In this document: in pieces, positions 1-64,000 of the stretch | Layout: each line of letters starts with the position of its first letter | Numbering within the stretch: the first letter of the stretch is position 1 | Origin: Magnetospirillum sp. | GTDB lineage: Bacteria > Pseudomonadota > Alphaproteobacteria > CACIAM-22H2 | DNA length: 64,000 nucleotides | Assembly: GCA_027532905.1 (NCBI GenBank) | Contig: JAPZUA010000001.1 | Coordinates: 211,565 to 275,564 of the forward strand | Direction: 5' to 3' | Translations under genes and position numbers: made by a program | The notes under the pieces: model-generated | Database searches by the model: none | Seen by the model: the letters and a program-made list of their open reading frames with translations, nothing else | Told to the model about the DNA's origin: nothing

Positions 1-252
1 GGCATCGATTAGCAAACGCGGGCCTTCATGCGCGCCAATATGGGCGTGCGTCGAAATCTGGCCTGGGATGACGATGCAGCCGCGCGCATCGATCGTTCGC
101 TTCGCATCGACAGCCAGATTCCGGCCGACGGCCGAAATGCGGTCGCCGACGACGGCGACCGAGCCGCCTTCGAGGTATCGGTGGGACGTGCCGTCGAACG
201 CAACCACGGTTGCGTCGCGAACAAGCAGATCGGCTTGGCGGGTCTCGGTCAT
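1..252 (-). CDS. Amidohydrolase (cytosine deaminase/chlorohydrolase-like), N-terminal part only
   Basis: The gene runs off the left window edge, so only the first 84 residues are visible. They form the small beta-sandwich of composite-domain amidohydrolases (ADLLVRDATVVAFDG) followed by the first metal-binding strand, with STHAHIGAHEG supplying the HxH pair at about residues 69-71. Family members hydrolyse C-N or C-Cl bonds of rings with one Zn or Fe ion; the substrate cannot be told from this fragment. The ATG overlaps the stop of the upstream permease (ATGA), and a GGAGGA ribosome site lies within the permease end, so it is the downstream gene of the ABC operon that begins at 4475. The other ligands lie outside the window. 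Confidence 0.8.
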   Translation of the reverse strand, partial: MTETRQADLLVRDATVVAFDGTSHRYLEGGSVAVVGDRISAVGRNLAVDAKRTIDARGCIVIPGQISTHAHIGAHEGPRLLIDA

Positions 253-1082
253 GTCGTCTGTCCTCCGGCCATTCTCAGCTTTTCCGACCGTCGCCGGAGC
301 AGTTCCATCACCCCCATGAGTGCCACGGAGACAACGAGCAGCACCACCGCCGCCGCCGTGATCGTCGGGCTTATGTTCTCGCTCACGCCGCTGAAGATCT
401 GGCGCGGAAGGGTGCGTTGCTGGGGGCTCGACAAGAAAATCGCGACGACGAGCTCGTCGAACGACGTCACGAACGCAAACAGCGCCCCGGACACCACGCC
501 GGGTGCGATGATCGGCAGCGTAACGGTCCGGAACGCCAAGAACGGCGAAGCACCAAGGCTCGCCGCTGCCCGTACGAGATTCGGATCGAATCCCTGCAGC
601 GTTGCCGATACCGTGACCACGACGAAAGGCAGCGCCAAGACCGTATGCGCAAGCACGATACCGGCATAGGTTCCGACGAGCCCGAGCGACGCGAAGAAAT
701 AGAACGTGGCGACCGCGACGATCACGACTGGGATTGCAAGCGGCATGACGAGCAAGGCCATGACGGCACCTGCCCATCGCGCTCTGCAGCCATGCAAGCC
801 GATCGCCGCCGCCGTGCCAAGCGTCGTCGCCAACGCGGTGACGACGACGCCGATCCACACGCTGTTGCGCAGCGCGTTTGTCCAGATCGGGTTTGTGAAG
901 AAATCCTCGTACCACTGGAGCGACCAACCGGGCAGCGGAAAGACGAGCAATTGCCCGGATGTGAACGACAGCGGCAGCACCACGAGAACCGGCACGATCA
1001 AGAACACCAGCATGGCACCGGTATAGATCCGCGTTCCCGAGCGGACAGCGACTTCAAGCGAAGTTCGCGTTCCCCGCGCCAT
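249..1082 (-). CDS. ABC transporter permease, PotC-like second subunit
   Basis: A 277-residue inner-membrane protein with about six hydrophobic helices. It carries the binding-protein-dependent EAA loop (RAAASLGASPFLAFRTVTLPII), which docks on the ATPase. Length and topology match the PotC-type subunit of polyamine/2-aminoethylphosphonate-type importers. The ATG overlaps the TAA of the first permease (TAATG) and its own stop overlaps the next amidohydrolase, so translation is probably coupled. No ATPase gene for this system is in the window; it may lie further downstream (left of position 1) or be shared. Confidence 0.9.
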   Translation of the reverse strand: MARGTRTSLEVAVRSGTRIYTGAMLVFLIVPVLVVLPLSFTSGQLLVFPLPGWSLQWYEDFFTNPIWTNALRNSVWIGVVVTALATTLGTAAAIGLHGCRARWAGAVMALLVMPLAIPVVIVAVATFYFFASLGLVGTYAGIVLAHTVLALPFVVVTVSATLQGFDPNLVRAAASLGASPFLAFRTVTLPIIAPGVVSGALFAFVTSFDELVVAIFLSSPQQRTLPRQIFSGVSENISPTITAAAVVLLVVSVALMGVMELLRRRSEKLRMAGGQTT

Positions 1083-2332
1083 TACCGCACCTTGAGCCGG
1101 TCGAAGCCGACCAGCTTGCCGAGAACGAGATAGGTGGCGGCGACCAGCACGAGCAGGAAAGCGCCGAGCGCCGAGGCGAGGCCCCAGTTGACGGCCGAGT
1201 TCGTGAAATAGGCGATGAAATAGCCAATCATCTGGTCGCGCGGGCCGCCCACCAGGGCCGGCGTCACGTAGAACCCGACCGCCGACACGAAGACCAACGT
1301 GGCGCCGGCCGCCACGCCCGGCATCGTCAGCGGCAGATAGACCGTGAAAAACACGCGAACCGGCGAGGCCCCAAGCGAGGAAGCGGCGCGCAGGTGGCTC
1401 GGCGATATCCCCTTCATGACGCTGTAGAGCGGCAGGATCATGTAGGGCAACAGCACGTGAACCATCGCGATGTAGACGCCCGTTCGATTGAAAACGAGCG
1501 CCAATGGCGCATCGATCGCGCCGAGCCAAATCAGGGTCTTGTTCACCAGACCTTCGTTTTGGAGCAGAATCACCCAAGCCGTCGAACGCACAAGCAGTGA
1601 TGTCCAGAACGGCACGAGGATCGCCATCAGCAGCCAGTTCGCCGCCGCGGGCGTTGCCTGCGCCATCACCGCGGCGACCGGATAGCCGATCACCAAGCAC
1701 AGCAGCGTAACGCCGACACTGACGGTCAGCGTCCGCCCGTAGAGATCGACGAAGATCGCTTGCTCGCGATCGACATCGACGACGTTTCCGTTCGGATCGC
1801 GTTTCAGGTCGAGTGCCGTGAGCAGATAGAAATCTGTCACCTTTCCCGATTGTTGGCGCAGCACGCCCCAAGCCGCCGGATCGGCCCATTTCGCGTCGAT
1901 CGCAATCAAGGCGGCCTTCGGGCTTTCCGGCATGGATTGCGGTAGAAGGCGGCCGGTCCGTGTGATCACGCCGCGGAAACCCGGGATCGCGTAGTTCAGA
2001 CGACGCGCAAGCAGCGCCAATTGCGGCGTGCCGCGCAGTTCCCCAAGGTCCAAAGCGAGCGCCGCGTAGACCGGCTCCGGCGGCAATTCGCCTTCGCGCC
2101 AGTCCGCGATCGCGACCGTCGTCCGCGGGAGAGCCTGCGGGATCTCGGTGTTGTCGATCGCCCGAAATAGGAAAAGCAGGATCGGCAGCGCGAAGAGGAA
2201 ACAAACAAACACGACGCTCGGCGCCATCAGCGCCAGCATGCCGAGCCTGTGCCGTCGCTCGGCACGCGCAACGTCGCGGCGGAGGGTCGTTCCCTCCGCC
2301 GCGCTTGTCGAACCCGCCGAAGCGAACGTCAC
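1082..2332 (-). CDS. ABC transporter permease, PotB-like first subunit with large periplasmic insert
   Basis: A 416-residue permease. A basic cytoplasmic N-terminus (LRRDVARAERRHRLG) precedes TM1, then about 130 mostly hydrophilic residues form a periplasmic insertion before the remaining TM helices, as in many alphaproteobacterial PotB relatives. The EAA loop is LRAASSLGASPVRVFF. I chose the GTG at 2332, two bases after the stop of the binding-protein gene, because homologues keep the basic segment; an ATG at 2239 would give a 385-residue form lacking it. It pairs with the permease at 249-1082. Confidence 0.85.
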   Translation of the reverse strand: MTFASAGSTSAAEGTTLRRDVARAERRHRLGMLALMAPSVVFVCFLFALPILLFLFRAIDNTEIPQALPRTTVAIADWREGELPPEPVYAALALDLGELRGTPQLALLARRLNYAIPGFRGVITRTGRLLPQSMPESPKAALIAIDAKWADPAAWGVLRQQSGKVTDFYLLTALDLKRDPNGNVVDVDREQAIFVDLYGRTLTVSVGVTLLCLVIGYPVAAVMAQATPAAANWLLMAILVPFWTSLLVRSTAWVILLQNEGLVNKTLIWLGAIDAPLALVFNRTGVYIAMVHVLLPYMILPLYSVMKGISPSHLRAASSLGASPVRVFFTVYLPLTMPGVAAGATLVFVSAVGFYVTPALVGGPRDQMIGYFIAYFTNSAVNWGLASALGAFLLVLVAATYLVLGKLVGFDRLKVR

Positions 2333-2334
2333 CG

Positions 2335-3393
2335 CTATTGGGCGACGAACGTAGCGAAGCGCTGCCGAATCGCGTCGCCGTTGTCGAGCCAGAAGTTGAT
2401 GTAGAGTTGGCCGCCCTGCATCATGCCGCGGTCGAGATACTGACCCGGCAGGTCGGCGCGCTTGCTTTCCGAAAGCAGAGGATAGGTGTCGGCATTCGCC
2501 GGTGGCAGCCCCATGATTTCGGCGTAACGGGCGAGCGTGTTGGCCGCCAGATTGTACTGTATCAGCCTGACGGCGTCGGCCTTGCGCGGTGTTCCCTTCA
2601 TGACGCCGAGATAGATGATCGCATTCACGTAACCGGCCGGCCAGACGATCTTCAGATTGCGCTTGTTCGCCGCGTTCGCGGCGTTGACGCGGCCTTGCCA
2701 GCCGTAGCCCATCTCGACCTCGCCGGTCATGATGAGCTGCATCGATTCGTCGCCGCTGCGCCACCAGCGCACATGCGGCTTGATCTCGGCGAGTTTGCGG
2801 AACGCGCGATCCACGCCGCCGGGTGCGGTAAGCGCCTTGGGAACGTCGGGCGGCAAGACGCCGTCGGCAATAAGTGCGACCTCGAGCATCTGGTCGGGCT
2901 GGTAGAGAAGTCCGCGCTTGCCAGGGAATTTGGCGACGTCCCAGAAATCGACCCAGGATTTCGGCGCGCGGTCCGCGGAGATCCGATCGGCGTCGTAGAC
3001 CATTACGCCGGGCGAGATCAGGTAGGGTGCGCCGCATTCGCCGAACCCGCCGACGGCGGCGAACGGCCGCGGATCGACCATCGACTTCCAGTCGATCTTT
3101 TCGAGGAGTCCCTCTTCGCAGCCGGCCGCCTCGTTGATCGGGTTCAGGCTGACGACGTCCCAGATCAGGTTCTTGGTCTCGATCTGCGAGCGCAGGCGCG
3201 CGAGTTCCTGGTTGTACGTGTCGACGACAACGCGAATCCCGGTCTCCCGAGAAAAGGGCTCAAAGACGGCGACGCGCTGCGCTTCCGCAGGTGCGCCGCC
3301 CTGGTTGACGATCGTCACGGTCTGCTGGGCTTGGGCAGCAGCGCCCATGAACGCGACGGCAAATGCGATGCCGACGGCAGGTTTCCTGAACAT
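2335..3393 (-). CDS. ABC transporter substrate-binding protein, PotD-like (copy 1 of tandem pair)
   Basis: A 352-residue periplasmic binding protein of the PotD/spermidine-putrescine-like class. It has a Sec-type signal peptide (residues 1-22, ending AAAQAQ). It is clearly paralogous to the neighbouring gene at 3414-4475: both share blocks such as RSQIETKNLIWDVVS, FPGKRGLLY and AEIKPHVRWWRSGDESMQ. It lies 20 bp after that gene and 2 bp before the first permease, so it is part of the same operon. The ligand is unknown; the adjacent amidohydrolases suggest a nitrogenous cyclic compound rather than a polyamine. Confidence 0.9.
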   Translation of the reverse strand: MFRKPAVGIAFAVAFMGAAAQAQQTVTIVNQGGAPAEAQRVAVFEPFSRETGIRVVVDTYNQELARLRSQIETKNLIWDVVSLNPINEAAGCEEGLLEKIDWKSMVDPRPFAAVGGFGECGAPYLISPGVMVYDADRISADRAPKSWVDFWDVAKFPGKRGLLYQPDQMLEVALIADGVLPPDVPKALTAPGGVDRAFRKLAEIKPHVRWWRSGDESMQLIMTGEVEMGYGWQGRVNAANAANKRNLKIVWPAGYVNAIIYLGVMKGTPRKADAVRLIQYNLAANTLARYAEIMGLPPANADTYPLLSESKRADLPGQYLDRGMMQGGQLYINFWLDNGDAIRQRFATFVAQ

Positions 3394-3413
3394 CTTGGCG
3401 TCCTTTCTGCGCG

Positions 3414-4475
3414 TTATTGCGCCGCGAAAGTTATGAAACGCTGGAGCAGTGCGTCGCCGTTATTGAGCCAGAAATCGAGATAGAGCTGGCCGCTCTGCAA
3501 CGAGGCGAGATGCAGATGCCCGCTCGGCAGCGTCGAGCGTTCGAGCTCGGTCATCAACGGGTACGCCTTCGCGTTCGCCGGCGCGTAGTCGATGGAACGC
3601 GCGAAATTCGCCTGCTGCGGCGGTGCCGAAGTGAACTTAATGAAATCCGTGGCGAGGTTCTTCTTCGGCGTGCCTTTCATGATCGCGATCATCTGGCTGC
3701 CGGAGACGTGGCCGGCCCCGAATTCGATCTTGAGGTTCCGCTTGTTGGCCCGGTTGGCCGTCGATACGCGCCCGTTCCAGGCGAACGTCATGACCACTTC
3801 GCCGGTCAGGATGTTCTGCATGGATTCGTCGCCGCTCTTCCACCACTTCACGTGTGGCTTGATCTCGGCAAGCTTGCGGAACGCGCGATCGACGCCGCCG
3901 GGGGCAGCGAGCACTTTCATCACGTCGGCCGGTGGAACGCCGTCGGCCATGAGTGCGACCTCCAACGTCTGTTCCGCGCGGTAGAGCAGGCCGCGCTTGC
4001 CGGGAAACTTCTGGACGTTCCAGAAGTCCGCCCAGGTCTTCGGCACGTTGTCGCCCTTGTAGACGTCCCCGTCATAGACGAGCCCGCCGGAAACGAAATT
4101 GTTCGGGATGCCGCATTTGCCGAGCCCGCCGACAGCGGCGAAATCCTGCGGATCGAGGATCGTGGCCCAGTTGATTTGTTCGAGCAGTCCTTCCTCGCAG
4201 GCCGTCGCCTCGTTGATCGCCGTGACGCTCACGACGTCCCAGATAAGGTTTTTCGTCTCGACCTGCGAGCGGATCTTCGCAAGTTCCTGATTGAACGAAT
4301 CATCGACGACCGCGTGGCCCGTCGCGGCCGTCCACGGTTTGTAATAAGCCTCGCGGAAGCCCAAACCCGCAGCACCGCCGTTGTTTGCGACCGTAAGCGA
4401 TTGCGCAAAGGCGCCGCCCGCAAGCGCAGGTGTCGCGAGCAACAGTGCCAACGTGAGGGCTTTCCAGCGTTTCAT
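3414..4475 (-). CDS. ABC transporter substrate-binding protein, PotD-like (copy 2 of tandem pair)
   Basis: A 353-residue binding protein with a Sec signal peptide (MKRWKALTLALLLATPALA, then FAQS). It is the first gene of the minus-strand ABC operon and the closest relative of the next gene, a local tandem duplication with conserved AEIKPHVKWWKSGDESMQ and NRANKRNLKIE segments. The start is firm: a purine-rich stretch (AAAGGGGACC) lies just upstream. The gene is divergent from the GntR gene at 4690, which is the obvious candidate regulator. Whether the two copies bind different ligands cannot be read from sequence. Confidence 0.9.
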   Translation of the reverse strand: MKRWKALTLALLLATPALAGGAFAQSLTVANNGGAAGLGFREAYYKPWTAATGHAVVDDSFNQELAKIRSQVETKNLIWDVVSVTAINEATACEEGLLEQINWATILDPQDFAAVGGLGKCGIPNNFVSGGLVYDGDVYKGDNVPKTWADFWNVQKFPGKRGLLYRAEQTLEVALMADGVPPADVMKVLAAPGGVDRAFRKLAEIKPHVKWWKSGDESMQNILTGEVVMTFAWNGRVSTANRANKRNLKIEFGAGHVSGSQMIAIMKGTPKKNLATDFIKFTSAPPQQANFARSIDYAPANAKAYPLMTELERSTLPSGHLHLASLQSGQLYLDFWLNNGDALLQRFITFAAQ

Positions 4476-4689
4476 TTCGGTCCCCTTTGGGAATGGTTGA
4501 AATTTGTTGCGTTGCGCCCGGTCGGTGAACGACAGTGCAAGAACTGAAGATGTTTGAAGCGCTGGAAAGGATCGTGAGGTTGCACGACTTTGTTGTCAAT
4601 CGCGGATGTACTGCGCGGCGCAAAAGAGTCGTGAATCGCAAGCGTTTTAGGCACGTTGCATTCAACCACAACAGCATTGGTTGCGAACG
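4476..4689. promoter_or_regulatory. Divergent intergenic region between the ABC operon and the GntR gene
   Basis: These 214 bp separate two divergent units and must hold both promoters and probably the GntR operator. The segment is visibly more AT-rich than the flanking genes. I could not pick a single convincing palindrome; TTTGTTGTCAATC near 4572-4595 is the most GntR-site-like stretch, but it is weak. Confidence 0.4.
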
Positions 4690-5418
4690 ATGAGGCTCCG
4701 CGTCCTTTCCGGCCGGTCTCTCGCGCAATCGGTCCAGCAGGCGATCCTGCAGATGATGGCGGAAGCGAAGCTCGGTCCGCAGAGCCAAATTCCAACGGAA
4801 CGGGAGATATGCGAGCGCCTCGGCGTCACCCGGCACGCGGTGCGCAAGGCGCTCGAGATGCTCGAGGCCGACGGAAAGATATGGCGGCATATCGGCCGCG
4901 GCACCTTCGTCGGGCCTGCACCCGGCCCGAATCCGGCGGATCCGAAATCCGTCGCGCGCCACACGACGCCGCGCGAAATCGCCGATGCGCGGCGCCTCCT
5001 CGAGCCCCAGTTGGCGGCAGCGGCGGCGGGCCGCGCAACGCCGGCCCAGATCGCCGATATCGAGGATGCGTTGCGCCGCTGTGCGGCGTCGCGGAACATG
5101 GAAGCCTACGAAGTCGCCGACGAGAGCTTCCACCGCTCCCTGGCCGCCGCGACCGGCAGCATTTTGCTGCGCAGTCTCTTCGAAACCATCAACGAGGCGC
5201 GCAAAGAAATCGCTTGGGGGGCAATGCGGACGTCGATCCTGAGACCCGAGCGGCGCGACGCTTTCACGGCTGAGCACGAGCGCGTCGTACAGGCCATTCG
5301 GAACCGCGACGCGAATGCGGCGTGGGTCGCAATGAATGCACATGTTGCGACGATCGCCGACATCTACGAAGCGATCGACAAGGCGCAGACGGTCGGGCAC
5401 CGCCTGATCGCGATCTGA
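4690..5418 (+). CDS. GntR-family transcriptional regulator, FadR/FCD subfamily
   Basis: A 242-residue regulator. Residues 1-75 form a winged helix-turn-helix with the GntR signature (IPTEREICERLGVTRHAVRKALEMLEADGKI). The C-terminal helical FCD ligand domain starts at about residue 95 (EIADARRLLEPQLAA) and keeps the metal-site histidines (ADESFHRSL, HERVVQAI, MNAHVATI). FCD regulators usually sense organic acids and repress the neighbouring catabolic genes. It lies divergent from the ABC operon and 29 bp before the amidohydrolase at 5448, so it likely controls both. An in-frame TTG at 4681 is a possible earlier start; no strong ribosome site separates the two. Confidence 0.9.
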   Translation: MRLRVLSGRSLAQSVQQAILQMMAEAKLGPQSQIPTEREICERLGVTRHAVRKALEMLEADGKIWRHIGRGTFVGPAPGPNPADPKSVARHTTPREIADARRLLEPQLAAAAAGRATPAQIADIEDALRRCAASRNMEAYEVADESFHRSLAAATGSILLRSLFETINEARKEIAWGAMRTSILRPERRDAFTAEHERVVQAIRNRDANAAWVAMNAHVATIADIYEAIDKAQTVGHRLIAI

Positions 5419-5447
5419 TCGGCCGCAGGGCCGGAAAGGACAAAGCC

Positions 5448-6860
5448 GTGGGGCCGAGCGAGAATGCAGACCTAATCGTGCGCGGATGCGTTGTGACGAT
5501 GGACCGCGAGAGACGGGTGATCGACGACGGTGCCGTCGCAGTGCGCGCAGGCTCGATCGTCGCCGTCGGCAAGCGCGAAGACGTCGAGCGCCGCTTCGCG
5601 AGCCGCGAGACGCGCGGCGGTGCGCGTGCAATCGTCATCCCCGGCTTTATCGAAGGCCACACGCATTGCTCGCAGTGTTTCGTGCGCTCGTTGACCTCCG
5701 GCGAACTCCCGATGATCCCCCGGCTCTACAATCCAGCACAGCGCTCGCTGACGCCCGAGCAGGCCGCAGCCACCGTGCGCCTTATATCGGCCCAATTGCT
5801 TCGTGCGGGCGTCACGACGATGTGCGAGGGCACGCTCAATCCCGCACACGAGGCAGCCATTGTCGGCGCCGTCGAAGAAACCGGGATACGCTGCGCGCTC
5901 GCACGCGGCGCTGCCGACCAGGATTTCCACCACGCTGCACTCTACGATCAGATCCGCAACCGATCCTGGGCAAAACCGCGCCCAGGCGAAGCCGAGGCCG
6001 ACCTCGCGCGGACAGAAGCATTTCTAGATCGCTACCCCGCACGCGGTCGCGGCCTGATCCGCGGCGCCGTAAACGCGTCGGCGCTGCTCGGATTTTCGGA
6101 AGGCTATTTCCGCGAGGGTGCCGCCATCGCGCGCCGCCGCGATGCGACGATCCAAGTCCATGTCGGACGCGACCGCGAAGAGGTTGAGTTCTGCCTCTCG
6201 GTGTGGGGACGCCGCCCCGTGGAACGCCTTGCTGATCTCGGCGTCATCGACGAACATCTGGTCGCGGTGCACGCCGTCCTTTCGAGCGAGCGCGAGATCG
6301 AACTTCTCGCCGAAGGCGGTGCCGCCCTCGCCCACTCGCCCGTCGAATGCGTCGCGAACATGAACGCGATCCCGAATCTGCCGCGCTTCCGCAGCCGCGG
6401 TATCCGCGTTACTCTCGGCTGCGACAACCAAGGCAACGACATGTTCGTTGCGATGCGGGCCGCTTGGCTTATTCATGGCGCCAAGTTCGGCATCGCCGCC
6501 TACGATCCCGAATTCCTGAGTGCAGGCGACCTACTCGCAATGGCGACGATCGAGGGCGCGTCCGCCCTTCGAATGGACGACATCGTCGGCTCGCTCGAAA
6601 CCGGAAAGGCCGCCGACATGGTCGTCCTCGACGGGTCGGCGCCGCACCTGATGGCGATGCAACATGTCGCATCCGACCTCGTCCGGTACGCCACGCGCGG
6701 CGAGGTTCTCCAAACGATCGTGAATGGCCGCGTTCTCTACGACCGCGGCAGTTTCGCGACGATCGACGTGGAGCGCCTCTACAATGTCGCTGCCGAAGGG
6801 GCCGCGCACGCGCGCGAGGTTCTTCACGGACGGCGTTACAAGGAACTTCCCGATTTCTGA
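5448..6860 (+). CDS. Amidohydrolase, TRZ/ATZ-chlorohydrolase-like subgroup
   Basis: A 470-residue metal-dependent hydrolase. The GTG start was chosen because GGAAAGGA lies 7 nt upstream and the protein then begins directly with the usual ADLIVRGCVVTMD strand. Metal ligands are visible in order: H71 and H73 in GHTHCSQ, then VHVGRD, then VAVHAVLSSE, and the final Asp in LGCDNQGND. The subgroup includes guanine, cytosine and S-adenosylhomocysteine deaminases and s-triazine hydrolases. The substrate is unknown; the GntR gene and divergent importer suggest it acts on whatever that importer brings in. Confidence 0.85.
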   Translation: MGPSENADLIVRGCVVTMDRERRVIDDGAVAVRAGSIVAVGKREDVERRFASRETRGGARAIVIPGFIEGHTHCSQCFVRSLTSGELPMIPRLYNPAQRSLTPEQAAATVRLISAQLLRAGVTTMCEGTLNPAHEAAIVGAVEETGIRCALARGAADQDFHHAALYDQIRNRSWAKPRPGEAEADLARTEAFLDRYPARGRGLIRGAVNASALLGFSEGYFREGAAIARRRDATIQVHVGRDREEVEFCLSVWGRRPVERLADLGVIDEHLVAVHAVLSSEREIELLAEGGAALAHSPVECVANMNAIPNLPRFRSRGIRVTLGCDNQGNDMFVAMRAAWLIHGAKFGIAAYDPEFLSAGDLLAMATIEGASALRMDDIVGSLETGKAADMVVLDGSAPHLMAMQHVASDLVRYATRGEVLQTIVNGRVLYDRGSFATIDVERLYNVAAEGAAHAREVLHGRRYKELPDF

Positions 6861-6925
6861 TCCGCCGGAAGGTTCCTTAACCTACTTGTGTCGCGGCTGA
6901 CCTGCCATTGCGGTGCCAATCGACG

Positions 6926-7687
6926 TTACTGTGCCGACATCGGAGTCAGATCCACGCCGGACGATTCGATCAATCCGCGGATCGACCGCGCGAGTTCGAC
7001 AGCACCAGCCGTGTCGCTGTGCACCAAGATCGAATTCACTTCGACCTTCAAGATTTCCCCTTCGGCCGAAACGACCGTGCCGTCGGTCAATATCCGCGAA
7101 ACGCGCCCAAGGACATCCGCCTCGTTCTTGACGACGGCACCGGGAAACCGCCGCGGCACCAATTGTCCGGTCCGATCGTAGGCGCGATCCGCGAGAAACA
7201 GATTGTAAGTGGGCACGCCGGCTTTCGCGGCCGCCCGTTCGAGTTCGGTGTTCGACAGCACCAACAACGCGACTTTCGCGTCGAAGCTCCGAACGGCACC
7301 GACAAGAATATCGGCGACGTCGCGCTCCGCGCATACAATGTTGCCCAAAGCGCCATGCGCATTGACGTGCGTGATCTTGTGGCCGTTCACTCGCGCTATC
7401 GCCTCGAGTGCGCCGAGTTGGTAGAGGATGTGCATCTCAAGCTCGCGCGGCTCCAAACGCATCGGTCGGCGCCCGAAACCGGCGAGATCGGGAAAGCTCA
7501 CATGCGCGCCGAGATCGACCTTGTTGGCAAGGGCTGCGCGCACAGTCCTGTCCATGATCAGCGGATCGCCGGCATGGTACCCGCAAGCGACGTTCGCGGA
7601 TGTGACGATGCCAAGCAGCGCATCGTCGTCGCCCATCGTCCAGGGGCCGAAGCCCTCGCCAAGATCCGAGTTGAGGTCGATTTTCAT
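6926..7687 (-). CDS. pxpA: 5-oxoprolinase subunit PxpA (LamB/YcsF family)
   Basis: A 253-residue protein with the family's N-terminal MKIDLNSDLGEGFGPW, then SANVACGYHAGDP, DLGAHVSFPDLAGFGRR and HVNAHGAL, which carry the conserved His/Asp residues of the polysaccharide-deacetylase-like barrel. With PxpB and PxpC it forms the prokaryotic ATP-dependent 5-oxoprolinase, which opens 5-oxoproline to glutamate. It is the last gene of the long minus-strand operon, and its ATG overlaps the stop of the preceding small BCCP-like gene. An accessory accBC pair in the same operon hints that this version may use biotin. Confidence 0.92.
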   Translation of the reverse strand: MKIDLNSDLGEGFGPWTMGDDDALLGIVTSANVACGYHAGDPLIMDRTVRAALANKVDLGAHVSFPDLAGFGRRPMRLEPRELEMHILYQLGALEAIARVNGHKITHVNAHGALGNIVCAERDVADILVGAVRSFDAKVALLVLSNTELERAAAKAGVPTYNLFLADRAYDRTGQLVPRRFPGAVVKNEADVLGRVSRILTDGTVVSAEGEILKVEVNSILVHSDTAGAVELARSIRGLIESSGVDLTPMSAQ

Positions 7688-7992
7688 GTCGAAACTCCTC
7701 CTGCCCGAAGATCCTCAAGCGAAGCGAATTCGGCCAATGTGGCACCGTAGCCGACGACGCCCGTCGGTGCGACCGACAGCACGATGCATGCGAGCGGCGC
7801 GCGCACGGGAACAAGGATCGGTCCCATTTCGATCAGTCCGAGCGTTGCCCCAGCCGCCAGAATTTGTCCCGGCAGCGCAAACGTTCTGAGGCGCGTCGGG
7901 TGTGCGCGTAGAAAACGACCCGGCCCCGGCGCCAGAACCGAAGTCCCGATCCGCTTTCCGTCTATCGCAAGCGTTACACCTTCGAAGGTCAT
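7684..7992 (-). CDS. Small BCCP/lipoyl-like protein lacking the biotinyl lysine
   Basis: A 102-residue protein whose second half folds as a biotinyl/lipoyl-type hammerhead by pattern (LPGQILAAGATLGLIEMGP, then ILVPVRAPLACIVLSV, ending GVVGYGATLAEFASL). Where a carboxyl carrier has E-A-M-K, this one has E55-M56-G57-P58, and the only lysine in the protein is K13, so it cannot be biotinylated in the usual way. It sits between pxpC and pxpA with ATGA overlaps on both sides, so it is translationally coupled to the 5-oxoprolinase subunits. A structural or scaffold role in that complex is inference. The genuine carrier is encoded at 10963-11385. Confidence 0.75.
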   Translation of the reverse strand: MTFEGVTLAIDGKRIGTSVLAPGPGRFLRAHPTRLRTFALPGQILAAGATLGLIEMGPILVPVRAPLACIVLSVAPTGVVGYGATLAEFASLEDLRAGGVST

Positions 7993-8963
7993 GCGCCGCT
8001 GCTCCGATAGAGATCGATCCACATGCGGACTTTCGCTCGATCGGCGTCGAATGCCGCTTGAGCCGCGCGCGCAGCTTCGTAGTCCACCTGCACGAAGCGG
8101 AGCGCGCTGCCCAGCGGCGCTTGCGCGACCCGCCACAGGTCGGCGGCGACGACCGTGCCGATCTTCGGATATCCGCCGGCGGTAAATGCGTCGGCGAGTT
8201 GGATGATCGGCGTGCCGCCGTTTGGCGCCTGAATGACGCCAGGCAGAAGCCCATGCGAACGCATTTCAAGGGCGGTCTCAAGATGGAGATTCGGACCGAT
8301 CAAGCGATAGCCCGAGCGGTTGCTCTGCGCCGAAATCTTCCACGCTGTCGTCCAGAATGCCGTGTGCGAAGCTTGCGAGAAACGCTGATATTCAGCTGCC
8401 GCCAAGACCCGAACATGCGTGATGCCCGGAACGTCGCCGGGCAATGCTAAAGTCTTCCGGGGCGGCGTCAGGCCAAATACGCCCGTTTTGTCAGCGTTCG
8501 CCGCACCGATCGCGAGAAGATCGCCACGCGCCAAAACGCGTCCTTCATAGCCGCCGAAGCCCCCCCGCAGATGGGTGCTGCGCGAGCCGAGCGTGAGCGG
8601 AACCTCAAACCCGCCTTGAACGGCGAGATAGCTGTAGGTGCCGGTCGACGGGCGATCCACCTGCAATTCCGAACCGGCCTGCGCGGGCGAGGTCGAGTCC
8701 GGCAGCAGTTCGAGCCCGTCGAGCTTGGCCGCCGCTCCAGCACCGACGAGGGCAAACTGGACCGCGGTCCGAAAACCCACGCGCAACGGCGTTCCGGGAA
8801 TCTCGATCGCCGCGGCATCGAGGGCATTTCCAACGAGGAGGTTCGCGCGCTCAAGCGCCAACGGATCCATGGCGCCGGACGAGCCTACGCCGATCGCGCG
8901 CCATCCGAAGCGACCGCGATCCTGGATCGATGCTTGGCTGTCGTCGTCGAGTATTTCGATCAT
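7989..8963 (-). CDS. pxpC: 5-oxoprolinase subunit PxpC / biotin-dependent carboxyltransferase-like (KipA family)
   Basis: A 324-residue member of the KipA/AHS2 family. It begins MIEILDDDSQASIQDRGRFG and contains GSSGAMDPLA, ANLLVGN, GGFGGYEGR and QAPNGGTPIIQLADA, all family hallmarks. The same fold forms half of the carboxyltransferase domain of urea carboxylase. Together with PxpB it supplies the ATP-dependent part of 5-oxoproline opening. The ATG overlaps the pxpB stop and the gene's own stop overlaps the small BCCP-like gene. Co-occurrence with accB and accC argues that a carboxylated intermediate is possible. Confidence 0.9.
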   Translation of the reverse strand: MIEILDDDSQASIQDRGRFGWRAIGVGSSGAMDPLALERANLLVGNALDAAAIEIPGTPLRVGFRTAVQFALVGAGAAAKLDGLELLPDSTSPAQAGSELQVDRPSTGTYSYLAVQGGFEVPLTLGSRSTHLRGGFGGYEGRVLARGDLLAIGAANADKTGVFGLTPPRKTLALPGDVPGITHVRVLAAAEYQRFSQASHTAFWTTAWKISAQSNRSGYRLIGPNLHLETALEMRSHGLLPGVIQAPNGGTPIIQLADAFTAGGYPKIGTVVAADLWRVAQAPLGSALRFVQVDYEAARAAQAAFDADRAKVRMWIDLYRSSGA

Positions 8964-9625
8964 TCGCGTATTCTCGCGATCCGAAAGCGGATCGTATCGC
9001 CGGGCGCCAACAAGGCAGGAGCCGCCGCGTGCGGGTCGAAGAATCGGGCTTCCGTATGACCGATCGTGTGCCAGCCGCTCGGCCCGTCCGACGCCGAGGC
9101 GCCGGTCTGCCAGCCGCCGATCGACACTGCACCGGCCGGTATCGATATGCGCGGCACTTTACGGCGCGGAATGAAAAGACGCGGATCGACTGTTCCGAGA
9201 TAGGCGTAGCCGGGGTGGCTGCCGAGCGCAAAAACGGTGTAGTCCCGGCCGGCATGTATTTCCACGACGTCCGCTCGCGACAGGCCCGTTTGCTCGGCCA
9301 TAAAGTCGAGGTCCGGCCCGCCTTCGCCGCCATAATCGACATCGAATTCAAATCGTTCGCCGCGCCCGGCTTCGCCTGCGGCCTTGTCCCACAACTCGCG
9401 CAGCGCGCCGTCGACCGCGACGATATCTTCCGGCGGTGCCCGAAAGACCAAAAGCAGATTGGTCATGCCAGGAACGACCTCGGCCACCCAATCAAGGGCC
9501 GACGCTGAATTCGCAAGCGCCCAGATGCGGCGCTGGTTGGCTAAATCGAACGCCCCCGGCGCCTCGAACAAAAGCCCCGATGTGCCGAGAAGGCTTATCT
9601 GCGGCGCCGTCTTCGAATCATCCAT
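8960..9625 (-). CDS. pxpB: 5-oxoprolinase subunit PxpB (KipI/AHS1 family)
   Basis: A 221-residue protein of the KipI family. It contains SLLGTSGLLFEAPG near the N-terminus and the strongly conserved block ALGSHPGYAYLG, PRRKVPRISIPAGAVSIGG and GWHTIGHTE. It is the partner of PxpC. The start overlaps the end of accC by 8 bp and its stop overlaps the pxpC start, indicating tight coupling. In Bacillus the KipI homologue was first described as a kinase inhibitor, but in this gene context the 5-oxoprolinase role is the better reading. Confidence 0.9.
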   Translation of the reverse strand: MDDSKTAPQISLLGTSGLLFEAPGAFDLANQRRIWALANSASALDWVAEVVPGMTNLLLVFRAPPEDIVAVDGALRELWDKAAGEAGRGERFEFDVDYGGEGGPDLDFMAEQTGLSRADVVEIHAGRDYTVFALGSHPGYAYLGTVDPRLFIPRRKVPRISIPAGAVSIGGWQTGASASDGPSGWHTIGHTEARFFDPHAAAPALLAPGDTIRFRIARIRE

Positions 9626-10970
9626 GGCGGCGCTCCGCAAGCAATCGCTCGAGATGGTGGATGTCGAAGCCCCCGACCGAAACGGTCGAATCTTCGAGAA
9701 CCCACCGCAGCAACGGCAAATTGCTCGAGATCCCCTCGAGGTTCGTTTCTGCAAGCGCTTGCTGCAGGCGGCGCAGCGCCTCGCCCCGCGTTGCGCCGTG
9801 CGACACGATCTTGGCAACAAGCGAATCGTAATGTGGCGGCACGCGCGCACCGGCGTGCAGATGACTATCCACACGAATACCGGGGCCGCCGGGCGGCAAC
9901 CACTGCGTGACCCGACCCGGCGATGCGGCAAAGGTTTCGGGATCTTCCGCATTTACACGCACTTCGATCGCGTGTCCCGCCGCCAGGATGTCGGATTGAC
10001 CGAAGGTCAAAGCGTGCCCTTGGGCAACGCGAATCTGCTCCGCCACAATATCGATCCCGGTCGTCATTTCTGTGACAGGATGCTCGACCTGCAAGCGCGT
10101 ATTCATCTCGATGAACGCGAACAGACCATCTTCATAGAGGAACTCGAAAGTTCCGGCACCGCGATAGCCAATGCGCTTGCAGGCTTGCGCGCATTTGGCG
10201 CCAATGTTGGCGATCTGCGCAGGCGAAATCCCAGGCGGCGGCGCTTCCTCGACAACCTTTTGATGGCGCCGCTGCAGCGAACAGTCGCGCGCACCCAGCC
10301 ACAAGGCGGCCCCATAGTTGTCGCACAGCACCTGGATCTCGACATGACGCGGCTTCTCGAGAAAGCGCTCCAAATAGAGGTCTGGATTGCCGAACGCTTG
10401 CGTTGCTTCTTGGCGCGTGAGCCCAACGGCATCGGCAAGTTCGCTGCGCTCGCGAACAATACGCATGCCGCGCCCACCGCCGCCACCTGCCGCTTTGACG
10501 ATAACCGGATAGCCAATGTCGTCGGCAATCCGTGCAACCTCGGCAGGATCATCCGGCAGACGGTCCGGGGATCCAGGGACACACGGCACGCCCGCCGCGA
10601 TCATTGCGGCTTTGGCCGCTATCTTGTCGCCCATCGTGCGGATCGCAGCGGTGGGCGGTCCGATAAAGACAAGACCTGCCGCAGTCGCCTGCTCCGCAAA
10701 GGCGGCATTCTCGGCGAGAAAGCCGTAGCCCGGATGAATGGCGCCAGCACCCGTCGCAAGTGCCGCCGAGAGAAGTGCCGCCGAATTGCGATAGCTCGCC
10801 GCAGCAGGTGCGGGTCCGATGCAAATCGCGTCGTCTGCCAGAGCGACGTAAGCGGCATCTCGGTCCGCCTCCGAATAGGCGGCGACCGCGCGAAGGCCAA
10901 GCTTGCGGCAGGCACGCAGAATTCGGAGCGCGATCTCGCCGCGATTTGCAATAAGAACCGCGTCAAACAT
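9618..10970 (-). CDS. accC: Biotin carboxylase subunit (AccC-like)
   Basis: A 450-residue ATP-grasp enzyme that carboxylates the biotin of the neighbouring carrier using ATP and bicarbonate. It begins FDAVLIANRGEIALRI. It shows HPGYGFLAEN near residue 80, the glycine-rich lid KAAGGGGGRGMR, EEAPPPGIS, and the catalytic block EMNTRLQVEHPVTEM. The length is normal for AccC. It overlaps accB by 8 bp and pxpB by 8 bp, and its position inside a pxp/TRAP operon suggests a dedicated catabolic carboxylase rather than the housekeeping fatty-acid enzyme. Confidence 0.93.
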   Translation of the reverse strand: MFDAVLIANRGEIALRILRACRKLGLRAVAAYSEADRDAAYVALADDAICIGPAPAAASYRNSAALLSAALATGAGAIHPGYGFLAENAAFAEQATAAGLVFIGPPTAAIRTMGDKIAAKAAMIAAGVPCVPGSPDRLPDDPAEVARIADDIGYPVIVKAAGGGGGRGMRIVRERSELADAVGLTRQEATQAFGNPDLYLERFLEKPRHVEIQVLCDNYGAALWLGARDCSLQRRHQKVVEEAPPPGISPAQIANIGAKCAQACKRIGYRGAGTFEFLYEDGLFAFIEMNTRLQVEHPVTEMTTGIDIVAEQIRVAQGHALTFGQSDILAAGHAIEVRVNAEDPETFAASPGRVTQWLPPGGPGIRVDSHLHAGARVPPHYDSLVAKIVSHGATRGEALRRLQQALAETNLEGISSNLPLLRWVLEDSTVSVGGFDIHHLERLLAERRHG

Positions 10971-11385
10971 CGCGGTCCCCGCTTTTCGGCTCCAGCCGAA
11001 ACAAGATCTGTCCTTGCACAACTTCGTCGCCTGTCGCGACGCAGATCTCGGCGACGCGCCCTTCAACCGGCGCTGCAACGGTGCTGAAGACCTTCATCGC
11101 TTCGACCAAGCAAACCTTCTGTCCAGACAGAATCATGTCGCCGACGCGCACGAATGGCGGTGCTCCCGGCGACGGCGACAGATGCACAATGCCAAAACAC
11201 GGAGAAACGACCGCATTCGGATCGTCCATAGTGTTCGCAGCTAAGGTCGACGTTTCATCGCGCGGCAGCCGCGCCATCGTTGCCGACGCATCGATCCGTA
11301 TTGCGCGCCCGTCTTCGGTGTATTCGACGACGCCGCGCTCGGCAATCGCCTGCTGTATGACTTGCTGCAGCCGCGCGACATCCAT
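10963..11385 (-). CDS. accB: Biotin carboxyl carrier protein (AccB-like)
   Basis: A 140-residue carrier. The N-terminal third resembles the usual AccB leader (VARLQQVIQQAIAERGVVEYTEDG), followed by a variable linker and a C-terminal biotinyl domain with the intact motif VEAMKVF, which places the biotinylated lysine at K98. It is carboxylated by the AccC encoded immediately downstream. It lies 13 bp after the aminotransferase gene in the same operon. No carboxyltransferase AccA/AccD pair is nearby; PxpB/PxpC, whose fold resembles a carboxyltransferase half, could be its partner (inference). Confidence 0.9.
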   Translation of the reverse strand: MDVARLQQVIQQAIAERGVVEYTEDGRAIRIDASATMARLPRDETSTLAANTMDDPNAVVSPCFGIVHLSPSPGAPPFVRVGDMILSGQKVCLVEAMKVFSTVAAPVEGRVAEICVATGDEVVQGQILFRLEPKSGDRDV

Positions 11386-11398
11386 CGGCGGCCTCCAG

Positions 11399-12616
11399 TC
11401 AGGTCAACGCTCGGCATGCGCGCGCAATGCGTGTGCACGCTTCGTCGAGCACGGCCTGGCTGGTTGCAAACGACAAGCGAAAGTGCGGCGAAAGCCCGTA
11501 GGCGCCGCCATGCACGGTCGCAACACCTTCGGCATCCAAAAGATAGCGCACAAAATCGAGATCGTCTGCGATCACGACACCCGCAGGGGTTCGCTTGCCG
11601 ATAAGGCCGGCGCAGCGGGGAAACAGATAGAAGGCGCCGGATGGCGAAACGCATTCAAGCCCCGGTATCGCCCGCAGCCGATCGACGACGATATCGCGGC
11701 GGCGCCGATACTCAGCCGTGCAGGTTCTGACGAAATCGTCCGGACCGTTCAACGCGGCCACAGTCGCCGCCTGGCTGATCGACGACGGGCAAGAAGACAT
11801 CTGCGACTGAAGCGTATTGATCGCCTTCACGAGGTCCGGCGCGCCGATCCCCCATCCCATTCGCCATCCCGTCATCGCGTGGGATTTCGACACGCCGTTG
11901 ACCAACAGGATGCGGTCCGCCATGGTCGGATCGACGGACGCGATGCTGACGAACGGCGCTTCGCCAAACCAAATCGAATCGTAGATCTCGTCGGCGAGTA
12001 CCATTACGCGCGGATGGCGCGCCACCACTTCGAGGATCGCGGCAAGTTCGCTGCGGCTGTATCCTGCGCCCGCTGGATTGCCCGGCGCATTGAAAACGAG
12101 CCAGCGCGTCTTCGGCGTGATGGCGGCATCGAGCGCGGCCGGATCGATCTTGAAACCCGTCTCTTGTCCGCATGGCAGAAGGATCGGCGTGCCCTCGTTT
12201 GCGAGGACCATGTCGGGATAGGAGACCCAGAATGGCGCCGGAACGATGACCTCGTCCCCCGCACCGATCGACGCCATCAACGCGAGGAAAATCACTTGTT
12301 TGGCGCCGCCGCCGATCGTGATGCGCGCGTCGTCGCACGCGCGCCCGACCAACCGCCGGTACCAGCCGGAGATGGCACCGCGCAATGCCGGCGTGCCGTT
12401 GACGGCCGTGTATTTCGTGGCCCCCGCCGCGATCGCTGCCATGGCAGCGTCCTTCACGTGCTGCGGCGTATCGAAGTCCGGTTCGCCGACCGTCAGGTCC
12501 ACGATATCGCGACCGGCCGCCTTCAGTTCGCGCGCGCGCCCCGCAGCCGCAACGCTCGGCGAAGGCTTGATCCGCCGAACGCGATCCGACGGTTCAAAGG
12601 TGAAAGCTGCCGTCAT
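11399..12616 (-). CDS. Class I/II PLP-dependent aminotransferase (aspartate aminotransferase-like)
   Basis: A 405-residue fold-type I aminotransferase. Visible landmarks are DLTVGEPDFDTPQHVKDA, the TKYTAVNGTPALR segment, NAPGNPAGAGYSR, ADEIYDSI, the Schiff-base lysine K244 in NGVSKSHAMTGWRMGW, and an Arg near the C-terminus (HFRLSF) that binds the substrate carboxylate. The family transaminates aspartate, glutamate, aromatic or related amino acids with 2-oxoglutarate. Here it sits between the TRAP permease and accB, so it may process the amino acid released by ring opening, such as a glutamate-type product (inference). Confidence 0.9.
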   Translation of the reverse strand: MTAAFTFEPSDRVRRIKPSPSVAAAGRARELKAAGRDIVDLTVGEPDFDTPQHVKDAAMAAIAAGATKYTAVNGTPALRGAISGWYRRLVGRACDDARITIGGGAKQVIFLALMASIGAGDEVIVPAPFWVSYPDMVLANEGTPILLPCGQETGFKIDPAALDAAITPKTRWLVFNAPGNPAGAGYSRSELAAILEVVARHPRVMVLADEIYDSIWFGEAPFVSIASVDPTMADRILLVNGVSKSHAMTGWRMGWGIGAPDLVKAINTLQSQMSSCPSSISQAATVAALNGPDDFVRTCTAEYRRRRDIVVDRLRAIPGLECVSPSGAFYLFPRCAGLIGKRTPAGVVIADDLDFVRYLLDAEGVATVHGGAYGLSPHFRLSFATSQAVLDEACTRIARACRALT

Positions 12617-12626
12617 TCGAATGCCT

Positions 12627-13934
12627 CTAGCGGCTCAACAAATAGTCCGGGAGCCAAAGAACGATCTGGGGAAAAACTGCAATCAAGATCACGAACAGCA
12701 TCATGATCAGCAAATAGGGCATCGTGACCCGCGTGAGGTACGACATGCTCTGTCCGCTTATTCTTTGAATGATGGACAGATTGAACGCAACCGGCGGCGT
12801 GATCTGGGCCATCTCTACCACCAGGACCATGAATATGCCGAACCAGACCTTGTCGAACCCTGCCGCAGTGACCAGCGGCAGGACGACGGGCAAGGTCGTT
12901 GCGATCATCGAGAAACCTTCGAGTACGGTTCCGAGCAGCAAAAAGAGCAGCATCAGCGCGATGATCAGTTGCAGCGGCGAAAGATTCCATGCGCTCACCG
13001 TGCTTGCCACGGCGTCCGGGATGCCCAGAAACGCCGTGATATTGCCTAGGACAGCAGCGCCCATGATGATCAAGCCCATCATGGAGCAAGCCTGGATCGA
13101 CCCGACGGCGACGTCGCGCAACGCTTGCCGCGTGAGCGCCCCCTGAAACGCCGCAAGACCCGCAGCGCCGACGACGCCCAGTGCAGCGGCCTCCGTCGGC
13201 GTTGCGATCCCTCCGTACATCGAGCCCAACACGCACAAGATCAAGAACAGTGCCGGCCCCAGTTCCTTAAGCGCTCGGATGCGAACACCCAGGCCGACGT
13301 TGCGCATGTTGCGCTCCGATTCGGGCACCAGATCGCGGCGGATGGTCGTATGGATCATGATCCAGCTGCTGAAACAGGCGGCGAGCAGAAATCCCGGGAC
13401 CACGCCTGCCGTGAAGAGCCGCAAGACCGACTCCTCGGCAAGAACGCCGTAGATGATCATCACCGTCGAAGGCGGAATGAGAAATCCAAGCGTGCCTGCG
13501 CCCGCAAGGCTGCCGGTCGCGATGTCTGGCGAATAGCCGCGGCGAAGCAGCTCGGTCAACGTCATGCGTCCGACGACCTGTGTCGTGGCCGCCGACGAAC
13601 CCGAGATTGAAGCAAAGATCGAGCAGGCGATGATGTTCACATGAAGCAAGCGGCCGGGCAGCAAACCGGCCCAAGGTGCTAGGCCGTTGAACAAGCTTCT
13701 CGAAAGACGCGTGCGAAAAAGAAATTCGCCCATCATCACAAACAGCGGCAGGGCCACAAGCTCGGACGCCGTCATGATGTTGTACACGTGCTGCGGCAAA
13801 AGGCGCGTCACGGGGATGTCGGTGAACATCCAGGCAAGCGCCATTGCTGTCGCCCCAAGCGCGATCCCAATCCAGGCGCCTATGGCGAGGATGCCGAAAA
13901 GCAGACCGAACAGTGCGGTGAAAATCGCGGTCAT
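12627..13934 (-). CDS. TRAP transporter large permease (DctM family)
   Basis: A 435-residue very hydrophobic protein with about eleven to twelve membrane segments. It carries the DctM-type signature regions (GEFLFRTRLSRSLFNGL, SGSSAATTQVVG, IATGSLAGAGTLGFLIPPS). With DctQ and the periplasmic DctP it forms a sodium-driven high-affinity importer of carboxylate-type substrates. It overlaps the DctQ gene by 4 bp (ATGA) and is followed after 10 bp by the aminotransferase, so transport and catabolism are co-transcribed. Confidence 0.93.
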   Translation of the reverse strand: MTAIFTALFGLLFGILAIGAWIGIALGATAMALAWMFTDIPVTRLLPQHVYNIMTASELVALPLFVMMGEFLFRTRLSRSLFNGLAPWAGLLPGRLLHVNIIACSIFASISGSSAATTQVVGRMTLTELLRRGYSPDIATGSLAGAGTLGFLIPPSTVMIIYGVLAEESVLRLFTAGVVPGFLLAACFSSWIMIHTTIRRDLVPESERNMRNVGLGVRIRALKELGPALFLILCVLGSMYGGIATPTEAAALGVVGAAGLAAFQGALTRQALRDVAVGSIQACSMMGLIIMGAAVLGNITAFLGIPDAVASTVSAWNLSPLQLIIALMLLFLLLGTVLEGFSMIATTLPVVLPLVTAAGFDKVWFGIFMVLVVEMAQITPPVAFNLSIIQRISGQSMSYLTRVTMPYLLIMMLFVILIAVFPQIVLWLPDYLLSR

Positions 13935-14506
13935 TCGGGCAACGTCGCGACGCCAAGCGACTTGTCTTCAAGCGGCTTGCCGAGCAGGCAAGCAGCCAGA
14001 CGAACGAGCATTTGAATGGCCAGGATCGTTGCGCCGAGCGCCAAAACGGATTGCGGGATCCAGAGAGGCGTGAAGCTTTCCGGCGAAAGCTGGTTGAAGC
14101 TGTATGCCTGAAGCGTAAACCGTATCAGGGACCCAGCGAGCAACACGGTGAACGCCAAACCCAGCGCCGCCGACACGGTTTCGAAGAACCGCGCATAGCG
14201 ATGCCCGCGCATCGCAATGAGAAGCTCGACGCGCACATGCATGCCGGCGCGCAAGGCGAGTCCCGACCCCAGCATGAAGGCGGCCCCCATCAGATACGAG
14301 CTGTATTCCCACGCAAAACCGATGCTGCTCGGAAAGACCGGCGACAGCCGCGACAATACCCCGACGAGAATCTCGCTGAGCACGATCAGCAAGAGCGCAA
14401 CGAGACAACCGGTCGCAGCCCATGTGGCGGCGACCGATAGGCCGTCGGCGGCAGCTTGGAGGGCGGCGAAAGCGCCGCCCTCCGATCGCCTTTCGCGGGC
14501 GGCCAT
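13931..14506 (-). CDS. TRAP transporter small permease (DctQ family)
   Basis: A 191-residue four-helix membrane protein. It shows the DctQ pattern of a helix, a WEYSSYLMGAAFMLGSGLALRAG-like central region (residues about 65-90) and a basic loop HVRVELLIAMRGHRYAR, then two further helices. It is the small membrane subunit that joins DctP delivery to the DctM channel. It starts 1 bp after the DctP stop and overlaps DctM. Confidence 0.9.
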   Translation of the reverse strand: MAARERRSEGGAFAALQAAADGLSVAATWAATGCLVALLLIVLSEILVGVLSRLSPVFPSSIGFAWEYSSYLMGAAFMLGSGLALRAGMHVRVELLIAMRGHRYARFFETVSAALGLAFTVLLAGSLIRFTLQAYSFNQLSPESFTPLWIPQSVLALGATILAIQMLVRLAACLLGKPLEDKSLGVATLPE

Positions 14507-14507
14507 T

Positions 14508-15512
14508 TCAGGCCCGTCCGGTCGCTTTGAGATAGTCGCGGATCACTTGGCGGGCCGCCGGCACGCGCTCGAGATACTGGTCGGTCAGCGGTGCGGCCAT
14601 TTTCCACATATCAGCCGCCATTTTGTCGGAGACCGGCATCACTTCCATGCCATTCGCCTTAAGAACCGAGACGCTTTGTGCGTCGTCGGCCGCCGAGATG
14701 GCCCAGAACTCGGGTTCGAGGGCCTTGGCCGCGTCTTCGATCGCTTTCTGGCTGGCGGCCGAGAGCCGCTTCCACGTATCGAGGTTCACGTTGACCATAT
14801 TGCACGACCAAGTGTGGTTGGTCGGGTATGCGTATTTCATGAATTCCCAGAACTTTGCATCGACACCCGTCGCAGCAGATGTGGCGACCGCGTCGACGCG
14901 CCCCGAGGCGAGTGCCGGGATCAGCTCGCCGAACGGAATCTGCACCCCGGCCATGCCCACCGCGATGCAGGTATCCACCGTGTTCTTATCGGCTCCGCGG
15001 ATCTTGATGCCGCGCAAACCGCTGACATCGTCAACCTTCACCTTCAAGAACATGTACTGGAAAGGCGACGGAACCATGTAGAGGATCTTTTGGTTGAAGC
15101 GGGTCGCCGCTTTCTCGAATTCCGGCCGCAGGAACCCGTGCAAGGTCCGAAGTTCAGTCTGCGATTTGACCAGAAACGGAACGCCCTCCGTGCCGAACAG
15201 CGGTTCGTCGCCGACCTGTTGCGCAGTCAAAATGTCGGCCATCGGCACCAAGCCGTCGCGCACGGCACGCAGCTGCTCGGGCCCTTTGAAGCCAAGCGAG
15301 CCGCCCGCGCGGATATTGATCACGACGTCGCCGTTCGTGGCCTTCTCGACCGTCTCGGCAAACTTCTTGGCATTGCGGACTTGGAAATTCGAATCCGGCA
15401 AAACGCTCGACAGGTTCAGCGTTGTTGCGGCGCGCGCAATGCGGATTCCGGGAGCGCCGATCGCGAGACCGGCACCTGCAGCTTTAAGGAGAGTGCGACG
15501 AGCGATTTTCAT
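14508..15512 (-). CDS. TRAP transporter substrate-binding protein (DctP family), probable Tat substrate
   Basis: A 334-residue periplasmic binding protein. The signal peptide is twin-arginine-like (MKIARRTLLKAAGAGLAIG, cleavage near ARAATT). DctP features include NLSSVLPDSNFQVRNAKKFAE and the conserved central arginine strand (LRGIKIRGADKNTVDT), which usually clamps the substrate carboxylate. Ligands of the family are mostly organic acids; with pxpABC downstream a 5-oxoproline-like cyclic acid is plausible, though not shown. An AGGAGG-type ribosome site precedes the ATG. Confidence 0.9.
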   Translation of the reverse strand: MKIARRTLLKAAGAGLAIGAPGIRIARAATTLNLSSVLPDSNFQVRNAKKFAETVEKATNGDVVINIRAGGSLGFKGPEQLRAVRDGLVPMADILTAQQVGDEPLFGTEGVPFLVKSQTELRTLHGFLRPEFEKAATRFNQKILYMVPSPFQYMFLKVKVDDVSGLRGIKIRGADKNTVDTCIAVGMAGVQIPFGELIPALASGRVDAVATSAATGVDAKFWEFMKYAYPTNHTWSCNMVNVNLDTWKRLSAASQKAIEDAAKALEPEFWAISAADDAQSVSVLKANGMEVMPVSDKMAADMWKMAAPLTDQYLERVPAARQVIRDYLKATGRA

Positions 15513-15552
15513 TGGGAGCCTCCTGTTTTGTTTGCGGTTCTGTTTTTTGGCG

Positions 15553-16293
15553 TCAGTCAGCGCGGCGTTCGAAGTTCAGGCCGCCGGGAACCTGAAATGT
15601 CGGAAGTATCTCGATATGTCCGATGTTGACGTGGCGCGGCGCTTCGAGTGCATAGGCAAAGGCGCCGACGATGTCTTCGACCTTCAGCGATTCATACCCA
15701 TCGTAGAATTCGCGTTGCGCGCGCTCCATGTCGCCGATGACCTTCCCGAAAATCTCAGTTTCAACGCGGCCTGGGCAGATCTCCGTCACACGAACCCGCT
15801 TGCCGTAGGCGGCAACCCGCAATTGGCGGGACATCATGTGGAGGGCCGCCTTCGTCGCGTGGTAAACGGTGTTTCCGGCGAAGTTGTAGACGCCGGCGAT
15901 CGAGCTTACGTTGACGATGTGGCCCCGATCTCGTGCGACCATTCCGGGCATCGCAAGCCGAACCAATTGGAGAACGGCTTCGATATTCACCTCGACCTGC
16001 TCTTCGACGCCGGATCTGTCCATCGACAGGATGTCGCCTGCGCGCGAGACGCCGGCGTTGTTCACAAGAATGTCGATGTTTTGAAGCTCGGCGAGCTGTT
16101 CGAGTGCATCCGTATCGCGGATGTCGAGTACATGGGGAATGCAACCCGTCTTGGCAGAGAGTTCCGCCAAGCGCTCGCCGTTGCGCGCCACCGCATGGAC
16201 TTTGATTCCCCTGGAAGCGAGCCACGCGACGATGCCAGCGCCGATGCCGCCGGACGCCCCCGTCACAAGTGCTGTGGTGTAATCCGAAATCAC
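15553..16293 (-). CDS. Short-chain dehydrogenase/reductase (YdfG-like NADP serine-type SDR)
   Basis: A 246-residue classical SDR. It has the nucleotide-binding TGASGGIGAG near residue 12, NNAGVSRAG at about 83, and the catalytic Ser-Tyr-Lys set as NVSSIAG and YHATKAA. The PGRVETEIFG segment resembles the YdfG subgroup that oxidises 3-hydroxy acids such as serine, so it may act on a hydroxy acid. The GTG at 16293 was chosen because ACAGGTG lies upstream and the next codons begin the usual beta-strand. It is the first gene of the 11-gene TRAP/pxp operon, 40 bp before the DctP gene, and is divergent from the LysR gene. Confidence 0.85.
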   Translation of the reverse strand: MISDYTTALVTGASGGIGAGIVAWLASRGIKVHAVARNGERLAELSAKTGCIPHVLDIRDTDALEQLAELQNIDILVNNAGVSRAGDILSMDRSGVEEQVEVNIEAVLQLVRLAMPGMVARDRGHIVNVSSIAGVYNFAGNTVYHATKAALHMMSRQLRVAAYGKRVRVTEICPGRVETEIFGKVIGDMERAQREFYDGYESLKVEDIVGAFAYALEAPRHVNIGHIEILPTFQVPGGLNFERRAD

Positions 16294-16420
16294 GCGACGA
16301 ACACCTGTCTGCAAGCGTTGATGATTGTGACGGTCCGATGATCCTTTATGATCGCGTTCGACACAAAGACAGGTTCGGCATAACATCATAAGATATGTGC
16401 ATAGATAGAAAGGCCCGACC
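16294..16420. promoter_or_regulatory. Divergent LysR/SDR intergenic region with a LysR-box-like dyad
   Basis: This is a 127-bp AT-rich gap between the LysR gene and the divergent TRAP/pxp operon. Around 16379-16401 the sequence GCATAACATCATAAGA followed by TATGTGC gives a GCATA-N11-TATG dyad, close to the T-N11-A form that LysR proteins bind. The position just upstream of the LysR start is normal for autoregulation and divergent control. The assignment rests on pattern only. Confidence 0.4.
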
Positions 16421-17368
16421 TTGGTCGATACCCGTCGCCTGCAGTCTTTCGTGAAGATCATCGATACAGGCAGCCTCACGCGGGCTGCCGATGTCCTTCA
16501 CATTGCCCAGCCGGCGTTGAGCCAACAGATTGCAGCCCTCGAGCAGCAGTTCGGCCAACGCCTTTTGATTCGCAGCAAGCGCGGCGTAACCCCAACCGAA
16601 GCCGGCCGTGCGCTCTATCGGCACGCGCAGCTGATCTTGCGCCAGATCGCCCAAGCACAGTCCGACGTGGCGCAATCCGGCAGCCAGTTGTCGGGCTCGG
16701 TTTCGGTCGGTCTTGCGCCCTACAGCACGGGAGCCATGCTCGCCGTCCCGTTGCTGCGCCTTGTGCGCGCGCGCTATCCCAACATCGTCTTGCACATAAA
16801 CGAGAATTTCGGGGGCGTGATCAGCGAAATGGTAATGACGGGCCGAATGGATTTGGCGCTGATCTACGACCCCGGGGTCATTCGCGGCGTGAAGTTCAAA
16901 CCAATGTTCGTCGAATCCCTCTTCTTGGTGGCGCCGAAATCGACCGAGATAAACGGCGGCAATAGCGACACAGTCCCCCTCTCCGCTCTCGCCGAAATTC
17001 CGCTGATGCTGCCCAGCCGAATCCATACGATCCGCCAGGCAGTCGATGCCGCTTTCGCGCGCGCGCGAATAGGCAACAGGCTCGTCGCGGAAATCGAATC
17101 GGTCGCGACGCTCGCCAGTGCCATCGATGCCGGCGTTGGCGCCACCATTCTTCCCTGGTCGTCGGCGCGCCAAGTTGCCGCATCTGAGGGCGTGCTCTTG
17201 CGCCGGATCGTCCGCCCTGGGATCGAAGTCAAAGTTTCGCTCTGCACGCCGGATCAATTGACGGTGTCCGATCCCGCTCTTGCGGTTCGGGATCTGTTGT
17301 TCGAACTGCTCGAGACTTCGCCGATCTTCAGCGATCTTCAAGGCATCGCCCGCATCCCCGACGCCTGA
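16421..17368 (+). CDS. LysR-family transcriptional regulator
   Basis: A 315-residue LysR regulator. The N-terminal winged helix is complete (RRLQSFVKIIDTGSLTRAADVLHIAQPALSQQIAALE), followed by a linker helix and a periplasmic-binding-like effector domain (SVSVGLAPYST, then PLLRLVRARYPNIVLHINE). The TTG at 16421 is used because AGAAAGG precedes it by 8 nt and the HTH is at the expected distance. It is divergent from the SDR-TRAP-pxp operon and upstream of the sugar-acid genes, so it may control either unit. The effector is unknown. Confidence 0.9.
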   Translation: MVDTRRLQSFVKIIDTGSLTRAADVLHIAQPALSQQIAALEQQFGQRLLIRSKRGVTPTEAGRALYRHAQLILRQIAQAQSDVAQSGSQLSGSVSVGLAPYSTGAMLAVPLLRLVRARYPNIVLHINENFGGVISEMVMTGRMDLALIYDPGVIRGVKFKPMFVESLFLVAPKSTEINGGNSDTVPLSALAEIPLMLPSRIHTIRQAVDAAFARARIGNRLVAEIESVATLASAIDAGVGATILPWSSARQVAASEGVLLRRIVRPGIEVKVSLCTPDQLTVSDPALAVRDLLFELLETSPIFSDLQGIARIPDA

Positions 17369-17463
17369 TCGAGGTCTGATCTACGCAAAGCACGTGACGC
17401 CGCCTTGACGTTGGTCTACCCTTGTCATAATCAGAATGCATATTTGAAGAAGGGGAGACGTCG

Positions 17464-18327
17464 ATGTCGCCAGGCGAAAAGATGCGCGCTTATCTTGCTC
17501 AACCAGGTTTCGTTGTGATGCCCGCGGTGTGGGACGGGCTCAGTGCCAAGCTTGCCGCCAATGCAGGCTTCAAAACGGCCTTTCTCTCCGGCTCTTGCGT
17601 GGCGGCGAGCCGATTGGGCGGGCCCGACCTCGATCTCGTCTCGTTCGGCGAAATGACCGATTCCCTTTCGATGGTGCGCAATGCCGCACCCGAGACGTTC
17701 GTGCTCGCGGACGGCGACCACGGCTACGGCAACGCGATGAACGTGCACCGCACAGTCGCGACCTATGGCCGCGCGGGCGCGGCGGCCGTGCTGATCGAAG
17801 ACAAAATCACGCCGCGTGCACTGACCGCTGCCGGCAAACCATGCCTCCCGTTCGAGGAGGCGCGCATGAAAATTCGCGCGGCAGTCGCTGCGGCGAAAGA
17901 GTCGGGCATTCTCGTTATGGCGCGAACCGATTGCCGTCCGACCCAAGGCATCGAGGAAGCCGTGGCGCGCATTGAAATGTATGTCGCTGAAGGTGCCGAC
18001 ATGCTTTTTCTCGACTCGCCTGCCGACGACAACGAAGTTCGCCGCGCCGTCGCCGCGGCAAAAGGGCGCCCCTCCTTTGCCGTATTGTCGCCCGGCGCGC
18101 CGCGCGCGACCCCATCGCAGAAGGACGCGGCGGCGTTGGGCCTGAAAATCGGAACCCACCCGACCGGCATGCTGTCGCCCGCAATCGCCGGCATCCAGGC
18201 CGGTCTTGCCGCATTGCTCGCCGGCGAGGCGCAAGCGACGAGTGCATTGGCGCCCAAGGCGCTGCGCGAAGTGCTCGGCTACGAAGACTACGATCGACGC
18301 GCAAAGCCCTACACTTTGGGAACGTGA
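17464..18327 (+). CDS. Isocitrate lyase/PEP mutase superfamily protein, oxaloacetate-decarboxylase-like
   Basis: A 287-residue (alpha/beta)8 enzyme of the PEPM/ICL superfamily. The Mg-binding block ADGDHGYGNAMNVHRTV and the flexible lid IEDKITPRA match oxaloacetate decarboxylase/PEP-mutase relatives; the KxCGH motif with the catalytic Cys of the isocitrate and methylisocitrate lyases is absent. Members cleave or decarboxylate short 2-oxo acids. It stands 20 bp before the SDR gene in a plus-strand cluster with idnO- and idnD-like genes and probably handles a downstream keto-acid (inference). A GGGGAG ribosome site precedes the ATG. Confidence 0.8.
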   Translation: MSPGEKMRAYLAQPGFVVMPAVWDGLSAKLAANAGFKTAFLSGSCVAASRLGGPDLDLVSFGEMTDSLSMVRNAAPETFVLADGDHGYGNAMNVHRTVATYGRAGAAAVLIEDKITPRALTAAGKPCLPFEEARMKIRAAVAAAKESGILVMARTDCRPTQGIEEAVARIEMYVAEGADMLFLDSPADDNEVRRAVAAAKGRPSFAVLSPGAPRATPSQKDAAALGLKIGTHPTGMLSPAIAGIQAGLAALLAGEAQATSALAPKALREVLGYEDYDRRAKPYTLGT

Positions 18328-18347
18328 GCGGAAAAGGAATGCAGACC

Positions 18348-19118
18348 ATGGCAACCAATCCGCTTTTTGATCTCTCAGGAAAAACGGCGCTGGTGACAGG
18401 CTCCACCCGCGGCCTTGGCCGCGCAATGATCGAGGGGCTTGCGCGCGCGGGCGCCGCCGTTGTCGTCAACGGGACGAGTCCCGCAGGCGTTGCCGCTGCT
18501 GTTGCGGAACTTCGTTCTGCAGGCTTCAACGCGGATGGGGTCGCTTTCGACGTAACCGACGAGGCCGCCATCGTTGCGGCCTTTGAACGTTTCGACAAGG
18601 CAGGCACTGCTATCGACATTCTGCTCAACAATGCCGGCATCCAGTTCCGCAAACCGATGTTGGAACTCGCGACAGCCGATTGGCGTCGCGTGGTCGAGAC
18701 GAATCTTACCAGCGCTTTTGTCATCGGTCGCGAGGCGGCCAAACGCATGGTCGCGCGGGGTACGGGCAAGATCGTCAATATCGGCTCGCTGATGAGCGAA
18801 TGCGCGCGCGCGACGGTCGCACCCTATACGGTTTCAAAGGGCGGGATCAAAATGCTCACGCGCGCGATGGCGGCCGAATGGGCGGCAAGCGGCATCCAAG
18901 CCAATGCGATCGGACCCGGCTACATGGTCACGGAGATGAACAAGGCGCTGATCGACAATCCTGACTTCGACGCTTGGGTCAAAGGCCGCACGCCCTCCAA
19001 ACGCTGGGGCAAGCCCGACGAATTGGTCGGTGCGGCAGTGTTTCTGTCGTCGCCGGCGTCGAACTACGTGAACGGCCAGATCATCTATGTCGACGGCGGG
19101 ATGCTGTCGGTCCTTTAA
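18348..19118 (+). CDS. idnO: SDR oxidoreductase, gluconate 5-dehydrogenase-like (IdnO-like)
   Basis: A 256-residue SDR beginning NPLFDLSGKTALVTGSTRGLG. It shows NNAGIQFRKPMLEL, the NIGSLMSECARATVAPYTVSKGG active-site region (Ser, Tyr, Lys) and the C-terminal VDGGMLSVL, all typical of gluconate 5-dehydrogenase, which reduces 5-keto-D-gluconate to gluconate. The ATG at 18348 has AAGGA at good spacing; GTG 18324 and ATG 18339 are possible but less well placed. It is directly followed by an idonate-dehydrogenase-like gene, the classical idn pairing. Confidence 0.8.
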   Translation: MATNPLFDLSGKTALVTGSTRGLGRAMIEGLARAGAAVVVNGTSPAGVAAAVAELRSAGFNADGVAFDVTDEAAIVAAFERFDKAGTAIDILLNNAGIQFRKPMLELATADWRRVVETNLTSAFVIGREAAKRMVARGTGKIVNIGSLMSECARATVAPYTVSKGGIKMLTRAMAAEWAASGIQANAIGPGYMVTEMNKALIDNPDFDAWVKGRTPSKRWGKPDELVGAAVFLSSPASNYVNGQIIYVDGGMLSVL

Positions 19119-19131
19119 GGGGGGAAATCCA

Positions 19132-20163
19132 ATGCGCGCAGTCGTCATTCACGCGCCCAAAGACCTTCGTATCGACACCGTTCCGGAGGCAGCACTTGCG
19201 CCAAACGAGGTGCGCGTGCGGATCGGCGCCGGCGGCATATGCGGCTCCGATCTCCACTACTATCACCACGGGGGCTTCGGCACGGTGCGCGTGAAGGAGC
19301 CCATGACTCTCGGGCACGAGATATCCGGCACGATCGCCGCACTCGGAAGCGAAGTCGGCCATCTGCGGATCGGCCAGCGGGTTGCCGTGAATCCAAGCCG
19401 CGCATGCGGAAGATGCGCGTATTGCCACGCTGGCGTCCATAACCAATGTCTCGATATGCGCTTCATGGGCAGCGCCATGCGCTTTCCGCACATGCAGGGC
19501 GGATTTGCCGAGAGCCTGACGGTCGATGCACGCCAGGCGGTACCGATCCCAGACGACTTGTCGCTTGCCGAAGCGGCGATGGCCGAGCCTTTGGCCGTGA
19601 GCCTTCACGCCGCCCGCCAGGCAGGTTCGCTTTTCGGCAAGCGTGTCCTCATCACCGGCTGCGGACCGATCGGTGCATTGGCAGTGTTGGTCGCGAAGAA
19701 TGCGGGGGCAGTCGAGCTCGTCGTGACCGACATCGCGACGCAGCCCCTAGAGATGGCAAAGCGCTTGGGTGCCACTCTCGTCGTCAATGCGGCCAAAGAG
19801 CCCGAAGCCTTGAAGCCTTACGCCGCAGACAAGGGGCAGTTCGACGTGCTGATCGAAGCCACAGGAAATGAGACGGCCATCCGCAGCGCGCTCGAGCTCG
19901 TCCGCCCCGGCGGCACGGTTGTGCAACTCGGCCTTGGTGGCGACATTACGCTGCCGATGAATCTGATCGTCGCCAAAGAACTAAACCTCAAAGGCACTTT
20001 CCGGTTCGATACCGAGTTCGAACTTGCCGTGCAGTTGATGGCACGAAAGGTAATCGACGTGCGTCCGGTCATTTCGGCACAGATCCCCTTCACCGACGCA
20101 ATTGCGGCCTTCGAACTTGCGACCGACCGGAACAGAGCAATGAAGGTTCAGCTCGTTTTCTGA
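19132..20163 (+). CDS. idnD: Zinc alcohol dehydrogenase family, L-idonate 5-dehydrogenase-like (IdnD)
   Basis: A 343-residue medium-chain dehydrogenase. Motifs that point to IdnD are GICGSDLHYYHHGGFG with the catalytic-Zn Cys, GHEISG with its His, the four-Cys structural zinc loop (ACGRCAYCHAGVHNQC) and the Rossmann GCGPIGAL. IdnD oxidises L-idonate to 5-ketogluconate, which the IdnO-like enzyme encoded just upstream would reduce. The ATG at 19132 follows a strong AAGGGGGGAAA site. It is the last gene before the putative island boundary. Confidence 0.85.
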   Translation: MRAVVIHAPKDLRIDTVPEAALAPNEVRVRIGAGGICGSDLHYYHHGGFGTVRVKEPMTLGHEISGTIAALGSEVGHLRIGQRVAVNPSRACGRCAYCHAGVHNQCLDMRFMGSAMRFPHMQGGFAESLTVDARQAVPIPDDLSLAEAAMAEPLAVSLHAARQAGSLFGKRVLITGCGPIGALAVLVAKNAGAVELVVTDIATQPLEMAKRLGATLVVNAAKEPEALKPYAADKGQFDVLIEATGNETAIRSALELVRPGGTVVQLGLGGDITLPMNLIVAKELNLKGTFRFDTEFELAVQLMARKVIDVRPVISAQIPFTDAIAAFELATDRNRAMKVQLVF

Positions 20164-20718
20164 CGAACCAACCCGGCGGCTGCAAGAGATCGCACTTTGA
20201 GATGTGAGACGTAGCCCTGACGGAAACGCAGAAATTTTTATTGGCCAATCGAAATCCAAAAGCGCGCGGAGCCGCACTGGATATGCGGGCTCTGCGGATG
20301 GTCGGAGCGAGAGGATTCGAACCTCCGGCCTCAAGGGCCAGAACTATTGGATTTTCCAATAAGATAAATGCCAATGGTAATTTTTTGCGCTCCTTTAGGG
20401 GCAAATAGCGCGCGAAAGCCTGCACGATGCGGTTCGTGGATCGTCAGGTCGATCGTCGGCGAGAATCTCCCGCCAACTTCCCGGCTTGTCGAGCGGCAAG
20501 AGGAAGAAGATGCCTTTCCACGAGTAACTTGGAGTTCGTACTGCTCGACGGCACGGCGCGTAAATAGAGCTCGGCCGCCGCGCACGGGTTTGCGTACACG
20601 AATCGACCCGTCGCTTAGGCGACGTTGAACATGTGCGGCCCCACAACTTGATTGGCCATTCCCGCCGAAACTTCGATTCACCCGCATGCTTCCTCAACGC
20701 GTTCTCGATAGTGCTGGC
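20164..20718. other. Non-coding junction containing the left tRNA-end repeat and possible gene remnants
   Basis: A 555-bp gap with no convincing intact gene. It contains the left 31-bp repeat (20297-20327). To the right of the repeat, minus-strand reading frames up to 118 residues occur (20331-20687), one with a GSIRVRKPVRGGRALFTRRAVEQY stretch faintly like an excisionase-type HTH protein, ending a few bases from the repeat. AT-richness around 20335-20400 is unlike the neighbours. I see decayed DNA, not a functional gene. Confidence 0.4.
20297..20327 (+). repeat. Left copy of 31-bp direct repeat, tRNA 3'-end-like (putative attL)
   Basis: On the minus strand it reads as a T-arm (GGAGG TTCGAAT CCTCT), an acceptor 3' strand CGCTCCG, and ACCA. 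This is the last part of a tRNA, with proline tRNA the closest in look. No D-arm, anticodon arm or 5' acceptor strand is present, so this is only a tRNA end, as left by site-specific integration. It is identical over 31 bp to 62112-62142. Confidence 0.6.
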
Positions 20719-21672
20719 TCAAACGCCATCAATCGCGCGCTCCTTTTCGAGCATGTAGTCGCCTGCGCGAATTGGCATCGCGACCTCTTGCGCATCGCCC
20801 GCGACGGGGGCGATGAGCGCGTCGTGATTAGGATGGAGAAAATAGGCGATCGATTGGCGTGCACGCGACTGCGCGCCCGGCGGCGGGTTTGCCACACGGT
20901 GGAAGTTTGACGCCCAACGCCCGCCGGTCCAGCGCTCCATCATGTCGCCGATATTGACGACGAACAGTTCGGGTCGGCACGGAACGTCGATCCAATTTCC
21001 GTCGCGCAATTTTACCTGCAGACCGTCCCCGCCCGGCGCTTGCGCGAGGATCGTCAGCGCGCCGTAATCGGTATGCGCACCGGCACGCACTTGGCCGGGC
21101 AGAGGCGGAGCGGTCTGCGCGGGGTAGTGGATTGTGCTGAGGATCGAGAAATGTCGGTCGATCTTGTCGCCGAACCAGTCAGGTGTCAGTGCCAACGCGC
21201 GGGCAAATAGCTGCATCAGTTCCGCACCGAGCCGCTCCATGTGGCCGTAATAAACCGCGAGAGGCACGGCAAGTTCCGGCGGCAGACGATTGGGGCGGTG
21301 GAATGCGCGCGCCTCGACCGTAAGGAAATAGGGATCGTCGAGATCGAAGCGCCCCGCCATGAAATATTCGCGCAGATCAGGCGGCTGTTCCACACCCTCT
21401 TTGGCCGCGAGGCCCGAGCCTGCGGGTCGATGGTAGCCATGATGGCGTGCACCTAGCGCCGGGGCGAAACCCACCTTCTCGTCCGGCGCTCGAGCAAAAA
21501 AACGCGCGGACGCTTCGAAGGCAGCGTCCAGGACCGCAGCCGGAACGCCGTGACCGGCAATCGCGAAGAATCCGACTGTACTGTTTGCCGCGTCGATCGC
21601 AGCAGCGGTTGCGGCGATCGAATCGCCGGCGCGAAATCTGGTCAGATCGAATACGGGAATGCTTGGCAGCAT
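20719..21672 (-). CDS. Isopenicillin N synthase-family Fe(II)/2-oxoglutarate dioxygenase
   Basis: A 317-residue non-haem iron oxygenase. The N-terminal DIOX_N region contains GFFAIAGHGVP. The iron triad is visible as H200 and D202 (GAHTDYGALTIL) and H258 (NFHRVANPP), and the 2-oxoglutarate clamp is RARQSIAYF. Fungal thymine 7-hydroxylase and plant gibberellin and flavonoid oxygenases share this fold; bacterial members are largely uncharacterised. It is the first coding region inside the putative island and divergent from the hydrolase at 21721 with a 48-bp gap. One of four such genes here. Confidence 0.9.
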   Translation of the reverse strand: MLPSIPVFDLTRFRAGDSIAATAAAIDAANSTVGFFAIAGHGVPAAVLDAAFEASARFFARAPDEKVGFAPALGARHHGYHRPAGSGLAAKEGVEQPPDLREYFMAGRFDLDDPYFLTVEARAFHRPNRLPPELAVPLAVYYGHMERLGAELMQLFARALALTPDWFGDKIDRHFSILSTIHYPAQTAPPLPGQVRAGAHTDYGALTILAQAPGGDGLQVKLRDGNWIDVPCRPELFVVNIGDMMERWTGGRWASNFHRVANPPPGAQSRARQSIAYFLHPNHDALIAPVAGDAQEVAMPIRAGDYMLEKERAIDGV

Positions 21673-21720
21673 GATTGCATTGCCCCCTATGGAAACGGCA
21701 AGCGCGCCGGAAGGAACGCC

Positions 21721-22557
21721 ATGGAACTTTATCGCGGCATGGACCGCGCAGCACTCGACGTCGCATACAACAATCGTGCCGTCGTGCCGGATTGGCAGGG
21801 CTATCTCGACCGGTGGCGCACGCGCAGCGACGCGCTCTATGCCACGCGACCGGTGCTGCGCGATCTGCGCTACGGGCCAGGTCCGCGACAGCGGATCGAC
21901 GTTTTCCCGAGCGGCAAGCGGGGTGCGCCCGCGATCCTGTTTCTGCACGGCGGCTATTGGCAATGGAACGACAAAGAAGGTCAGGCCTTCATTGCCGAAG
22001 GGCTGCTTGCGCAAGGTTTCGACGTGGCGATCGGCGAATACAGCCTGGCGCCTGAAGCGCCCATGTCGGCGATCTGCGCCGAGGTGCCCGCGATGGTCGA
22101 CTGGCTTGCCGCCGAATTGCCCGCGCGCGGGCTCGGCGAAGGCGGGCTGTACCTGTCGGGAATCTCGACCGGTGCCCATTTGATGGCGCTCGCACTCGGG
22201 CATGCGGCCGTACGCGGCGCGCTGCTCGTCAGCGGCATCTACGATCTCGAGCCGATCCGTCTGTCGGCGCTCAACGACGCGATCGGCATGGACGCGGGCG
22301 AAGCGCGCGCCTGCGCGCCGCTGCACGCGGTTCCCTCACGCACGGCGTCCGTAATCCTCGCTTTCGGCGCCGACGAGCGGCCGGAGATCCGCCGCCAGTC
22401 GGCGGATTATGCCGCCTGTCTCGAAGCACTCGGTCGCCAAGCGCGTCCGATGCCTATTCCCGGCTGCGATCATTTCTCGGTGCTCGAAACGCTCGCCGAT
22501 CCGAAGGGAGTTCTCGCCCGCGAGGCCGCCGCAATGACACGCGCTGTGCCGAGCTAG
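21721..22557 (+). CDS. Alpha/beta hydrolase, kynurenine formamidase-like
   Basis: A 278-residue serine hydrolase. It has the oxyanion-hole motif HGGYW at residues 76-80, the nucleophile Ser in SGISTGAHL, an Asp in AFGADERPE and the His in GCDHFSV, the arrangement of arylformamidases (KynB/AFMID type). The N-terminus (LYRGMDRAALDVAYNNRAVVPD) also fits that group. It would hydrolyse an ester or formamide bond. GGAAGGA precedes the ATG. It is encoded next to an amidohydrolase and importer, so it probably acts on an intermediate of the same compound. Confidence 0.8.
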   Translation: MELYRGMDRAALDVAYNNRAVVPDWQGYLDRWRTRSDALYATRPVLRDLRYGPGPRQRIDVFPSGKRGAPAILFLHGGYWQWNDKEGQAFIAEGLLAQGFDVAIGEYSLAPEAPMSAICAEVPAMVDWLAAELPARGLGEGGLYLSGISTGAHLMALALGHAAVRGALLVSGIYDLEPIRLSALNDAIGMDAGEARACAPLHAVPSRTASVILAFGADERPEIRRQSADYAACLEALGRQARPMPIPGCDHFSVLETLADPKGVLAREAAAMTRAVPS

Positions 22558-22680
22558 CCCAAAAAACGTCTAGCATTGCATAAAATTTAAGCACCGTTTC
22601 GACGTCGCATGCACGCACGCGCGCCGATGAAGCGATGGCATGTCGCTTGCAGCTTTCACCTTCGGAAACAAGGAGTAGCT

Positions 22681-24234
22681 TTGTCGCAGCAAGTCCGAAG
22701 AACGTTGATCGCGGGTGCACTGGTCGTGCGCGCTAAATTGCACGGCTACGCTTGGGAACGCGCCGATCTGCTGATCGACGGCGACAGCATCGCCGCTATC
22801 GAAGCGCCCGGCAGCGTCGCACCTGCGCGCGCGGACGAAACGCTCGACGGTGCGCGCCTGCTCGTGCTGCCGGGCCTCATCAACGGCCACGTCCATTCGT
22901 GGGACCATTACCTTAAGGGCTGCCTCGAAAATCTGACGACCGAGGTTGCCATGTCGTTGATCCGGCCGCGCAAAGCAGTGCCGATCACGCCACGGCAGAT
23001 GTATCTGCGCACCGTCGTCGGCGCGCTTGAATCGCTGCGTACCGGGGCAACGACGATCGTGGACGATCTGTCGCTTGGCCAGTTCTTTTCGCGCGAACAC
23101 ATCGACGCAGCCTTCCAGGCCTACGAAGATACCGGCACGCGTGCAATGGTCGGCTTTTCGATGATCGATCGCGCAGTCGTCGATTCCTATCCGTTCGGCG
23201 AGGCCGAATTTCCGTCCACGCTGCTGGCCGAATTGCGCGGCCTGCCGCGCCCGACGGCCGACCAGTTGCTCGGCCTCGTGCGCGACCTCGTGCGCGCAGG
23301 CAAGCATCCCAAATCTGCGCGCGTTTCGACGCTCGTTTCGCCCTCGGCGCCACATCGCTGTACCGACGGGTTCCTGGTCGCAAGCCGGCGTCTCGCCGAC
23401 GAACTCGATCTGCCGGTGATGACGCATTGCCAGGAAACGCGCATGCAGCTCATCACTGCCGAAGAGTTCTACGGCCGCTCGCTCGTAGCACACCTGGAAG
23501 CACTCGGCTTCCTCAAGACGAATACGACGCTGATCCACGCGACTTGGCTTTCCGAACGCGACATCGAGATCATCGCCCGATCCGGCGCTTCGGTTCAGTA
23601 CAATCCGTGGAGTAACGCGATCATGGGCTCGGGCCTCGCACCGGTGCGCGCGTGCCTCGACGCAGGCATCAACGTGTCGATGGGCTCGGACGGATGCGGG
23701 CTGCTTTACGGCGTCAATATGCTCAATACGCTGGGCACCGGTGCCGTCTTGCCGAAAATCGCCACGCCGGATGCAGCGCTCTGGCCGACGGCCGAGGAAA
23801 TCTACCGGGCGGGCAGCGAAGGCGGCGCGCGCGCCTTCGGTCTCGGCGATCGGCTCGGCCGGATCGAGCCCGGCTTCAAGGCCGATCTCGTCTGCTACGA
23901 TCTCGACGCGACGACGCTGACCCCCCTCAACCATCCCGTCCGCCAGATCGTCTATGGCGAGCGCGGGGCCGCGATCCGCGAAGTTTTCGTGGATGGCCGA
24001 CACGTGATCCGCAATGGACGCAACGCAATGGTCGACGAGACCAAGCTGCTGCGCGAAATGCAGGCCGCGCACGCCGAGATGGCCGACACGCTCGTCTCAT
24101 CGCAGGCCGATGCGGCCCCGTTCCACGACGCCCTGACACGCGTCTACCTGCGTGCACTCGCGTGCCCGATCGCGCACGACCATTACGCGGCGCTGATGAC
24201 CGGCAACAATATCGCAGCGAGGCCCGTATCGTGA
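22681..24234 (+). CDS. Amidohydrolase, TRZ/ATZ-like subgroup
   Basis: A 517-residue metal-dependent hydrolase. The start is a TTG with an AAGGAG site 6 nt upstream; there is no nearby ATG in frame with a ribosome site. Metal ligands appear as NGHVHSWDH, VMTHCQETRM, LIHATWLSE and SMGSDGCGLL. The family includes nucleobase deaminases and s-triazine hydrolases, and it probably deaminates or hydrolyses a ring. Its TGA overlaps the GTG of the following ATPase gene (GTGA), so it is translationally coupled to the importer. Confidence 0.85.
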   Translation: MSQQVRRTLIAGALVVRAKLHGYAWERADLLIDGDSIAAIEAPGSVAPARADETLDGARLLVLPGLINGHVHSWDHYLKGCLENLTTEVAMSLIRPRKAVPITPRQMYLRTVVGALESLRTGATTIVDDLSLGQFFSREHIDAAFQAYEDTGTRAMVGFSMIDRAVVDSYPFGEAEFPSTLLAELRGLPRPTADQLLGLVRDLVRAGKHPKSARVSTLVSPSAPHRCTDGFLVASRRLADELDLPVMTHCQETRMQLITAEEFYGRSLVAHLEALGFLKTNTTLIHATWLSERDIEIIARSGASVQYNPWSNAIMGSGLAPVRACLDAGINVSMGSDGCGLLYGVNMLNTLGTGAVLPKIATPDAALWPTAEEIYRAGSEGGARAFGLGDRLGRIEPGFKADLVCYDLDATTLTPLNHPVRQIVYGERGAAIREVFVDGRHVIRNGRNAMVDETKLLREMQAAHAEMADTLVSSQADAAPFHDALTRVYLRALACPIAHDHYAALMTGNNIAARPVS

Positions 24235-25325
24235 CGGTGGCGGGCGCGAAGCTGACGATCTCGAACATATCGCACGCCTACGCTGGCGTGCCAGCACTGG
24301 CGGACGTTTCGTTCGAAGTGCCGGCCGGGGATCTCACGGCGCTGCTTGGGCCTTCGGGCTGCGGCAAGACCACCTTGTTGCGCATCATCGCAGGCTTTTT
24401 CCGCCAGACCCAAGGCTCGGTGCTTGTCAACGGCGCTCCCATCGACGACTTGCCCGCAGCCAAGCGCAATGTCGGCATCGTGTTCCAGAACTACGCCCTG
24501 TTCCCCCACTTGGACGTCGCGCGCAATGTCGGCTACGGGCTGCGGGCACAAGGCGCAACGGGGCCGATGGTTGAGGCGCGCGTCGAGGAAATGCTGGGTC
24601 TCGTCAAGATGACCAAGTTCGCCAAGCGCCTGCCGGGCGAATTGTCGGGCGGCCAGCAGCAACGCGTGGCGTTGGCCCGCGCCCTCGCCGTCTCGCCACG
24701 CATTGTACTGCTCGACGAGCCGTTCTCGGCACTCGACAAGGCGCTGCGTCTCGACATGCAGATCGAGGTCAAATCGCTGCTCAAGCAGTCCGGCGTGACG
24801 TCGATCATCGTCACCCACGATCAAGAGGAGGCCCTGTCGATGGCCGACCGCATCGTGGTGCTGAATCAGGGCCAGATCGAGCAGATCGGCAACCCGTCGG
24901 AGCTTTACGACGCGCCCCGCTCGCTGTTCGTCAATACCTTCATCGGTCATGTGAACGTCGTCGAAGGCCGCCTGCTGGGTCGCGAAGGCCCTGCACTCGC
25001 CATCGACGTCGCGGGCGTGGGCCGGATCGCCGTGCCTACGGAAAAGAACTATCCGCAAGGTCAGGCCCTGACCGTCACCGTCCGGCCCGAGAATCTCGTT
25101 CCCGATCCGGAAGGCCCGTTCGCCGGAACGGTTCGCCAGATCCTGCCGCTCGGCCCGGTCGATGTCGTCGAAGTCGTGCTGCCGGACGGGACAGCGCTCA
25201 AGGTTTCGCTGCCGCACGCTGTGGGCGGCGTGGCGCTTTCGCCGGGTTCCGCGTTGTGTCTGGCGGTGCGCGATCCCGCCGGCTGCGGCGTGTTCTCCAC
25301 TGCAAGCATTCCGCAAGTCGCTTGA
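24231..25325 (+). CDS. ABC transporter ATP-binding protein, PotA-like
   Basis: A 364-residue ATPase. Walker A is GPSGCGKTT (residues 40-48), followed by the Q-loop VFQNYALFPHL, signature LSGGQQQRVALARAL, Walker B IVLLDEPF, D-loop SALD and H-loop THDQEEAL. A C-terminal TOBE-like domain follows (about residues 240-364). The GTG overlaps the stop of the amidohydrolase. It powers the importer formed by the next three genes. Confidence 0.95.
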   Translation: MTVAGAKLTISNISHAYAGVPALADVSFEVPAGDLTALLGPSGCGKTTLLRIIAGFFRQTQGSVLVNGAPIDDLPAAKRNVGIVFQNYALFPHLDVARNVGYGLRAQGATGPMVEARVEEMLGLVKMTKFAKRLPGELSGGQQQRVALARALAVSPRIVLLDEPFSALDKALRLDMQIEVKSLLKQSGVTSIIVTHDQEEALSMADRIVVLNQGQIEQIGNPSELYDAPRSLFVNTFIGHVNVVEGRLLGREGPALAIDVAGVGRIAVPTEKNYPQGQALTVTVRPENLVPDPEGPFAGTVRQILPLGPVDVVEVVLPDGTALKVSLPHAVGGVALSPGSALCLAVRDPAGCGVFSTASIPQVA

Positions 25326-25354
25326 ATTCCACTCGAAGCAAGGAGCCAAATGCC

Positions 25355-26395
25355 ATGAAACTCAACCGCCGTTCGATGCTGGGTCTTGCCGCAGGCGGTC
25401 TCGCCGCCTCGGCTTTCGACGCGCGCGCGCAAGCCCGCGAATTGTTCGTCGTAACCTATCCCGGGTCCGTCGATGAAAGCTTCAAGCAGGTGGTCGGACC
25501 GCAAGTCCGCAGCCGGCTCGGGGCAGCTCCCACCTTCACGCCGCTGCTGAACGCCGAGGTCATCGGCCGTTTGCAGGCCTCGGGTGCGAACCCGCCCTTC
25601 GATGTCGGCATGTGGGACAACGGACCGCTGATCCTCGCCAAGGAAGCGGGTCTGCTCGAGAAGTTCCCCCAATCGGCGATGAACAACATGCGCGGCCTGC
25701 CCGCCCAATTCGTCGATCCGGACGGCTACGGCCCCGCCTTTGCCGTAACGATGATCGGCATCGGCTACAACCCCAAGCGCATCGCCGGCAAGCCTACGTC
25801 GTGGGAGGATTTCTGGAAGCCCGCGAACAAGGGCAAGGTCGGCATTGTCGGGCCCGCTTCCAATCTCGGCACGGCGTTCCTTGTCGAGATCGCCAAACTG
25901 CGCGGCGGCTCGCCCACCAATGTCGAGCCCGGGTTTCGGGCACTGCAGCAGCTTTTGCCGAATCTTGCAGCTATTCCGGCCAACCCGGGGGCGCTCTCGA
26001 CTGCGTTCCAGCAGGGCCAGATCGATATGGCGCCGATGTACTTCAACAACGCCGCCGTGCTGAAGGCGCGCGGCGTGGACATCGAATTCGCCATCCCCGA
26101 TTCCGGGATGCAAATTCAAACCATCACGCTGTCGCTGATCAAGAACGCCAAGAATCCCGAAGCTGCGGCGCGGTTCATCGACATGATGCTCGATCCGGCG
26201 ATCCAAACGCAGCTCGAAGCCGCCCCATGGACGACCTTCCCGGCCAAGCCCGGCGTGGCGCTGACCGGCGCCAACAAGGAGCTCGTGCCCGATCTCGCCA
26301 CACTGATGACCAAAGGCTCTTTCCTCGACTGGAAGACCTTCATCGGCAACCGGCCGCAATGGGTCGAACGCTTCAACCGCGAGATTCGCGTCTGA
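25355..26395 (+). CDS. ABC transporter substrate-binding protein, PotD-like, Tat-type signal
   Basis: A 346-residue periplasmic protein. The signal peptide has a twin-arginine (MKLNRRSMLGLAAGG) and an AQA cleavage region. The body shows the family-1 pattern (FDVGMWDNGP, AVTMIGIGYNPKRIAG, WEDFWKPANKGKVGIVGP). AAGGAG lies before the ATG. Its TGA overlaps the first permease start. Ligand unknown; the surrounding amidohydrolase, dioxygenase and amidase suggest a nitrogenous organic acid. Confidence 0.9.
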   Translation: MKLNRRSMLGLAAGGLAASAFDARAQARELFVVTYPGSVDESFKQVVGPQVRSRLGAAPTFTPLLNAEVIGRLQASGANPPFDVGMWDNGPLILAKEAGLLEKFPQSAMNNMRGLPAQFVDPDGYGPAFAVTMIGIGYNPKRIAGKPTSWEDFWKPANKGKVGIVGPASNLGTAFLVEIAKLRGGSPTNVEPGFRALQQLLPNLAAIPANPGALSTAFQQGQIDMAPMYFNNAAVLKARGVDIEFAIPDSGMQIQTITLSLIKNAKNPEAAARFIDMMLDPAIQTQLEAAPWTTFPAKPGVALTGANKELVPDLATLMTKGSFLDWKTFIGNRPQWVERFNREIRV

Positions 26396-27246
26396 TGCGG
26401 CGGGCGGGCGGCAAAGCGGCGGCGTTCCTGCCGGCAGCGCCGCTCGCCCTTTTTTTCGCGGTCGCCTACCTGCTGCCCATCGCAATCCTGGCAGCAGTTT
26501 CGTTCCGCCCCGATCTCCGCGCGAGCGGCTGGACGACTGCGCACTATGCCGCCTTCCTCGGGGACGGATTCACTTTATCGATCCTGCTCGATACGCTTTG
26601 GCTCGGGCTGCAGGTCGTCTTCGTCACCTTGCTGATCGCCTATCCGCTCGGCCTCGTCTACATGCGCGCGGGCCCGCGGATGCGGGCCTTGCTCGTGTTC
26701 CTCATCTTGCTGCCGCTGCTGACCAACACGGTCGTGCGCACCTTCGCCTGGATGGCGATCCTGGGGCGCAACGGTCTGGTCGATACTTTCGCCGCCGCGC
26801 TCGGCCTCGCAAGCGAACCGCTGCGGCTGCTCTATTCGCGCACCGGACTTGTGATCGCGTTGGCGCAGATATATTTGCCGCTGATGGCGCTGCCCCTCAA
26901 CAACAGCCTCGTGAAAATCGACGGCAATTTGCTGCGCGCGGCCGAAGGCCTCGGGGCCTCCAGCGCCCATCTCTTCCGCACCGTGATCCTGCCGCTGTCG
27001 CTGCCAGGCGCTGTTGCGGGCTGCCTGCTGGTCTTTGCCGGCGCCACCACGGCCTTCATCACCCAGACATTGGTCGGCGGCGGCCGCCAGATTTTCATGC
27101 CGCTTTTCATCTACCAGCAGGCGCTCGGCGTGCAGCGCTGGGCCTTTGCCGCGGCTGCGTCGGTCGTCTTCGCGCTGACTGTCATGGCGATCGTCTATGC
27201 GTTCAACCGCTTCGCGCGCAAACACCTGCGAGGCGTCGATGCGTGA
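26395..27246 (+). CDS. ABC transporter permease, PotB-like
   Basis: A 283-residue inner-membrane permease with about six helices. The EAA loop is LRAAEGLGASSAHLFRTVILP. The start overlaps the binding-protein stop (TGATG) and its end overlaps the second permease by 8 bp. It forms the channel with the following gene. Confidence 0.92.
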   Translation: MRRAGGKAAAFLPAAPLALFFAVAYLLPIAILAAVSFRPDLRASGWTTAHYAAFLGDGFTLSILLDTLWLGLQVVFVTLLIAYPLGLVYMRAGPRMRALLVFLILLPLLTNTVVRTFAWMAILGRNGLVDTFAAALGLASEPLRLLYSRTGLVIALAQIYLPLMALPLNNSLVKIDGNLLRAAEGLGASSAHLFRTVILPLSLPGAVAGCLLVFAGATTAFITQTLVGGGRQIFMPLFIYQQALGVQRWAFAAAASVVFALTVMAIVYAFNRFARKHLRGVDA

Positions 27247-28045
27247 GGCGCGCAACATCCCCTTTGACCTCCTTGTATGGATTGCGGGCGCTCTGGCCGT
27301 GGTGCTGCTCGTCCTGCCCACGCTGGTCGTGGTGGCGATGTCGTTCACCAACGAGTTCACGCTTCGCTTCCCGCCGCGCAGCTGGTCCGCGCGCTGGTAT
27401 CTCGAGCTGTTCTCGAATTCGCCGCAGATTCTCTCTTCGGCGCTCGCGAGCCTGAAGGTCGCGGCGATAGCCACGCTGGTCTCAACCGTGCTCGGCACGC
27501 TTGCGGCCGTCGCCCTTGCCGGTCGCAAGGACCGGCTCTCCGTTGCACTCGATGCCTTTTTCATGTCGCCGATGGTTTTCCCGGCTATGTCGCTGGGCTT
27601 GGCGCTGCTGCTTGTGCTTTCGCTTGCCGGGATACGCCTGTCGATTCTCACGCTGGCGATCGGCCATGTCGTGATCGCCACCCCGTTCGTGATCCGGATG
27701 GTTTCGGCTGCGGCCCAGCAGATGAACCCCGCCCTGCTCGATTGCGCGGCCAGCCTCGGCGCATCGCGCGTCCACGCGTTTTTCACGATCACGCTGCCGC
27801 TGATCCGCTCGGGCGTCGTCTCCGGCGCCATCGTCGCGTTTCTCACGTCGATCGACCACGTGCCGGTCTCGTTGATGCTCTCCGACCCGCGCACCGAAAC
27901 GCTGCCGATCCATCTGTGGGCGATCCTCGAATCCAATCTCGACGTCCGCGTCGCGGCCGTATCGGGCGTGATCGTTGCCGCGACAGTGGCGGTGATGCTG
28001 GTCGTCGACCGTCGAATGTTCGTGCCCGGCCGCGCGGGGCGTTGA
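27239..28045 (+). CDS. ABC transporter permease, PotC-like
   Basis: A 268-residue inner-membrane permease. The first helix is followed by SFTNEFTLRFPP, and the EAA loop is LDCAASLGASRVHAFFTITLP. It is the second channel subunit of the importer at 24231-28045. It is followed 4 bp later by a dioxygenase gene, so the operon continues. Confidence 0.92.
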   Translation: MREARNIPFDLLVWIAGALAVVLLVLPTLVVVAMSFTNEFTLRFPPRSWSARWYLELFSNSPQILSSALASLKVAAIATLVSTVLGTLAAVALAGRKDRLSVALDAFFMSPMVFPAMSLGLALLLVLSLAGIRLSILTLAIGHVVIATPFVIRMVSAAAQQMNPALLDCAASLGASRVHAFFTITLPLIRSGVVSGAIVAFLTSIDHVPVSLMLSDPRTETLPIHLWAILESNLDVRVAAVSGVIVAATVAVMLVVDRRMFVPGRAGR

Positions 28046-28049
28046 TCGC

Positions 28050-29090
28050 ATGGCGACAGCACTGTCCTTGATCGACATTTCGTGCGTACGCGAAGGGGAT
28101 GCGAGCGCCAAACGCGCGGCCGCCTCAGCACTCGACACGGCCGCACGCGAATTGGGCTTTCTCGCCGTCGTCGGCCATGGCGTTCCCGATAGCTTGTTTA
28201 CGGCGGCGATGGCCGAAGCGCGTGCGTTCTTCGCGCTGCAGGAAACGGCAAAGCGGGCCTGCGCGCGGCCCAGTCGCGAAGAAAGCCGCGGCTACGCAGC
28301 GATGGGCGGCGAGGCCCTCGGCAAAAGCCTCGGCGCAGAGGCTGCCTACGATCTCAAGGAAACCTTCGCGATCGGCCCCATCGAAACCTATGCGCCGGAG
28401 GAAATCGGCGAGCACGCCTACCCGCACTATACGCACAATGTGTGGCCGGCCGAACTGCCGCGCCTGCGGGCCGTATGGGAAGACTACTATCGAGAGATGC
28501 AGCGTGTCGCTGACGAGCTATTGCGCCTGCTCGCGATAGCGCTCGACCAGCCGGAGACCATGCTCGTCGCCAAGACCAGCCGCTGCTACTCGAATCTGCG
28601 GGCCCAACACTATCCGCCGTTGGCGGCGCCGCCGCGACCGGGCCAACTGCGCGCCGGCGCACACACCGATTACGGCGCCGTCACGGTCTTGCGCGGCGAC
28701 GCGCACGCCGACGGGCTGCAAGTCGAAGTCGAATCTGGAGAATGGCGCGACATTGTCTTTCCAGAGGGCGCCTATGTGGTCAATCTCGGCGACCAACTCG
28801 CCATGTGGTCGAACGACCGCTGGCGTTCGACGCTCCATCGCGTGGTCGTACCCGAAGATGCGAGCACGCGCGGCCGGGGGCGTCTGTCGCTCGGCTTCTT
28901 CCACATGCCGGACGCCGCCGCGACAATCGAATGCCTGCCGAATTGCGCCAGTCCGGAGCGGCCATCAAGGTATCCGCCCATCTCGGCAGGCTGGCACAAG
29001 CGCCTCAAATTCGCGATGGCGAACGGGCTCGACGATGTCGTCGCATCGGCGCCCGAGAGCGCGCGCCGCGCCGTTGCGGCGTGGCGATGA
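28050..29090 (+). CDS. Isopenicillin N synthase-family Fe(II)/2-oxoglutarate dioxygenase
   Basis: A 346-residue oxygenase of the same fold as the one at 20719. The N-terminal ELGFLAVVGHGVPD region is present. Iron ligands are H205 and D207 (GAHTDYGAVTVL) with the distal His in STLHRVVVP, and the cosubstrate clamp is RGRLSLGFF. Placed between the importer and the amidase in one operon, it probably hydroxylates the imported molecule or removes an alkyl group from it before hydrolysis (inference). It overlaps the amidase start by 4 bp. Confidence 0.9.
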   Translation: MATALSLIDISCVREGDASAKRAAASALDTAARELGFLAVVGHGVPDSLFTAAMAEARAFFALQETAKRACARPSREESRGYAAMGGEALGKSLGAEAAYDLKETFAIGPIETYAPEEIGEHAYPHYTHNVWPAELPRLRAVWEDYYREMQRVADELLRLLAIALDQPETMLVAKTSRCYSNLRAQHYPPLAAPPRPGQLRAGAHTDYGAVTVLRGDAHADGLQVEVESGEWRDIVFPEGAYVVNLGDQLAMWSNDRWRSTLHRVVVPEDASTRGRGRLSLGFFHMPDAAATIECLPNCASPERPSRYPPISAGWHKRLKFAMANGLDDVVASAPESARRAVAAWR

Positions 29091-30451
29091 CGGGTGGCTT
29101 GCGAAAGTTGCGCGATGCGCTCGCGCGTCGCGAACTTACCGCGCGCGCAGCCGTCGAAGCGAGTCTCGAAACGATCGCGCGGCGCGATCCCGCCTTGTGC
29201 GCGTTCTTAACCGTATCGGCCGAGTCCGCACGCGCCTCGGCCGATGCGCTCGACGCGCGCAAGGAAATCGTCGGCCCGCTGCACGGCGTGCCGGTGGCGA
29301 TCAAGGACCTCGCGGACACGGCAGGCATCCGCACAACCTACGGGTCCATGCTCTATCGCGATCACATCCCCGAGACAGACGATGCCGTCGTCGAAAGGCT
29401 CAAGCGCGCCGGCGCGATCATCGTCGGCAAGACCATGACGCCCGAATTCGGCTTCGGCGCCGTCTGCGTCAACGATCTCGCAGGGCCGACACGAAATCCA
29501 TTTGATCCAGCACTTACCTCGGGCGGCTCGTCGGGCGGGGCCGCCGTCGCCGTCGCTGCCAGCATGGTATTGCTGGCGCACGGGACGGATTTCGGTGGCT
29601 CGGTGCGCACGCCTGCGAGCTTCTGCGGCGTGGCAGCACTGCGCCCGACGCCCGGACGCCTTCCCAATCCCGCGCGTGCACTTGGCTGGGATATGCTCGC
29701 CACGGCAGGCTTCATTGCAGGGAGCGTCGACGATCTCGCCCTCGCGATCGAGGCCACCGCCGGGCCCGATCCGCGCGACCCGCTCTCGATGCGCAGCTTT
29801 CCGCCAGCACCTTCCTCCGCACGGAAGCCGCGCGTTGCGTGGACCGAGGATTTCGGCGTCGCTCCGGTGGCACGCGCCGTCCGCGTGCCGTTCCGTACGG
29901 CCGTCGCCAAGCTCGAACGGACCTTCGGCGCGCACGCAGCACATCCGGATTGCGCGAACGCGATCGAAACCTTCCACACACTGCGACCGCCCTTGATCCG
30001 CCAAGCCTATCTGCGGCATTACCGCACGCACGGCGAAGCACTGACGCGCACCGTCCGCTGGTGGATCGAGCGCGGTGCTGAGACCAAAGCCGCCGATTGG
30101 CTCGCCGCCGAGGCGGAGCGCACAGCGCTCTACCGACGCTTCCTCGCCTTCTTCGACGAATGGGACGTGCTCGTGGCGCCAGCGGCGTCTGTGCTGCCGT
30201 GGCCCAACGATGTCGGCGACGTGACCGAAATCGATGGAGAAACGCTATCCACGCTCGTCGACTATCTGGCCGTCACCTTTATCGTGTCGCTGGTCGGTTG
30301 CCCAGTCGTGGTCGTGCCTGCGGGCCGCGCCGCGAACGGGCTGCCTGTCGGCATCCAATTGATCGGCGCGCCGGGCAAAGACGCGGCACTGTTGGCGCTC
30401 GCCGCCCAAATCGAGGAAGCTTGCGCTTTCCAGCGCGTCGAACCGCCGTGA
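29087..30451 (+). CDS. Amidase signature family hydrolase
   Basis: A 454-residue amidase. The catalytic Lys-cisSer-Ser triad is complete and correctly spaced: K73 (VAIKDL), S148 (TSGGSSGGAA) and S172 (TDFGGSVRTP). The family hydrolyses linear amides and ureido acids, including allophanate, carbamoyl and ureido compounds. The ATG overlaps the dioxygenase stop; a GTG two codons earlier is possible. Downstream come a deacetylase and a racemase-like gene, so a ureide-type substrate is plausible. Confidence 0.9.
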   Translation: MTGGLRKLRDALARRELTARAAVEASLETIARRDPALCAFLTVSAESARASADALDARKEIVGPLHGVPVAIKDLADTAGIRTTYGSMLYRDHIPETDDAVVERLKRAGAIIVGKTMTPEFGFGAVCVNDLAGPTRNPFDPALTSGGSSGGAAVAVAASMVLLAHGTDFGGSVRTPASFCGVAALRPTPGRLPNPARALGWDMLATAGFIAGSVDDLALAIEATAGPDPRDPLSMRSFPPAPSSARKPRVAWTEDFGVAPVARAVRVPFRTAVAKLERTFGAHAAHPDCANAIETFHTLRPPLIRQAYLRHYRTHGEALTRTVRWWIERGAETKAADWLAAEAERTALYRRFLAFFDEWDVLVAPAASVLPWPNDVGDVTEIDGETLSTLVDYLAVTFIVSLVGCPVVVVPAGRAANGLPVGIQLIGAPGKDAALLALAAQIEEACAFQRVEPP

Positions 30452-30509
30452 GGGACGCGTATATGAAGGCCAGTTCACGGACGACGCATCGATTGAGGGA
30501 GGGCACGAA

Positions 30510-31418
30510 ATGACTTCGCGCAAACGCGATCTGTACGGCTACGGCTTTTCGGCACCTCGGGTCGTGTGGCCAAACGGCGCGCGGCTCGCCGTGTCGCTCA
30601 ATCTCAATTTCGAGGAAGGGGCGGAACTTGCCGTCGGCGACGGCGACGCCCGCAACGAGCCGTTCGGTGAGGTGCAGAGCATCGTGCCAGCCGGCCGACG
30701 CGACCTTACGCTCGAAGAAGTGTTCGGCTATGGCATGCGCGCAGGCCTGCCCCGATTCTTGACGGCCTTCGAGCGACATCGGACGAAAGTCACGCTGATG
30801 ATGTGCGGGCGCGCAGTCGAGCGCTCGCCAGAGTGCGCGCGCGCTTGCGTGGCCGCAGGCCACGAGCCCGCGCTGCATGGCTGGCGGTGGATTTCCCATG
30901 TCGAATTTGACGACGCCGAGGCCGAGCGCGCGGAAATCCGGCGCGGTCGCGACGCGATCGAACGCATCGTCGGCATCAAGCCGATCGGGTTCATGTGTCG
31001 ATCCAGCCAGAGCGCGCACACGCGACGGCTCTTGGTGGAGGAAGGCTTCCTCTACGACACCAACGCGCTCGACGACGACCTGCCTTATTGGGATCGCCAA
31101 TCGGGTGCGCGGCCGATTCTGATCGTTCCTTACGCCTTCGACACGAACGACATGAAGTTCTACCACCCGACCGGCTTCCGCACGCCGGACGAGTTTCTGC
31201 TTTATCTGCGACGCGCGCTCGAAACGCTGTTGACCGAGACGGACGCAGGCGCCACACGCCTTATGAATGTCGGCCTGCACTTGCGGATCGCGGGCCGCCC
31301 AGCGCGGTTTTGGGCGGTCGAGCGCTTTCTTGAGGATCTGGGAGCACTCGGCGATCGCGTCTGGGTTGCCACGCGCGCAGACATCGCGCGGGCTTGGATC
31401 GGCGCGCAGCCAGCATGA
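30510..31418 (+). CDS. Polysaccharide deacetylase family protein, PuuE (allantoinase-like) type
   Basis: A 302-residue NodB-fold protein. The PuuE-like marks are the start DLYGYGFSAPRVVWPNGARLAVSLNLNFEEGAE (split across residues 7-40) and GHEPALHGWRW with the conserved His. PuuE proteins hydrolyse the hydantoin ring of allantoin without a classical zinc site. GAGGGAGG precedes the ATG. The gene overlaps the racemase-like gene by 4 bp. Together with amidase and racemase homologues it forms a ureide-style trio. The exact ring substrate is unknown. Confidence 0.8.
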   Translation: MTSRKRDLYGYGFSAPRVVWPNGARLAVSLNLNFEEGAELAVGDGDARNEPFGEVQSIVPAGRRDLTLEEVFGYGMRAGLPRFLTAFERHRTKVTLMMCGRAVERSPECARACVAAGHEPALHGWRWISHVEFDDAEAERAEIRRGRDAIERIVGIKPIGFMCRSSQSAHTRRLLVEEGFLYDTNALDDDLPYWDRQSGARPILIVPYAFDTNDMKFYHPTGFRTPDEFLLYLRRALETLLTETDAGATRLMNVGLHLRIAGRPARFWAVERFLEDLGALGDRVWVATRADIARAWIGAQPA

Positions 31419-32068
31419 GGGTGCTGCTTATCAACCCGAACACCAACCAAGCGACGACGGCGGCGATGGTCGAGATCGCGCGCGAGTCCGACCCACATGC
31501 GAGGGTCAATGGCGCAACGGCGCGCACCGGTGCGCCGCTGCTCATCGACGAAGCTTTGCTTGCCCAAGGCGCGCAAGCGGTTGTCGAACTGGTGCGCGCA
31601 ACGGATTTTTCCAGCTTGGACGGCGGCATCGTCGCGGCGTTCGGCGATCCCGGCCTCGAGGCCGCGCGCTCAATCTGCAGCGTCCCGCTCGTCGGCATCG
31701 CGGAAGCCGCAATGGCCGAAGCGGCAACGGCCGGCCGGCGCTTCGTCGTCGTGACGACAACCCCGCTCCTCGTGAGCGCCATCGAACGCCGGGCCGCTGC
31801 CTACGGCCACGGTACCGCGTTCGGCGGTGTGCGGCTGACCGATGGCGACATCAATGCTCTGATGGCCGATCCGGCGGCGCTCGAGGCCGCTCTTGCGCGC
31901 GCCTGCGAACGCACGATCGCTGAAGACGGCGCCGATGCGATCGTGATCGGCGGCGGGCCCTTGGCCGTCGCCGCACGCGCGCTGGCCCCGCGTTTCGCCG
32001 TGCCGATCATCGAACCGATTCCGGCTGCGATACATCTTCTGCGCGCACGGCTTGCACGCATCGTCTAG
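31415..32068 (+). CDS. Asp/Glu/hydantoin racemase family protein, catalytic cysteines not conserved
   Basis: A 217-residue protein with the family start MRVLLINPNTNQATT and the FGDPGLEAAR block. Hydantoin and allantoin racemases use two cysteines, one just before FGDPG and one in a LGCAGM-type motif. Here the positions read A75 (VAAFGDPG) and glycine (VIGGGPLA), so both thiols are missing. It may be a racemase-like protein with another activity or an inactive relative. It is the last gene of the plus-strand operon that starts at 21721 or 22681. Confidence 0.8.
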   Translation: MRVLLINPNTNQATTAAMVEIARESDPHARVNGATARTGAPLLIDEALLAQGAQAVVELVRATDFSSLDGGIVAAFGDPGLEAARSICSVPLVGIAEAAMAEAATAGRRFVVVTTTPLLVSAIERRAAAYGHGTAFGGVRLTDGDINALMADPAALEAALARACERTIAEDGADAIVIGGGPLAVAARALAPRFAVPIIEPIPAAIHLLRARLARIV

Positions 32069-32194
32069 CAGACCGCCGAAGAACTCGCATTGATTGCGCG
32101 CGAGTGCAGCGACGACGCAGCCTACCAATACAGCCGCTGAGGGTTCGTCTCGCGGCTGGCTCGCATTTACGGCATCAGTCCCGGCGGCTATGTT

Positions 32195-33733
32195 CTAGAA
32201 TCGTCCGCTTGGACGGTAAAAGGGCTCGTTGCCTAGACCGTCGAGATAGCCGTCGTAGAATTTGTGCACGTGCGGGAATACGTCGCGCGCCAATTGGCGG
32301 CGCTCGTTCTCGGCATCTGTAAGCGGACGCGCAAAGCGCACGGCAATCTCGGCCAGCACAGCCTGCCTGTCGACGTGCACGAAGCGGCCGTCGCGATACA
32401 CGGCCTCGCCCGCAACAAAGACAGTTTTCACCGCCGTCGATTTGGCGCGCTGAACCAGCACATCCACCGGCGGAATATCCGGGCTTTGGTACGGATATGT
32501 GACGGCGTCCCAATCGAAGAGAACGATGTCGGCTTCGCGACCGGGCGACAGGCGTCCGATGCGGCCGGCAAACGGCGTGGTGTCCGCACCGCGCTCGGTT
32601 GCCATACGCAGGATCTGTGCCGGCGACGGATGGGACGCCTCGATGCCCGGTTCGCGATGCACGCGTAGAGCCAGTCGCATTTCCTGCAGCATGTCGCGGT
32701 CATCGTTGATGCCGGCCTCGTCCATGCCGAGGGCGACCGGAATGCCGCGTGCGAGAAAGCGATTGACCGGCGCCACACCGCTCTTGAGCCGAAAATTCGA
32801 ACTGCAATTGTGGCAGATGTGCGTGCCGCTTTGCGCGCAAAGTTCGATGTCCTGTTCGGTCATCCACACGCCGTGGCCGATCGTAAGGTGCGGCCCCACG
32901 AGGCCGAAGCGCTTGATATGCGCAAGTGCCGAGCCGCCGGTACGCTTGGCCGCATAGGCTTTCTGGTAGGGCGTTTCAAGCAGATGCATGTGCATCGGCA
33001 GATCGTGGCGCTTCGAAAGTTCGCCCGCGAGCCCGAGGGCTGCGTCCGACAGCCAGTGCAGATTGGCGGGCGCCACCTGCACCGCTAGGCGCCGCTCGCC
33101 CACGACAGCGGAAAGCAGCGCTTCGAAAACCGCGCGCTGTTCGGCAAGCGGCAACGTGAAGCGTTCGAAGTAACTGCGCATCGGCGCTTTCAGAGAATCG
33201 GGCAGACGCTCCAGGAACAGCGCGTCGTCCTCGTAGACGAGGCGGTTCTGATCGCGAAGCGCCAACGAATAGGAGGCACGCATGCCTATCGTGCGATACG
33301 CATCGAGCACCTGCTTGCCCGTCGCGACGATCTGTTCGGGCGTGCCGGGCGCGCGGCTATGCAGATGCTGGACGGTCGTGACACCACTCTCGATCATCTC
33401 AAAAGCGGCATACAGGGTGTCGAGCCGCGGATCGACGTCGCGCAGCGCCAAGCGGCTCGCAAACCACAGCTCGAGCGGATGGTCGGGCGAGCCGAGCTGC
33501 AGCGGCGTGGTGCCGACATGGTGGTGGGCGTTCACAAGGCCGGGGATCGCGACGCGCCCCTTGCCGCCCTCGTGGCGCGCGGCGGGATAGCGTATGCGCG
33601 CTTCGGCCTGCGGCAGAATCGCAGCCACGCGGCCGTCGACAACGACCAGTGCCGCATCGTTGTGCAGCAGCGGCGCATCGTCGGCGGAAAAGCCTTCGAG
33701 AATCCAGTCGGCGTCGATAATCGTCGCTTCCAA
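32195..33733 (-). CDS. Amidohydrolase, 8-oxoguanine deaminase/AtzB-like
   Basis: A 512-residue metal-dependent hydrolase. Ligand motifs in order are LVNAHHHVG, MHMHLLET, IGHGVWMTE and ALGMDEAGIND. The NAHHH signature is seen in 8-oxoguanine deaminase and related s-triazine aminohydrolases. The Q/E-rich C-terminal extension after about residue 440 closes the beta-sandwich. It stands alone on the minus strand, convergent with the racemase-like gene and divergent from the two tandem binding proteins, so it has its own promoter in the 33734-34146 gap. Confidence 0.85.
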   Translation of the reverse strand: MEATIIDADWILEGFSADDAPLLHNDAALVVVDGRVAAILPQAEARIRYPAARHEGGKGRVAIPGLVNAHHHVGTTPLQLGSPDHPLELWFASRLALRDVDPRLDTLYAAFEMIESGVTTVQHLHSRAPGTPEQIVATGKQVLDAYRTIGMRASYSLALRDQNRLVYEDDALFLERLPDSLKAPMRSYFERFTLPLAEQRAVFEALLSAVVGERRLAVQVAPANLHWLSDAALGLAGELSKRHDLPMHMHLLETPYQKAYAAKRTGGSALAHIKRFGLVGPHLTIGHGVWMTEQDIELCAQSGTHICHNCSSNFRLKSGVAPVNRFLARGIPVALGMDEAGINDDRDMLQEMRLALRVHREPGIEASHPSPAQILRMATERGADTTPFAGRIGRLSPGREADIVLFDWDAVTYPYQSPDIPPVDVLVQRAKSTAVKTVFVAGEAVYRDGRFVHVDRQAVLAEIAVRFARPLTDAENERRQLARDVFPHVHKFYDGYLDGLGNEPFYRPSGRF

Positions 33734-33973
33734 GGGCCCTTGCCTCGCTTGCCTGCGGCGCGGGCAGTGCTGCCTATTTTTTGCAGCTTGCGCGTCGACC
33801 GGTTGCTATGAGATGAATCTTTTATGTCTTATGTCTCGCATATGTCGAGCCGAAACGTCCGCGGCAAATCGCGTGCCCGGATTCGGCTTGGCTGGCGCAG
33901 TGCGTCGCGCTCGGCGCGCGCCTATGTCGCTTTCATCGCGGCCGGGCGAAGTCCGCGCATCTGATCCCTCGGC

Positions 33974-33990
33974 GGTCCCGACCCGGGACC
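33974..33990 (+). promoter_or_regulatory. Stem-loop in leader (GGTCCC arms)
   Basis: Perfect 6-bp inverted repeat GGTCCC / GGGACC around GACCC. It lies in the leader of the binding-protein operon, only 8 bp before a second hairpin. It could be an operator, a processing site or part of an attenuator. Confidence 0.35.
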
Positions 33991-33998
33991 GTGCCGCG

Positions 33999-34019
33999 GC
34001 CGGAGACAGCGTCTCCGGC
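33999..34019 (+). promoter_or_regulatory. Stem-loop in leader (9-bp arms)
   Basis: Perfect 9-bp arms GCCGGAGAC and GTCTCCGGC around AGC. The tight loop and long stem would be very stable in RNA. No T-run follows, so it is not a classical terminator. Confidence 0.4.
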
Positions 34020-34146
34020 GGATCGTTTCACCGCCCGAACTAGAACCTTCTTCGAGCCTCGCCGTGCGACGTGCGTCTGCGTTTCCCGCAACGCATCGGT
34101 TCCAGCGTCGATTTCCATGTTCCGCTATCCAGCCCAGGAGGATTCC

Positions 34147-35193
34147 ATGATCCGCATTTCCCGTCGCGCCGCACTCGGCGGTCTTGCCGCCGGCACCGGA
34201 CTTCTCGCCGCCCCGACCCTCGTGCGCGCGCAAGCCGCGCGCGAACTCGTGATCGTCACCTATCCCGGCCGTCTGTCGGAACCGCATCGCTGGCTCGGCG
34301 ACCAGATGGAACGCCGCCATGCGGGCTTGCGCGTACGGCTGGTGCCGTCGGACAGCCAGGACATCGTCGCGCAGATCAAAGCGGGCCAAGGCCAATCGGC
34401 ATTCGACGCGATGCCCAACGACGAACCGCCGCACATCACGGCCATGTCCGAGGGCTACATTGCGCGGCGCAACGATGCCGCCCTCAAGAACCTGCCGAGC
34501 GCGTTCCCCGACCTGCTCGCCAAGAGCCAGGGCTTCGGCGTGCCGGCGACATATTCGCTGGTCGGCATCGCCTACAACTCGACGCTCGTGCGCAATCCGC
34601 CGGAATCCTGGGCCGACATGTGGAAGCCCGAGTTCCGGGGCAAGATCGGCATCGCGCGTACCTCTTCGAATCTGGGGCTCGCCACGCTCGCCATCGCGGC
34701 CAAGAGCTTCGGCGGTTCGGAAACCGCGCTCGACGTCGGCTGGGACAAGCTGCGCGAACTCCAGCCCAAGGCCGCACGCTCGCCCGCCATCCTCACGCAA
34801 ATGCTCGAGCGCGAAGAAATCGCGATCGCCCCATTGTGGAACAACAACACCGCCTCGGCGGCGGAGAAGGGGCTGCCGATCCGCTTCATGATGCCGAAGC
34901 CGGGCGCCATCGCGATCATCTCGTTCATGTCGGGCATCACGAACTCGCGCAATCCCGAACTGGTCAACGAATGGCTCGACGGCATCCTGTCGGCCGAATA
35001 CCAGGCGCGTGCCGCCGCGTCTCCCTACTTCTTCGGCCCAACGGTTCGCGGCGTGACGGTGCCCGAAGTGGCCCGCCCCTACACGCCTTCGACGCCAGCC
35101 GAAGTGCTTGCCCTGCAGACGATCGATTGGCCCGCGATTGCGCCGCAGCGCGGGCCGCTGGTCGAGCGTTTCGACCGCGTTTTCGCCCTCTGA
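34147..35193 (+). CDS. ABC transporter substrate-binding protein, Tat-type, first of tandem pair
   Basis: A 348-residue periplasmic protein with a twin-arginine signal (MIRISRRAALGGLAAG, cleavage after VRAQA). The PotD-like body contains SQDIVAQIKAGQG, ESWADMWKPEFRGKIGIAR and SPYFFGPTVRGVT. The next gene is a close paralogue sharing nearly the same order of motifs. The start is firm, with AGGAGG 6 nt upstream. It heads the SIS/PfkB operon. Confidence 0.92.
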   Translation: MIRISRRAALGGLAAGTGLLAAPTLVRAQAARELVIVTYPGRLSEPHRWLGDQMERRHAGLRVRLVPSDSQDIVAQIKAGQGQSAFDAMPNDEPPHITAMSEGYIARRNDAALKNLPSAFPDLLAKSQGFGVPATYSLVGIAYNSTLVRNPPESWADMWKPEFRGKIGIARTSSNLGLATLAIAAKSFGGSETALDVGWDKLRELQPKAARSPAILTQMLEREEIAIAPLWNNNTASAAEKGLPIRFMMPKPGAIAIISFMSGITNSRNPELVNEWLDGILSAEYQARAAASPYFFGPTVRGVTVPEVARPYTPSTPAEVLALQTIDWPAIAPQRGPLVERFDRVFAL

Positions 35194-35221
35194 CGTTCCC
35201 CCGCAACCCAGGAGATCAAAC

Positions 35222-36274
35222 ATGACAATCCGCAAAATCGGCCGTCGCGACTTCGCGCGCGGCCTTGCCGCCGGCAGCGCTCTGCTCGCCGCTCCGTCCG
35301 TCGTGCTTGCCCAGACCGCGCGCGAGCTTGTGATCGTAAGCTTCGCGGGCCAGCTGCAGGAGCCGCACCAGTGGCTCGCGCGCCGCATGGAACAGGCCAC
35401 GCCGGGCCTGCGCATCCGCCTCGTGCCGAGCGAAAGCCAGGACATCGTCGCCTCGATCAAGGCCGCCCAGGGCTTCTCGCCGTTCGACGCGATGCCCAAT
35501 GGCGAGCCGCCGCATCTGATCGCGCAGCGCGACGGCTACATCAAGCGTATCGAGCCTGCGCGACTGCGCAACTACGCGAATCTGATTCCGGAACTGAACG
35601 CGAAGTCGGGCGGCTTCGGCGTGCCGGCGAGCTACTCGTTGATCGGCATCGCTTACAACGAAAAAGTCGTGCGCAATGCGCCGACCAGCTGGGCCGACAT
35701 GTGGAAGCCCGAATACGCGGGCAAGATCGGCATTCCGCGCGCTTCGTCCAATCTCGGCCTCGGCGTGCTGGCGATCGTAGCCAAGATCTTCGGCGGCGCT
35801 GAAGACAATCTCGAACCGGCATGGACCAAGCTGCAGGAACTGAAGCCGCAGGTCGGCCGCACACCCACGCAGCTCATCCAGATGCTCGAGCGCGAAGAGA
35901 TCGGCTTGGCGCCGATCTGGAACAACGACGCCGCCGCCTCGGCCGCGAAGGGTCTGCCGATCAAGTTCGTGCAGCCTGCGCCGGGCCCCGTCGCTATCGT
36001 CTCGTTCATGTCTGAGATCGCGAATACGCGTCATTCCGATCTCGTGTACCAGTGGATCGACGGCATCCTTTCGCCCGAGTACCAGCAGTTCGCCGCTAAC
36101 ACGCCCTACTTCTTCGGGCCGACCGTGCGCGGCGTGACGATCCCCGAGGCTGCACGCCCCTACACGCCCTCTACGCCGGCGGAAGTGGCGCGGCTTCAGT
36201 CGGTCGATTGGGGCAAGATCGCCCCGGTGCGCGGCCAGATCGTGGAACGCTTCGACCGCGTCTTCGCGAGCTGA
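35222..36274 (+). CDS. ABC transporter substrate-binding protein, Tat-type, second of tandem pair
   Basis: A 350-residue paralogue of the previous gene (SQDIVASIKAAQG, SWADMWKPEYAGKIGIP, TPYFFGPTVRGVT). The signal peptide carries GRRDFARG. It lies 28 bp downstream with an AGGAGA site. As in the left-end operon, two binding proteins are provided for one permease pair, possibly to widen the ligand range. The next gene starts 3 bp after its stop. Confidence 0.92.
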   Translation: MTIRKIGRRDFARGLAAGSALLAAPSVVLAQTARELVIVSFAGQLQEPHQWLARRMEQATPGLRIRLVPSESQDIVASIKAAQGFSPFDAMPNGEPPHLIAQRDGYIKRIEPARLRNYANLIPELNAKSGGFGVPASYSLIGIAYNEKVVRNAPTSWADMWKPEYAGKIGIPRASSNLGLGVLAIVAKIFGGAEDNLEPAWTKLQELKPQVGRTPTQLIQMLEREEIGLAPIWNNDAAASAAKGLPIKFVQPAPGPVAIVSFMSEIANTRHSDLVYQWIDGILSPEYQQFAANTPYFFGPTVRGVTIPEAARPYTPSTPAEVARLQSVDWGKIAPVRGQIVERFDRVFAS

Positions 36275-36277
36275 ACG

Positions 36278-37357
36278 ATGACCATGACGACGCCGTCGCC
36301 CATGCGCGTAGACATCGCACGCCAACCCGACATGTTGGCGGCGTTCGCCGCGCGCGCCGAGGGCTTCGCAGCTCTTGGCCGCAAGGTGTTGGCGCCGGGC
36401 GACGGCGGCCGTCTTTGGATCACCGGCTGCGGCGACGGCTTGTTTGCCGCCATCGCCGCAAGCCGCTGGGCTACCGAATGTGGGCTCGATTGGCGCCCCA
36501 TTGGGGCAATGGATATGGTTCTGGCAGCCCATCGACTGCGCCCTAGCGACCGCGTCATCGCGATTTCGATGTCCGGCAATGTCGATCGCACGGTCGAAGC
36601 TGCGCGCGCGGTCGCGGCCGCAGGCGTAACGATGCTCGCGCTCGTCAACGGCAATGGCGGTCGTCTCGGCGAAATCGCCGGCGCCAAGATTTCGCTCGAC
36701 CTTGCGGATATCGCACCGTTCCTATGCGGAACGGCAAGCTATACGGCAACACTCACCGCGTTGCTCGCCCTCGCTGCCGGTGCAGCCGGCCGCAACCCGC
36801 CCGATCTGGCGGCCCCAATTGCCGCCCAACGTGCGGCACTCGCCGCAAGCGACGACGCATTTGCCGGACTCGCCGTCCCGACCGGCGTGCGCGTTCTGTC
36901 GGCCGACAACGATATCGGCACCGCCCAGTATGGAACCGCGAAGTTCGTCGAACTCACGCGCATTCCGGCGTGGTCGGGCGAACTCGAGGAATTCGCGCAC
37001 AGCCAGTATTGGGCCATGCCCACGCAAGATCTCGTCGTCGTGCTGGCGGGCGATGCTGCACTTGCAGCCTATGCCGACGAAAGCTGTGCCGCCCTCGGCG
37101 AGCTTGAGGTCGCCACACTTGCGATCGACACGCTGTCGACGCCTGTTGCGCGCGCCACGCGGCACATTACACTGCCGGACGTGCCGCCTTCTTTGTTCGC
37201 ACTTGCCGCCTGCGTTCCGCTGCAAATTCTTGCAAACACCCTTGCGCGCGCAAGTGGCCTTGATCCAGACACGCGCACGCATCTCAAATCCGATGCACAG
37301 CGCTTCAAAGTGAGCCGCATGCTCACGCGGCGCAGCTTGCTCGGCACCGGCGCATGA
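36278..37357 (+). CDS. SIS-domain sugar isomerase/deglycase-like protein
   Basis: A 359-residue protein with two SIS (sugar isomerase) domains. The first shows WITGCGDGLFAAIAA and a phosphate-binding SMSGNVDRT; the second shows TAQYGTAKFVELTRIPAWSGELEEFAH with the glutamates typical of the GlmS/FrlB active site. SIS enzymes isomerise or deglycate phosphosugars. It is followed by a PfkB kinase (ATGA overlap), and the same pair recurs at 40967-43122. This matches the logic of FrlB and FrlD in fructoselysine breakdown, but no specific substrate is proven. Confidence 0.8.
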   Translation: MTMTTPSPMRVDIARQPDMLAAFAARAEGFAALGRKVLAPGDGGRLWITGCGDGLFAAIAASRWATECGLDWRPIGAMDMVLAAHRLRPSDRVIAISMSGNVDRTVEAARAVAAAGVTMLALVNGNGGRLGEIAGAKISLDLADIAPFLCGTASYTATLTALLALAAGAAGRNPPDLAAPIAAQRAALAASDDAFAGLAVPTGVRVLSADNDIGTAQYGTAKFVELTRIPAWSGELEEFAHSQYWAMPTQDLVVVLAGDAALAAYADESCAALGELEVATLAIDTLSTPVARATRHITLPDVPPSLFALAACVPLQILANTLARASGLDPDTRTHLKSDAQRFKVSRMLTRRSLLGTGA

Positions 37358-38226
37358 CGGCGACCGTGCATGTCGTCGGCTATCTTTCGATCGACAGGAT
37401 CGAAACCGGCCGCGATGCGGGCGACGAAGTGCCGGGCGGTGCTGCTCTCTACGCGGCCTTGGGGGCACGCGCGGCAGGTGCGGCGGTCGCGTTGCACGCG
37501 ATGTCGGGCGTCGATTTTCGCGCCGAATGGCTGCAGCAGGCGGCCACTCTCGGGATCGATCTCGCAGGCGTTGTCCTGTGCTCGAGTCCCACGCGCCGCG
37601 CACGTCTTGCCTATCGCACCGACGAAAGCCGCGACAATGCGCACCACGCGCAGGATGCTTGGTGGGAACGCACGCACACCCTCGTCCCCGCGGTACCTGC
37701 CGCCCTCGCGGCGGGCGATGTCGTCGCGCTGATGGCGGTGCCAAGCGCCGTCGCCGCAAAGACGCTGGCAGCTGCCGCAAGGGCGGGAGCACGCGTCGTC
37801 ATGGATACGAGTGCAGCATTTGCAACGCGCGAACACGATGCAGTCTGCGCAAATGCCGCCAAAGCCTATGTCTTTGCGCCGAGTTTGGAAGAAACGCGGC
37901 ATCTCTGCCCCGACTGCAGCGACGATGCGGCGGCCTTTGCGCTCGCGGGCTCTGGCTGCAACGTGCTGCACAAGCGCGGAGCGGCTGGTGCTTTTGCCGT
38001 CGCTGCCCGTGCCGCCACGGGCCTGCGGCTTGCAGCCCCGCCCGCAACGTTGCGCGACCCGACGGGGGCCGGCGATGCGGTCGTAGGGGCCCTTGCAGCC
38101 GGAATTGCCGCCGGGCTCGATTTCACCGCCGGCGCGCGTGCAGCCTTGCAGATTGGCGCGCGTTGCGTTGGCGGCTGGGGGCCTGCAGCCCTTGGGCTAC
38201 ACTTCGAAGGATCGGCCGCATCATGA
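37354..38226 (+). CDS. PfkB-family carbohydrate/nucleoside kinase
   Basis: A 290-residue ribokinase-like kinase. The N-terminal GYLSIDRIE and GGAALYAALGARA match PfkB signature 1, and DPTGAGDAVVGAL is signature 2 with the catalytic Asp. Members phosphorylate ribose, fructose, fructoselysine, nucleosides and pseudouridine. It overlaps both the SIS gene before it and the ATPase gene after it. It would phosphorylate the imported compound for the SIS enzyme (inference). Confidence 0.85.
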   Translation: MTATVHVVGYLSIDRIETGRDAGDEVPGGAALYAALGARAAGAAVALHAMSGVDFRAEWLQQAATLGIDLAGVVLCSSPTRRARLAYRTDESRDNAHHAQDAWWERTHTLVPAVPAALAAGDVVALMAVPSAVAAKTLAAAARAGARVVMDTSAAFATREHDAVCANAAKAYVFAPSLEETRHLCPDCSDDAAAFALAGSGCNVLHKRGAAGAFAVAARAATGLRLAAPPATLRDPTGAGDAVVGALAAGIAAGLDFTAGARAALQIGARCVGGWGPAALGLHFEGSAAS

Positions 38227-39272
38227 GCCATATCACGCTCCAGGACATCGCAAAAAGCTTCGGCCCCATGCGCGTGCTCGACGGCTGTTCGGTTGCCGTC
38301 GACAAGGGCACGGTGATGACGCTGCTCGGCCCCTCGGGCTGCGGCAAGACTACATTGCTGCGGACGCTTGCAGGTTTCGTCGAGCCCGACAGCGGTCGCG
38401 TGGTCGTGGGCGGGCGCGACATCACCGACCTGCCGCCGAACCGCCGCCAGGTCGGGTACGTGTTCCAGTCCTATGCGCTGTTTCCGCATCTCGACGTTGC
38501 GGCGAACGTTGCCTATGGGCTGCGCGTGCGCCGCGTGAGCCAGGCTGAAACGCAAGCGCGCGTGCGAAAGGCGCTCGATCTTGTATCGCTTTCGGCCTAT
38601 GCCGACCGCTTTCCCGCACGCCTGTCCGGCGGGCAGCAGCAGCGCGTGGCTATCGCGCGTGCCCTCGTGCTCGAACCAGAGGTGCTGCTGCTCGACGAGC
38701 CGTTCAACGCGCTCGACGCCAAGCTGCGCCTGTCGATGCAGATCGAATTGCGCAAGCTCATCGAGCGCGTCGGCATCACCTCGATCTTCGTCACGCACGA
38801 CCAGCAGGAAGCCATGACGCTATCTGATCGCGTGGCGGTGATGCGCGCAGGCCGTATCGAACAGGTTGGTGCGCCAATCGACATCTACGACCGACCTCGC
38901 ACTGCCTATGTCGCGGCTTTCATCGGTCGCGCCAACGTATTGCCCATCGACATACTTGGCGGCCGCGTCACGCGTGATCCGGCGATCGTCGCTGCGCGCG
39001 CGGACGGTGCTGCGTGGCTCGTCGTGCGGCCCGAAAATCTGGCGCTCGAACAAGCAGGTGAAGGCCCGGGCTGGCATGGGACGGTCGCATTTGCGACCCC
39101 GCAGGGGGCCACGATCGAATACGAGATCGCGATCGGTGCGGCAGAGCCGTTGCGCGTCGTTGCATTGCGCAAGGTCGGCGAACCGCCGGCGGCGATGGGT
39201 TCGCCCGTACGCGTGCGCGCAGTCGACCCCGCCGCTTGCGTCGTTCTGGAAGAGGGGCCGGACGGTGTCTAG
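38223..39272 (+). CDS. ABC transporter ATP-binding protein, PotA-like
   Basis: A 349-residue ATPase with GPSGCGKTT, VFQSYALFPHL, LSGGQQQRVAIARAL, LLLDEPFNALD and THDQQEAM, followed by a TOBE domain. It overlaps the PfkB gene (ATGA) and the next permease by 8 bp. It powers the importer fed by the tandem binding proteins at 34147-36274. Confidence 0.95.
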   Translation: MSHITLQDIAKSFGPMRVLDGCSVAVDKGTVMTLLGPSGCGKTTLLRTLAGFVEPDSGRVVVGGRDITDLPPNRRQVGYVFQSYALFPHLDVAANVAYGLRVRRVSQAETQARVRKALDLVSLSAYADRFPARLSGGQQQRVAIARALVLEPEVLLLDEPFNALDAKLRLSMQIELRKLIERVGITSIFVTHDQQEAMTLSDRVAVMRAGRIEQVGAPIDIYDRPRTAYVAAFIGRANVLPIDILGGRVTRDPAIVAARADGAAWLVVRPENLALEQAGEGPGWHGTVAFATPQGATIEYEIAIGAAEPLRVVALRKVGEPPAAMGSPVRVRAVDPAACVVLEEGPDGV

Positions 39273-40152
39273 CGCCCCGCTCCTGCGGCGCATCCTGCAC
39301 GGGCGCGGCATCTGGCCCGCCGTGCCGGCCCTCGCCTATCTTTTCGTCTTCTTGGCGTTGCCGATGCTTACGCTTCTCGCCTTCGGCTTCGTCACGATCG
39401 ACCGTGGGCGCATTGTTGCAGATACCTGGACGCTCGGTTATCTCCACTCGGCCCTTACAGACGATCTAGTCTGGCGGCTGATGTGGCGCAGCTTCTGGGT
39501 CGCCGCCGTCTCATCCGTACTCACACTGCTGCTCGCCTATCCGGTCGCCTATCTGTTTGCCGAGGCCAAGGGCATCTGGCGTACCCTCATTCTTGTCGCG
39601 GTCGTTGCACCGCTGCTGACAAGTGCCCTCGTGCGCGCCTATGCGTGGATCGTGATCCTTGGTGGACGGCGCGGGCTCGTAAACCAGACCCTGCTGTCGC
39701 TCGGGCTGATCGACCAGCCCTTGCGGATACTCAACACGGATTGGGCCGTGCTTATCGGCATGACGCAGATTCACCTGCCCTTCATGATCCTGCCTCTGCT
39801 CGCCGTGCTTGCCGAGCGCGACCGCCGCCTCGAAGAGGCCTCGCTCAATCTCGGGGCGAGCCAGACGGGTACTTTCTTCCGCGTCGTCGTGCCGATGTCC
39901 GTACCGGCCATTTTCGCGGGCCTCGCACTAGTCTTTGCGGTTTCCTACACGAACTTCATCGTGCCCCAGTTGCTTGGCGGCGGCAGCTATTCCACGCTTG
40001 CCGTGCAGGTCTACGAGCAGACCATTGTTGTGCTCGATTGGACGCGCGGTGCGGTCCTCGCCACGATCCTGCTGTCGACCTGCTTTGCCTTCGTGCTGGC
40101 GATCGTTGCCTTCGGCAATCGCCTCGCGCGCTGGAACGAGTCTGCCGCATGA
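39265..40152 (+). CDS. ABC transporter permease, PotB-like
   Basis: A 295-residue membrane permease with about six helices. The EAA loop is LEEASLNLGASQTGTFFRVVVP. The GTG at 39265 overlaps the ATPase stop by 8 bp, and the N-terminal SSAPLLRRILHGRG is short and basic, as usual. It overlaps the next permease by 4 bp. Confidence 0.9.
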   Translation: MSSAPLLRRILHGRGIWPAVPALAYLFVFLALPMLTLLAFGFVTIDRGRIVADTWTLGYLHSALTDDLVWRLMWRSFWVAAVSSVLTLLLAYPVAYLFAEAKGIWRTLILVAVVAPLLTSALVRAYAWIVILGGRRGLVNQTLLSLGLIDQPLRILNTDWAVLIGMTQIHLPFMILPLLAVLAERDRRLEEASLNLGASQTGTFFRVVVPMSVPAIFAGLALVFAVSYTNFIVPQLLGGGSYSTLAVQVYEQTIVVLDWTRGAVLATILLSTCFAFVLAIVAFGNRLARWNESAA

Positions 40153-40958
40153 CGAAGAATCTCGCCCCCATCGACCGCATCGGCCGCTTCGTACTCGGCG
40201 CCGTCGCCGCTTTCTCGCTGCTGCTGCTTGTGGCGCCAAGCCTCATCGTCGTCGCAATCTCGTTCGAGCCGCGCGGTTTCATCGCCTTTCCGCCGTCGGG
40301 CTTCTCGCTGCGCTGGTACGAGCATGTGTTCTCAAACCGGCAGCTCACGGACTCCGTTGTCGTAAGCCTGTGGGTCTCGCTCGCCGTCGCCAGCATCACG
40401 CTTGCCCTCGGCGTGCCGGCCGCTTTTGCATCCGTGCGCGGCACCTTTGCGGGCAAAGCGGCCGCAAACGCCTTTCTGCTCGCACCGCAAATGATGCCGG
40501 GCATGGTGATCGGCATTGCGAGTCTGTTCTTCGGCGCGTATTTCGCGTTCCGCGCGTCGAACGCAATGCTGATCCTCGCTTTGTCGGTCTTCTGCCTGCC
40601 GTTTGTGATCCGCATTGCGATGGCAAGGCTGGCCGGCCTCGACCCACGCCTCGACGAGGCGAGCGCCAATCTGGGTGCGGGCAAGTTCGAAACCTTCGTG
40701 CGCGTCACGCTGCCGCAACTGGGCCCGGCACTCGTCGCCGCCGCCGCCTTCACCTTCATCGAGGCGTTCGACAATGTGACGGTCGCCTTGTTCACATCCG
40801 ACGTACGCGGCAGGCCCCTGCCGGTCGAGCTCTACTATCTCGTGCAATACGACAGCACGCCAGCGATCGCGGCGATCTCGGCACTTGAGATCGGCCTTTC
40901 TTTCGCGATCATGCTTGTTTTGGCGCGCACGGTCGGCCTCGAGCGTTTGGGGCGTTAG
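40149..40958 (+). CDS. ABC transporter permease, PotC-like
   Basis: A 269-residue permease. It has the motif SFEPRGFIAFPPSGFSLRWYE after helix 1 and the EAA loop LDEASANLGAGKFETFVRVTLP. It is the second channel subunit, and the SIS gene follows 8 bp later in the same operon. Confidence 0.92.
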   Translation: MTKNLAPIDRIGRFVLGAVAAFSLLLLVAPSLIVVAISFEPRGFIAFPPSGFSLRWYEHVFSNRQLTDSVVVSLWVSLAVASITLALGVPAAFASVRGTFAGKAAANAFLLAPQMMPGMVIGIASLFFGAYFAFRASNAMLILALSVFCLPFVIRIAMARLAGLDPRLDEASANLGAGKFETFVRVTLPQLGPALVAAAAFTFIEAFDNVTVALFTSDVRGRPLPVELYYLVQYDSTPAIAAISALEIGLSFAIMLVLARTVGLERLGR

Positions 40959-40966
40959 GATTGAAC

Positions 40967-42103
40967 ATGGTCGATTCGCAAGATCCCTATGCTGAGCGCC
41001 TGCGTGCCTTGCGCGCAGAACCGTCGCGCGACGTGGCCGGCGACCCTGCACGCCTTCGCCGCGTGGGCTTCACGCGCGACGAGATGGCGGGCCAAGGTGC
41101 GGCCATCCGCACAACGCTCGATGCCGAAGCGCCCGCCTTGTCTGCGCTGGCAGCGCGCATCCGCGACCGCAGCTTGGACCATATCGCGATCGCAGGCTGC
41201 GGCGATTCCTGGTTCGTGGGCATGGGCGTGCGCCATGCGCTCGAGCTGCTGACCGGGCGCCCGTGCCTTGCCGTACAAGCGCTCGACTTCGCAGCCTACG
41301 ACCATTGCGGCACGGGGCCAAACGGGCTTGTCCTTGGGCTCAGTGCGGGCGGAAATACGCCGGCCGTAATGGCTGCGTTGCGCATGGCGCGCGCGCGCGG
41401 CGCCATGACCGTCGGGCTCTCGAACACGGCAGGCTCGGCGATCCTCTCCGAATTCGACGGCGGACTGCGGGTTCATGCAACGCGACGCGGCTGGCCCACG
41501 CAATCGAGCACGGCCGCGATGGCCCTTCTCGTGAAGCTCGGCCTTGCGATCGCGCCGCCTTCGCTGCAACACACGCAGATCGCTGCCGCCCTTGCCGAAG
41601 CGCCGGCCCTTGCCGATGCCACGCTGGCGCAGTGCGATGGGGCAGCCGCACAAGCGGCCCGCGCGATCGCCGATGCCACGACCGTGTTTTTTGCCGGTAC
41701 AGGCCCGCACTACGCCACGGCCTGCTTTGCGGCCGCAAAACTGCGCGAGCTCTCGCCCGTGCATGCCGCTGCCTTCCCGCTCGAAGAGCTGCACCATTAC
41801 CGGCTGCCAAAAGCAGGCGACGCGCTCTTCGTCGTCGCACCGGACGCCGCAAGCCGCGAACGCGCCCTCGATACGGCTCTCGTCGGTGCGGCGGAAGGGG
41901 CTCGGGTCTATGCGCTTCTGTCGGCACCCGACCACGAGATCGAAGCCCGCGTTGCAGGCACAATCCAAGTGCCGCCGGTCGCAGCGTCGCTGGCGGCGAT
42001 CGTGCATGCGCCGGCAATCCATGCGCTTGCCTATCATTTTGCAATGGCCCGCGATGCGTTGGGGCTTAGCTATTCCGAGCACCGCGCCGAGGTGCGGACG
42101 TGA
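40967..42103 (+). CDS. SIS-domain sugar isomerase/deglycase-like protein, second copy
   Basis: A 378-residue double-SIS protein. It has AIAGCGDSWFVGMGVRHAL and LSAGGNTPAV in domain 1, and FFAGTGPHYATACFAAAKLREL with AFPLEELHHYRL in domain 2. The GTGPxxATA..AAAKLxE pattern and the following EE-H motif recall GlmS, AgaS, FrlB and GfrE-type deglycases. The ATG follows AGGA at suitable spacing. It is translationally coupled to the following PfkB gene. Two unlike SIS enzymes may form a pair, as in glucoselysine breakdown (inference). Confidence 0.82.
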   Translation: MVDSQDPYAERLRALRAEPSRDVAGDPARLRRVGFTRDEMAGQGAAIRTTLDAEAPALSALAARIRDRSLDHIAIAGCGDSWFVGMGVRHALELLTGRPCLAVQALDFAAYDHCGTGPNGLVLGLSAGGNTPAVMAALRMARARGAMTVGLSNTAGSAILSEFDGGLRVHATRRGWPTQSSTAAMALLVKLGLAIAPPSLQHTQIAAALAEAPALADATLAQCDGAAAQAARAIADATTVFFAGTGPHYATACFAAAKLRELSPVHAAAFPLEELHHYRLPKAGDALFVVAPDAASRERALDTALVGAAEGARVYALLSAPDHEIEARVAGTIQVPPVAASLAAIVHAPAIHALAYHFAMARDALGLSYSEHRAEVRT

Positions 42104-43122
42104 CGGTGCGCGCCTTTGCGATCGGCGGCGTGATCGTCGACTGCATCGTCGAAGCGAATGGCACACTGCATCTCGACCAGCTCGGCGGCAACGCGCTGCA
42201 TGCGGCTTTGGGTGCGCGCCTGTTTCTCGACCGCGTCGGCGTCGTGGGCCGTGTGCCCGCAACGTATTCGTTGGATGCCTTGGCCAAAGCGGCTGGCGAC
42301 CGCCTCGATCTGTCCGGCATCGGCGTCGAACCGGATACGCAAGCGCAGCCCGAATGGTTCTTCCACAATGCGGACGGATCGCGCATGGACCATCTCCATG
42401 CCGCCCCCGCTGAAATGGTCGGATTGGGCCTCGCTGGCCCCGTGCTGACGCCAGAAGAAACGGTACGCTGGCGCGCATATCTCGAAGGTACTGCGCAGGG
42501 CCGCACGGGCTACAGCGCGTTTCGCGCCTTGCATCCAGCAAGGCCCGACGACATTCCAAGCACCTATTGGCAGGCGCGCGGCGTGCATATCGGCGCCAAT
42601 GCGGTCGTACAGATGGTCGCCTGCGCGGCGGCGGCACACACTGCAGGTCTTGTTGCGACAATCGACCCAGGCTTCCAAGCCGCCAATCTGGGGCGTGCCG
42701 AGCTCGACGCGATCCTCCGCCATGTCGATGCATTTTTGCCCAGCGAAAAGGAATTGGCCGTGCTGCGGCCAGGTCTCGGCCTCCACGCGGCTTTGGCCGA
42801 CATTGCGGGAAGTTCGCGCGCCATCGTCGGCGTCAAACGCGGTTCGGCGGGTGCGATCCTGCGCCTGGCCGACGGCCGCTTCGTCGAGGCGGCGGCTCTC
42901 GATGTTGCCGCCCGCGATCCAGTCGGTGCGGGCGACGCATTCTGCGGCGGCTTCTTGAGTGCGCGCATCGAAGGCTACGACGGCGAAGCGGCATTGCGGC
43001 GCGCGGTCGTCGCGGGTGCCTTCGCCGTCGAGGCGATAGGCATCGCCCATCTGCTCGGCGCCGACTCCAGCCTGCGCGACCAACGCCTTGCGCGCGTTCA
43101 AACCACGAGGAGCTCGTCTTGA
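42100..43122 (+). CDS. PfkB-family carbohydrate/nucleoside kinase, second copy
   Basis: A 340-residue ribokinase-family enzyme. It has GGVIVDCIVEANG, LGGNALHAALGARLF and the signature ARDPVGAGDAFCGGF with the catalytic Asp. It differs from the first PfkB gene by an insertion of about 50 residues (roughly 115-160). The GTG overlaps the SIS stop (GTGA), and its own TGA overlaps the TTG of the BtpA gene. The second kinase may act on a different sugar part of the same compound. Confidence 0.85.
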   Translation: MTVRAFAIGGVIVDCIVEANGTLHLDQLGGNALHAALGARLFLDRVGVVGRVPATYSLDALAKAAGDRLDLSGIGVEPDTQAQPEWFFHNADGSRMDHLHAAPAEMVGLGLAGPVLTPEETVRWRAYLEGTAQGRTGYSAFRALHPARPDDIPSTYWQARGVHIGANAVVQMVACAAAAHTAGLVATIDPGFQAANLGRAELDAILRHVDAFLPSEKELAVLRPGLGLHAALADIAGSSRAIVGVKRGSAGAILRLADGRFVEAAALDVAARDPVGAGDAFCGGFLSARIEGYDGEAALRRAVVAGAFAVEAIGIAHLLGADSSLRDQRLARVQTTRSSS

Positions 43123-43928
43123 CAGACCCACATCCGCTTTTTGCGACCCATCCGCGGATTATCGGCGCTTTGCATTTGCCCGACCTCGGCCTTGCGCGCG
43201 AAACATCCATGGCATGGCTTGAGGACTACACGCTTGCCAACGCGCGGGTCTTCGCCGATGCGGGCTTTCCGGCACTGATGCTTCAAGACCAGACACGCAC
43301 GACAGCCGACGCCGATCCCGCCACGATCGCGATCGTGACGGCACTCGGGCGGTCGATCCGCCAAGCCTTTCCGGCAATGCGCCTCGGCATCATCGTGCAG
43401 GCGCATGACGCGATCGCCCCTCTCGCGATCGCGCATGCAACAGGTGCGGATTTCGTGCGGCTCAAGGTCTTCGTCGGCGCTTCGATGACGGCCGAAGGGC
43501 CGCGCACGGCCTTGTGCACGACCGCGCGCACCTACCGGCATAGGATCAAGGCCCAGAAGGTTGCCATCCTTGCCGACGTATTCGACCGCACGAGCGTGCC
43601 GATGGTCGATCTGCCGCCCGAGCGCGCGGCCTTGTGGGCACAGTCGATGGGGGCCGACGCCCTTGTTCTGACCGGCGACACGTTTGCAGACTCACTCGCG
43701 CGCATTGCAAAGGCGCGGACGGCCGGCGTCAGGGTTCCGATCGTGCTCGGCGGTTCGGTGACGGAAGAGAACGTGGCCATTGCCCTCGAAACCGCCGACG
43801 CCGCGATTGTTTCGACAGCCCTGATGCGCAAAGGCACGCACGACGGAGATTTGCTTCGCTGGGATATTGAATCGGCATCGCGCTTTGCGGCCAAGGCAGC
43901 TGCCGTCGATATCCGCAAATCGACCTAA
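43119..43928 (+). CDS. BtpA/SgcQ family (beta/alpha)8 protein
   Basis: A 269-residue TIM-barrel protein of the BtpA family. It shows PRIIGALHLPDLG at the start, ADFVRLKVFVGASMTAEG and ALVLTGDTF, with GGSVTEENVAIALETADAAIVSTALMRKG (residues about 205-235) as the phosphate-binding end. SgcQ in E. coli lies in an uncharacterised sugar operon; the biochemical role is unknown. The TTG start has GAGGAG upstream and overlaps the PfkB stop. It closes the SIS/PfkB operon. Confidence 0.8.
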   Translation: MTDPHPLFATHPRIIGALHLPDLGLARETSMAWLEDYTLANARVFADAGFPALMLQDQTRTTADADPATIAIVTALGRSIRQAFPAMRLGIIVQAHDAIAPLAIAHATGADFVRLKVFVGASMTAEGPRTALCTTARTYRHRIKAQKVAILADVFDRTSVPMVDLPPERAALWAQSMGADALVLTGDTFADSLARIAKARTAGVRVPIVLGGSVTEENVAIALETADAAIVSTALMRKGTHDGDLLRWDIESASRFAAKAAAVDIRKST

Positions 43929-44066
43929 ATGGATCTCCGCGAGCCTTAAAGTTCCCGCGGAAACGGGCAAGTACGAAGAAGCGCCGAAGCAAAAGAGAAC
44001 TGCCAGAAACTTTCGCGTCAAGTCAGTGCCGCCCATCGGTTCGATCGAGACGAAACATCCAAAACC

Positions 44067-44100
44067 TAACGCGCGCGTCTGCACAGATGCGTGCGCGTTA
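44067..44100 (-). terminator. Probable terminator between convergent operons
   Basis: An inverted repeat with 11-base arms (TAACGCGCGCG and CGTGCGCGTTA, one mismatch) includes the TAA of the SBP gene. On the minus strand the stem is followed by TTAGGTTTTGG. It lies in the 169-bp gap between the BtpA and SBP genes and could work in both directions. Confidence 0.45.
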
Positions 44101-45672
44101 CCGGCGCGGACGCGCCGACATGGCGAGCGTGTATTCGTCTCCGCGCGCCTCGTAGGCAATCTCCGCATTGCTGGCCCAAAAATTCGTGTAATGGACCAGT
44201 GGCACCAAAGCCGTCTGTTCCATCGCCAAGCGCGTGGCGTCGCGCAGCAGTGTCTCGCGTTTCGCGTCATCGACTTCAACCAACGCCTGACGGATCAACG
44301 CATCGACCGCGTCGCTCGAGAACCGGCCACGATTGTTTGCGCCAAGCCCGCGCTCGCGGTCGAAACTATGCACCAAAACCCGCAGCGCTGAGGACGCTTC
44401 GCCGCTGACAGCGGCGTAGCCGATCAGGATGAGGCTGAACTCCGGCACTGCCGAACGCGTCAAAAACACGCTGGGCGGCATCGTCTCGACCTTCACCTGA
44501 AGGCCGATGCGCGACAGCATCTGCCCAACCGCCTGAGCTGCCGCAATGTCGCCGACATAGCGGTTCGAAGGACCGTGCAGGGTGATGCCGAACCCGTTCG
44601 GATAGCCGGCCTCGCCAAGCAGGCGGCGTGCGGTCTCGATATCCTGTGCTGCGGGCTTCAAAGACGGGTCGTGGCCAAAGAAGCCGGCCGACACAAGCTG
44701 TGCCGCCGGCGTGCCGACGCCCTCGAGAACGCGATCGGCCAAAGGCTCGCGCGCGATGGCGAGCGACAACGCTTTTCGCACACGCGCATCCTTGAACGGA
44801 TTGGCAGGCAGCGGATTGCCGGCAAGGTCGGTCGCGAAGGGCGTCTGGTCGCGCGCAGAGTCAAGCGACAGGAACAGCAGCCGATTGGACGGCGCTTCCG
44901 CGAGCCGGAAACGCGAATTGGCGCGCAATGTTGCCAGGACCGTGGGCGGCACGCTCTCGATCATGTCGACATTGTCGGCCAGAAGTGCGGCCACGCGCGC
45001 GGCGTCGGCCGTGAGGATGCGAAATTCAACACGCGCCCACGGGGCGGGACCGCCCCAATAGGTCTCGTTGCGCTCGATCGTGAGTCGATCGCCGCGCGTC
45101 CAGCCGACGATCTTGTACGGACCCGTTCCGACGGCGAGCTTGCCGGATGCAAAATCCTCCTGCTTGGTCTCGGCATGAATTTTCGCCGACAGGATCGCGA
45201 TGACCGACAGATCGGTCGGCAGCGTCGGGTTGGGTTCACGAGTCGTGATGCGGACGCGCGAGGCGCCGACGCTTTCGACCGCAACGATCGAGCGCAAATA
45301 GGGCGCGAAAGAAGACGGGCTGCGCTCGACTTTCCGCGCACGGTCGATCGAGAACGCGACGTCAGCCGCTTCGAACGGCGTGCCGTCGTGGAAGCGCACA
45401 CCTTGGCGCAAATCGAATTCCCACAAGGTAGGTGCGACCGCGCGCCACGCCACGGCCAAGCCGGGGACCAGACGCTGATCCTTGTCCTGGTGGACGAGCC
45501 GATCGAACAGATGGAACCCGAACGCGCTGTTGGGCGCGAACTGGTGGTATTGCGGATCGAGCGAGTCGGGCTCAACCGCGAGACCGACGCGCAAATTCTG
45601 CGCATAAGCGGGCAACGCGGCGGCGATGAGGAGTGCAATGCCGAGTATCCGAAACAGGCGACGAAGCTTCAT
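44098..45672 (-). CDS. ABC transporter substrate-binding protein, family 5 (oligopeptide/nickel-type)
   Basis: A 524-residue periplasmic protein with a Sec signal peptide (LLIAAALPAYAQ). The SBP_5 pattern includes LRVGLAVEPDSLDPQYHQ, WEFDLRQGVRFHDGTPFEAADV, AVGTGPYKIVGW and the C-terminal ALVPLVHYTNFWAS. Such proteins bind peptides, opines, glycosides or cations. No DppB/DppC-type permease is nearby, so it is an orphan in this window. It follows the TauD gene by 15 bp in a minus-strand operon led by GntR. Confidence 0.9.
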   Translation of the reverse strand: MKLRRLFRILGIALLIAAALPAYAQNLRVGLAVEPDSLDPQYHQFAPNSAFGFHLFDRLVHQDKDQRLVPGLAVAWRAVAPTLWEFDLRQGVRFHDGTPFEAADVAFSIDRARKVERSPSSFAPYLRSIVAVESVGASRVRITTREPNPTLPTDLSVIAILSAKIHAETKQEDFASGKLAVGTGPYKIVGWTRGDRLTIERNETYWGGPAPWARVEFRILTADAARVAALLADNVDMIESVPPTVLATLRANSRFRLAEAPSNRLLFLSLDSARDQTPFATDLAGNPLPANPFKDARVRKALSLAIAREPLADRVLEGVGTPAAQLVSAGFFGHDPSLKPAAQDIETARRLLGEAGYPNGFGITLHGPSNRYVGDIAAAQAVGQMLSRIGLQVKVETMPPSVFLTRSAVPEFSLILIGYAAVSGEASSALRVLVHSFDRERGLGANNRGRFSSDAVDALIRQALVEVDDAKRETLLRDATRLAMEQTALVPLVHYTNFWASNAEIAYEARGDEYTLAMSARPRR

Positions 45673-45687
45673 CGGTACAGCTCCCTC

Positions 45688-46521
45688 TTACGCGATTTGG
45701 GTTCGATACATGGTGCGCTCTTCGCCGGGCGGATAGCCGCCGGCCGCGCGATGCGCGGTGCAGCGATTGTCCCAAACGACGAGATCGCCTTTCGTCCAGC
45801 GATGCCGATAGAGATACGTCTCCGACGTCGCATGCGCGAAAAGCCGCGCGAGCAGCGCTTCGCCGATTTCCGTGTCCGTGTCGACGACGCGCACGGCATT
45901 CGTCTCGTCGATGTAAAGCGCCTTCGCACCGGTCTCGGGATGCTCAAGTACAAGCGGATGCACGACATCGGGCAGCCTTACGCGCTGTTCCGGCGTCAAA
46001 GGGGCGGCATTGCCGGGATTGCGTCCGCCCCACGAGAACATCGCCGCTGCGCGGTCCGCCTGCACCCGAACTTCGGGTGCGAGATCGGCATAGGCGCGGG
46101 CCGTATCGACGAACAGCGTATCGCCGCCCGAAGACGGTAGGACGACCGCATAGAGGGCTGTCGCCTTGCAGGGCGTGCGCGCATAGGACTGATCCGTATG
46201 CCACCCCGTCCCGCGCGCCGCTCCTTTCGGGTCGACGATGCCCGTGCGCGGGTTGCGATTCGAGATGATCGAAACGGCAGGCCATTCGGGATGCCGATAT
46301 TGGTCGAGCGCATGCTCGACCAGACGGCCGAAGATGCCACCCGCTTTCGCGAACCCGGCGACGTCGAGATGTTGGCCACGAAATACCAGGACTTTGTGCG
46401 CGAGGAACGCTTCGGCCACACGCGCGCTTGCCGCCGCATCGATCGGTGTCGCGAGGTCGAGACCGCGTATCGCGGCGGAAAATCCGTCGGAAGCAGGTTC
46501 AATTTCGAACGATGCGATCAT
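45688..46521 (-). CDS. TauD/TfdA-family 2-oxoglutarate dioxygenase
   Basis: A 277-residue alpha-ketoglutarate-dependent oxygenase. It starts MIASFEIEPASDGFSAAIRG. The iron ligands are H108 and D110 (GWHTDQSYARTP), with the distal His in DNRCTAHRAAGGY, and the cosubstrate Arg is in RTMYRTQI. The family cleaves taurine, 2,4-D or N-alkyl groups by hydroxylation. It is the paralogue of 55179-56051. It is encoded between an ATPase and an SBP_5 gene. The upstream frame stays open, so a longer start is possible, but homologues begin here. Confidence 0.88.
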   Translation of the reverse strand: MIASFEIEPASDGFSAAIRGLDLATPIDAAASARVAEAFLAHKVLVFRGQHLDVAGFAKAGGIFGRLVEHALDQYRHPEWPAVSIISNRNPRTGIVDPKGAARGTGWHTDQSYARTPCKATALYAVVLPSSGGDTLFVDTARAYADLAPEVRVQADRAAAMFSWGGRNPGNAAPLTPEQRVRLPDVVHPLVLEHPETGAKALYIDETNAVRVVDTDTEIGEALLARLFAHATSETYLYRHRWTKGDLVVWDNRCTAHRAAGGYPPGEERTMYRTQIA

Positions 46522-46681
46522 GGCAGGACCGATCGGAAGATCGCGCGCGCAAGAGGTACGACATCGAGCGTTAACGGATTCATTTTGGCCCCTCCCTGCG
46601 AATCTCCCGCGACGCGATAGTGGCTCGAAAAGTAGCAAAGCCCATGCCATTGCTTTTCAGCGATGCAAGACGCGCGCGGTT

Positions 46682-47788
46682 TCAAACAGTTCGCGGATAG
46701 ACGAGCGTATCCTCGGGCCGCCAAAACACATCGACACGCGTGCCGGCTTGCGGAATCGGGACAGCCCCTTGCGGCGTCTCTAGAAGAAGGCAGGCCGACG
46801 GCGGTGCGCCGAAATGGATCGTGACTTTGGGGCCCAAAAAAATCGTGTCCGACACAACGAGTTCCAGCCGATTGTCGTGCCCCGACTGCGCCGTCAGCGA
46901 CATGCGCTCGGGCCGAATCCCGAGAGTCACGGGTGCACCGACAAGATAGCTACCGGGACAGCGAATGCGGCCCAGCACCGTTTCGACATCCAATATCCCG
47001 TCGGCGTAGGCGCGCACGATTCCGTCAAGGCGCGTCGACAGGCCAACGAAATCGAGCGCAAACGCTGTCGCCGGACGATTATAGAGATCGGCAGGACCGC
47101 CGATTTGCTCGATCGCCCCTTGGTTCATCACGGCGATGCGATCGGACATGATGAGCGCTTCGTCCTGATCGTGCGTGACAAAGACGGCCGTCGTGCCGAT
47201 CTCGCGCAGAAGTCGGCGCAGTTCGATCTGCATCGACTCGCGAAGCTTGCGGTCGAGTGCACTGAACGGTTCGTCGAGCAGCAGCAGTTTGGGCTGCACG
47301 GCCAAGGCGCGCGCCACGGCAACACGCTGCTGCTGGCCGCCTGACAACGCGCGAATGGAGCGGTCGGCCAGCGCCTCGAGATGCACGAGATCAAGATATT
47401 TGGCGACCGTCGCCGCGATCTCGCCGGCCGGGCGGCGCTGGGCGCGGAGCCCGTACGCGACATTGTCGGCCACGCTCAAATGCGGAAACAGCGCGTAGTT
47501 CTGGAAAACGACGCCGACATTGCGCTTATGCGGCGGTTCTGCAGTGATATCGGCGTCGGCAAGGCGCACTGTACCGCGATCCGGCACGACAAGCCCCGCC
47601 ACGATGCGCAGCAGCGTAGTCTTTCCGCACCCCGACGGCCCCAGCAGCGAAACGAACTCGCCGCGCGCAACGCACAGATCCACGCCCGCCAGCACGACCG
47701 CACTGCCGAACGACTTTTCGAGCCCGACAATATCGAGGAATCGCCGATCGTCCTTTAGATTCCCAGCACTCGCGGAAGGATCATTCAT
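46682..47788 (-). CDS. ABC transporter ATP-binding protein, PotA-like
   Basis: A 368-residue ATPase with GPSGCGKTT, VFQNYALFPHL, LSGGQQQRVAVARAL, LLLDEPFSALD and THDQDEAL, and a C-terminal TOBE domain (LDFVGLSTRLDGIV onward). It closely resembles the ATPase at 56048. No permease lies in its own minus-strand operon; the divergent genes at 49936-52610 have no ATPase of their own and may use it. Confidence 0.95.
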   Translation of the reverse strand: MNDPSASAGNLKDDRRFLDIVGLEKSFGSAVVLAGVDLCVARGEFVSLLGPSGCGKTTLLRIVAGLVVPDRGTVRLADADITAEPPHKRNVGVVFQNYALFPHLSVADNVAYGLRAQRRPAGEIAATVAKYLDLVHLEALADRSIRALSGGQQQRVAVARALAVQPKLLLLDEPFSALDRKLRESMQIELRRLLREIGTTAVFVTHDQDEALIMSDRIAVMNQGAIEQIGGPADLYNRPATAFALDFVGLSTRLDGIVRAYADGILDVETVLGRIRCPGSYLVGAPVTLGIRPERMSLTAQSGHDNRLELVVSDTIFLGPKVTIHFGAPPSACLLLETPQGAVPIPQAGTRVDVFWRPEDTLVYPRTV

Positions 47789-47883
47789 GCGTTTTCAGCC
47801 AAGCCCGGTTTGACGTAAGCGGGGAATACCCCCACGTCGAAAGCCAAAGCAACGGCTGTGCCGTTCCGAAGATAGGGGCTGGC

Positions 47884-48630
47884 CTACGCCTTGCGCTTGG
47901 TCGGCTGCGGGCGCGCGTAGGCGCCGAGCCAGACATCGACATTGTTGGCGCGCGCCTGGTCGTCGCCTGAAAAACGCAGCTGCTGCTCGTTGATCTGCAG
48001 GTGGCTCTGCACGAGGGCGATCGCCTTTTTCGCGTCGCCCTTGGCGATCAGCTGGGCGAGTATGCGATGCTCGTCGATCTGCCGCTTGGTGAAAGGCTGC
48101 GGATCGGCCAAAGCGCGAATCAACGCGCAGCGCGGCAGAATCTGGCCAAGCAAATGGCACAGAACGGCGTTGCCGCCGATTTCGGCGATCACAAGATGGA
48201 ACTCCCCGCGCAGCCGCACGAGCTCGCGCCGGTTTTTCGCCGTCGCCGCCGCATCCTGCCGCTCGATATGCGCAAGCATCGTGCGCATGTCGTTGGCCGT
48301 GCAGTAGCGCGCGGCATCGGCAACCGTCTGTGATTCGATCGCGCGCCGTGCCGCGTAGAGATCGGCCGCCATGCGCGCGGTCGGCCGCGCGATCGACGCA
48401 CCGCGGTTCGGCTCGATTTCGACGATTCCGAGAAAGCGCAGATGCTGCAGCGCCTGGCGCACTGTCGTGCGGCTCGTCTCGAACAGACGCGCCAGCAGCT
48501 CTTCGCCGAGCTTGCCGCCGGCCGGCAGATTGCGATCCGACAGCGCGTCGAGCACGGCATCGACGATTCGCAAGGCGGCGGGCGCCAAATGGCTGCGGGC
48601 GCTCTCGGCGGGGAGTGCGGTGTCGAACAC
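47884..48630 (-). CDS. GntR-family transcriptional regulator, FadR/FCD subfamily
   Basis: A 248-residue regulator. The winged HTH spans about residues 20-85 (LPAGGKLGEELLARLFETSRTTVRQALQHLRFLGIV), and the FCD domain follows (RRAIESQTVADAARY, GEFHLVIAEIGGN). It stands between the divergent operons of the third module and is preceded by a palindromic site TTGTATACAA, characteristic of this subfamily. It probably represses both directions until an organic acid or ring compound is bound (inference). Confidence 0.92.
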   Translation of the reverse strand: MFDTALPAESARSHLAPAALRIVDAVLDALSDRNLPAGGKLGEELLARLFETSRTTVRQALQHLRFLGIVEIEPNRGASIARPTARMAADLYAARRAIESQTVADAARYCTANDMRTMLAHIERQDAAATAKNRRELVRLRGEFHLVIAEIGGNAVLCHLLGQILPRCALIRALADPQPFTKRQIDEHRILAQLIAKGDAKKAIALVQSHLQINEQQLRFSGDDQARANNVDVWLGAYARPQPTKRKA

Positions 48631-48695
48631 GGGCGGCTGCGGCCTCTTGCGGCTGGCGGACAGTCAGATTTCGTCTGTAGAATTAACACGCCGCC

Positions 48696-48711
48696 ATTTT
48701 GTATACAATAT
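48696..48711. promoter_or_regulatory. GntR operator-like palindrome
   Basis: ATTTTGTATACAATAT is a 16-bp near-perfect palindrome with perfect core TTGTATACAA. It lies 66 bp upstream of the GntR start and about 160 bp upstream of the dioxygenase start. A related half-site ATTTTGTAGAC lies at 48727-48737. FCD-type GntR regulators commonly recognise sites built on TGTATACA. Confidence 0.6.
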
Positions 48712-48868
48712 CATCTTTTGTTGCCAATTTTGTAGACGCGTGCACAAACTTTCGCCTTTCACGCGCGCTTACCTTGGCCAAACGCCCTGCGAATGAACGA
48801 CTTTCGCCATGGCATACGCCTTGCTGTGCCTAGGCTCGTGCCGCCGCGTTTGCGGCAGGGGGGTGCAT

Positions 48869-49882
48869 ATGGATCTGCCTTTGATCGACATCTCGGCGTT
48901 TCGCACGCGCGACCAAAGCCGCATGCAGTCGATCGCCCGCGAGGTCGATCGTGCCTGTCGCGATGTCGGCTTTCTCGTCGTCGGCGGCCACGGCATTCCG
49001 CAAGAACTGTTCGACCGATCCTTCGCGCTCACACGTCGATATTTTGCACGTGGGCATGACGAAAAACTGCGCGACTGCTCGTCCTCGCCGGACGTTTTCC
49101 GCGGCTACGAACGCATGGGCACGCGCTATCGCGACGCCGGCCCCGCGGGCAAGAAGGTCGCCGACTACAAAGAAGCCTACATGATCTCGTCGCCCGATTT
49201 CGACGCGGCGGATCGCAACCAACCCGTTCCGCGCGGCTTCGAAGGCATGTATGCGCCGAACATCTGGCCCGACGAGGCGGCGGGCGACATTGCGGGTTTC
49301 CGCACGACCTTCGTTGAATTCTACCGCGCGGTCGACGCACTCGCGCGCACGATGAACGGCGTATTCGCGGCCGCCTTGCAGCTCCCAGAAGATTTCTTCG
49401 TTCCGCATTTTGCGGGCCATGCGAGCACCTGCACCTGGGTCAATTACCCGGCGCAGACCGTGCCGCCCGAACCTGGCCAGATGCGGATACCCGAACATAC
49501 GGATTCGACGTCGCTGACGGTCGTCGTGCAGGACGGCTCCACGCACGGCCTCGAAATCAAGACGCGCGACGGAAAATGGATCCCCGTGCGCAGCCCCGAG
49601 GGGGCCGTGGTCATCAATCTCGGCGACCTCATGGCGCAATGGACGAACGACCGCTGGGTCTCCACGCCGCATCGCGTCGACAATCCGCCGCGCGAGATCG
49701 CGATGGCCAATCCGCGTTATTCGCTGTGCTTCTTCCAGAAGCCGCACGTCGATGCGTCGATCGAATGCCTGCCGACCTGCACCGATGCGGCGAATCCGGC
49801 GCGCCATGCGCCGATCCAAGCCGGCGCCTATATCCGCCAAAAAATGCTGCGCACCCGTCCACAACCGAGTGCCGCCGAGTGA
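48869..49882 (+). CDS. Isopenicillin N synthase-family Fe(II)/2-oxoglutarate dioxygenase
   Basis: A 337-residue oxygenase. DIOX_N is marked by GFLVVGGHGIPQ. Iron ligands are H210 and D212 (PEHTDSTSLTVV) and the distal His in STPHRVDNPP. The cosubstrate clamp is NPRYSLCFF. The ATG at 48869 has GGCAGGGGGG upstream; the frame stays open 60 bp further, but that part has no family similarity. It heads the long plus-strand operon of the third module. Paralogue of 54166. Confidence 0.9.
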   Translation: MDLPLIDISAFRTRDQSRMQSIAREVDRACRDVGFLVVGGHGIPQELFDRSFALTRRYFARGHDEKLRDCSSSPDVFRGYERMGTRYRDAGPAGKKVADYKEAYMISSPDFDAADRNQPVPRGFEGMYAPNIWPDEAAGDIAGFRTTFVEFYRAVDALARTMNGVFAAALQLPEDFFVPHFAGHASTCTWVNYPAQTVPPEPGQMRIPEHTDSTSLTVVVQDGSTHGLEIKTRDGKWIPVRSPEGAVVINLGDLMAQWTNDRWVSTPHRVDNPPREIAMANPRYSLCFFQKPHVDASIECLPTCTDAANPARHAPIQAGAYIRQKMLRTRPQPSAAE

Positions 49883-49935
49883 CCGGGACTGCGGTTCGCG
49901 TCTTCACCTGATTCATCCGAACGGAGCTGAGCGAC

Positions 49936-50985
49936 ATGATCCACACGACATCGAAGACCCGCCGATCCTTCCTCGTCCAAGCCGCAGCCGGCGCAAGTAT
50001 AGCCCTCGCCGCTCCTGCCCTTGCCCAAGTCCGCCGCAAGGAACTGATCATCGGCGGCCCGGCCGGCATGACCGACGTGCTGAAACAGGACGTGTTCCCG
50101 TCCTTCGAAAAGAAATACGGCTGCCGCGTGCTGTTCGACGGTTCGAGCTCGCTCGAGAACCTCAAGAAGATGCAGGCCATCAAAGACCGGCCGCAATTCT
50201 CGGTCGTGCTGATGGACGATCCGGTGATGATCGTCGCGCAAGACGAGAAGCTGATCGAAAAGATCGATCCAAAGAACATTCCCAATATCGGCGCGATCGT
50301 GCCGAACGCGATCGTGCGCGACGGCTGGTGGCTCTCCTACAAATGGCCGCGCGCGTCGATCGCCTACAATTCGAAGGACCTTCCCGGCGGCACGCCGTCC
50401 TGGGCCATGCTCTGGGATCCCAAATACAAGGGCAAGGTCATGATCCCGTCGGTCCGTGCCACGCAGATTCCGTTCATCCTCGCGGCGGCAGCGCATCTCG
50501 AAACCGGAAAGCCGATTGCCGAAGCGCAATACGACATCAACGCCGCCTTCAAGAAACTTGCGACGATCCGCTCCAACCTGCTGCTGATCTACAACGGTTC
50601 GGCACAGGTTGCGAACCTAATCGAAACCGGCGAAGCCACGCTGGGTGCCGGCATGTTCTCGTCCTACACGCTGTGGCGTAAACGCGCGGGCGCACCCGTC
50701 GATCTCGGCTATCCCAAAGAGGGCTCGTTCGCCATGCCGTCCGGCATCGCGAAGGTCGCCAAAGCGCCCGAGCCCGAACTTGCCGATGCATTCATCAGCG
50801 AAACGCTAGGGGCCGAATACCAAAAAGTGTGGGCGGAGAAGCTCTACGACACGCCCACCAACCCCTCGGTTCCGCTGCCGCCGGAAGTCGCCGCCGCATC
50901 GACGCTCACGGTCATCGACTGGGGCTTCGTCGCTCAGAATCGCAACGAATGGATGTCGCGGTTCGACCGCGAGATTGCGATCTGA
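49936..50985 (+). CDS. ABC transporter substrate-binding protein, Tat-type
   Basis: A 349-residue periplasmic protein with a twin-arginine signal (KTRRSFLVQAAAG, cleavage near ALAQ). The body (ELIIGGPAGMTDVLKQDVFP, VLFDGSSSLENLKK, LAAAAHLETGKPIAEAQYDI) strongly resembles the binding protein at 57243, so the two are duplicates. It is followed 2 bp later by a permease. Confidence 0.92.
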   Translation: MIHTTSKTRRSFLVQAAAGASIALAAPALAQVRRKELIIGGPAGMTDVLKQDVFPSFEKKYGCRVLFDGSSSLENLKKMQAIKDRPQFSVVLMDDPVMIVAQDEKLIEKIDPKNIPNIGAIVPNAIVRDGWWLSYKWPRASIAYNSKDLPGGTPSWAMLWDPKYKGKVMIPSVRATQIPFILAAAAHLETGKPIAEAQYDINAAFKKLATIRSNLLLIYNGSAQVANLIETGEATLGAGMFSSYTLWRKRAGAPVDLGYPKEGSFAMPSGIAKVAKAPEPELADAFISETLGAEYQKVWAEKLYDTPTNPSVPLPPEVAAASTLTVIDWGFVAQNRNEWMSRFDREIAI

Positions 50986-50987
50986 CC

Positions 50988-51818
50988 GTGGCATCGCCGC
51001 GCATGGCCGCAGCCGGGTGGCTTGCCCTGCCCGCTGCGGCCTGGGCGACGATCTGCTTTCTGCTGCCGCTCGCCATTCTGTTTGCGACGAGCTTCCAGAG
51101 CGGCGACGGCGCGCCGTTCGGCGTGTTCGCGCGGATCTTCGGCGATTCCTACTATCGCGACGTCATCGCGAACACGGTCGTCTATGCCTCGGTCGTCACC
51201 TTCGCGTGCCTTGTGATCGGCTATCCATTTGCGCTGGCGCTCGTGCGCCTGCCGGGCTGGCTCCAGGCCATCGGCATGATCGCGATCCTGCTGCCATTGA
51301 CCGCGAGCGCCATCGTCAAGACCTTCGGCTGGACAATCCTGCTGCGCACGACCGGCCTCGTGAACAATCTGCTGATGGCCATCGGCGCCATTGAAGCGCC
51401 GATCCGCATCCTGTTCACGCTGCCTGGCCTCTATCTCGGCACGATCAACATGCTGTTGCCATTCATGATCCTGCCAATCTTCGCCGTGATGCGCCGCATC
51501 GATCCAACGCTGCTCGATGCGGCCGCCACGCTGCGCTCCGGCCCCGTCGACCGGTTTCTGCGCGTGACCTTGCCGCTGAGCCTGCCGGGCGCTTTTGCCG
51601 GGTTTTCGATCGTCTTTTCGCTGGCCTCGTCCGCCTACGTGATCCCCACCCTGCTCATCGGCGAGCGCCACAAGGTGCTGTCGAAAGTCATCGCCCATAA
51701 CTTCCTCGTCGCAAACGACCCGGCACTCGGTGCCGGCCTTGCCGTCGTGCTGCTCGTCTTCTGCACCAGCATGATCGCCCTAGCCGCCCGCTTCGGGCGC
51801 GCGCGCACGGAGAGCTAG
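50988..51818 (+). CDS. ABC transporter permease, PotB-like
   Basis: A 276-residue permease with about six helices. The EAA loop is LDAAATLRSGPVDRFLRVTLP, with R in place of the usual G in the LGAS motif. The GTG at 50988 is 2 bp after the binding-protein stop; an ATG at 51003 is an alternative. It pairs with the following gene. Paralogue of 58265. Confidence 0.9.
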   Translation: MASPRMAAAGWLALPAAAWATICFLLPLAILFATSFQSGDGAPFGVFARIFGDSYYRDVIANTVVYASVVTFACLVIGYPFALALVRLPGWLQAIGMIAILLPLTASAIVKTFGWTILLRTTGLVNNLLMAIGAIEAPIRILFTLPGLYLGTINMLLPFMILPIFAVMRRIDPTLLDAAATLRSGPVDRFLRVTLPLSLPGAFAGFSIVFSLASSAYVIPTLLIGERHKVLSKVIAHNFLVANDPALGAGLAVVLLVFCTSMIALAARFGRARTES

Positions 51819-52610
51819 ATGGCGCGCTTCTTCCTCGTGCTTGGACGGTTCTGGGCGTTGCTCGTGATCGTGTTTTTGCTCGCCCCGATCTTCGTGACAG
51901 TCGCGGTATCGTTCTCGCCGTCGGCCGTGTTCGATTTTCCGGTCGATCGCCTGTCGACGCGCTGGTACGAGCGGCTGTCGCGCCAGTCGAGTTTCTGGGA
52001 GGCGTTGGGCACGTCCGCCTGGATCGCGTCGGTCTCAACTCTGCTTGCGGTCGCTTTGGCAACCCCGGCCGCGATCGCGATCGCAACGCGCGCGATCCCG
52101 GGAGCCCGCACGCTTGCCGGGCTCCTCACCTCGCCTTTGATGATGCCGGGGCTCGTCGTCGGGATCGCGTTTTTGCAGGCGTTCCGCGCGGTGGGCCTCC
52201 GCGATGCACAGACGTGCCTCGTGATCGCGCACGTGATCATCACGCTGCCCTATATCGTGCGCACGCTTCTGGCCTCTCTGCATCTGTTCGATTTCTCGCT
52301 GATCGACGCCGCCCGCACGCTCGGCTCCACGTGGCCCGGGGCCGTGGCCAAGGTTCTGCTGCCGGCCCTGTTTCCCGCCGTCGTCACAGGAAGTGCGTTC
52401 GCCTTTCTCGCCTCGTTCGACAACTACTCAATCTCGCTGTTTCTCGTGGATGTCACGGCGCGCACCTTGCCGATCCAGGTTTTGAACTATCTCGAAACGG
52501 GCGCTGACCCGACGATCGCCGCCATCTCGACGATCCTTCTTTGCTTCACCGTGCTCGCACTGCTGCTCGCCGACCGCATCGTCGGCGTGCGGCGGTTGGA
52601 TCTCGGCTGA
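51819..52610 (+). CDS. ABC transporter permease, PotC-like
   Basis: A 263-residue permease. It begins directly after the TAG of the first permease. Features are VAVSFSPSAVFDFPVDRLSTRWYE and the EAA loop IDAARTLGSTWPGAVAKVLLP. It is paralogous to the permease at 59128. Its TGA overlaps the ATG of the amidohydrolase (TGATG). Confidence 0.92.
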   Translation: MARFFLVLGRFWALLVIVFLLAPIFVTVAVSFSPSAVFDFPVDRLSTRWYERLSRQSSFWEALGTSAWIASVSTLLAVALATPAAIAIATRAIPGARTLAGLLTSPLMMPGLVVGIAFLQAFRAVGLRDAQTCLVIAHVIITLPYIVRTLLASLHLFDFSLIDAARTLGSTWPGAVAKVLLPALFPAVVTGSAFAFLASFDNYSISLFLVDVTARTLPIQVLNYLETGADPTIAAISTILLCFTVLALLLADRIVGVRRLDLG

Positions 52611-54154
52611 TGCCGGACGTAAACGCACCGATGCGCCTTTCGCCCGATGCGGTGTTGCTGCCGGGGCAAGCCCACGCCGCGACCGGCCTCGATGTCGTCG
52701 TCCGCGCCGGACGCATCGAGGCCATCCTGCCGCGCGGGCAAGGCGATGTGCCAAGCGTGGCCCTGCCGGGCCAGCTTCTGATGCCGGGTGCGGTCAATGC
52801 GCACCAGCATGGGCGCGGTGTGACGAACCTGCAGTACGGCTTTCGCGACGAACGGCTCGAGACGTCGCTGCATGCGCGCATGGGCCACGGAAAGCTCGAT
52901 CCCTATTGGGCGACGATGCTTGCGGCAAGGCGCATGATCGCAAGCGGCATCACGGGCTGCGTGCAAGGCAATGTCCCTTACGGAACCGGCGATTTCGTCG
53001 GCGAGACCGCGAAGATTTTGTCCGCCTACGCGGACTCGGGCTTACGAGCCCTCGTCTGCCTCGGCGCACTCGACCGCGCGCATATCGTCTACCCGCATCT
53101 CGACGAAGCGGCGTTTCTCGCAAGCCTGCCGGCCGACCTTGCGGCGGCAATGCAAGCACGCCGCAAGCCCCCTTACGCGCCCGATGCTGCGGCGACGATT
53201 GCAGCAATGTCGGCGCTGCTTGGCGATTGGGGCAACCATCCGCGTCTTTCGCTGGGCTACGGCCCGGCGGGCCCGCAATGGCTCTCCGACGAAGCTTTTG
53301 CCGCCCTTGCGTCCGACGCTCGCAAGCGCGGCTTGATGTTGCACTACCACTGCCTCGAATCCTGGACACAGCGCGCGGCCTGCGACCGGCTCTATCCCGA
53401 AGGCTGCCTGGAACGCATGCACCGCCTCGGCGCCCTGCACGACCGCGTCTCGATCGCGCACGGCGTGTGGCTCGACGACCACGACATTGATGTCGCCGCG
53501 CAAGCGGATGCCGCACTCGTGCGCTGCGCAGGCTCTAATCTCAATCTCGCCGTCGGCATCGCGCCGACGACACGCTATGCGGCGGCAGGCTTGCGCGTCG
53601 CGATCGGCACCGACGGCCGCACGATCGACGATTCGGAAGACATATGGCGCGAAGCGCGCCTTGTCGCGGCCCTCGCCAACGGCGATTCATGGTCCGATCC
53701 CGAACCGATCGATGCGGCCGCCCTTTTGAAGATGCTGACCGTGAACGGTGCGCGTGCGGCCGGCTTTGCCGACGTTGGCGAGATTCGCGCGGGCTGGCAT
53801 GCCGACATGATCGCGGTCGATCTTCCCCTTCTGTCCGGCACCTATGTCGATTCCGATCTTCCAATCCTCGATCTGCTCGCGAAACGCATGACCGCCGAAT
53901 GCGTGCGTATGACCATGGTGGGTGGGCGTATCCTCTATCGAGACGGAATTTTTGCCGACCCCAAACTCGCGCGCGCCGACAGCGAAGCCGCTGTGCAGGC
54001 GCGGCGTGCGAAAGCGACGACCGATCCGGCGGGACGCAGCCTTTCGGCGCGCCTGCGCCCGCATCTCGAATCCCACTACCGAAGCTGGGTCCCAACTTCG
54101 CCGACGCGCCACGCCGCCGATGCACGAGCGCACGTGCCAGTCAGCGGGCTTTAG
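52610..54154 (+). CDS. Amidohydrolase, TRZ/ATZ-like subgroup
   Basis: A 514-residue metal-dependent hydrolase. Ligands are visible as VNAHQHGRG, LHYHCLESW, IAHGVWLDD and AIGTDGRTIDDSED. It sits between two importer/oxygenase sets and starts inside the stop of a permease, so translation is coupled. Deamination or hydrolysis of a ring amine is the likely chemistry; substrate unknown. It is the last of five amidohydrolases of this superfamily in the window, counting the partial one at the left edge. Confidence 0.85.
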   Translation: MPDVNAPMRLSPDAVLLPGQAHAATGLDVVVRAGRIEAILPRGQGDVPSVALPGQLLMPGAVNAHQHGRGVTNLQYGFRDERLETSLHARMGHGKLDPYWATMLAARRMIASGITGCVQGNVPYGTGDFVGETAKILSAYADSGLRALVCLGALDRAHIVYPHLDEAAFLASLPADLAAAMQARRKPPYAPDAAATIAAMSALLGDWGNHPRLSLGYGPAGPQWLSDEAFAALASDARKRGLMLHYHCLESWTQRAACDRLYPEGCLERMHRLGALHDRVSIAHGVWLDDHDIDVAAQADAALVRCAGSNLNLAVGIAPTTRYAAAGLRVAIGTDGRTIDDSEDIWREARLVAALANGDSWSDPEPIDAAALLKMLTVNGARAAGFADVGEIRAGWHADMIAVDLPLLSGTYVDSDLPILDLLAKRMTAECVRMTMVGGRILYRDGIFADPKLARADSEAAVQARRAKATTDPAGRSLSARLRPHLESHYRSWVPTSPTRHAADARAHVPVSGL

Positions 54155-54165
54155 GGGGCAACCGA

Positions 54166-55182
54166 ATGCAGATTCCGAAAATCGACATTTCCGCGTTCGT
54201 TGCGAACGACAAAGCAGCCAAACCGCAAATCGCCCAAGCGGTGGCCGCCGCCTGCCGCACAAACGGCTTTTTCCTGATCGAAAAACACGGTCTGCCGGCC
54301 GATCTTCTGCCGACGGCCTTCGCGACGGCGCGCGCATTTTTCGAGCTTCCCGTCGAAGAGAAAGCGAAATGCGCGCCGCCGTCGCGCGAAGTGTTCCGCG
54401 GCTATTTCGGCCGCGAGATGCGCCGCACGGCGGCCTATCGCGAGAAGGTTGAACATGGCGATCTCAAGGAAGAGTTCCTTGTGGGCACGCCAACACCGCG
54501 CCCGCCCGTTCGCCTGCGCATGCCCTGGCCCGAAGAAGACCCCGAAACCATCGACTGGATCGAGGCCGACAATATCTGGCCCGCCGAACCGGCTGCATTC
54601 CGGCCCGTGTTCGAGCGCTTCTACGCCGAGATGGACAAGCTCGCTGCCATCATCTGCCGCATCTTCGCGATGTCGCTGGGGCTGCCCGAGACGTACTTCG
54701 ACGACAAAACGGACCGGCACGGTGCGACGGCGAATTGGGGCTACTACCCGCCGCAGGAAACGTCGCCGAAACCGGGCCAGATCCGCCAAGGTGCGCACAC
54801 GGATATCGGCGGCTTCACGATCCTTGCCGCCGACCGCGCGCCGGGCGGCTTGCAGGTCCAGGATCCGGACGGCGGCTGGCACGACGTGCTGATCCCCGAC
54901 GGCGCACTTGCCATCAATCTCGGCGACCTGCTTGAACGATGGACCAACCGCCGCTGGAAAGCCACGATGCATCGCGTCGTCAATCCGCCCGAAGCGCTTC
55001 GAAACACGGCGCGACAATCGATGGGCTTTTTCTTCAAGCCCAACGCGGATGCCGCGATCGCGTGCCTTCCGACATGCCGCGACGCGGCAACACCGGCCGA
55101 ATTCCCCGAAATTCTGGCAGGCGAACACATGCTCTACCGCATGCTCGCCTCGCGCCGAAACATGAGGAAGGCAACCGCATGA
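54166..55182 (+). CDS. Isopenicillin N synthase-family Fe(II)/2-oxoglutarate dioxygenase
   Basis: A 338-residue oxygenase. DIOX_N is marked by NGFFLIEKHGLPA. Iron ligands are H211 and D213 (GAHTDIGGFTIL) and the distal His in TMHRVVNPP. The clamp is TARQSMGFF. The site TTAGGGGG precedes the ATG. It overlaps the TauD-type gene by 4 bp, so two different oxygenases are made from one coupled unit. Confidence 0.9.
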   Translation: MQIPKIDISAFVANDKAAKPQIAQAVAAACRTNGFFLIEKHGLPADLLPTAFATARAFFELPVEEKAKCAPPSREVFRGYFGREMRRTAAYREKVEHGDLKEEFLVGTPTPRPPVRLRMPWPEEDPETIDWIEADNIWPAEPAAFRPVFERFYAEMDKLAAIICRIFAMSLGLPETYFDDKTDRHGATANWGYYPPQETSPKPGQIRQGAHTDIGGFTILAADRAPGGLQVQDPDGGWHDVLIPDGALAINLGDLLERWTNRRWKATMHRVVNPPEALRNTARQSMGFFFKPNADAAIACLPTCRDAATPAEFPEILAGEHMLYRMLASRRNMRKATA

Positions 55183-56051
55183 CACACGCACAAACCCTCG
55201 CGAAAACCACAGCCGACGCTGGGGCCGGCCTTCGCGTCGAAACGGTCGTCGACGGGTTCGTTGCACGCATCCGCGGCATCGACATCACGGCGATGGATGA
55301 CACGATTTTCGCCGCGATCTACCGGAAGTTCCTCGACACACCGGTGCTGGTGTTTCCCGACCAGCCGAAGGATGCAGCGGCGTTTTTCGCGTTCACGAAT
55401 CGCTTCGGCCAAGTGGTCGAGCATGTACTAAACCAGTTCCACCATCCGAGCGTTTGGGGCGTGTCCTTCATCACCAATGTGCGCCCCGACGGCGCACCCG
55501 ATCCCGTCGGCTACAAACGATCGCGCGAATGGCATACCGACCGCAGCTACGACACGAGCCCCGGCAAGACGACGGCGCTGCTGGCGCTTGAAATGCCGGA
55601 GATCGGCGGCAAGACCGATTTTGCGGACATGTATGCTGCCTATGCGGCCCTGCCCGACGATCTGCGCGTCGCACTCGCCGGCAAGGTCGGCATCTTCCGC
55701 TGGAGCGGGCGCAAGGCCGAGGGCTCGGTCAATCTCACGCCGGACCAATCGGCACGGCTCGTCGATGCGACGCATCCGATCCTGCAACTGCATCCCGAAA
55801 GTGGCCGCCCGACGGTCTATGTTGATCCCGGCAATCTGATCGGCATCGTCGGCATGACGCAGGCCGAGAGCGAGCCGATCCTGCAGCGTCTGTTCGCGCA
55901 TTGTCTGCAGCCCGCTTTCCACTATGCCCACAAATGGACAGTGGGCGAACTCGTGATCTGGGACAATCGCTGCTCGATGCATCGTGCCGCCGGCGGCTAC
56001 GCGCCGACCGAACGGCGCGTTCTCATTCGAACCCAGACCCAGAGCCGGTGA
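55179..56051 (+). CDS. TauD/TfdA-family 2-oxoglutarate dioxygenase
   Basis: A 290-residue oxygenase. The HxD pair is H119 and D121 (EWHTDRSYDTSPGKTT), with the distal His in NRCSMHRAAGGY and the Arg in VLIRTQT. It is paralogous to 45688-46521. The ATG overlaps the preceding dioxygenase and its stop overlaps the GTG of the ATPase gene. Confidence 0.9.
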   Translation: MTHAQTLAKTTADAGAGLRVETVVDGFVARIRGIDITAMDDTIFAAIYRKFLDTPVLVFPDQPKDAAAFFAFTNRFGQVVEHVLNQFHHPSVWGVSFITNVRPDGAPDPVGYKRSREWHTDRSYDTSPGKTTALLALEMPEIGGKTDFADMYAAYAALPDDLRVALAGKVGIFRWSGRKAEGSVNLTPDQSARLVDATHPILQLHPESGRPTVYVDPGNLIGIVGMTQAESEPILQRLFAHCLQPAFHYAHKWTVGELVIWDNRCSMHRAAGGYAPTERRVLIRTQTQSR

Positions 56052-57202
56052 ACGGCAGTTCGAAACCGCACCTGCACCTGGCGGCCGTGGGCCAGCGCAA
56101 GCCTGCGGACGCGCCGGAGCCGCTTGCCTATCTCGAGATCGGCGGCGTCGCCAAAAGCTTTCGCAACGTGAAGGTCCTCGACGATCTCGACATCTCGATC
56201 CGCCGCGGCGAGATCGTTTCGCTACTAGGGCCTTCGGGGTGTGGCAAGACGACGCTGCTGCGCGCGATCGCCGGGCTAATCGACATCGACAAAGGCCGCA
56301 TCCGCGTCGGCGGCGTCGACATTACGGACCTTCCCACGCATCGGCGCGAAGTCGGCGTTGTGTTCCAGAACTATGCGCTGTTCCCGCATCTCGATGTACG
56401 CGGAAACATCGGCGTCGGCCTGCGCGCCAAGGGCCTCGGAAAGGCTGCGATCGCGGCGCGCGTCGAGGAGATGCTGAAGCTCACGCGGCTCGAAGCCTTG
56501 GCGAACCGATCGGTCGGCGCATTGTCGGGCGGGCAGCAGCAGCGCGTGGCCGTCGCGCGCGCCCTTGCCGTCTCGCCGCGACTTCTGCTGCTCGACGAGC
56601 CCTTCAGTGCTCTCGACCGCAAGCTGCGCGAAACCATGCAAGTGGAGCTGCGCGGGCTGCTTTCGACACACGGCATCACCGCGATTTTCGTCACGCACGA
56701 CCAAGAAGAAGCCATGGTCGTCTCCGACCGCATCGCCGTCATGCGCGAGGGGCGCATTGAGCAGTTCGCAGACGTCGCCTCCCTCTACAACGCGCCTGCA
56801 ACACGCTTCGTTTACGAATTTGTGGGTCTATCGACGGTCATTGCCGGAACGGTGCGCACGCAGATCGACGGGATCTGCGACGTGCACACACGCCTCGGTC
56901 CGATCCGCGTGCCTGGCAGCTTCATGCGCGGCGCTTCAGTCGTCGTTTGCCTGCGGCCCGAAGCGATTTCGCTGCGCCAATCCACAATGCACGGCGCGCC
57001 GATAAAGATCAGCTGCCCGGTCCGCCATGTGTCGTTTTTTGGCTCGCGCGGTCTCGTCTATGGCGACGTGCCGGAGCCGGAGCGTTTCGTCGTCGAACTT
57101 GACGCGCAGGATCTTGCGGCCATCCGACCCGGCGAAAGCGTCGATTTTTTCTGCGACCCGTCCGCCGCCCGCCTCTTTCCAGCCGAAACGGCGTCCGTTT
57201 GA
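56048..57202 (+). CDS. ABC transporter ATP-binding protein, PotA-like
   Basis: A 384-residue ATPase with GPSGCGKTT, VFQNYALFPHL, LSGGQQQRVAVARAL, LLLDEPFSALD and THDQEEAM, followed by a TOBE domain. The N-terminal 25 residues before the first strand are an unusual extension (NGSSKPHLHLAAVGQRK); an alternative later start cannot be excluded. It probably serves the permeases at 58265-59925. The GTG overlaps the TauD stop. Confidence 0.94.
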   Translation: MNGSSKPHLHLAAVGQRKPADAPEPLAYLEIGGVAKSFRNVKVLDDLDISIRRGEIVSLLGPSGCGKTTLLRAIAGLIDIDKGRIRVGGVDITDLPTHRREVGVVFQNYALFPHLDVRGNIGVGLRAKGLGKAAIAARVEEMLKLTRLEALANRSVGALSGGQQQRVAVARALAVSPRLLLLDEPFSALDRKLRETMQVELRGLLSTHGITAIFVTHDQEEAMVVSDRIAVMREGRIEQFADVASLYNAPATRFVYEFVGLSTVIAGTVRTQIDGICDVHTRLGPIRVPGSFMRGASVVVCLRPEAISLRQSTMHGAPIKISCPVRHVSFFGSRGLVYGDVPEPERFVVELDAQDLAAIRPGESVDFFCDPSAARLFPAETASV

Positions 57203-57242
57203 GCGCTGTTCCTTTCCCTTTGCGACCGAAAAGGAGTTCACC

Positions 57243-58268
57243 ATGAAACGTCGTCGATTTCTCGGCACCGGTATTGCCGGCGGCCTGCTGCTCTCGGCCC
57301 CGACATTGGTGCGCGCGCAGACCCGCCAGATCCTGATCGCAGGGCCGTCCGCGCAAGCGAAAATGTTCGAGACCGACGTTCAGCCCATCGTCGAAAAGCG
57401 CGTGGGCGTGAAGATCGTTTTCGACGGCTCGATCTCGGTCAAACACCTCCAGGTGCTCGAGGCTGAACGCAGTGCGCCGACCTATTCGCTCGCCTGGATG
57501 CCTGACACGGACATGATCACCGCCGTCGAGAAGAACCTTCTCGAACCGCTCGATACGGCGAAGATCCCGAACCTTTCGAAGCTGCTGCCCGGCGCCTTCG
57601 ATCCGCGCAATCCCTGGGTCCAGATGAAAGTCGCGCGCTTCTCGGTCGGCATCAACACCGATCGCGTCAAGCCCACACTCGCCGCTTGGGCCGATCTCTG
57701 GGGCCCGTTCTACAAGAACAAAGTTTTGGTCCCCGCCTTCCAATTGACGCAAGGGCCGATGATGCTGGCGATGGCGGCCCACCTCGAAACCGGGAAGCCT
57801 TTGGCGCAAGCGCAGTACGACGTCGATGCCGGATACAAGCGACTGCGCACGCTCAAACCCTCGATCTTAAACGTCTTCTCTGCGTCGCCCCAGGCGATCA
57901 CGCTACTCGAACAGGGCGAAGCCTATGCGGTGGTCGGTCTCTTCTCGTCGGTCCTCTATCCCCGGATGCGTGCAGGCGTGCCGATCGACCTGCCGATGCC
58001 GCGCGAGGGTGCATTCGGCAGCCCAAACTGCCTTGCGCGGATCGCCAAAGGCCCCAACGCCGAGCTTGCAAATGCCGTCATCGACGCGATGCTCGATGTC
58101 GACGTTCAGAAGATCATGATGGAGCGCACGTTCGACTCGCCTGTACGCGCCGAAGCGGGTCTCGTTCCCGGCGTGATCGGTTCGGACAAGCTCTTCGCGC
58201 TCGACGCTGCCTTCTGGGGCAAAGAGCGCGCGAAGATAGCCCCCGGCTACGCGGCGGCACTCGCTTGA
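57243..58268 (+). CDS. ABC transporter substrate-binding protein, Tat-type
   Basis: A 341-residue periplasmic protein with a twin-arginine signal (MKRRRFLGTGIAGG, cleavage at VRAQ). The body (QILIAGPSAQAKMFETDVQP, KIVFDGSISVKHL, MAAHLETGKPLAQAQYD) is a paralogue of 49936. AAGGAG precedes the ATG. Its stop overlaps the TTG of the first permease. Confidence 0.92.
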   Translation: MKRRRFLGTGIAGGLLLSAPTLVRAQTRQILIAGPSAQAKMFETDVQPIVEKRVGVKIVFDGSISVKHLQVLEAERSAPTYSLAWMPDTDMITAVEKNLLEPLDTAKIPNLSKLLPGAFDPRNPWVQMKVARFSVGINTDRVKPTLAAWADLWGPFYKNKVLVPAFQLTQGPMMLAMAAHLETGKPLAQAQYDVDAGYKRLRTLKPSILNVFSASPQAITLLEQGEAYAVVGLFSSVLYPRMRAGVPIDLPMPREGAFGSPNCLARIAKGPNAELANAVIDAMLDVDVQKIMMERTFDSPVRAEAGLVPGVIGSDKLFALDAAFWGKERAKIAPGYAAALA

Positions 58269-59131
58269 GCACGAGCATCGCTGCACCAAGCGCCGACCGG
58301 ATGCGCGCCAGCACGACGCTCGCCGCGTCGCTGCTGGCGGTACCGCCGGTCGCATTTCTTGTTGCGGCTTTCGCAGTACCGATGGCGATCGTCTTTCTGC
58401 TCGCAGTGCGCGGGCCGGAAGGCTTCACGCTGCAGCATCTCGTCGCGTTCTTCGCGACACCCGCCGGGCGCACGATGGCCGCAAACACGGTCGCCTATGG
58501 GATCGGTACGGGCATCATCTGCTGCATACTGGGCTTTCCGCTCGGCTATGTGATTTCACGCGCCGGCCCACGCGGCCAAGTCGTTCTGATCGTGCTGACG
58601 TTTCTTCCGCTCTGCACGAGCGTGATCATCAAGGGCTTTGCGATCACGCTGCTTCTGAAGTCGAACGGCATCGTCAATTCAACTCTGATGGCACTCGGCA
58701 TCGTCGATGCGCCTGTCCGGCTCATTTTCACCGAGGTCGCCCTTTTTGTGGGCTCGGTTAACGTGTTTCTCCCCTTCGCGGTCCTTCCGGTCTACGCCGT
58801 CCTCGCCGAACGCGGTCGCGATCTTGAGGATGCGGCCGCCACGCTCGGATGCAGCCCAGCCTTCGCGCTGTTCCGGATCGTGCTGCCGCTCGCACGCCCG
58901 GGCTTGCTGGCGGCGTTTTCGATCGTCGCGGCACAGGCAATGTCGGCCTACGTGGTCCCCACCTTGCTGATCGGCGACCGCTTCCGCGTTCTCTCGCGCG
59001 GTGCCTACGACGCCTACATCCTGCACGATCCAGTTGGCGCCTCGGTCGCGGCCCTTGTGCTGCTGCTCACGGCACTCGGGATCGTTGCACTTGCCAACCG
59101 GATCGGCGGCACGAAGCGAGCCGTCCCATGA
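58265..59131 (+). CDS. ABC transporter permease, PotB-like
   Basis: A 288-residue permease with about six helices. The EAA loop is LEDAAATLGCSPAFALFRIVLP. I call the TTG at 58265, which overlaps the binding-protein stop (TTGA); an ATG at 58301 would remove 12 residues ahead of the first helix and is also possible. It overlaps the second permease by 4 bp. Confidence 0.88.
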   Translation: MSTSIAAPSADRMRASTTLAASLLAVPPVAFLVAAFAVPMAIVFLLAVRGPEGFTLQHLVAFFATPAGRTMAANTVAYGIGTGIICCILGFPLGYVISRAGPRGQVVLIVLTFLPLCTSVIIKGFAITLLLKSNGIVNSTLMALGIVDAPVRLIFTEVALFVGSVNVFLPFAVLPVYAVLAERGRDLEDAAATLGCSPAFALFRIVLPLARPGLLAAFSIVAAQAMSAYVVPTLLIGDRFRVLSRGAYDAYILHDPVGASVAALVLLLTALGIVALANRIGGTKRAVP

Positions 59132-59925
59132 AGCACTTCAATCCCGTAAAAGCGATGCTCGGTTTGGCGGCGGCACTGGCACTCGCCTTTCTGCTGGTAC
59201 CGCTGCTGCTCGTCGTGGCCGTGTCGTTCTCGCCAAGCGTGATCTTCGATCTGCCGTCGCGCGGACTGTCGCTGCGCTGGTACGAGGCGGTCGGCTCGCT
59301 CACGTCGTTCTGGCGCGCGCTTCGCGTGTCGATCGAGATCGCCGCCGTCGCGACAGCAGCCGCCGTTATCCTCGGAACCATGGCCGCCTTTGCCATACAT
59401 TTCGGGCGCTTTCGCGGGGCGGCAGCAATCCAGGCCTTCGTCATGTCGCCGCTGATGCTGCCCGGCATCGTCAAGGGCATCGCGTTGCTGCAGGCGTCGC
59501 GCATGTTCGGGCTCTCGGACGCGTTTTTATTGCTCGCGATCGGCCATACCGTCTTGGCGATCCCGCTTGTGGCGCGCACATTGCTCGCAAGCCTTGCGAG
59601 CTTCGACCCGTCGATCATCGACGCGGCCCGCACGCTTGGCTATTCCTACTCATCGGCGCTTGCGCGGATCGTCGTGCCGAACTTGCTGCCCGGAATCTTC
59701 ACGGGCGGCGTCTTTGCGTTTCTTGCATCGTTCGACAATTACTCGGTTTCCCTATTTGTTGCCAGCGTGCGTGCAAGACCGCTGCCGATCCAGATGATCC
59801 AGTATCTCGAAGAAGGTGCCGACCCGACCGTCGCTGCCATCTGCACGATCCTGATCGTTGTCACGGCGATCTTGCTGCTGCTGGCCGACCGCGCCGTCGG
59901 GCTGCGGCGCATCGCAGCGGGCTGA
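59128..59925 (+). CDS. ABC transporter permease, PotC-like
   Basis: A 265-residue permease with VAVSFSPSVIFDLPSRGLSLRWYE after helix 1 and the EAA loop IDAARTLGYSYSSALARIVVP. It is the duplicate of 51819-52610. The deaminase gene follows 28 bp later. Confidence 0.92.
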   Translation: MKHFNPVKAMLGLAAALALAFLLVPLLLVVAVSFSPSVIFDLPSRGLSLRWYEAVGSLTSFWRALRVSIEIAAVATAAAVILGTMAAFAIHFGRFRGAAAIQAFVMSPLMLPGIVKGIALLQASRMFGLSDAFLLLAIGHTVLAIPLVARTLLASLASFDPSIIDAARTLGYSYSSALARIVVPNLLPGIFTGGVFAFLASFDNYSVSLFVASVRARPLPIQMIQYLEEGADPTVAAICTILIVVTAILLLLADRAVGLRRIAAG

Positions 59926-59953
59926 ATGTTCTTCCAGCGAAAGGCAGAGTCCC

Positions 59954-60448
59954 ATGTACGACGAAAAATTCATGCGCCGCGCCATCGAAATCTCGAGAAC
60001 GGCGATCGATATCCCGGGTGCGGAACCGTTCGGCGCCGTCGTGGTGCGCGACGGCATCGTCATCGGCGAAGGCCTCAATCGCGCGGCCGCTTTGATGGAT
60101 CCCACCTCGCATGGCGAGGTCGAAGCGATCCGCGATGCGTGCCGGAAGCTCGGCACGCGCGATCTCTCCGCGTGCGAGCTTTACACCTCGTGCGAGCCCT
60201 GCACGCTTTGCGTGGCGACGATGCATATCGTCGGCATCTCGGCCCTCTACTACGCGGTTTCGCTGTCGCAGTCTTGGAACGCGCTCAAGCATCTGGGCCA
60301 GCATGTCCGGCGCTACACGATCAGTGCCGTCGATCTGCGCACGCAATGCGGATTGCCGGTCCATGAGCGCAAGATGCCGGCAAGCACGCATCTTGCAGAG
60401 GTAGCGATCCCTGCAATCGATGCTTGGGCCACGAGCCGTTCTGGCTGA
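59954..60448 (+). CDS. CMP/dCMP-type zinc deaminase (guanine/cytosine deaminase-like)
   Basis: A 164-residue deaminase. The zinc site is HGE at H53-E55 (variant of HAE) with E55 as proton shuttle, and PCxxC at C83 and C86 (SCEPCTLC). The fold and size resemble guanine deaminase and TadA-like nucleobase deaminases. It would convert an exocyclic amine on a ring to a carbonyl. It precedes allA-like and ring-opening genes by 37 bp, so deamination then ring opening is a natural order. Confidence 0.87.
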   Translation: MYDEKFMRRAIEISRTAIDIPGAEPFGAVVVRDGIVIGEGLNRAAALMDPTSHGEVEAIRDACRKLGTRDLSACELYTSCEPCTLCVATMHIVGISALYYAVSLSQSWNALKHLGQHVRRYTISAVDLRTQCGLPVHERKMPASTHLAEVAIPAIDAWATSRSG

Positions 60449-60485
60449 CAGCCCGACGCAATAGATTTCAGACCGGAGTTTACAG

Positions 60486-61064
60486 ATGAGTCAAACGACC
60501 CGCACAATTCAAATCGCCGTCGAGCCTTTTACCGCCGAGGCTTTCGCCCCTTTCGGCGTCGTGCTCGGCGAACCGCCGCGTACGGCCGAGTTCGGCGGAC
60601 CCGCGAGTGCGAGCTGGCTCATGCCGTTCGAAGCCGACAGCGGCGTGCAGTTCATGTATTCGCGTTTCAAGTACCAGCCAATGCGTTTCTCAGTCCTCGA
60701 ACGCCACTTCAACGTCACGCAAGGGTTTACACCGCTGAACGGTAGCCCGCTCATTATGGTCGTCGCCCCGCCGACCGACCGCAGCGGCGCTACCGCTGCA
60801 CCCGCACTGGAGAGCGTGCGCGCCTTCTATCTCGACGGTTCGACCGGCCTGCTCATGCACAAGGGCACATGGCATGCCCTCGACCGATTCCCGGTGTCGC
60901 CGCCGCATATCGACTGTGTTTTCATCACCGATCGCGCAACCCACCAGGAATTGATGCAAGAGAAAGCCGACGGCACCAAGCCGCAACTGACCGAGCTATA
61001 TGACTTCGAAGCCGAGCGTGGCGTGAAGTTCGAGATCGTCGGTGCCGATGCCGCGATCGTCTGA
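60486..61064 (+). CDS. allA: Ureidoglycolate lyase (AllA)-like protein
   Basis: A 192-residue cupin-fold protein of the AllA family. It has EPFTAEAFAPFGVVL at the N-terminus, FNVTQGFTPLNGSPLIMVVAP, and GLLMHKGTWHALDRFP with the conserved metal/substrate histidines. The classic reaction is cleavage of ureidoglycolate to glyoxylate and urea. CGGAG lies 7-8 nt before the ATG. Its end overlaps the next gene, the ring-opening amidohydrolase, so it may act on a ureido-acid made by that enzyme instead of ureidoglycolate (inference). Confidence 0.85.
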   Translation: MSQTTRTIQIAVEPFTAEAFAPFGVVLGEPPRTAEFGGPASASWLMPFEADSGVQFMYSRFKYQPMRFSVLERHFNVTQGFTPLNGSPLIMVVAPPTDRSGATAAPALESVRAFYLDGSTGLLMHKGTWHALDRFPVSPPHIDCVFITDRATHQELMQEKADGTKPQLTELYDFEAERGVKFEIVGADAAIV

Positions 61065-62094
61065 ACTTTTCCGCTGCGCCGCGCGCAGTGCGGACGATCT
61101 TTCCGGCCTCGTCGCGTTGTGCCGCGGCGGCTTGGCGCTGGAGTCCGTGCGAGCCATCTGGTGCAAGACCGACGGCACGGGTCTCAGCAACGACTATTCG
61201 CGCGCATGTGCGGATGCGGCTTTACGCAGCTTTTTAGCCGAAGCCCTTGGGTGCTCGCCGACGGAAGCAGCCAAGCGCGTTCAGATCGTTGTGTCCGGGG
61301 GGTCGGAGGGGATCGTGTCGCCGCATCTTCTCGTACTTGCAGAAACCGAAAGCAGCGCTCCGGCGACGGAGGTCGGGCTCGTGAGCGGAAGCGACCGCCA
61401 GCCTTTTCCCAGAGAGGATGCAGGCACACAAGCCCACGCCGATTTTACCGCCGACATGGTGCGGCGGGCCGCATCCCAAGCTGGGCTCGATCGCGCGTCA
61501 TCCGCTGCCTTCGTGATGGTGAAATCGCCGGCCCAACCTGGATCGAGTTTGGCGGCCATAAAGGCCCGCGCTGCTGTCGCTGCCGGTGTGGGGCTCGCGA
61601 CCGGTCGACTTGCGGCACTCCCAGCCGCGTTCGATGCGCCGTTCGATGGGCCCGACAATGTCTTTGCCGTCGCCCGAAGCGACGAGACCGACCAGCATGT
61701 CGTTGTGCTCGGAAACGCCCCAGGTTCGCGCTCCCGCCAAAGTATCGCAAGCGGTTCACTCGTGGATCCGCTCGACGCGAGCGGCGTCGCGGACGTTGCC
61801 GCAGCGCTTGGCTTTGCCGCCGCACCGCAGCTAGGTGCGTCGGAGGCCGAGCGCGTCATTGGCGTGTTCGTCAAAGGCGATCCACCGGCCGGATATATCC
61901 GCGGCTTCGCGCACGCGATGGAAACGGACCCGACCTTGCCGTCGCACCGGCAGGGCAGAGCCGCCTATGCGGCAATGGTCGCCGCAATCGTCGGTATTCC
62001 CGCTATTTTTGTTTCAGGCGGCGCCGATGGCCACGGTCCGGCACAGGGCGGGCTTGTGGCCATTGTCGCCGACAAGCAGGATCGGCGCGTTTAA
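61048..62094 (+). CDS. Ring-opening amidohydrolase, cyanuric acid amidohydrolase/barbiturase family
   Basis: A 348-residue member of the AtzD/TrzD/barbiturase family, which opens a cyclic imide ring with three Ser-Lys pairs in three pseudo-symmetric domains. Lysines are visible at K40 (WCKTDGTG), K159 (VMVKSPAQP) and in VFVKGDPP. Serine motifs are S83 (VSGGSEG), ARSDETDQH and VSGGADGHGP, the last with the GG loop AQGGLVAIV. Cyanuric acid and barbiturate are the two known substrates; I cannot separate them here. The ATG at 61048 (or GTG at 61042) lies within allA, so the genes are coupled. Confidence 0.9.
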   Translation: MPRSSELFRCAARSADDLSGLVALCRGGLALESVRAIWCKTDGTGLSNDYSRACADAALRSFLAEALGCSPTEAAKRVQIVVSGGSEGIVSPHLLVLAETESSAPATEVGLVSGSDRQPFPREDAGTQAHADFTADMVRRAASQAGLDRASSAAFVMVKSPAQPGSSLAAIKARAAVAAGVGLATGRLAALPAAFDAPFDGPDNVFAVARSDETDQHVVVLGNAPGSRSRQSIASGSLVDPLDASGVADVAAALGFAAAPQLGASEAERVIGVFVKGDPPAGYIRGFAHAMETDPTLPSHRQGRAAYAAMVAAIVGIPAIFVSGGADGHGPAQGGLVAIVADKQDRRV

Positions 62095-62442
62095 CGACCC
62101 ACAGATTCGCCGATGGTCGGAGCGAGAGGATTCGAACCTCCGCCCCCTAGCTCCCGAATTCTCGGAATTTTCAATTAAATCAATGGCAGTTGGAAAATTT
62201 CTGGACCGTTTTGGGGCAAGTTACAAAACACGGTCGCCCCGAACGGCGCATGTATCTGGGTCTGCTACAACACCTTTGCAGCCACGATGCATCGAGCAAA
62301 ATCAAGTTCGCGAAGTTCGCTCGGAATGAACTGACTCAGGAGTGCCTTGCAACACATCTGGTACGTCGATCAGCGTAAGCAGGAGACCCCAATGACTGGA
62401 GTTCTAGGAGTCGAGCCGACAGCGTTCTAGAGACAGTACCGA
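62095..62442. other. Non-coding junction with right tRNA-end repeat
   Basis: A 348-bp gap with no convincing gene. It contains the right 31-bp repeat (62112-62142) and, right of it, an AT-rich stretch (62150-62230) that resembles the sequence right of the left repeat (both run through AATTTT and CAATGGCAG/CCAATGGTA to GGGGCAA). Only short reading frames up to 62 residues occur. It is consistent with an old integration boundary. Confidence 0.4.
62112..62142 (+). repeat. Right copy of 31-bp direct repeat, tRNA 3'-end-like (putative attR)
   Basis: Identical in sequence and orientation to 20297-20327. The minus strand gives a T-arm with loop TTCGAAT, acceptor strand CGCTCCG and ACCA. No upstream tRNA body is present here either. 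Confidence 0.6.
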
Positions 62443-63189
62443 TCAGTAAGTCGCGCGCCCGCCCGACAGGTCGAATACGGCGCCGGTCGCAAAGCTGTTC
62501 TGCTGCGTCGCGAGCCACACAATCATTTCGGCAGATTCGTCGACCTCCAGGAAACGTCCGCGCGGGATTTTCGAAAGCATGTAGTCGATATGTGTCTGCT
62601 GCATCTGGTCGAAAATGCGCGTGCGCGCGGCAGCGGGTGTCACGCAGTTTACAGCGACGTTCACATCGGCAAGTTCCTTGCCCAGCGACTTCGTGAAACC
62701 AATGACCCCCGCCTTCGACGCCGAATAGGCGCTGGCGTTGGGATTGCCCTCTTTGCCCGCGATCGAGGCAATGTTGACGATCCGGCCATAATTTCTCGCA
62801 CGCATGCCAGGCACGACCGCTTTGTTGACATAGAACGTGCCGAGCAGATTGATCTGGACGATCTTCTCGAATTCGTCGATCGGATAATCGGCAACGGGCG
62901 CGTTCATGCCGGCGATACCGGCGGAATTCACCAGTATGTCGGCGGCACCGAGTCGCGATTCGGTCTCGGCCAAGGCGGCTTGTATTGAACTCCAATCGGC
63001 CACGTCGGCCCGCACGGCGATGGCGCCGCCGCCGATCGCCGCGGCATGGGATGCCGCCAGAGTCGTGTCGAGATCCCACAGCGCCACCTTGGCACCGTTT
63101 GCCGCAAGCAATCTTGCAACTGCGCCACCGATCCCTTGGGCGCCGCCTGTAACGATCGCATTCTTTCCAGCAACATCGTATTTGTTCAT
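62443..63189 (-). CDS. Short-chain dehydrogenase/reductase (sugar/hydroxyacid type)
   Basis: A 248-residue classical SDR. It has TGGAQGIGGAVARLL near the N-terminus, D46-type acidic residue LWDLD suggesting NAD preference, NSAGIAGM, NIASIAGKEGNPNASAYSASKAG with the catalytic Ser-Tyr-Lys, and a C-terminal SGGRATY. The ATG at 63189 starts MNKYDVAGKNAIVTGG, as in homologues. It is probably cotranscribed with the oxidoreductase upstream of it only if a promoter lies beyond the 215-bp gap (63190-63404), in which I see nothing else. Confidence 0.85.
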   Translation of the reverse strand: MNKYDVAGKNAIVTGGAQGIGGAVARLLAANGAKVALWDLDTTLAASHAAAIGGGAIAVRADVADWSSIQAALAETESRLGAADILVNSAGIAGMNAPVADYPIDEFEKIVQINLLGTFYVNKAVVPGMRARNYGRIVNIASIAGKEGNPNASAYSASKAGVIGFTKSLGKELADVNVAVNCVTPAAARTRIFDQMQQTHIDYMLSKIPRGRFLEVDESAEMIVWLATQQNSFATGAVFDLSGGRATY

Positions 63190-63404
63190 TTTTTTCGCGC
63201 TCCCAGCTATCCGCCAATTCACGTGAGATAACAGTTTCTTTGAACCAACCCCATTGGAAGATTACGACACCATATCGACGTCGAAGAGATTGCCCTGAGC
63301 TTGCAAATGAGGTTTTAGGCAGTCACCGCTCTCCCAATCGCAAGCGCGCTCCATGAACAAAGGCGACCACCCAATCTGCGCGGTCAGATCGCCTCCCCTA
63401 AGTT

Positions 63405-64000
63405 TCAGCAAGGAACCGCCGCACCTTGCGCGGCCGCCGACGCAGCGATAGCCGTCGCGACCTGGAGTCCGGCGACGGCGTCCGTGGCCGTCGACTCGGA
63501 ACCAAGTTCGCCGACCAGTCCGGCGATCCAGCGCTTATGATGGCGTTCCCCGAAATGAGCTCCTTCAAACTTCTCGACTCTCCACTCCCGCTCGCCGTCG
63601 CATCGCCAGGCGAGCGCGCCGATCTCACTGCGCACCCAAATGGTTCCGTGGCTGCCGTAAAATTCCAGGCGAAACCGTTCGCAGCCCGCAACCTCGACAA
63701 ACGACATTTCGTGCGACGCAACGACGCCCGCCTCGCAGCGATAGACGGCCCACGCACTGTCCGGATTTTCGACGGTCACGCACCGCCCGTCGGCAAGCGT
63801 GCGGACCGGCTTCAGGATCGCCGTCGTGGCGCTGACGCTGGCGATCTCGCCCGCGACCAGGCGGACCAGGTCGATCCCGTGCACGCCAAGTTGGTGGACA
63901 ACGCCGCCCGACACGTTCGCGCGTTTGTAGAACCAATCGCCCCAGTCCGGGCCTGGCGTGGCATTGCGAATGCGGATACTCTGCAAGGCGCCAATGGCGC
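63405..64000 (-). CDS. Gfo/Idh/MocA family oxidoreductase, C-terminal part
   Basis: The gene enters from the right edge; the visible 198 codons encode the C-terminal domain. The reading frame continues through the window end (AIGALQSIRIRN). The segment DWGDWFYKRANVSGGVVHQLGVHGIDLVRLV carries the conserved substrate-binding GGG/HxxD region (GVVHQLGVHGID). Members oxidise sugars, inositols or sugar acids with NAD(P). The N-terminal Rossmann fold lies outside the window. Confidence 0.85.
   Translation of the reverse strand, partial: AIGALQSIRIRNATPGPDWGDWFYKRANVSGGVVHQLGVHGIDLVRLVAGEIASVSATTAILKPVRTLADGRCVTVENPDSAWAVYRCEAGVVASHEMSFVEVAGCERFRLEFYGSHGTIWVRSEIGALAWRCDGEREWRVEKFEGAHFGERHHKRWIAGLVGELGSESTATDAVAGLQVATAIAASAAAQGAAVPC

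Follow-up and report, generated by a model that had tools for sequence, protein, structure and literature searches.

An AtzD/barbiturase-family enzyme with an altered active site beside an AllA-like protein in a putative N-heterocycle operon of Magnetospirillum sp.

Gene organization of the locus

The window, i.e., the whole 64,000-nt stretch of DNA that was analyzed, carries three adjacent genes at 59954–62094 for a zinc deaminase, an AllA-like protein, and a ring-opening enzyme of the AtzD/barbiturase family. The positions and families given for them in the original prediction were confirmed, as was the presence of a nucleobase-type deaminase upstream of the other two. These genes are the last three of 14 collinear plus-strand genes (48869–62094) separated by intergenic gaps of at most 53 nt, and a divergent minus-strand group runs from 48630 down to 44098. 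The features are listed below.

44098–45672, minus strand: SBP_bac_5 protein, divergent (PF00496)
45688–46521, minus strand: TauD-type oxygenase, divergent (PF02668)
46682–47788, minus strand: second ABC ATPase (by cluster membership)
47884–48630, minus strand: GntR-family regulator, divergent from the operon (NCBIfam phnR_burk, 71.5 bits, below its cut-off)
48869–49882, plus strand: DIOX_N/2OG-FeII oxygenase, operon gene 1 (PF14226, PF03171; longer reading from 48809)
49936–52610, plus strand: ABC importer set 1 (by BLAST cluster membership with the second set, not by single-gene Pfam scan)
49936–50985, plus strand: binding protein of ABC set 1
51003–51818 and 51819–52610, plus strand: permeases of ABC set 1
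52610–54154, plus strand: Amidohydro_1 protein of the deaminase/chlorohydrolase type, 514 aa (PF01979, 129.3 bits)
54166–55182, plus strand: thymine-dioxygenase-like 2-oxoglutarate oxygenase (PF14226, PF03171)
55179–56051, plus strand: TauD-type oxygenase (PF02668, 183.7 bits)
56048–59925, plus strand: ABC importer set 2 (PF00005, PF13343, PF00528)
56048–57202 and 57243–58268, plus strand: ATPase and binding protein of ABC set 2
58301–59131 and 59128–59925, plus strand: permeases of ABC set 2 (the second by cluster membership)
59954–60448, plus strand: nucleobase/nucleoside-type zinc deaminase, 164 aa (PF00383, 74.9 bits; cut-off 25)
60486–61064, plus strand: AllA-like protein with a C-terminal extension, 192 aa (PF04115, 67.8 bits; cut-off 23)
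61048–62094, plus strand: AtzD/barbiturase-family ring-opening enzyme, subfamily A, 348 aa (PF09663, 208 bits; cut-off 25)

The operon thus opens with a 2OG oxygenase, a binding protein, two permeases, the Amidohydro_1 protein, and the thymine-dioxygenase-like and TauD-type oxygenases, and continues with an ABC ATPase, a binding protein, two permeases, and the three genes named above. Because of these gene families, the region was taken to be a probable island for the import and breakdown of an N-heterocycle. Scans for promoters (1 found, 1.9 expected) and terminators (17 found, 13.9 expected, sd 4.1) were near chance.

The Amidohydro_1 protein was nearest to the solved chains 4dyk and 4gbd, and among the matches listed it reached no NCBIfam cut-off. 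The nearest solved relative of the oxygenase at 54166–55182 was thymine dioxygenase (thymine 7-hydroxylase; 5c3p, E 1.4e-37), although the relationship is distant (133 bits). The window genome (G000) contained 10 matches to this oxygenase, two of which were pieces of one frame; therefore, their specificities must vary. In the deaminase, the H-G-E and C-E-P-C-x-x-C motifs were visible. Its best solved match was guanine deaminase 1tiy, over residues 3–103 only; the zinc-binding core needed for the guanine deaminase class was present (PF00383, 74.9 bits) and was common to guanine/guanosine deaminases (1tiy, 7dbf) over residues 1–103, whereas the remaining 60 of the 164 residues were unaligned in that search.

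The AtzD-like gene starts at ATG 61048 or at an alternative GTG at 61042, giving 348–350 aa. With the ATG start, it overlaps the AllA-like gene by 17 nt, which confirmed the overlap predicted originally. The same 17-nt overlap was found in a relative (L032) in the congener genome G002, a MAG labelled Telmatospirillum sp. (Rhodospirillaceae), with the AllA-like gene at 9442–10020 and the AtzD-like gene at 10004–11050. As the dN/dS values between the window and this relative were 0.058 for the deaminase, 0.057 for the AllA-like gene, and 0.126 for the AtzD-like gene, all three genes look maintained under purifying selection.

Active site of the AtzD-like enzyme

The PF09663 match was whole-length (model positions 2–358 of 358; hhalign probability 100). 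The active site was read from an alignment of 64 PF09663 rows in which AtzD (L096, from Pseudomonas sp. ADP) served as the ruler for the positions named in PMC3758960; the numbering of the AtzD record is up to two residues behind that of the paper, and positions were anchored by motif. Repeats and partial sequences were omitted (L014, L015, L016, L053, L054, L061, L069, L072, L073, L075, and L076, and L082, a repeat of D_G002), and the 5hwe row was partial. The 64 rows do not stand for 64 different genes, as X_G075/O_L018 and CAH_G005/O_L010 are repeats and O_L011/O_L012 are close copies.

In PMC3758960, K42, K162, K296, R54, R325, G86, A234, S85, S233, and S344 are said to be conserved throughout the family. 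The window enzyme kept nine of these ten positions, retaining the K42–S85 and K296–S344 pairs, K162, R54, R195, and R325, with two full Ser–Lys dyads and three Arg intact. The exception was the Ser of the second dyad (S233 of AtzD), which was replaced by Val208; in addition, T321 was replaced by His. Val was found at the S233 position in all eight rows of subfamilies A (window and G002), B, and E (G001, G005, and G009 each), Ser in 53 of the 64 rows, and Phe in three rows (two proteins). Subfamilies B and E also had Arg for K162, and E had Lys for R54. A profile–profile alignment (hhalign) placed the same Val opposite Ser233. In a HMMER pairwise alignment with the Moorella enzyme, the second-dyad Ser faced a four-residue gap; MAFFT and hhalign paired this Ser with Val208, and none of the three programs aligned a Ser there. 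Judged from these alignments, the lost dyad is what sets the clade of A, B, and E apart. A Ser (Ser211) was observed three residues past Val208 in the window enzyme, the corresponding residue being Asp in B and His in E. A structure prediction of the AtzD-like protein (window and L032) gave a mean pLDDT of 38.1 and was discarded.

According to PMC3758960, cyanuric acid hydrolases (groups I–III) have R195, T321, R325, G345, and G346, and barbiturase (group VI) has N195, H321, K325, V345, and S/A346, while group V, which has no known substrate, lacks position 195 and has G, R, or W at 321. The window enzyme had R, H, R, G, and G at these five positions, of which four matched cyanuric acid hydrolase (T321H differed) and one matched barbiturase; with R at 195 and H at 321, it did not show the group V pattern. 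The specificity positions therefore speak for a site nearer the cyanurate type. With AtzD/TrzD (Toblerone fold, PF09663), the window enzyme shares the family, the three Arg, two of the three Ser–Lys dyads, and four of the five specificity positions, but it differs in Ser233 to Val, T321 to His, and the lack of approximately 17 second-domain residues; moreover, it lies in an importer/oxygenase operon, whereas the AtzD/TrzD type lies beside atzG/atzE. With barbiturase (5hwe, group VI), it shares the family and His at 321, but it has R, R, G, and G at 195, 325, 345, and 346 instead of N, K, V, and S/A, and the second-dyad Ser is missing in it.

These data bear on whether the enzyme could still function as a cyanuric acid hydrolase or barbiturase despite the lost dyad, with the AllA-like protein acting on the product, for example as a ureidomalonase. 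PF09663 membership, R195, R325, G345, and G346 as in groups I–III, and the nearest solved chains (cyanuric acid hydrolases with 132 bits, ahead of barbiturase with 106.9 bits) fit such a reading. However, the S233A variant of AtzD is reported to be soluble but inactive, and Ser233 is described as essential (PMC3758960). The fit to barbiturase was limited to one position, the NCBIfam cyanuric acid hydrolase model NF052395 gave 203.2 bits against a cut-off of 360, and the scanned operon genes included none annotated as atzE/biuret-type. Cyanurate was also disfavored because the window genome has a canonical cyanuric acid hydrolase elsewhere (C4:232213–233280; 487.5 bits) with the full signature, and a triazine pathway was set aside on the same ground. 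It was concluded that this reading is unlikely: of the originally predicted ring opening of cyanuric acid or barbiturate, the family and the cyanurate-like positions stood, while the poor barbiturase fit, the absent second-dyad Ser, and the canonical hydrolase spoke against the substrates.

The nucleophile of the family is disputed. PMC3758960 favors Ser85 in AtzD, and PMC6557486 favors the second-domain Ser231–Lys161 in the Moorella enzyme. A clade that has lost the second-domain Ser is a natural experiment on this question and makes it testable.

Clade and distribution

Subfamilies A, B, and E formed one clade with 100/100 support in both a 60-row tree and a 42-row tree. The former omits O_L006, O_L007, O_L009, and O_L012; the latter omits 22 of the 64 rows (all of C and D, X_G075, O_L017, O_L018, O_L074, O_L090, and nine repeats or near-copies); and the group V sequence (Frankia, 5hy0) is absent from both. 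Phylogeny of the ring-opening enzyme, which had been proposed as a check, thus yielded one clade for A, B, and E, but the place of this clade within the family is unsure because both tree runs warned of long branches.

Long branches, together with a dyad lost in the whole clade, could also indicate a subfamily without catalysis, serving as a binding or scaffold protein, and the identity of the AtzD-like protein between the window and G002 (86%) was below that of five compared operon neighbors (91–95%). Nevertheless, the two full Ser–Lys dyads and three Arg of the window enzyme and its dN/dS of 0.126 argue for an active enzyme, and a scaffold role was considered very unlikely.

A profile built from seven A/B/E rows gave eight matches at 554–591 bits, and the next match was at 248.5 bits. 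The matches lay in five of the 11 genomes of the genus (G000, G001, G002, G005, and G009), and none was obtained in 12 other genomes of the order. As seven of the eight matches were the profile's own rows, it is the lack of matches in other genomes that carries the information. In samples of 385 genomes drawn from the class and 398 drawn from the phylum, which overlap, only G000 and G002 exceeded 254 bits and only G000 exceeded 257 bits, respectively. A pattern scan of genome contigs returned one relative, the L032 locus. A tblastn search of plasmids with the AtzD-like protein gave 127 records, all of which covered less than 80% of the query; among the best 30 of the 127, the annotated genes were named cyanuric acid amidohydrolase or ring-opening amidohydrolase.

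The surroundings of the sister subfamilies were similar. At the subfamily B locus L034 (mirrored in L033), a divergent GntR gene is followed by AtzD-B, Amidohydro_1, PF01522, a binding protein, an ATPase, and two permeases. At the subfamily E loci L047 and L048, AtzD-E overlaps a thymine-dioxygenase-like gene, accompanied by divergent GntR, Amidohydro_1, ABC genes, and an Asp/Glu/hydantoin racemase; a further E locus (L046) is a short contig. All three subfamilies thus have GntR, Amidohydro_1, and ABC genes nearby, and A and E share the thymine-dioxygenase-like gene as well. The reading of the substrate as a heterocycle rests on the recurrence of these neighbors. Taken together, A, B, and E appear to form a group of cyclic-amide hydrolases, so far limited to the genus, that has lost one of three Ser–Lys dyads, and the window enzyme, by its sequence and neighbors, is an unusual relative of the known cyanuric acid and barbiturate ring openers in a recurring, so far genus-limited setting.

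Conservation of the three-gene arrangement

The original prediction treated the deaminase, AllA-like, and AtzD-like genes as one coupled unit. In the congener G005, a stretch of 16 genes (L161) was collinear with the window genes at 59–83% identity and ended with deaminase, TauD, and SBP_bac_5 genes; neither an AllA-like nor an AtzD-like gene was found in it. Because this operon has the deaminase without the other two, the view of the three genes as an obligate unit is weakened. Strict orthology of the two deaminases is unsure, since the L161 deaminase is nearer to the L052 paralogue (76%) than to the window deaminase (67%). As the operon core exists without both genes in the congener, the AllA-like and AtzD-like genes are best described, from gene content, as a pair added to that core.

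The pair occurred together in two of the 11 genus genomes (G000 and G002). G001, G005, and G009 had AtzD-B and AtzD-E elsewhere, together with a stand-alone AllA-like relative (59% identity), and G010 had a stand-alone AllA-like relative (64% identity) without A, B, or E. It is possible that the AllA-like protein acts in trans with AtzD-B or AtzD-E. As AllA-like relatives stand alone in four congeners, the link of this protein to ring opening may be loose.

The AllA-like protein and the purine route

The AllA-like protein shares PF04115 and the E-R-H and G-x-W-H motifs with ureidoglycolate lyase AllA, which in E. coli catalyzes a nickel-dependent reaction releasing urea (PMC3793230). It differs from AllA in its position outside the purine cluster, in its C-terminal extension, and in scoring below the NCBIfam cut-offs, with at best 59 bits against AllA equivalog/subfamily models whose cut-offs are 160–315. 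The extension was absent from the purine-cluster rows and the G029 row and partly present in the G012 and G016 rows.

In G002, this AllA-like gene occurs in addition to a separate PF04115 gene (116.7 bits) in a purine stretch with urate oxidase, urease alpha, UreF, a UreG-type protein, and an M20 peptidase. The window genome has a like-ordered urate oxidase/HIU hydrolase/urease cluster with 72 bp where G002 has the PF04115 gene, and it contains no strong PF04115 match besides the AllA-like gene (65.4 bits), the remaining match reaching 35.2 bits. A search for allantoicase (PF03561) gave no match anywhere, controls included, so this empty result carries no weight. The AllA-like protein could be an ordinary purine-route ureidoglycolate lyase that rides in the operon and has no part in the AtzD-like function, and its stand-alone relatives in G001, G005, G009, and G010 agree with this. 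Against it, G002 has both PF04115 genes, the equivalog score (at best 59 bits) is far below the cut-off of 230, and the 17-nt overlap is kept in G002; the purine-route role was regarded as unlikely. Regarding the predicted use of an AllA homologue outside the purine route, the location outside the purine cluster held, while, with no second strong match in the window genome, the protein may still have an ordinary purine role. Judged from sequence, it may be either an AllA homologue employed apart from purine breakdown or the strain's own ureidoglycolate lyase.

A further connection to purines would be that, in the breakdown of urate, the AtzD-like enzyme opens the six-membered ring in place of 5-hydroxyisourate hydrolase. 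The bond type is the same, the deaminase is nearest to guanine deaminases, and the neighbor is AllA-like. However, the same genome contains a PF00576 (5-hydroxyisourate hydrolase) gene (C1:23577–23915; 116.7 bits), and this extremely improbable substitution was set aside.

Proposed function of the operon

The explanation preferred here, which was given a little under even chances, is that the 14-gene operon imports, oxidizes, deaminates, and ring-opens an N-heterocycle and releases urea, the AllA-like/AtzD-like pair being an addition. We infer the substrate class, the reaction order, and the urea release as follows. The ABC importers would take up an N-heterocycle of the pyrimidine, hydantoin, or purine type, which the 2-oxoglutarate oxygenases would hydroxylate, and the Amidohydro_1 protein and the zinc deaminase would remove exocyclic amino groups. 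The two-dyad AtzD-like enzyme would then open the ring to a ureido acid, from which the AllA-like protein would release urea or a similar fragment. Ring opening and urea release would thus have been added to an operon for nucleobase-like import, oxidation, and deamination. As one Ser–Lys dyad is gone, the AtzD-like enzyme probably opens a ring with two rather than three carbonyls. By chemical reasoning, AllA chemistry, if valid here, requires that, in the opened product, the carbon attached to the ureido nitrogen also carry a hydroxyl; such a hydroxyl could come from a 2-oxoglutarate hydroxylase, and 5-hydroxyhydantoin would give ureidoglycolate.

Counted for this explanation were the operon content, the thymine dioxygenase kinship, Val at Ser233, the A+B+E clade, the recurrence of neighbors, the contexts of deaminase and Amidohydro_1 relatives, and dN/dS values of 0.06 to 0.13. 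Relatives of the deaminase (49–51% identity) adjoin Pot-type ABC genes, GntR, and flavin reductase in Variovorax and Agrobacterium (from three of 195 matching records, the third of which had a peptide-type ABC set), and a relative of the Amidohydro_1 protein (48.5% identity) lies in a heterocycle-type operon of Bosea (three of 464 records). Counted against it were the likeness to cyanuric acid hydrolases at four of five specificity positions, the fact that such hydrolases are the nearest solved chains, and the G005 operon without the pair, from which it follows that the deaminase does not need the AllA-like and AtzD-like proteins. It may also be that a single one of the two deaminases suffices for some entirely different use. 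The pathway of the original prediction, in which deamination, ring opening, and AllA-like cleavage follow each other, is among the possible readings, with both its substrate and its coupled unit weakened.

A more specific route on a two-carbonyl ring was derived by chemical reasoning and is decidedly unlikely as stated. In it, a hydantoin- or dihydropyrimidine-type ring would first be hydroxylated by the thymine-dioxygenase-like enzyme on the carbon adjacent to a ring nitrogen. Opening by the two-dyad AtzD-like enzyme would yield an alpha-hydroxy ureido acid, namely ureidoglycolate if the ring is 5-hydroxyhydantoin or 3-hydroxy-3-ureidopropionate if it is 6-hydroxydihydrouracil, and the AllA-like lyase would then expel urea. 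If true, this would amount to a new pathway for cyclic ureides, with the AtzD fold acting on a ring that lacks three carbonyls. The substrates of the family named in PMC3758960 and PMC6557486 are cyanuric acid and barbiturate, with one group without a known substrate, and the operon context provides a short list of candidate substrates for the AtzD/barbiturase family. In the open-license literature searched, none of the papers listed dealt with an AtzD homologue alongside an AllA homologue.

An operon in the same style was also observed at 22705–32068 of the window, with Amidohydro_1, ABC, thymine-dioxygenase-like, amidase, PF01522, and Asp/Glu racemase genes assigned by BLAST clustering with Pfam-scanned relatives.

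Second operon and purine cluster

Apart from the 14-gene operon, the window contains a second operon, which is of the heterocycle type by its gene families.

22705–32068: operon with Amidohydro_1, ABC importer, thymine-dioxygenase-like oxygenase, amidase, PF01522 and Asp/Glu racemase genes

This operon was also present in the genomes G002 (locus L052), G003 (L166), and G010 (L165), in which a deaminase gene was located between the amidase and PF01522 genes; the window version had no deaminase gene at that spot (30451–30510). In the case of the urate oxidase/urease stretch, the gene families were scanned in G002 (L148), and a PF04115 gene was found, whereas the genome of the window (L157/L158, G000:C1:8000–40000) had only 72 bp there.

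Other PF09663 proteins

Besides subfamilies A (the window enzyme), B, and E, the genus also has PF09663 subfamilies C and D (L038–L045), including one gene in the genome of the window.

G000:C1:812850–813851: C/D-type PF09663 gene

Subfamilies C and D were joined in the 60-row tree with a support of 100/99, and in the alignment they exhibited Ser at position 233 and Leu or Phe at position 321 (AtzD numbering). Their genes mostly adjoined an NMT1/THI5-like binding protein gene, the neighbor family being assigned with Pfam on one locus (L038). Moreover, Phe occupied the second-dyad Ser column in two more distant PF09663 proteins, from G126 (L017/L072) and G075 (L018/L037/L073), and the G075 gene adjoined ornithine cyclodeaminase-like and TRAP transporter genes.

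Plasmid-borne relatives

The matches listed (30 of 127 records) included PF09663-type genes on plasmids from rhizobia and from the genera Citrobacter, Leclercia, Serratia, and Aeromonas; these genes were annotated as either ring-opening amidohydrolase or cyanuric acid amidohydrolase. A relative of the Amidohydro_1 protein of the window (48.5%) was located on Bosea plasmid pNBC550, within L128, which is another putative heterocycle-type locus.

L128, neighbors of the Amidohydro_1 relative: genes of the AtzE amidohydrolase, creatininase and arginase families; genes for LLM oxidoreductase, flavin reductase and polysaccharide deacetylase; an ABC importer
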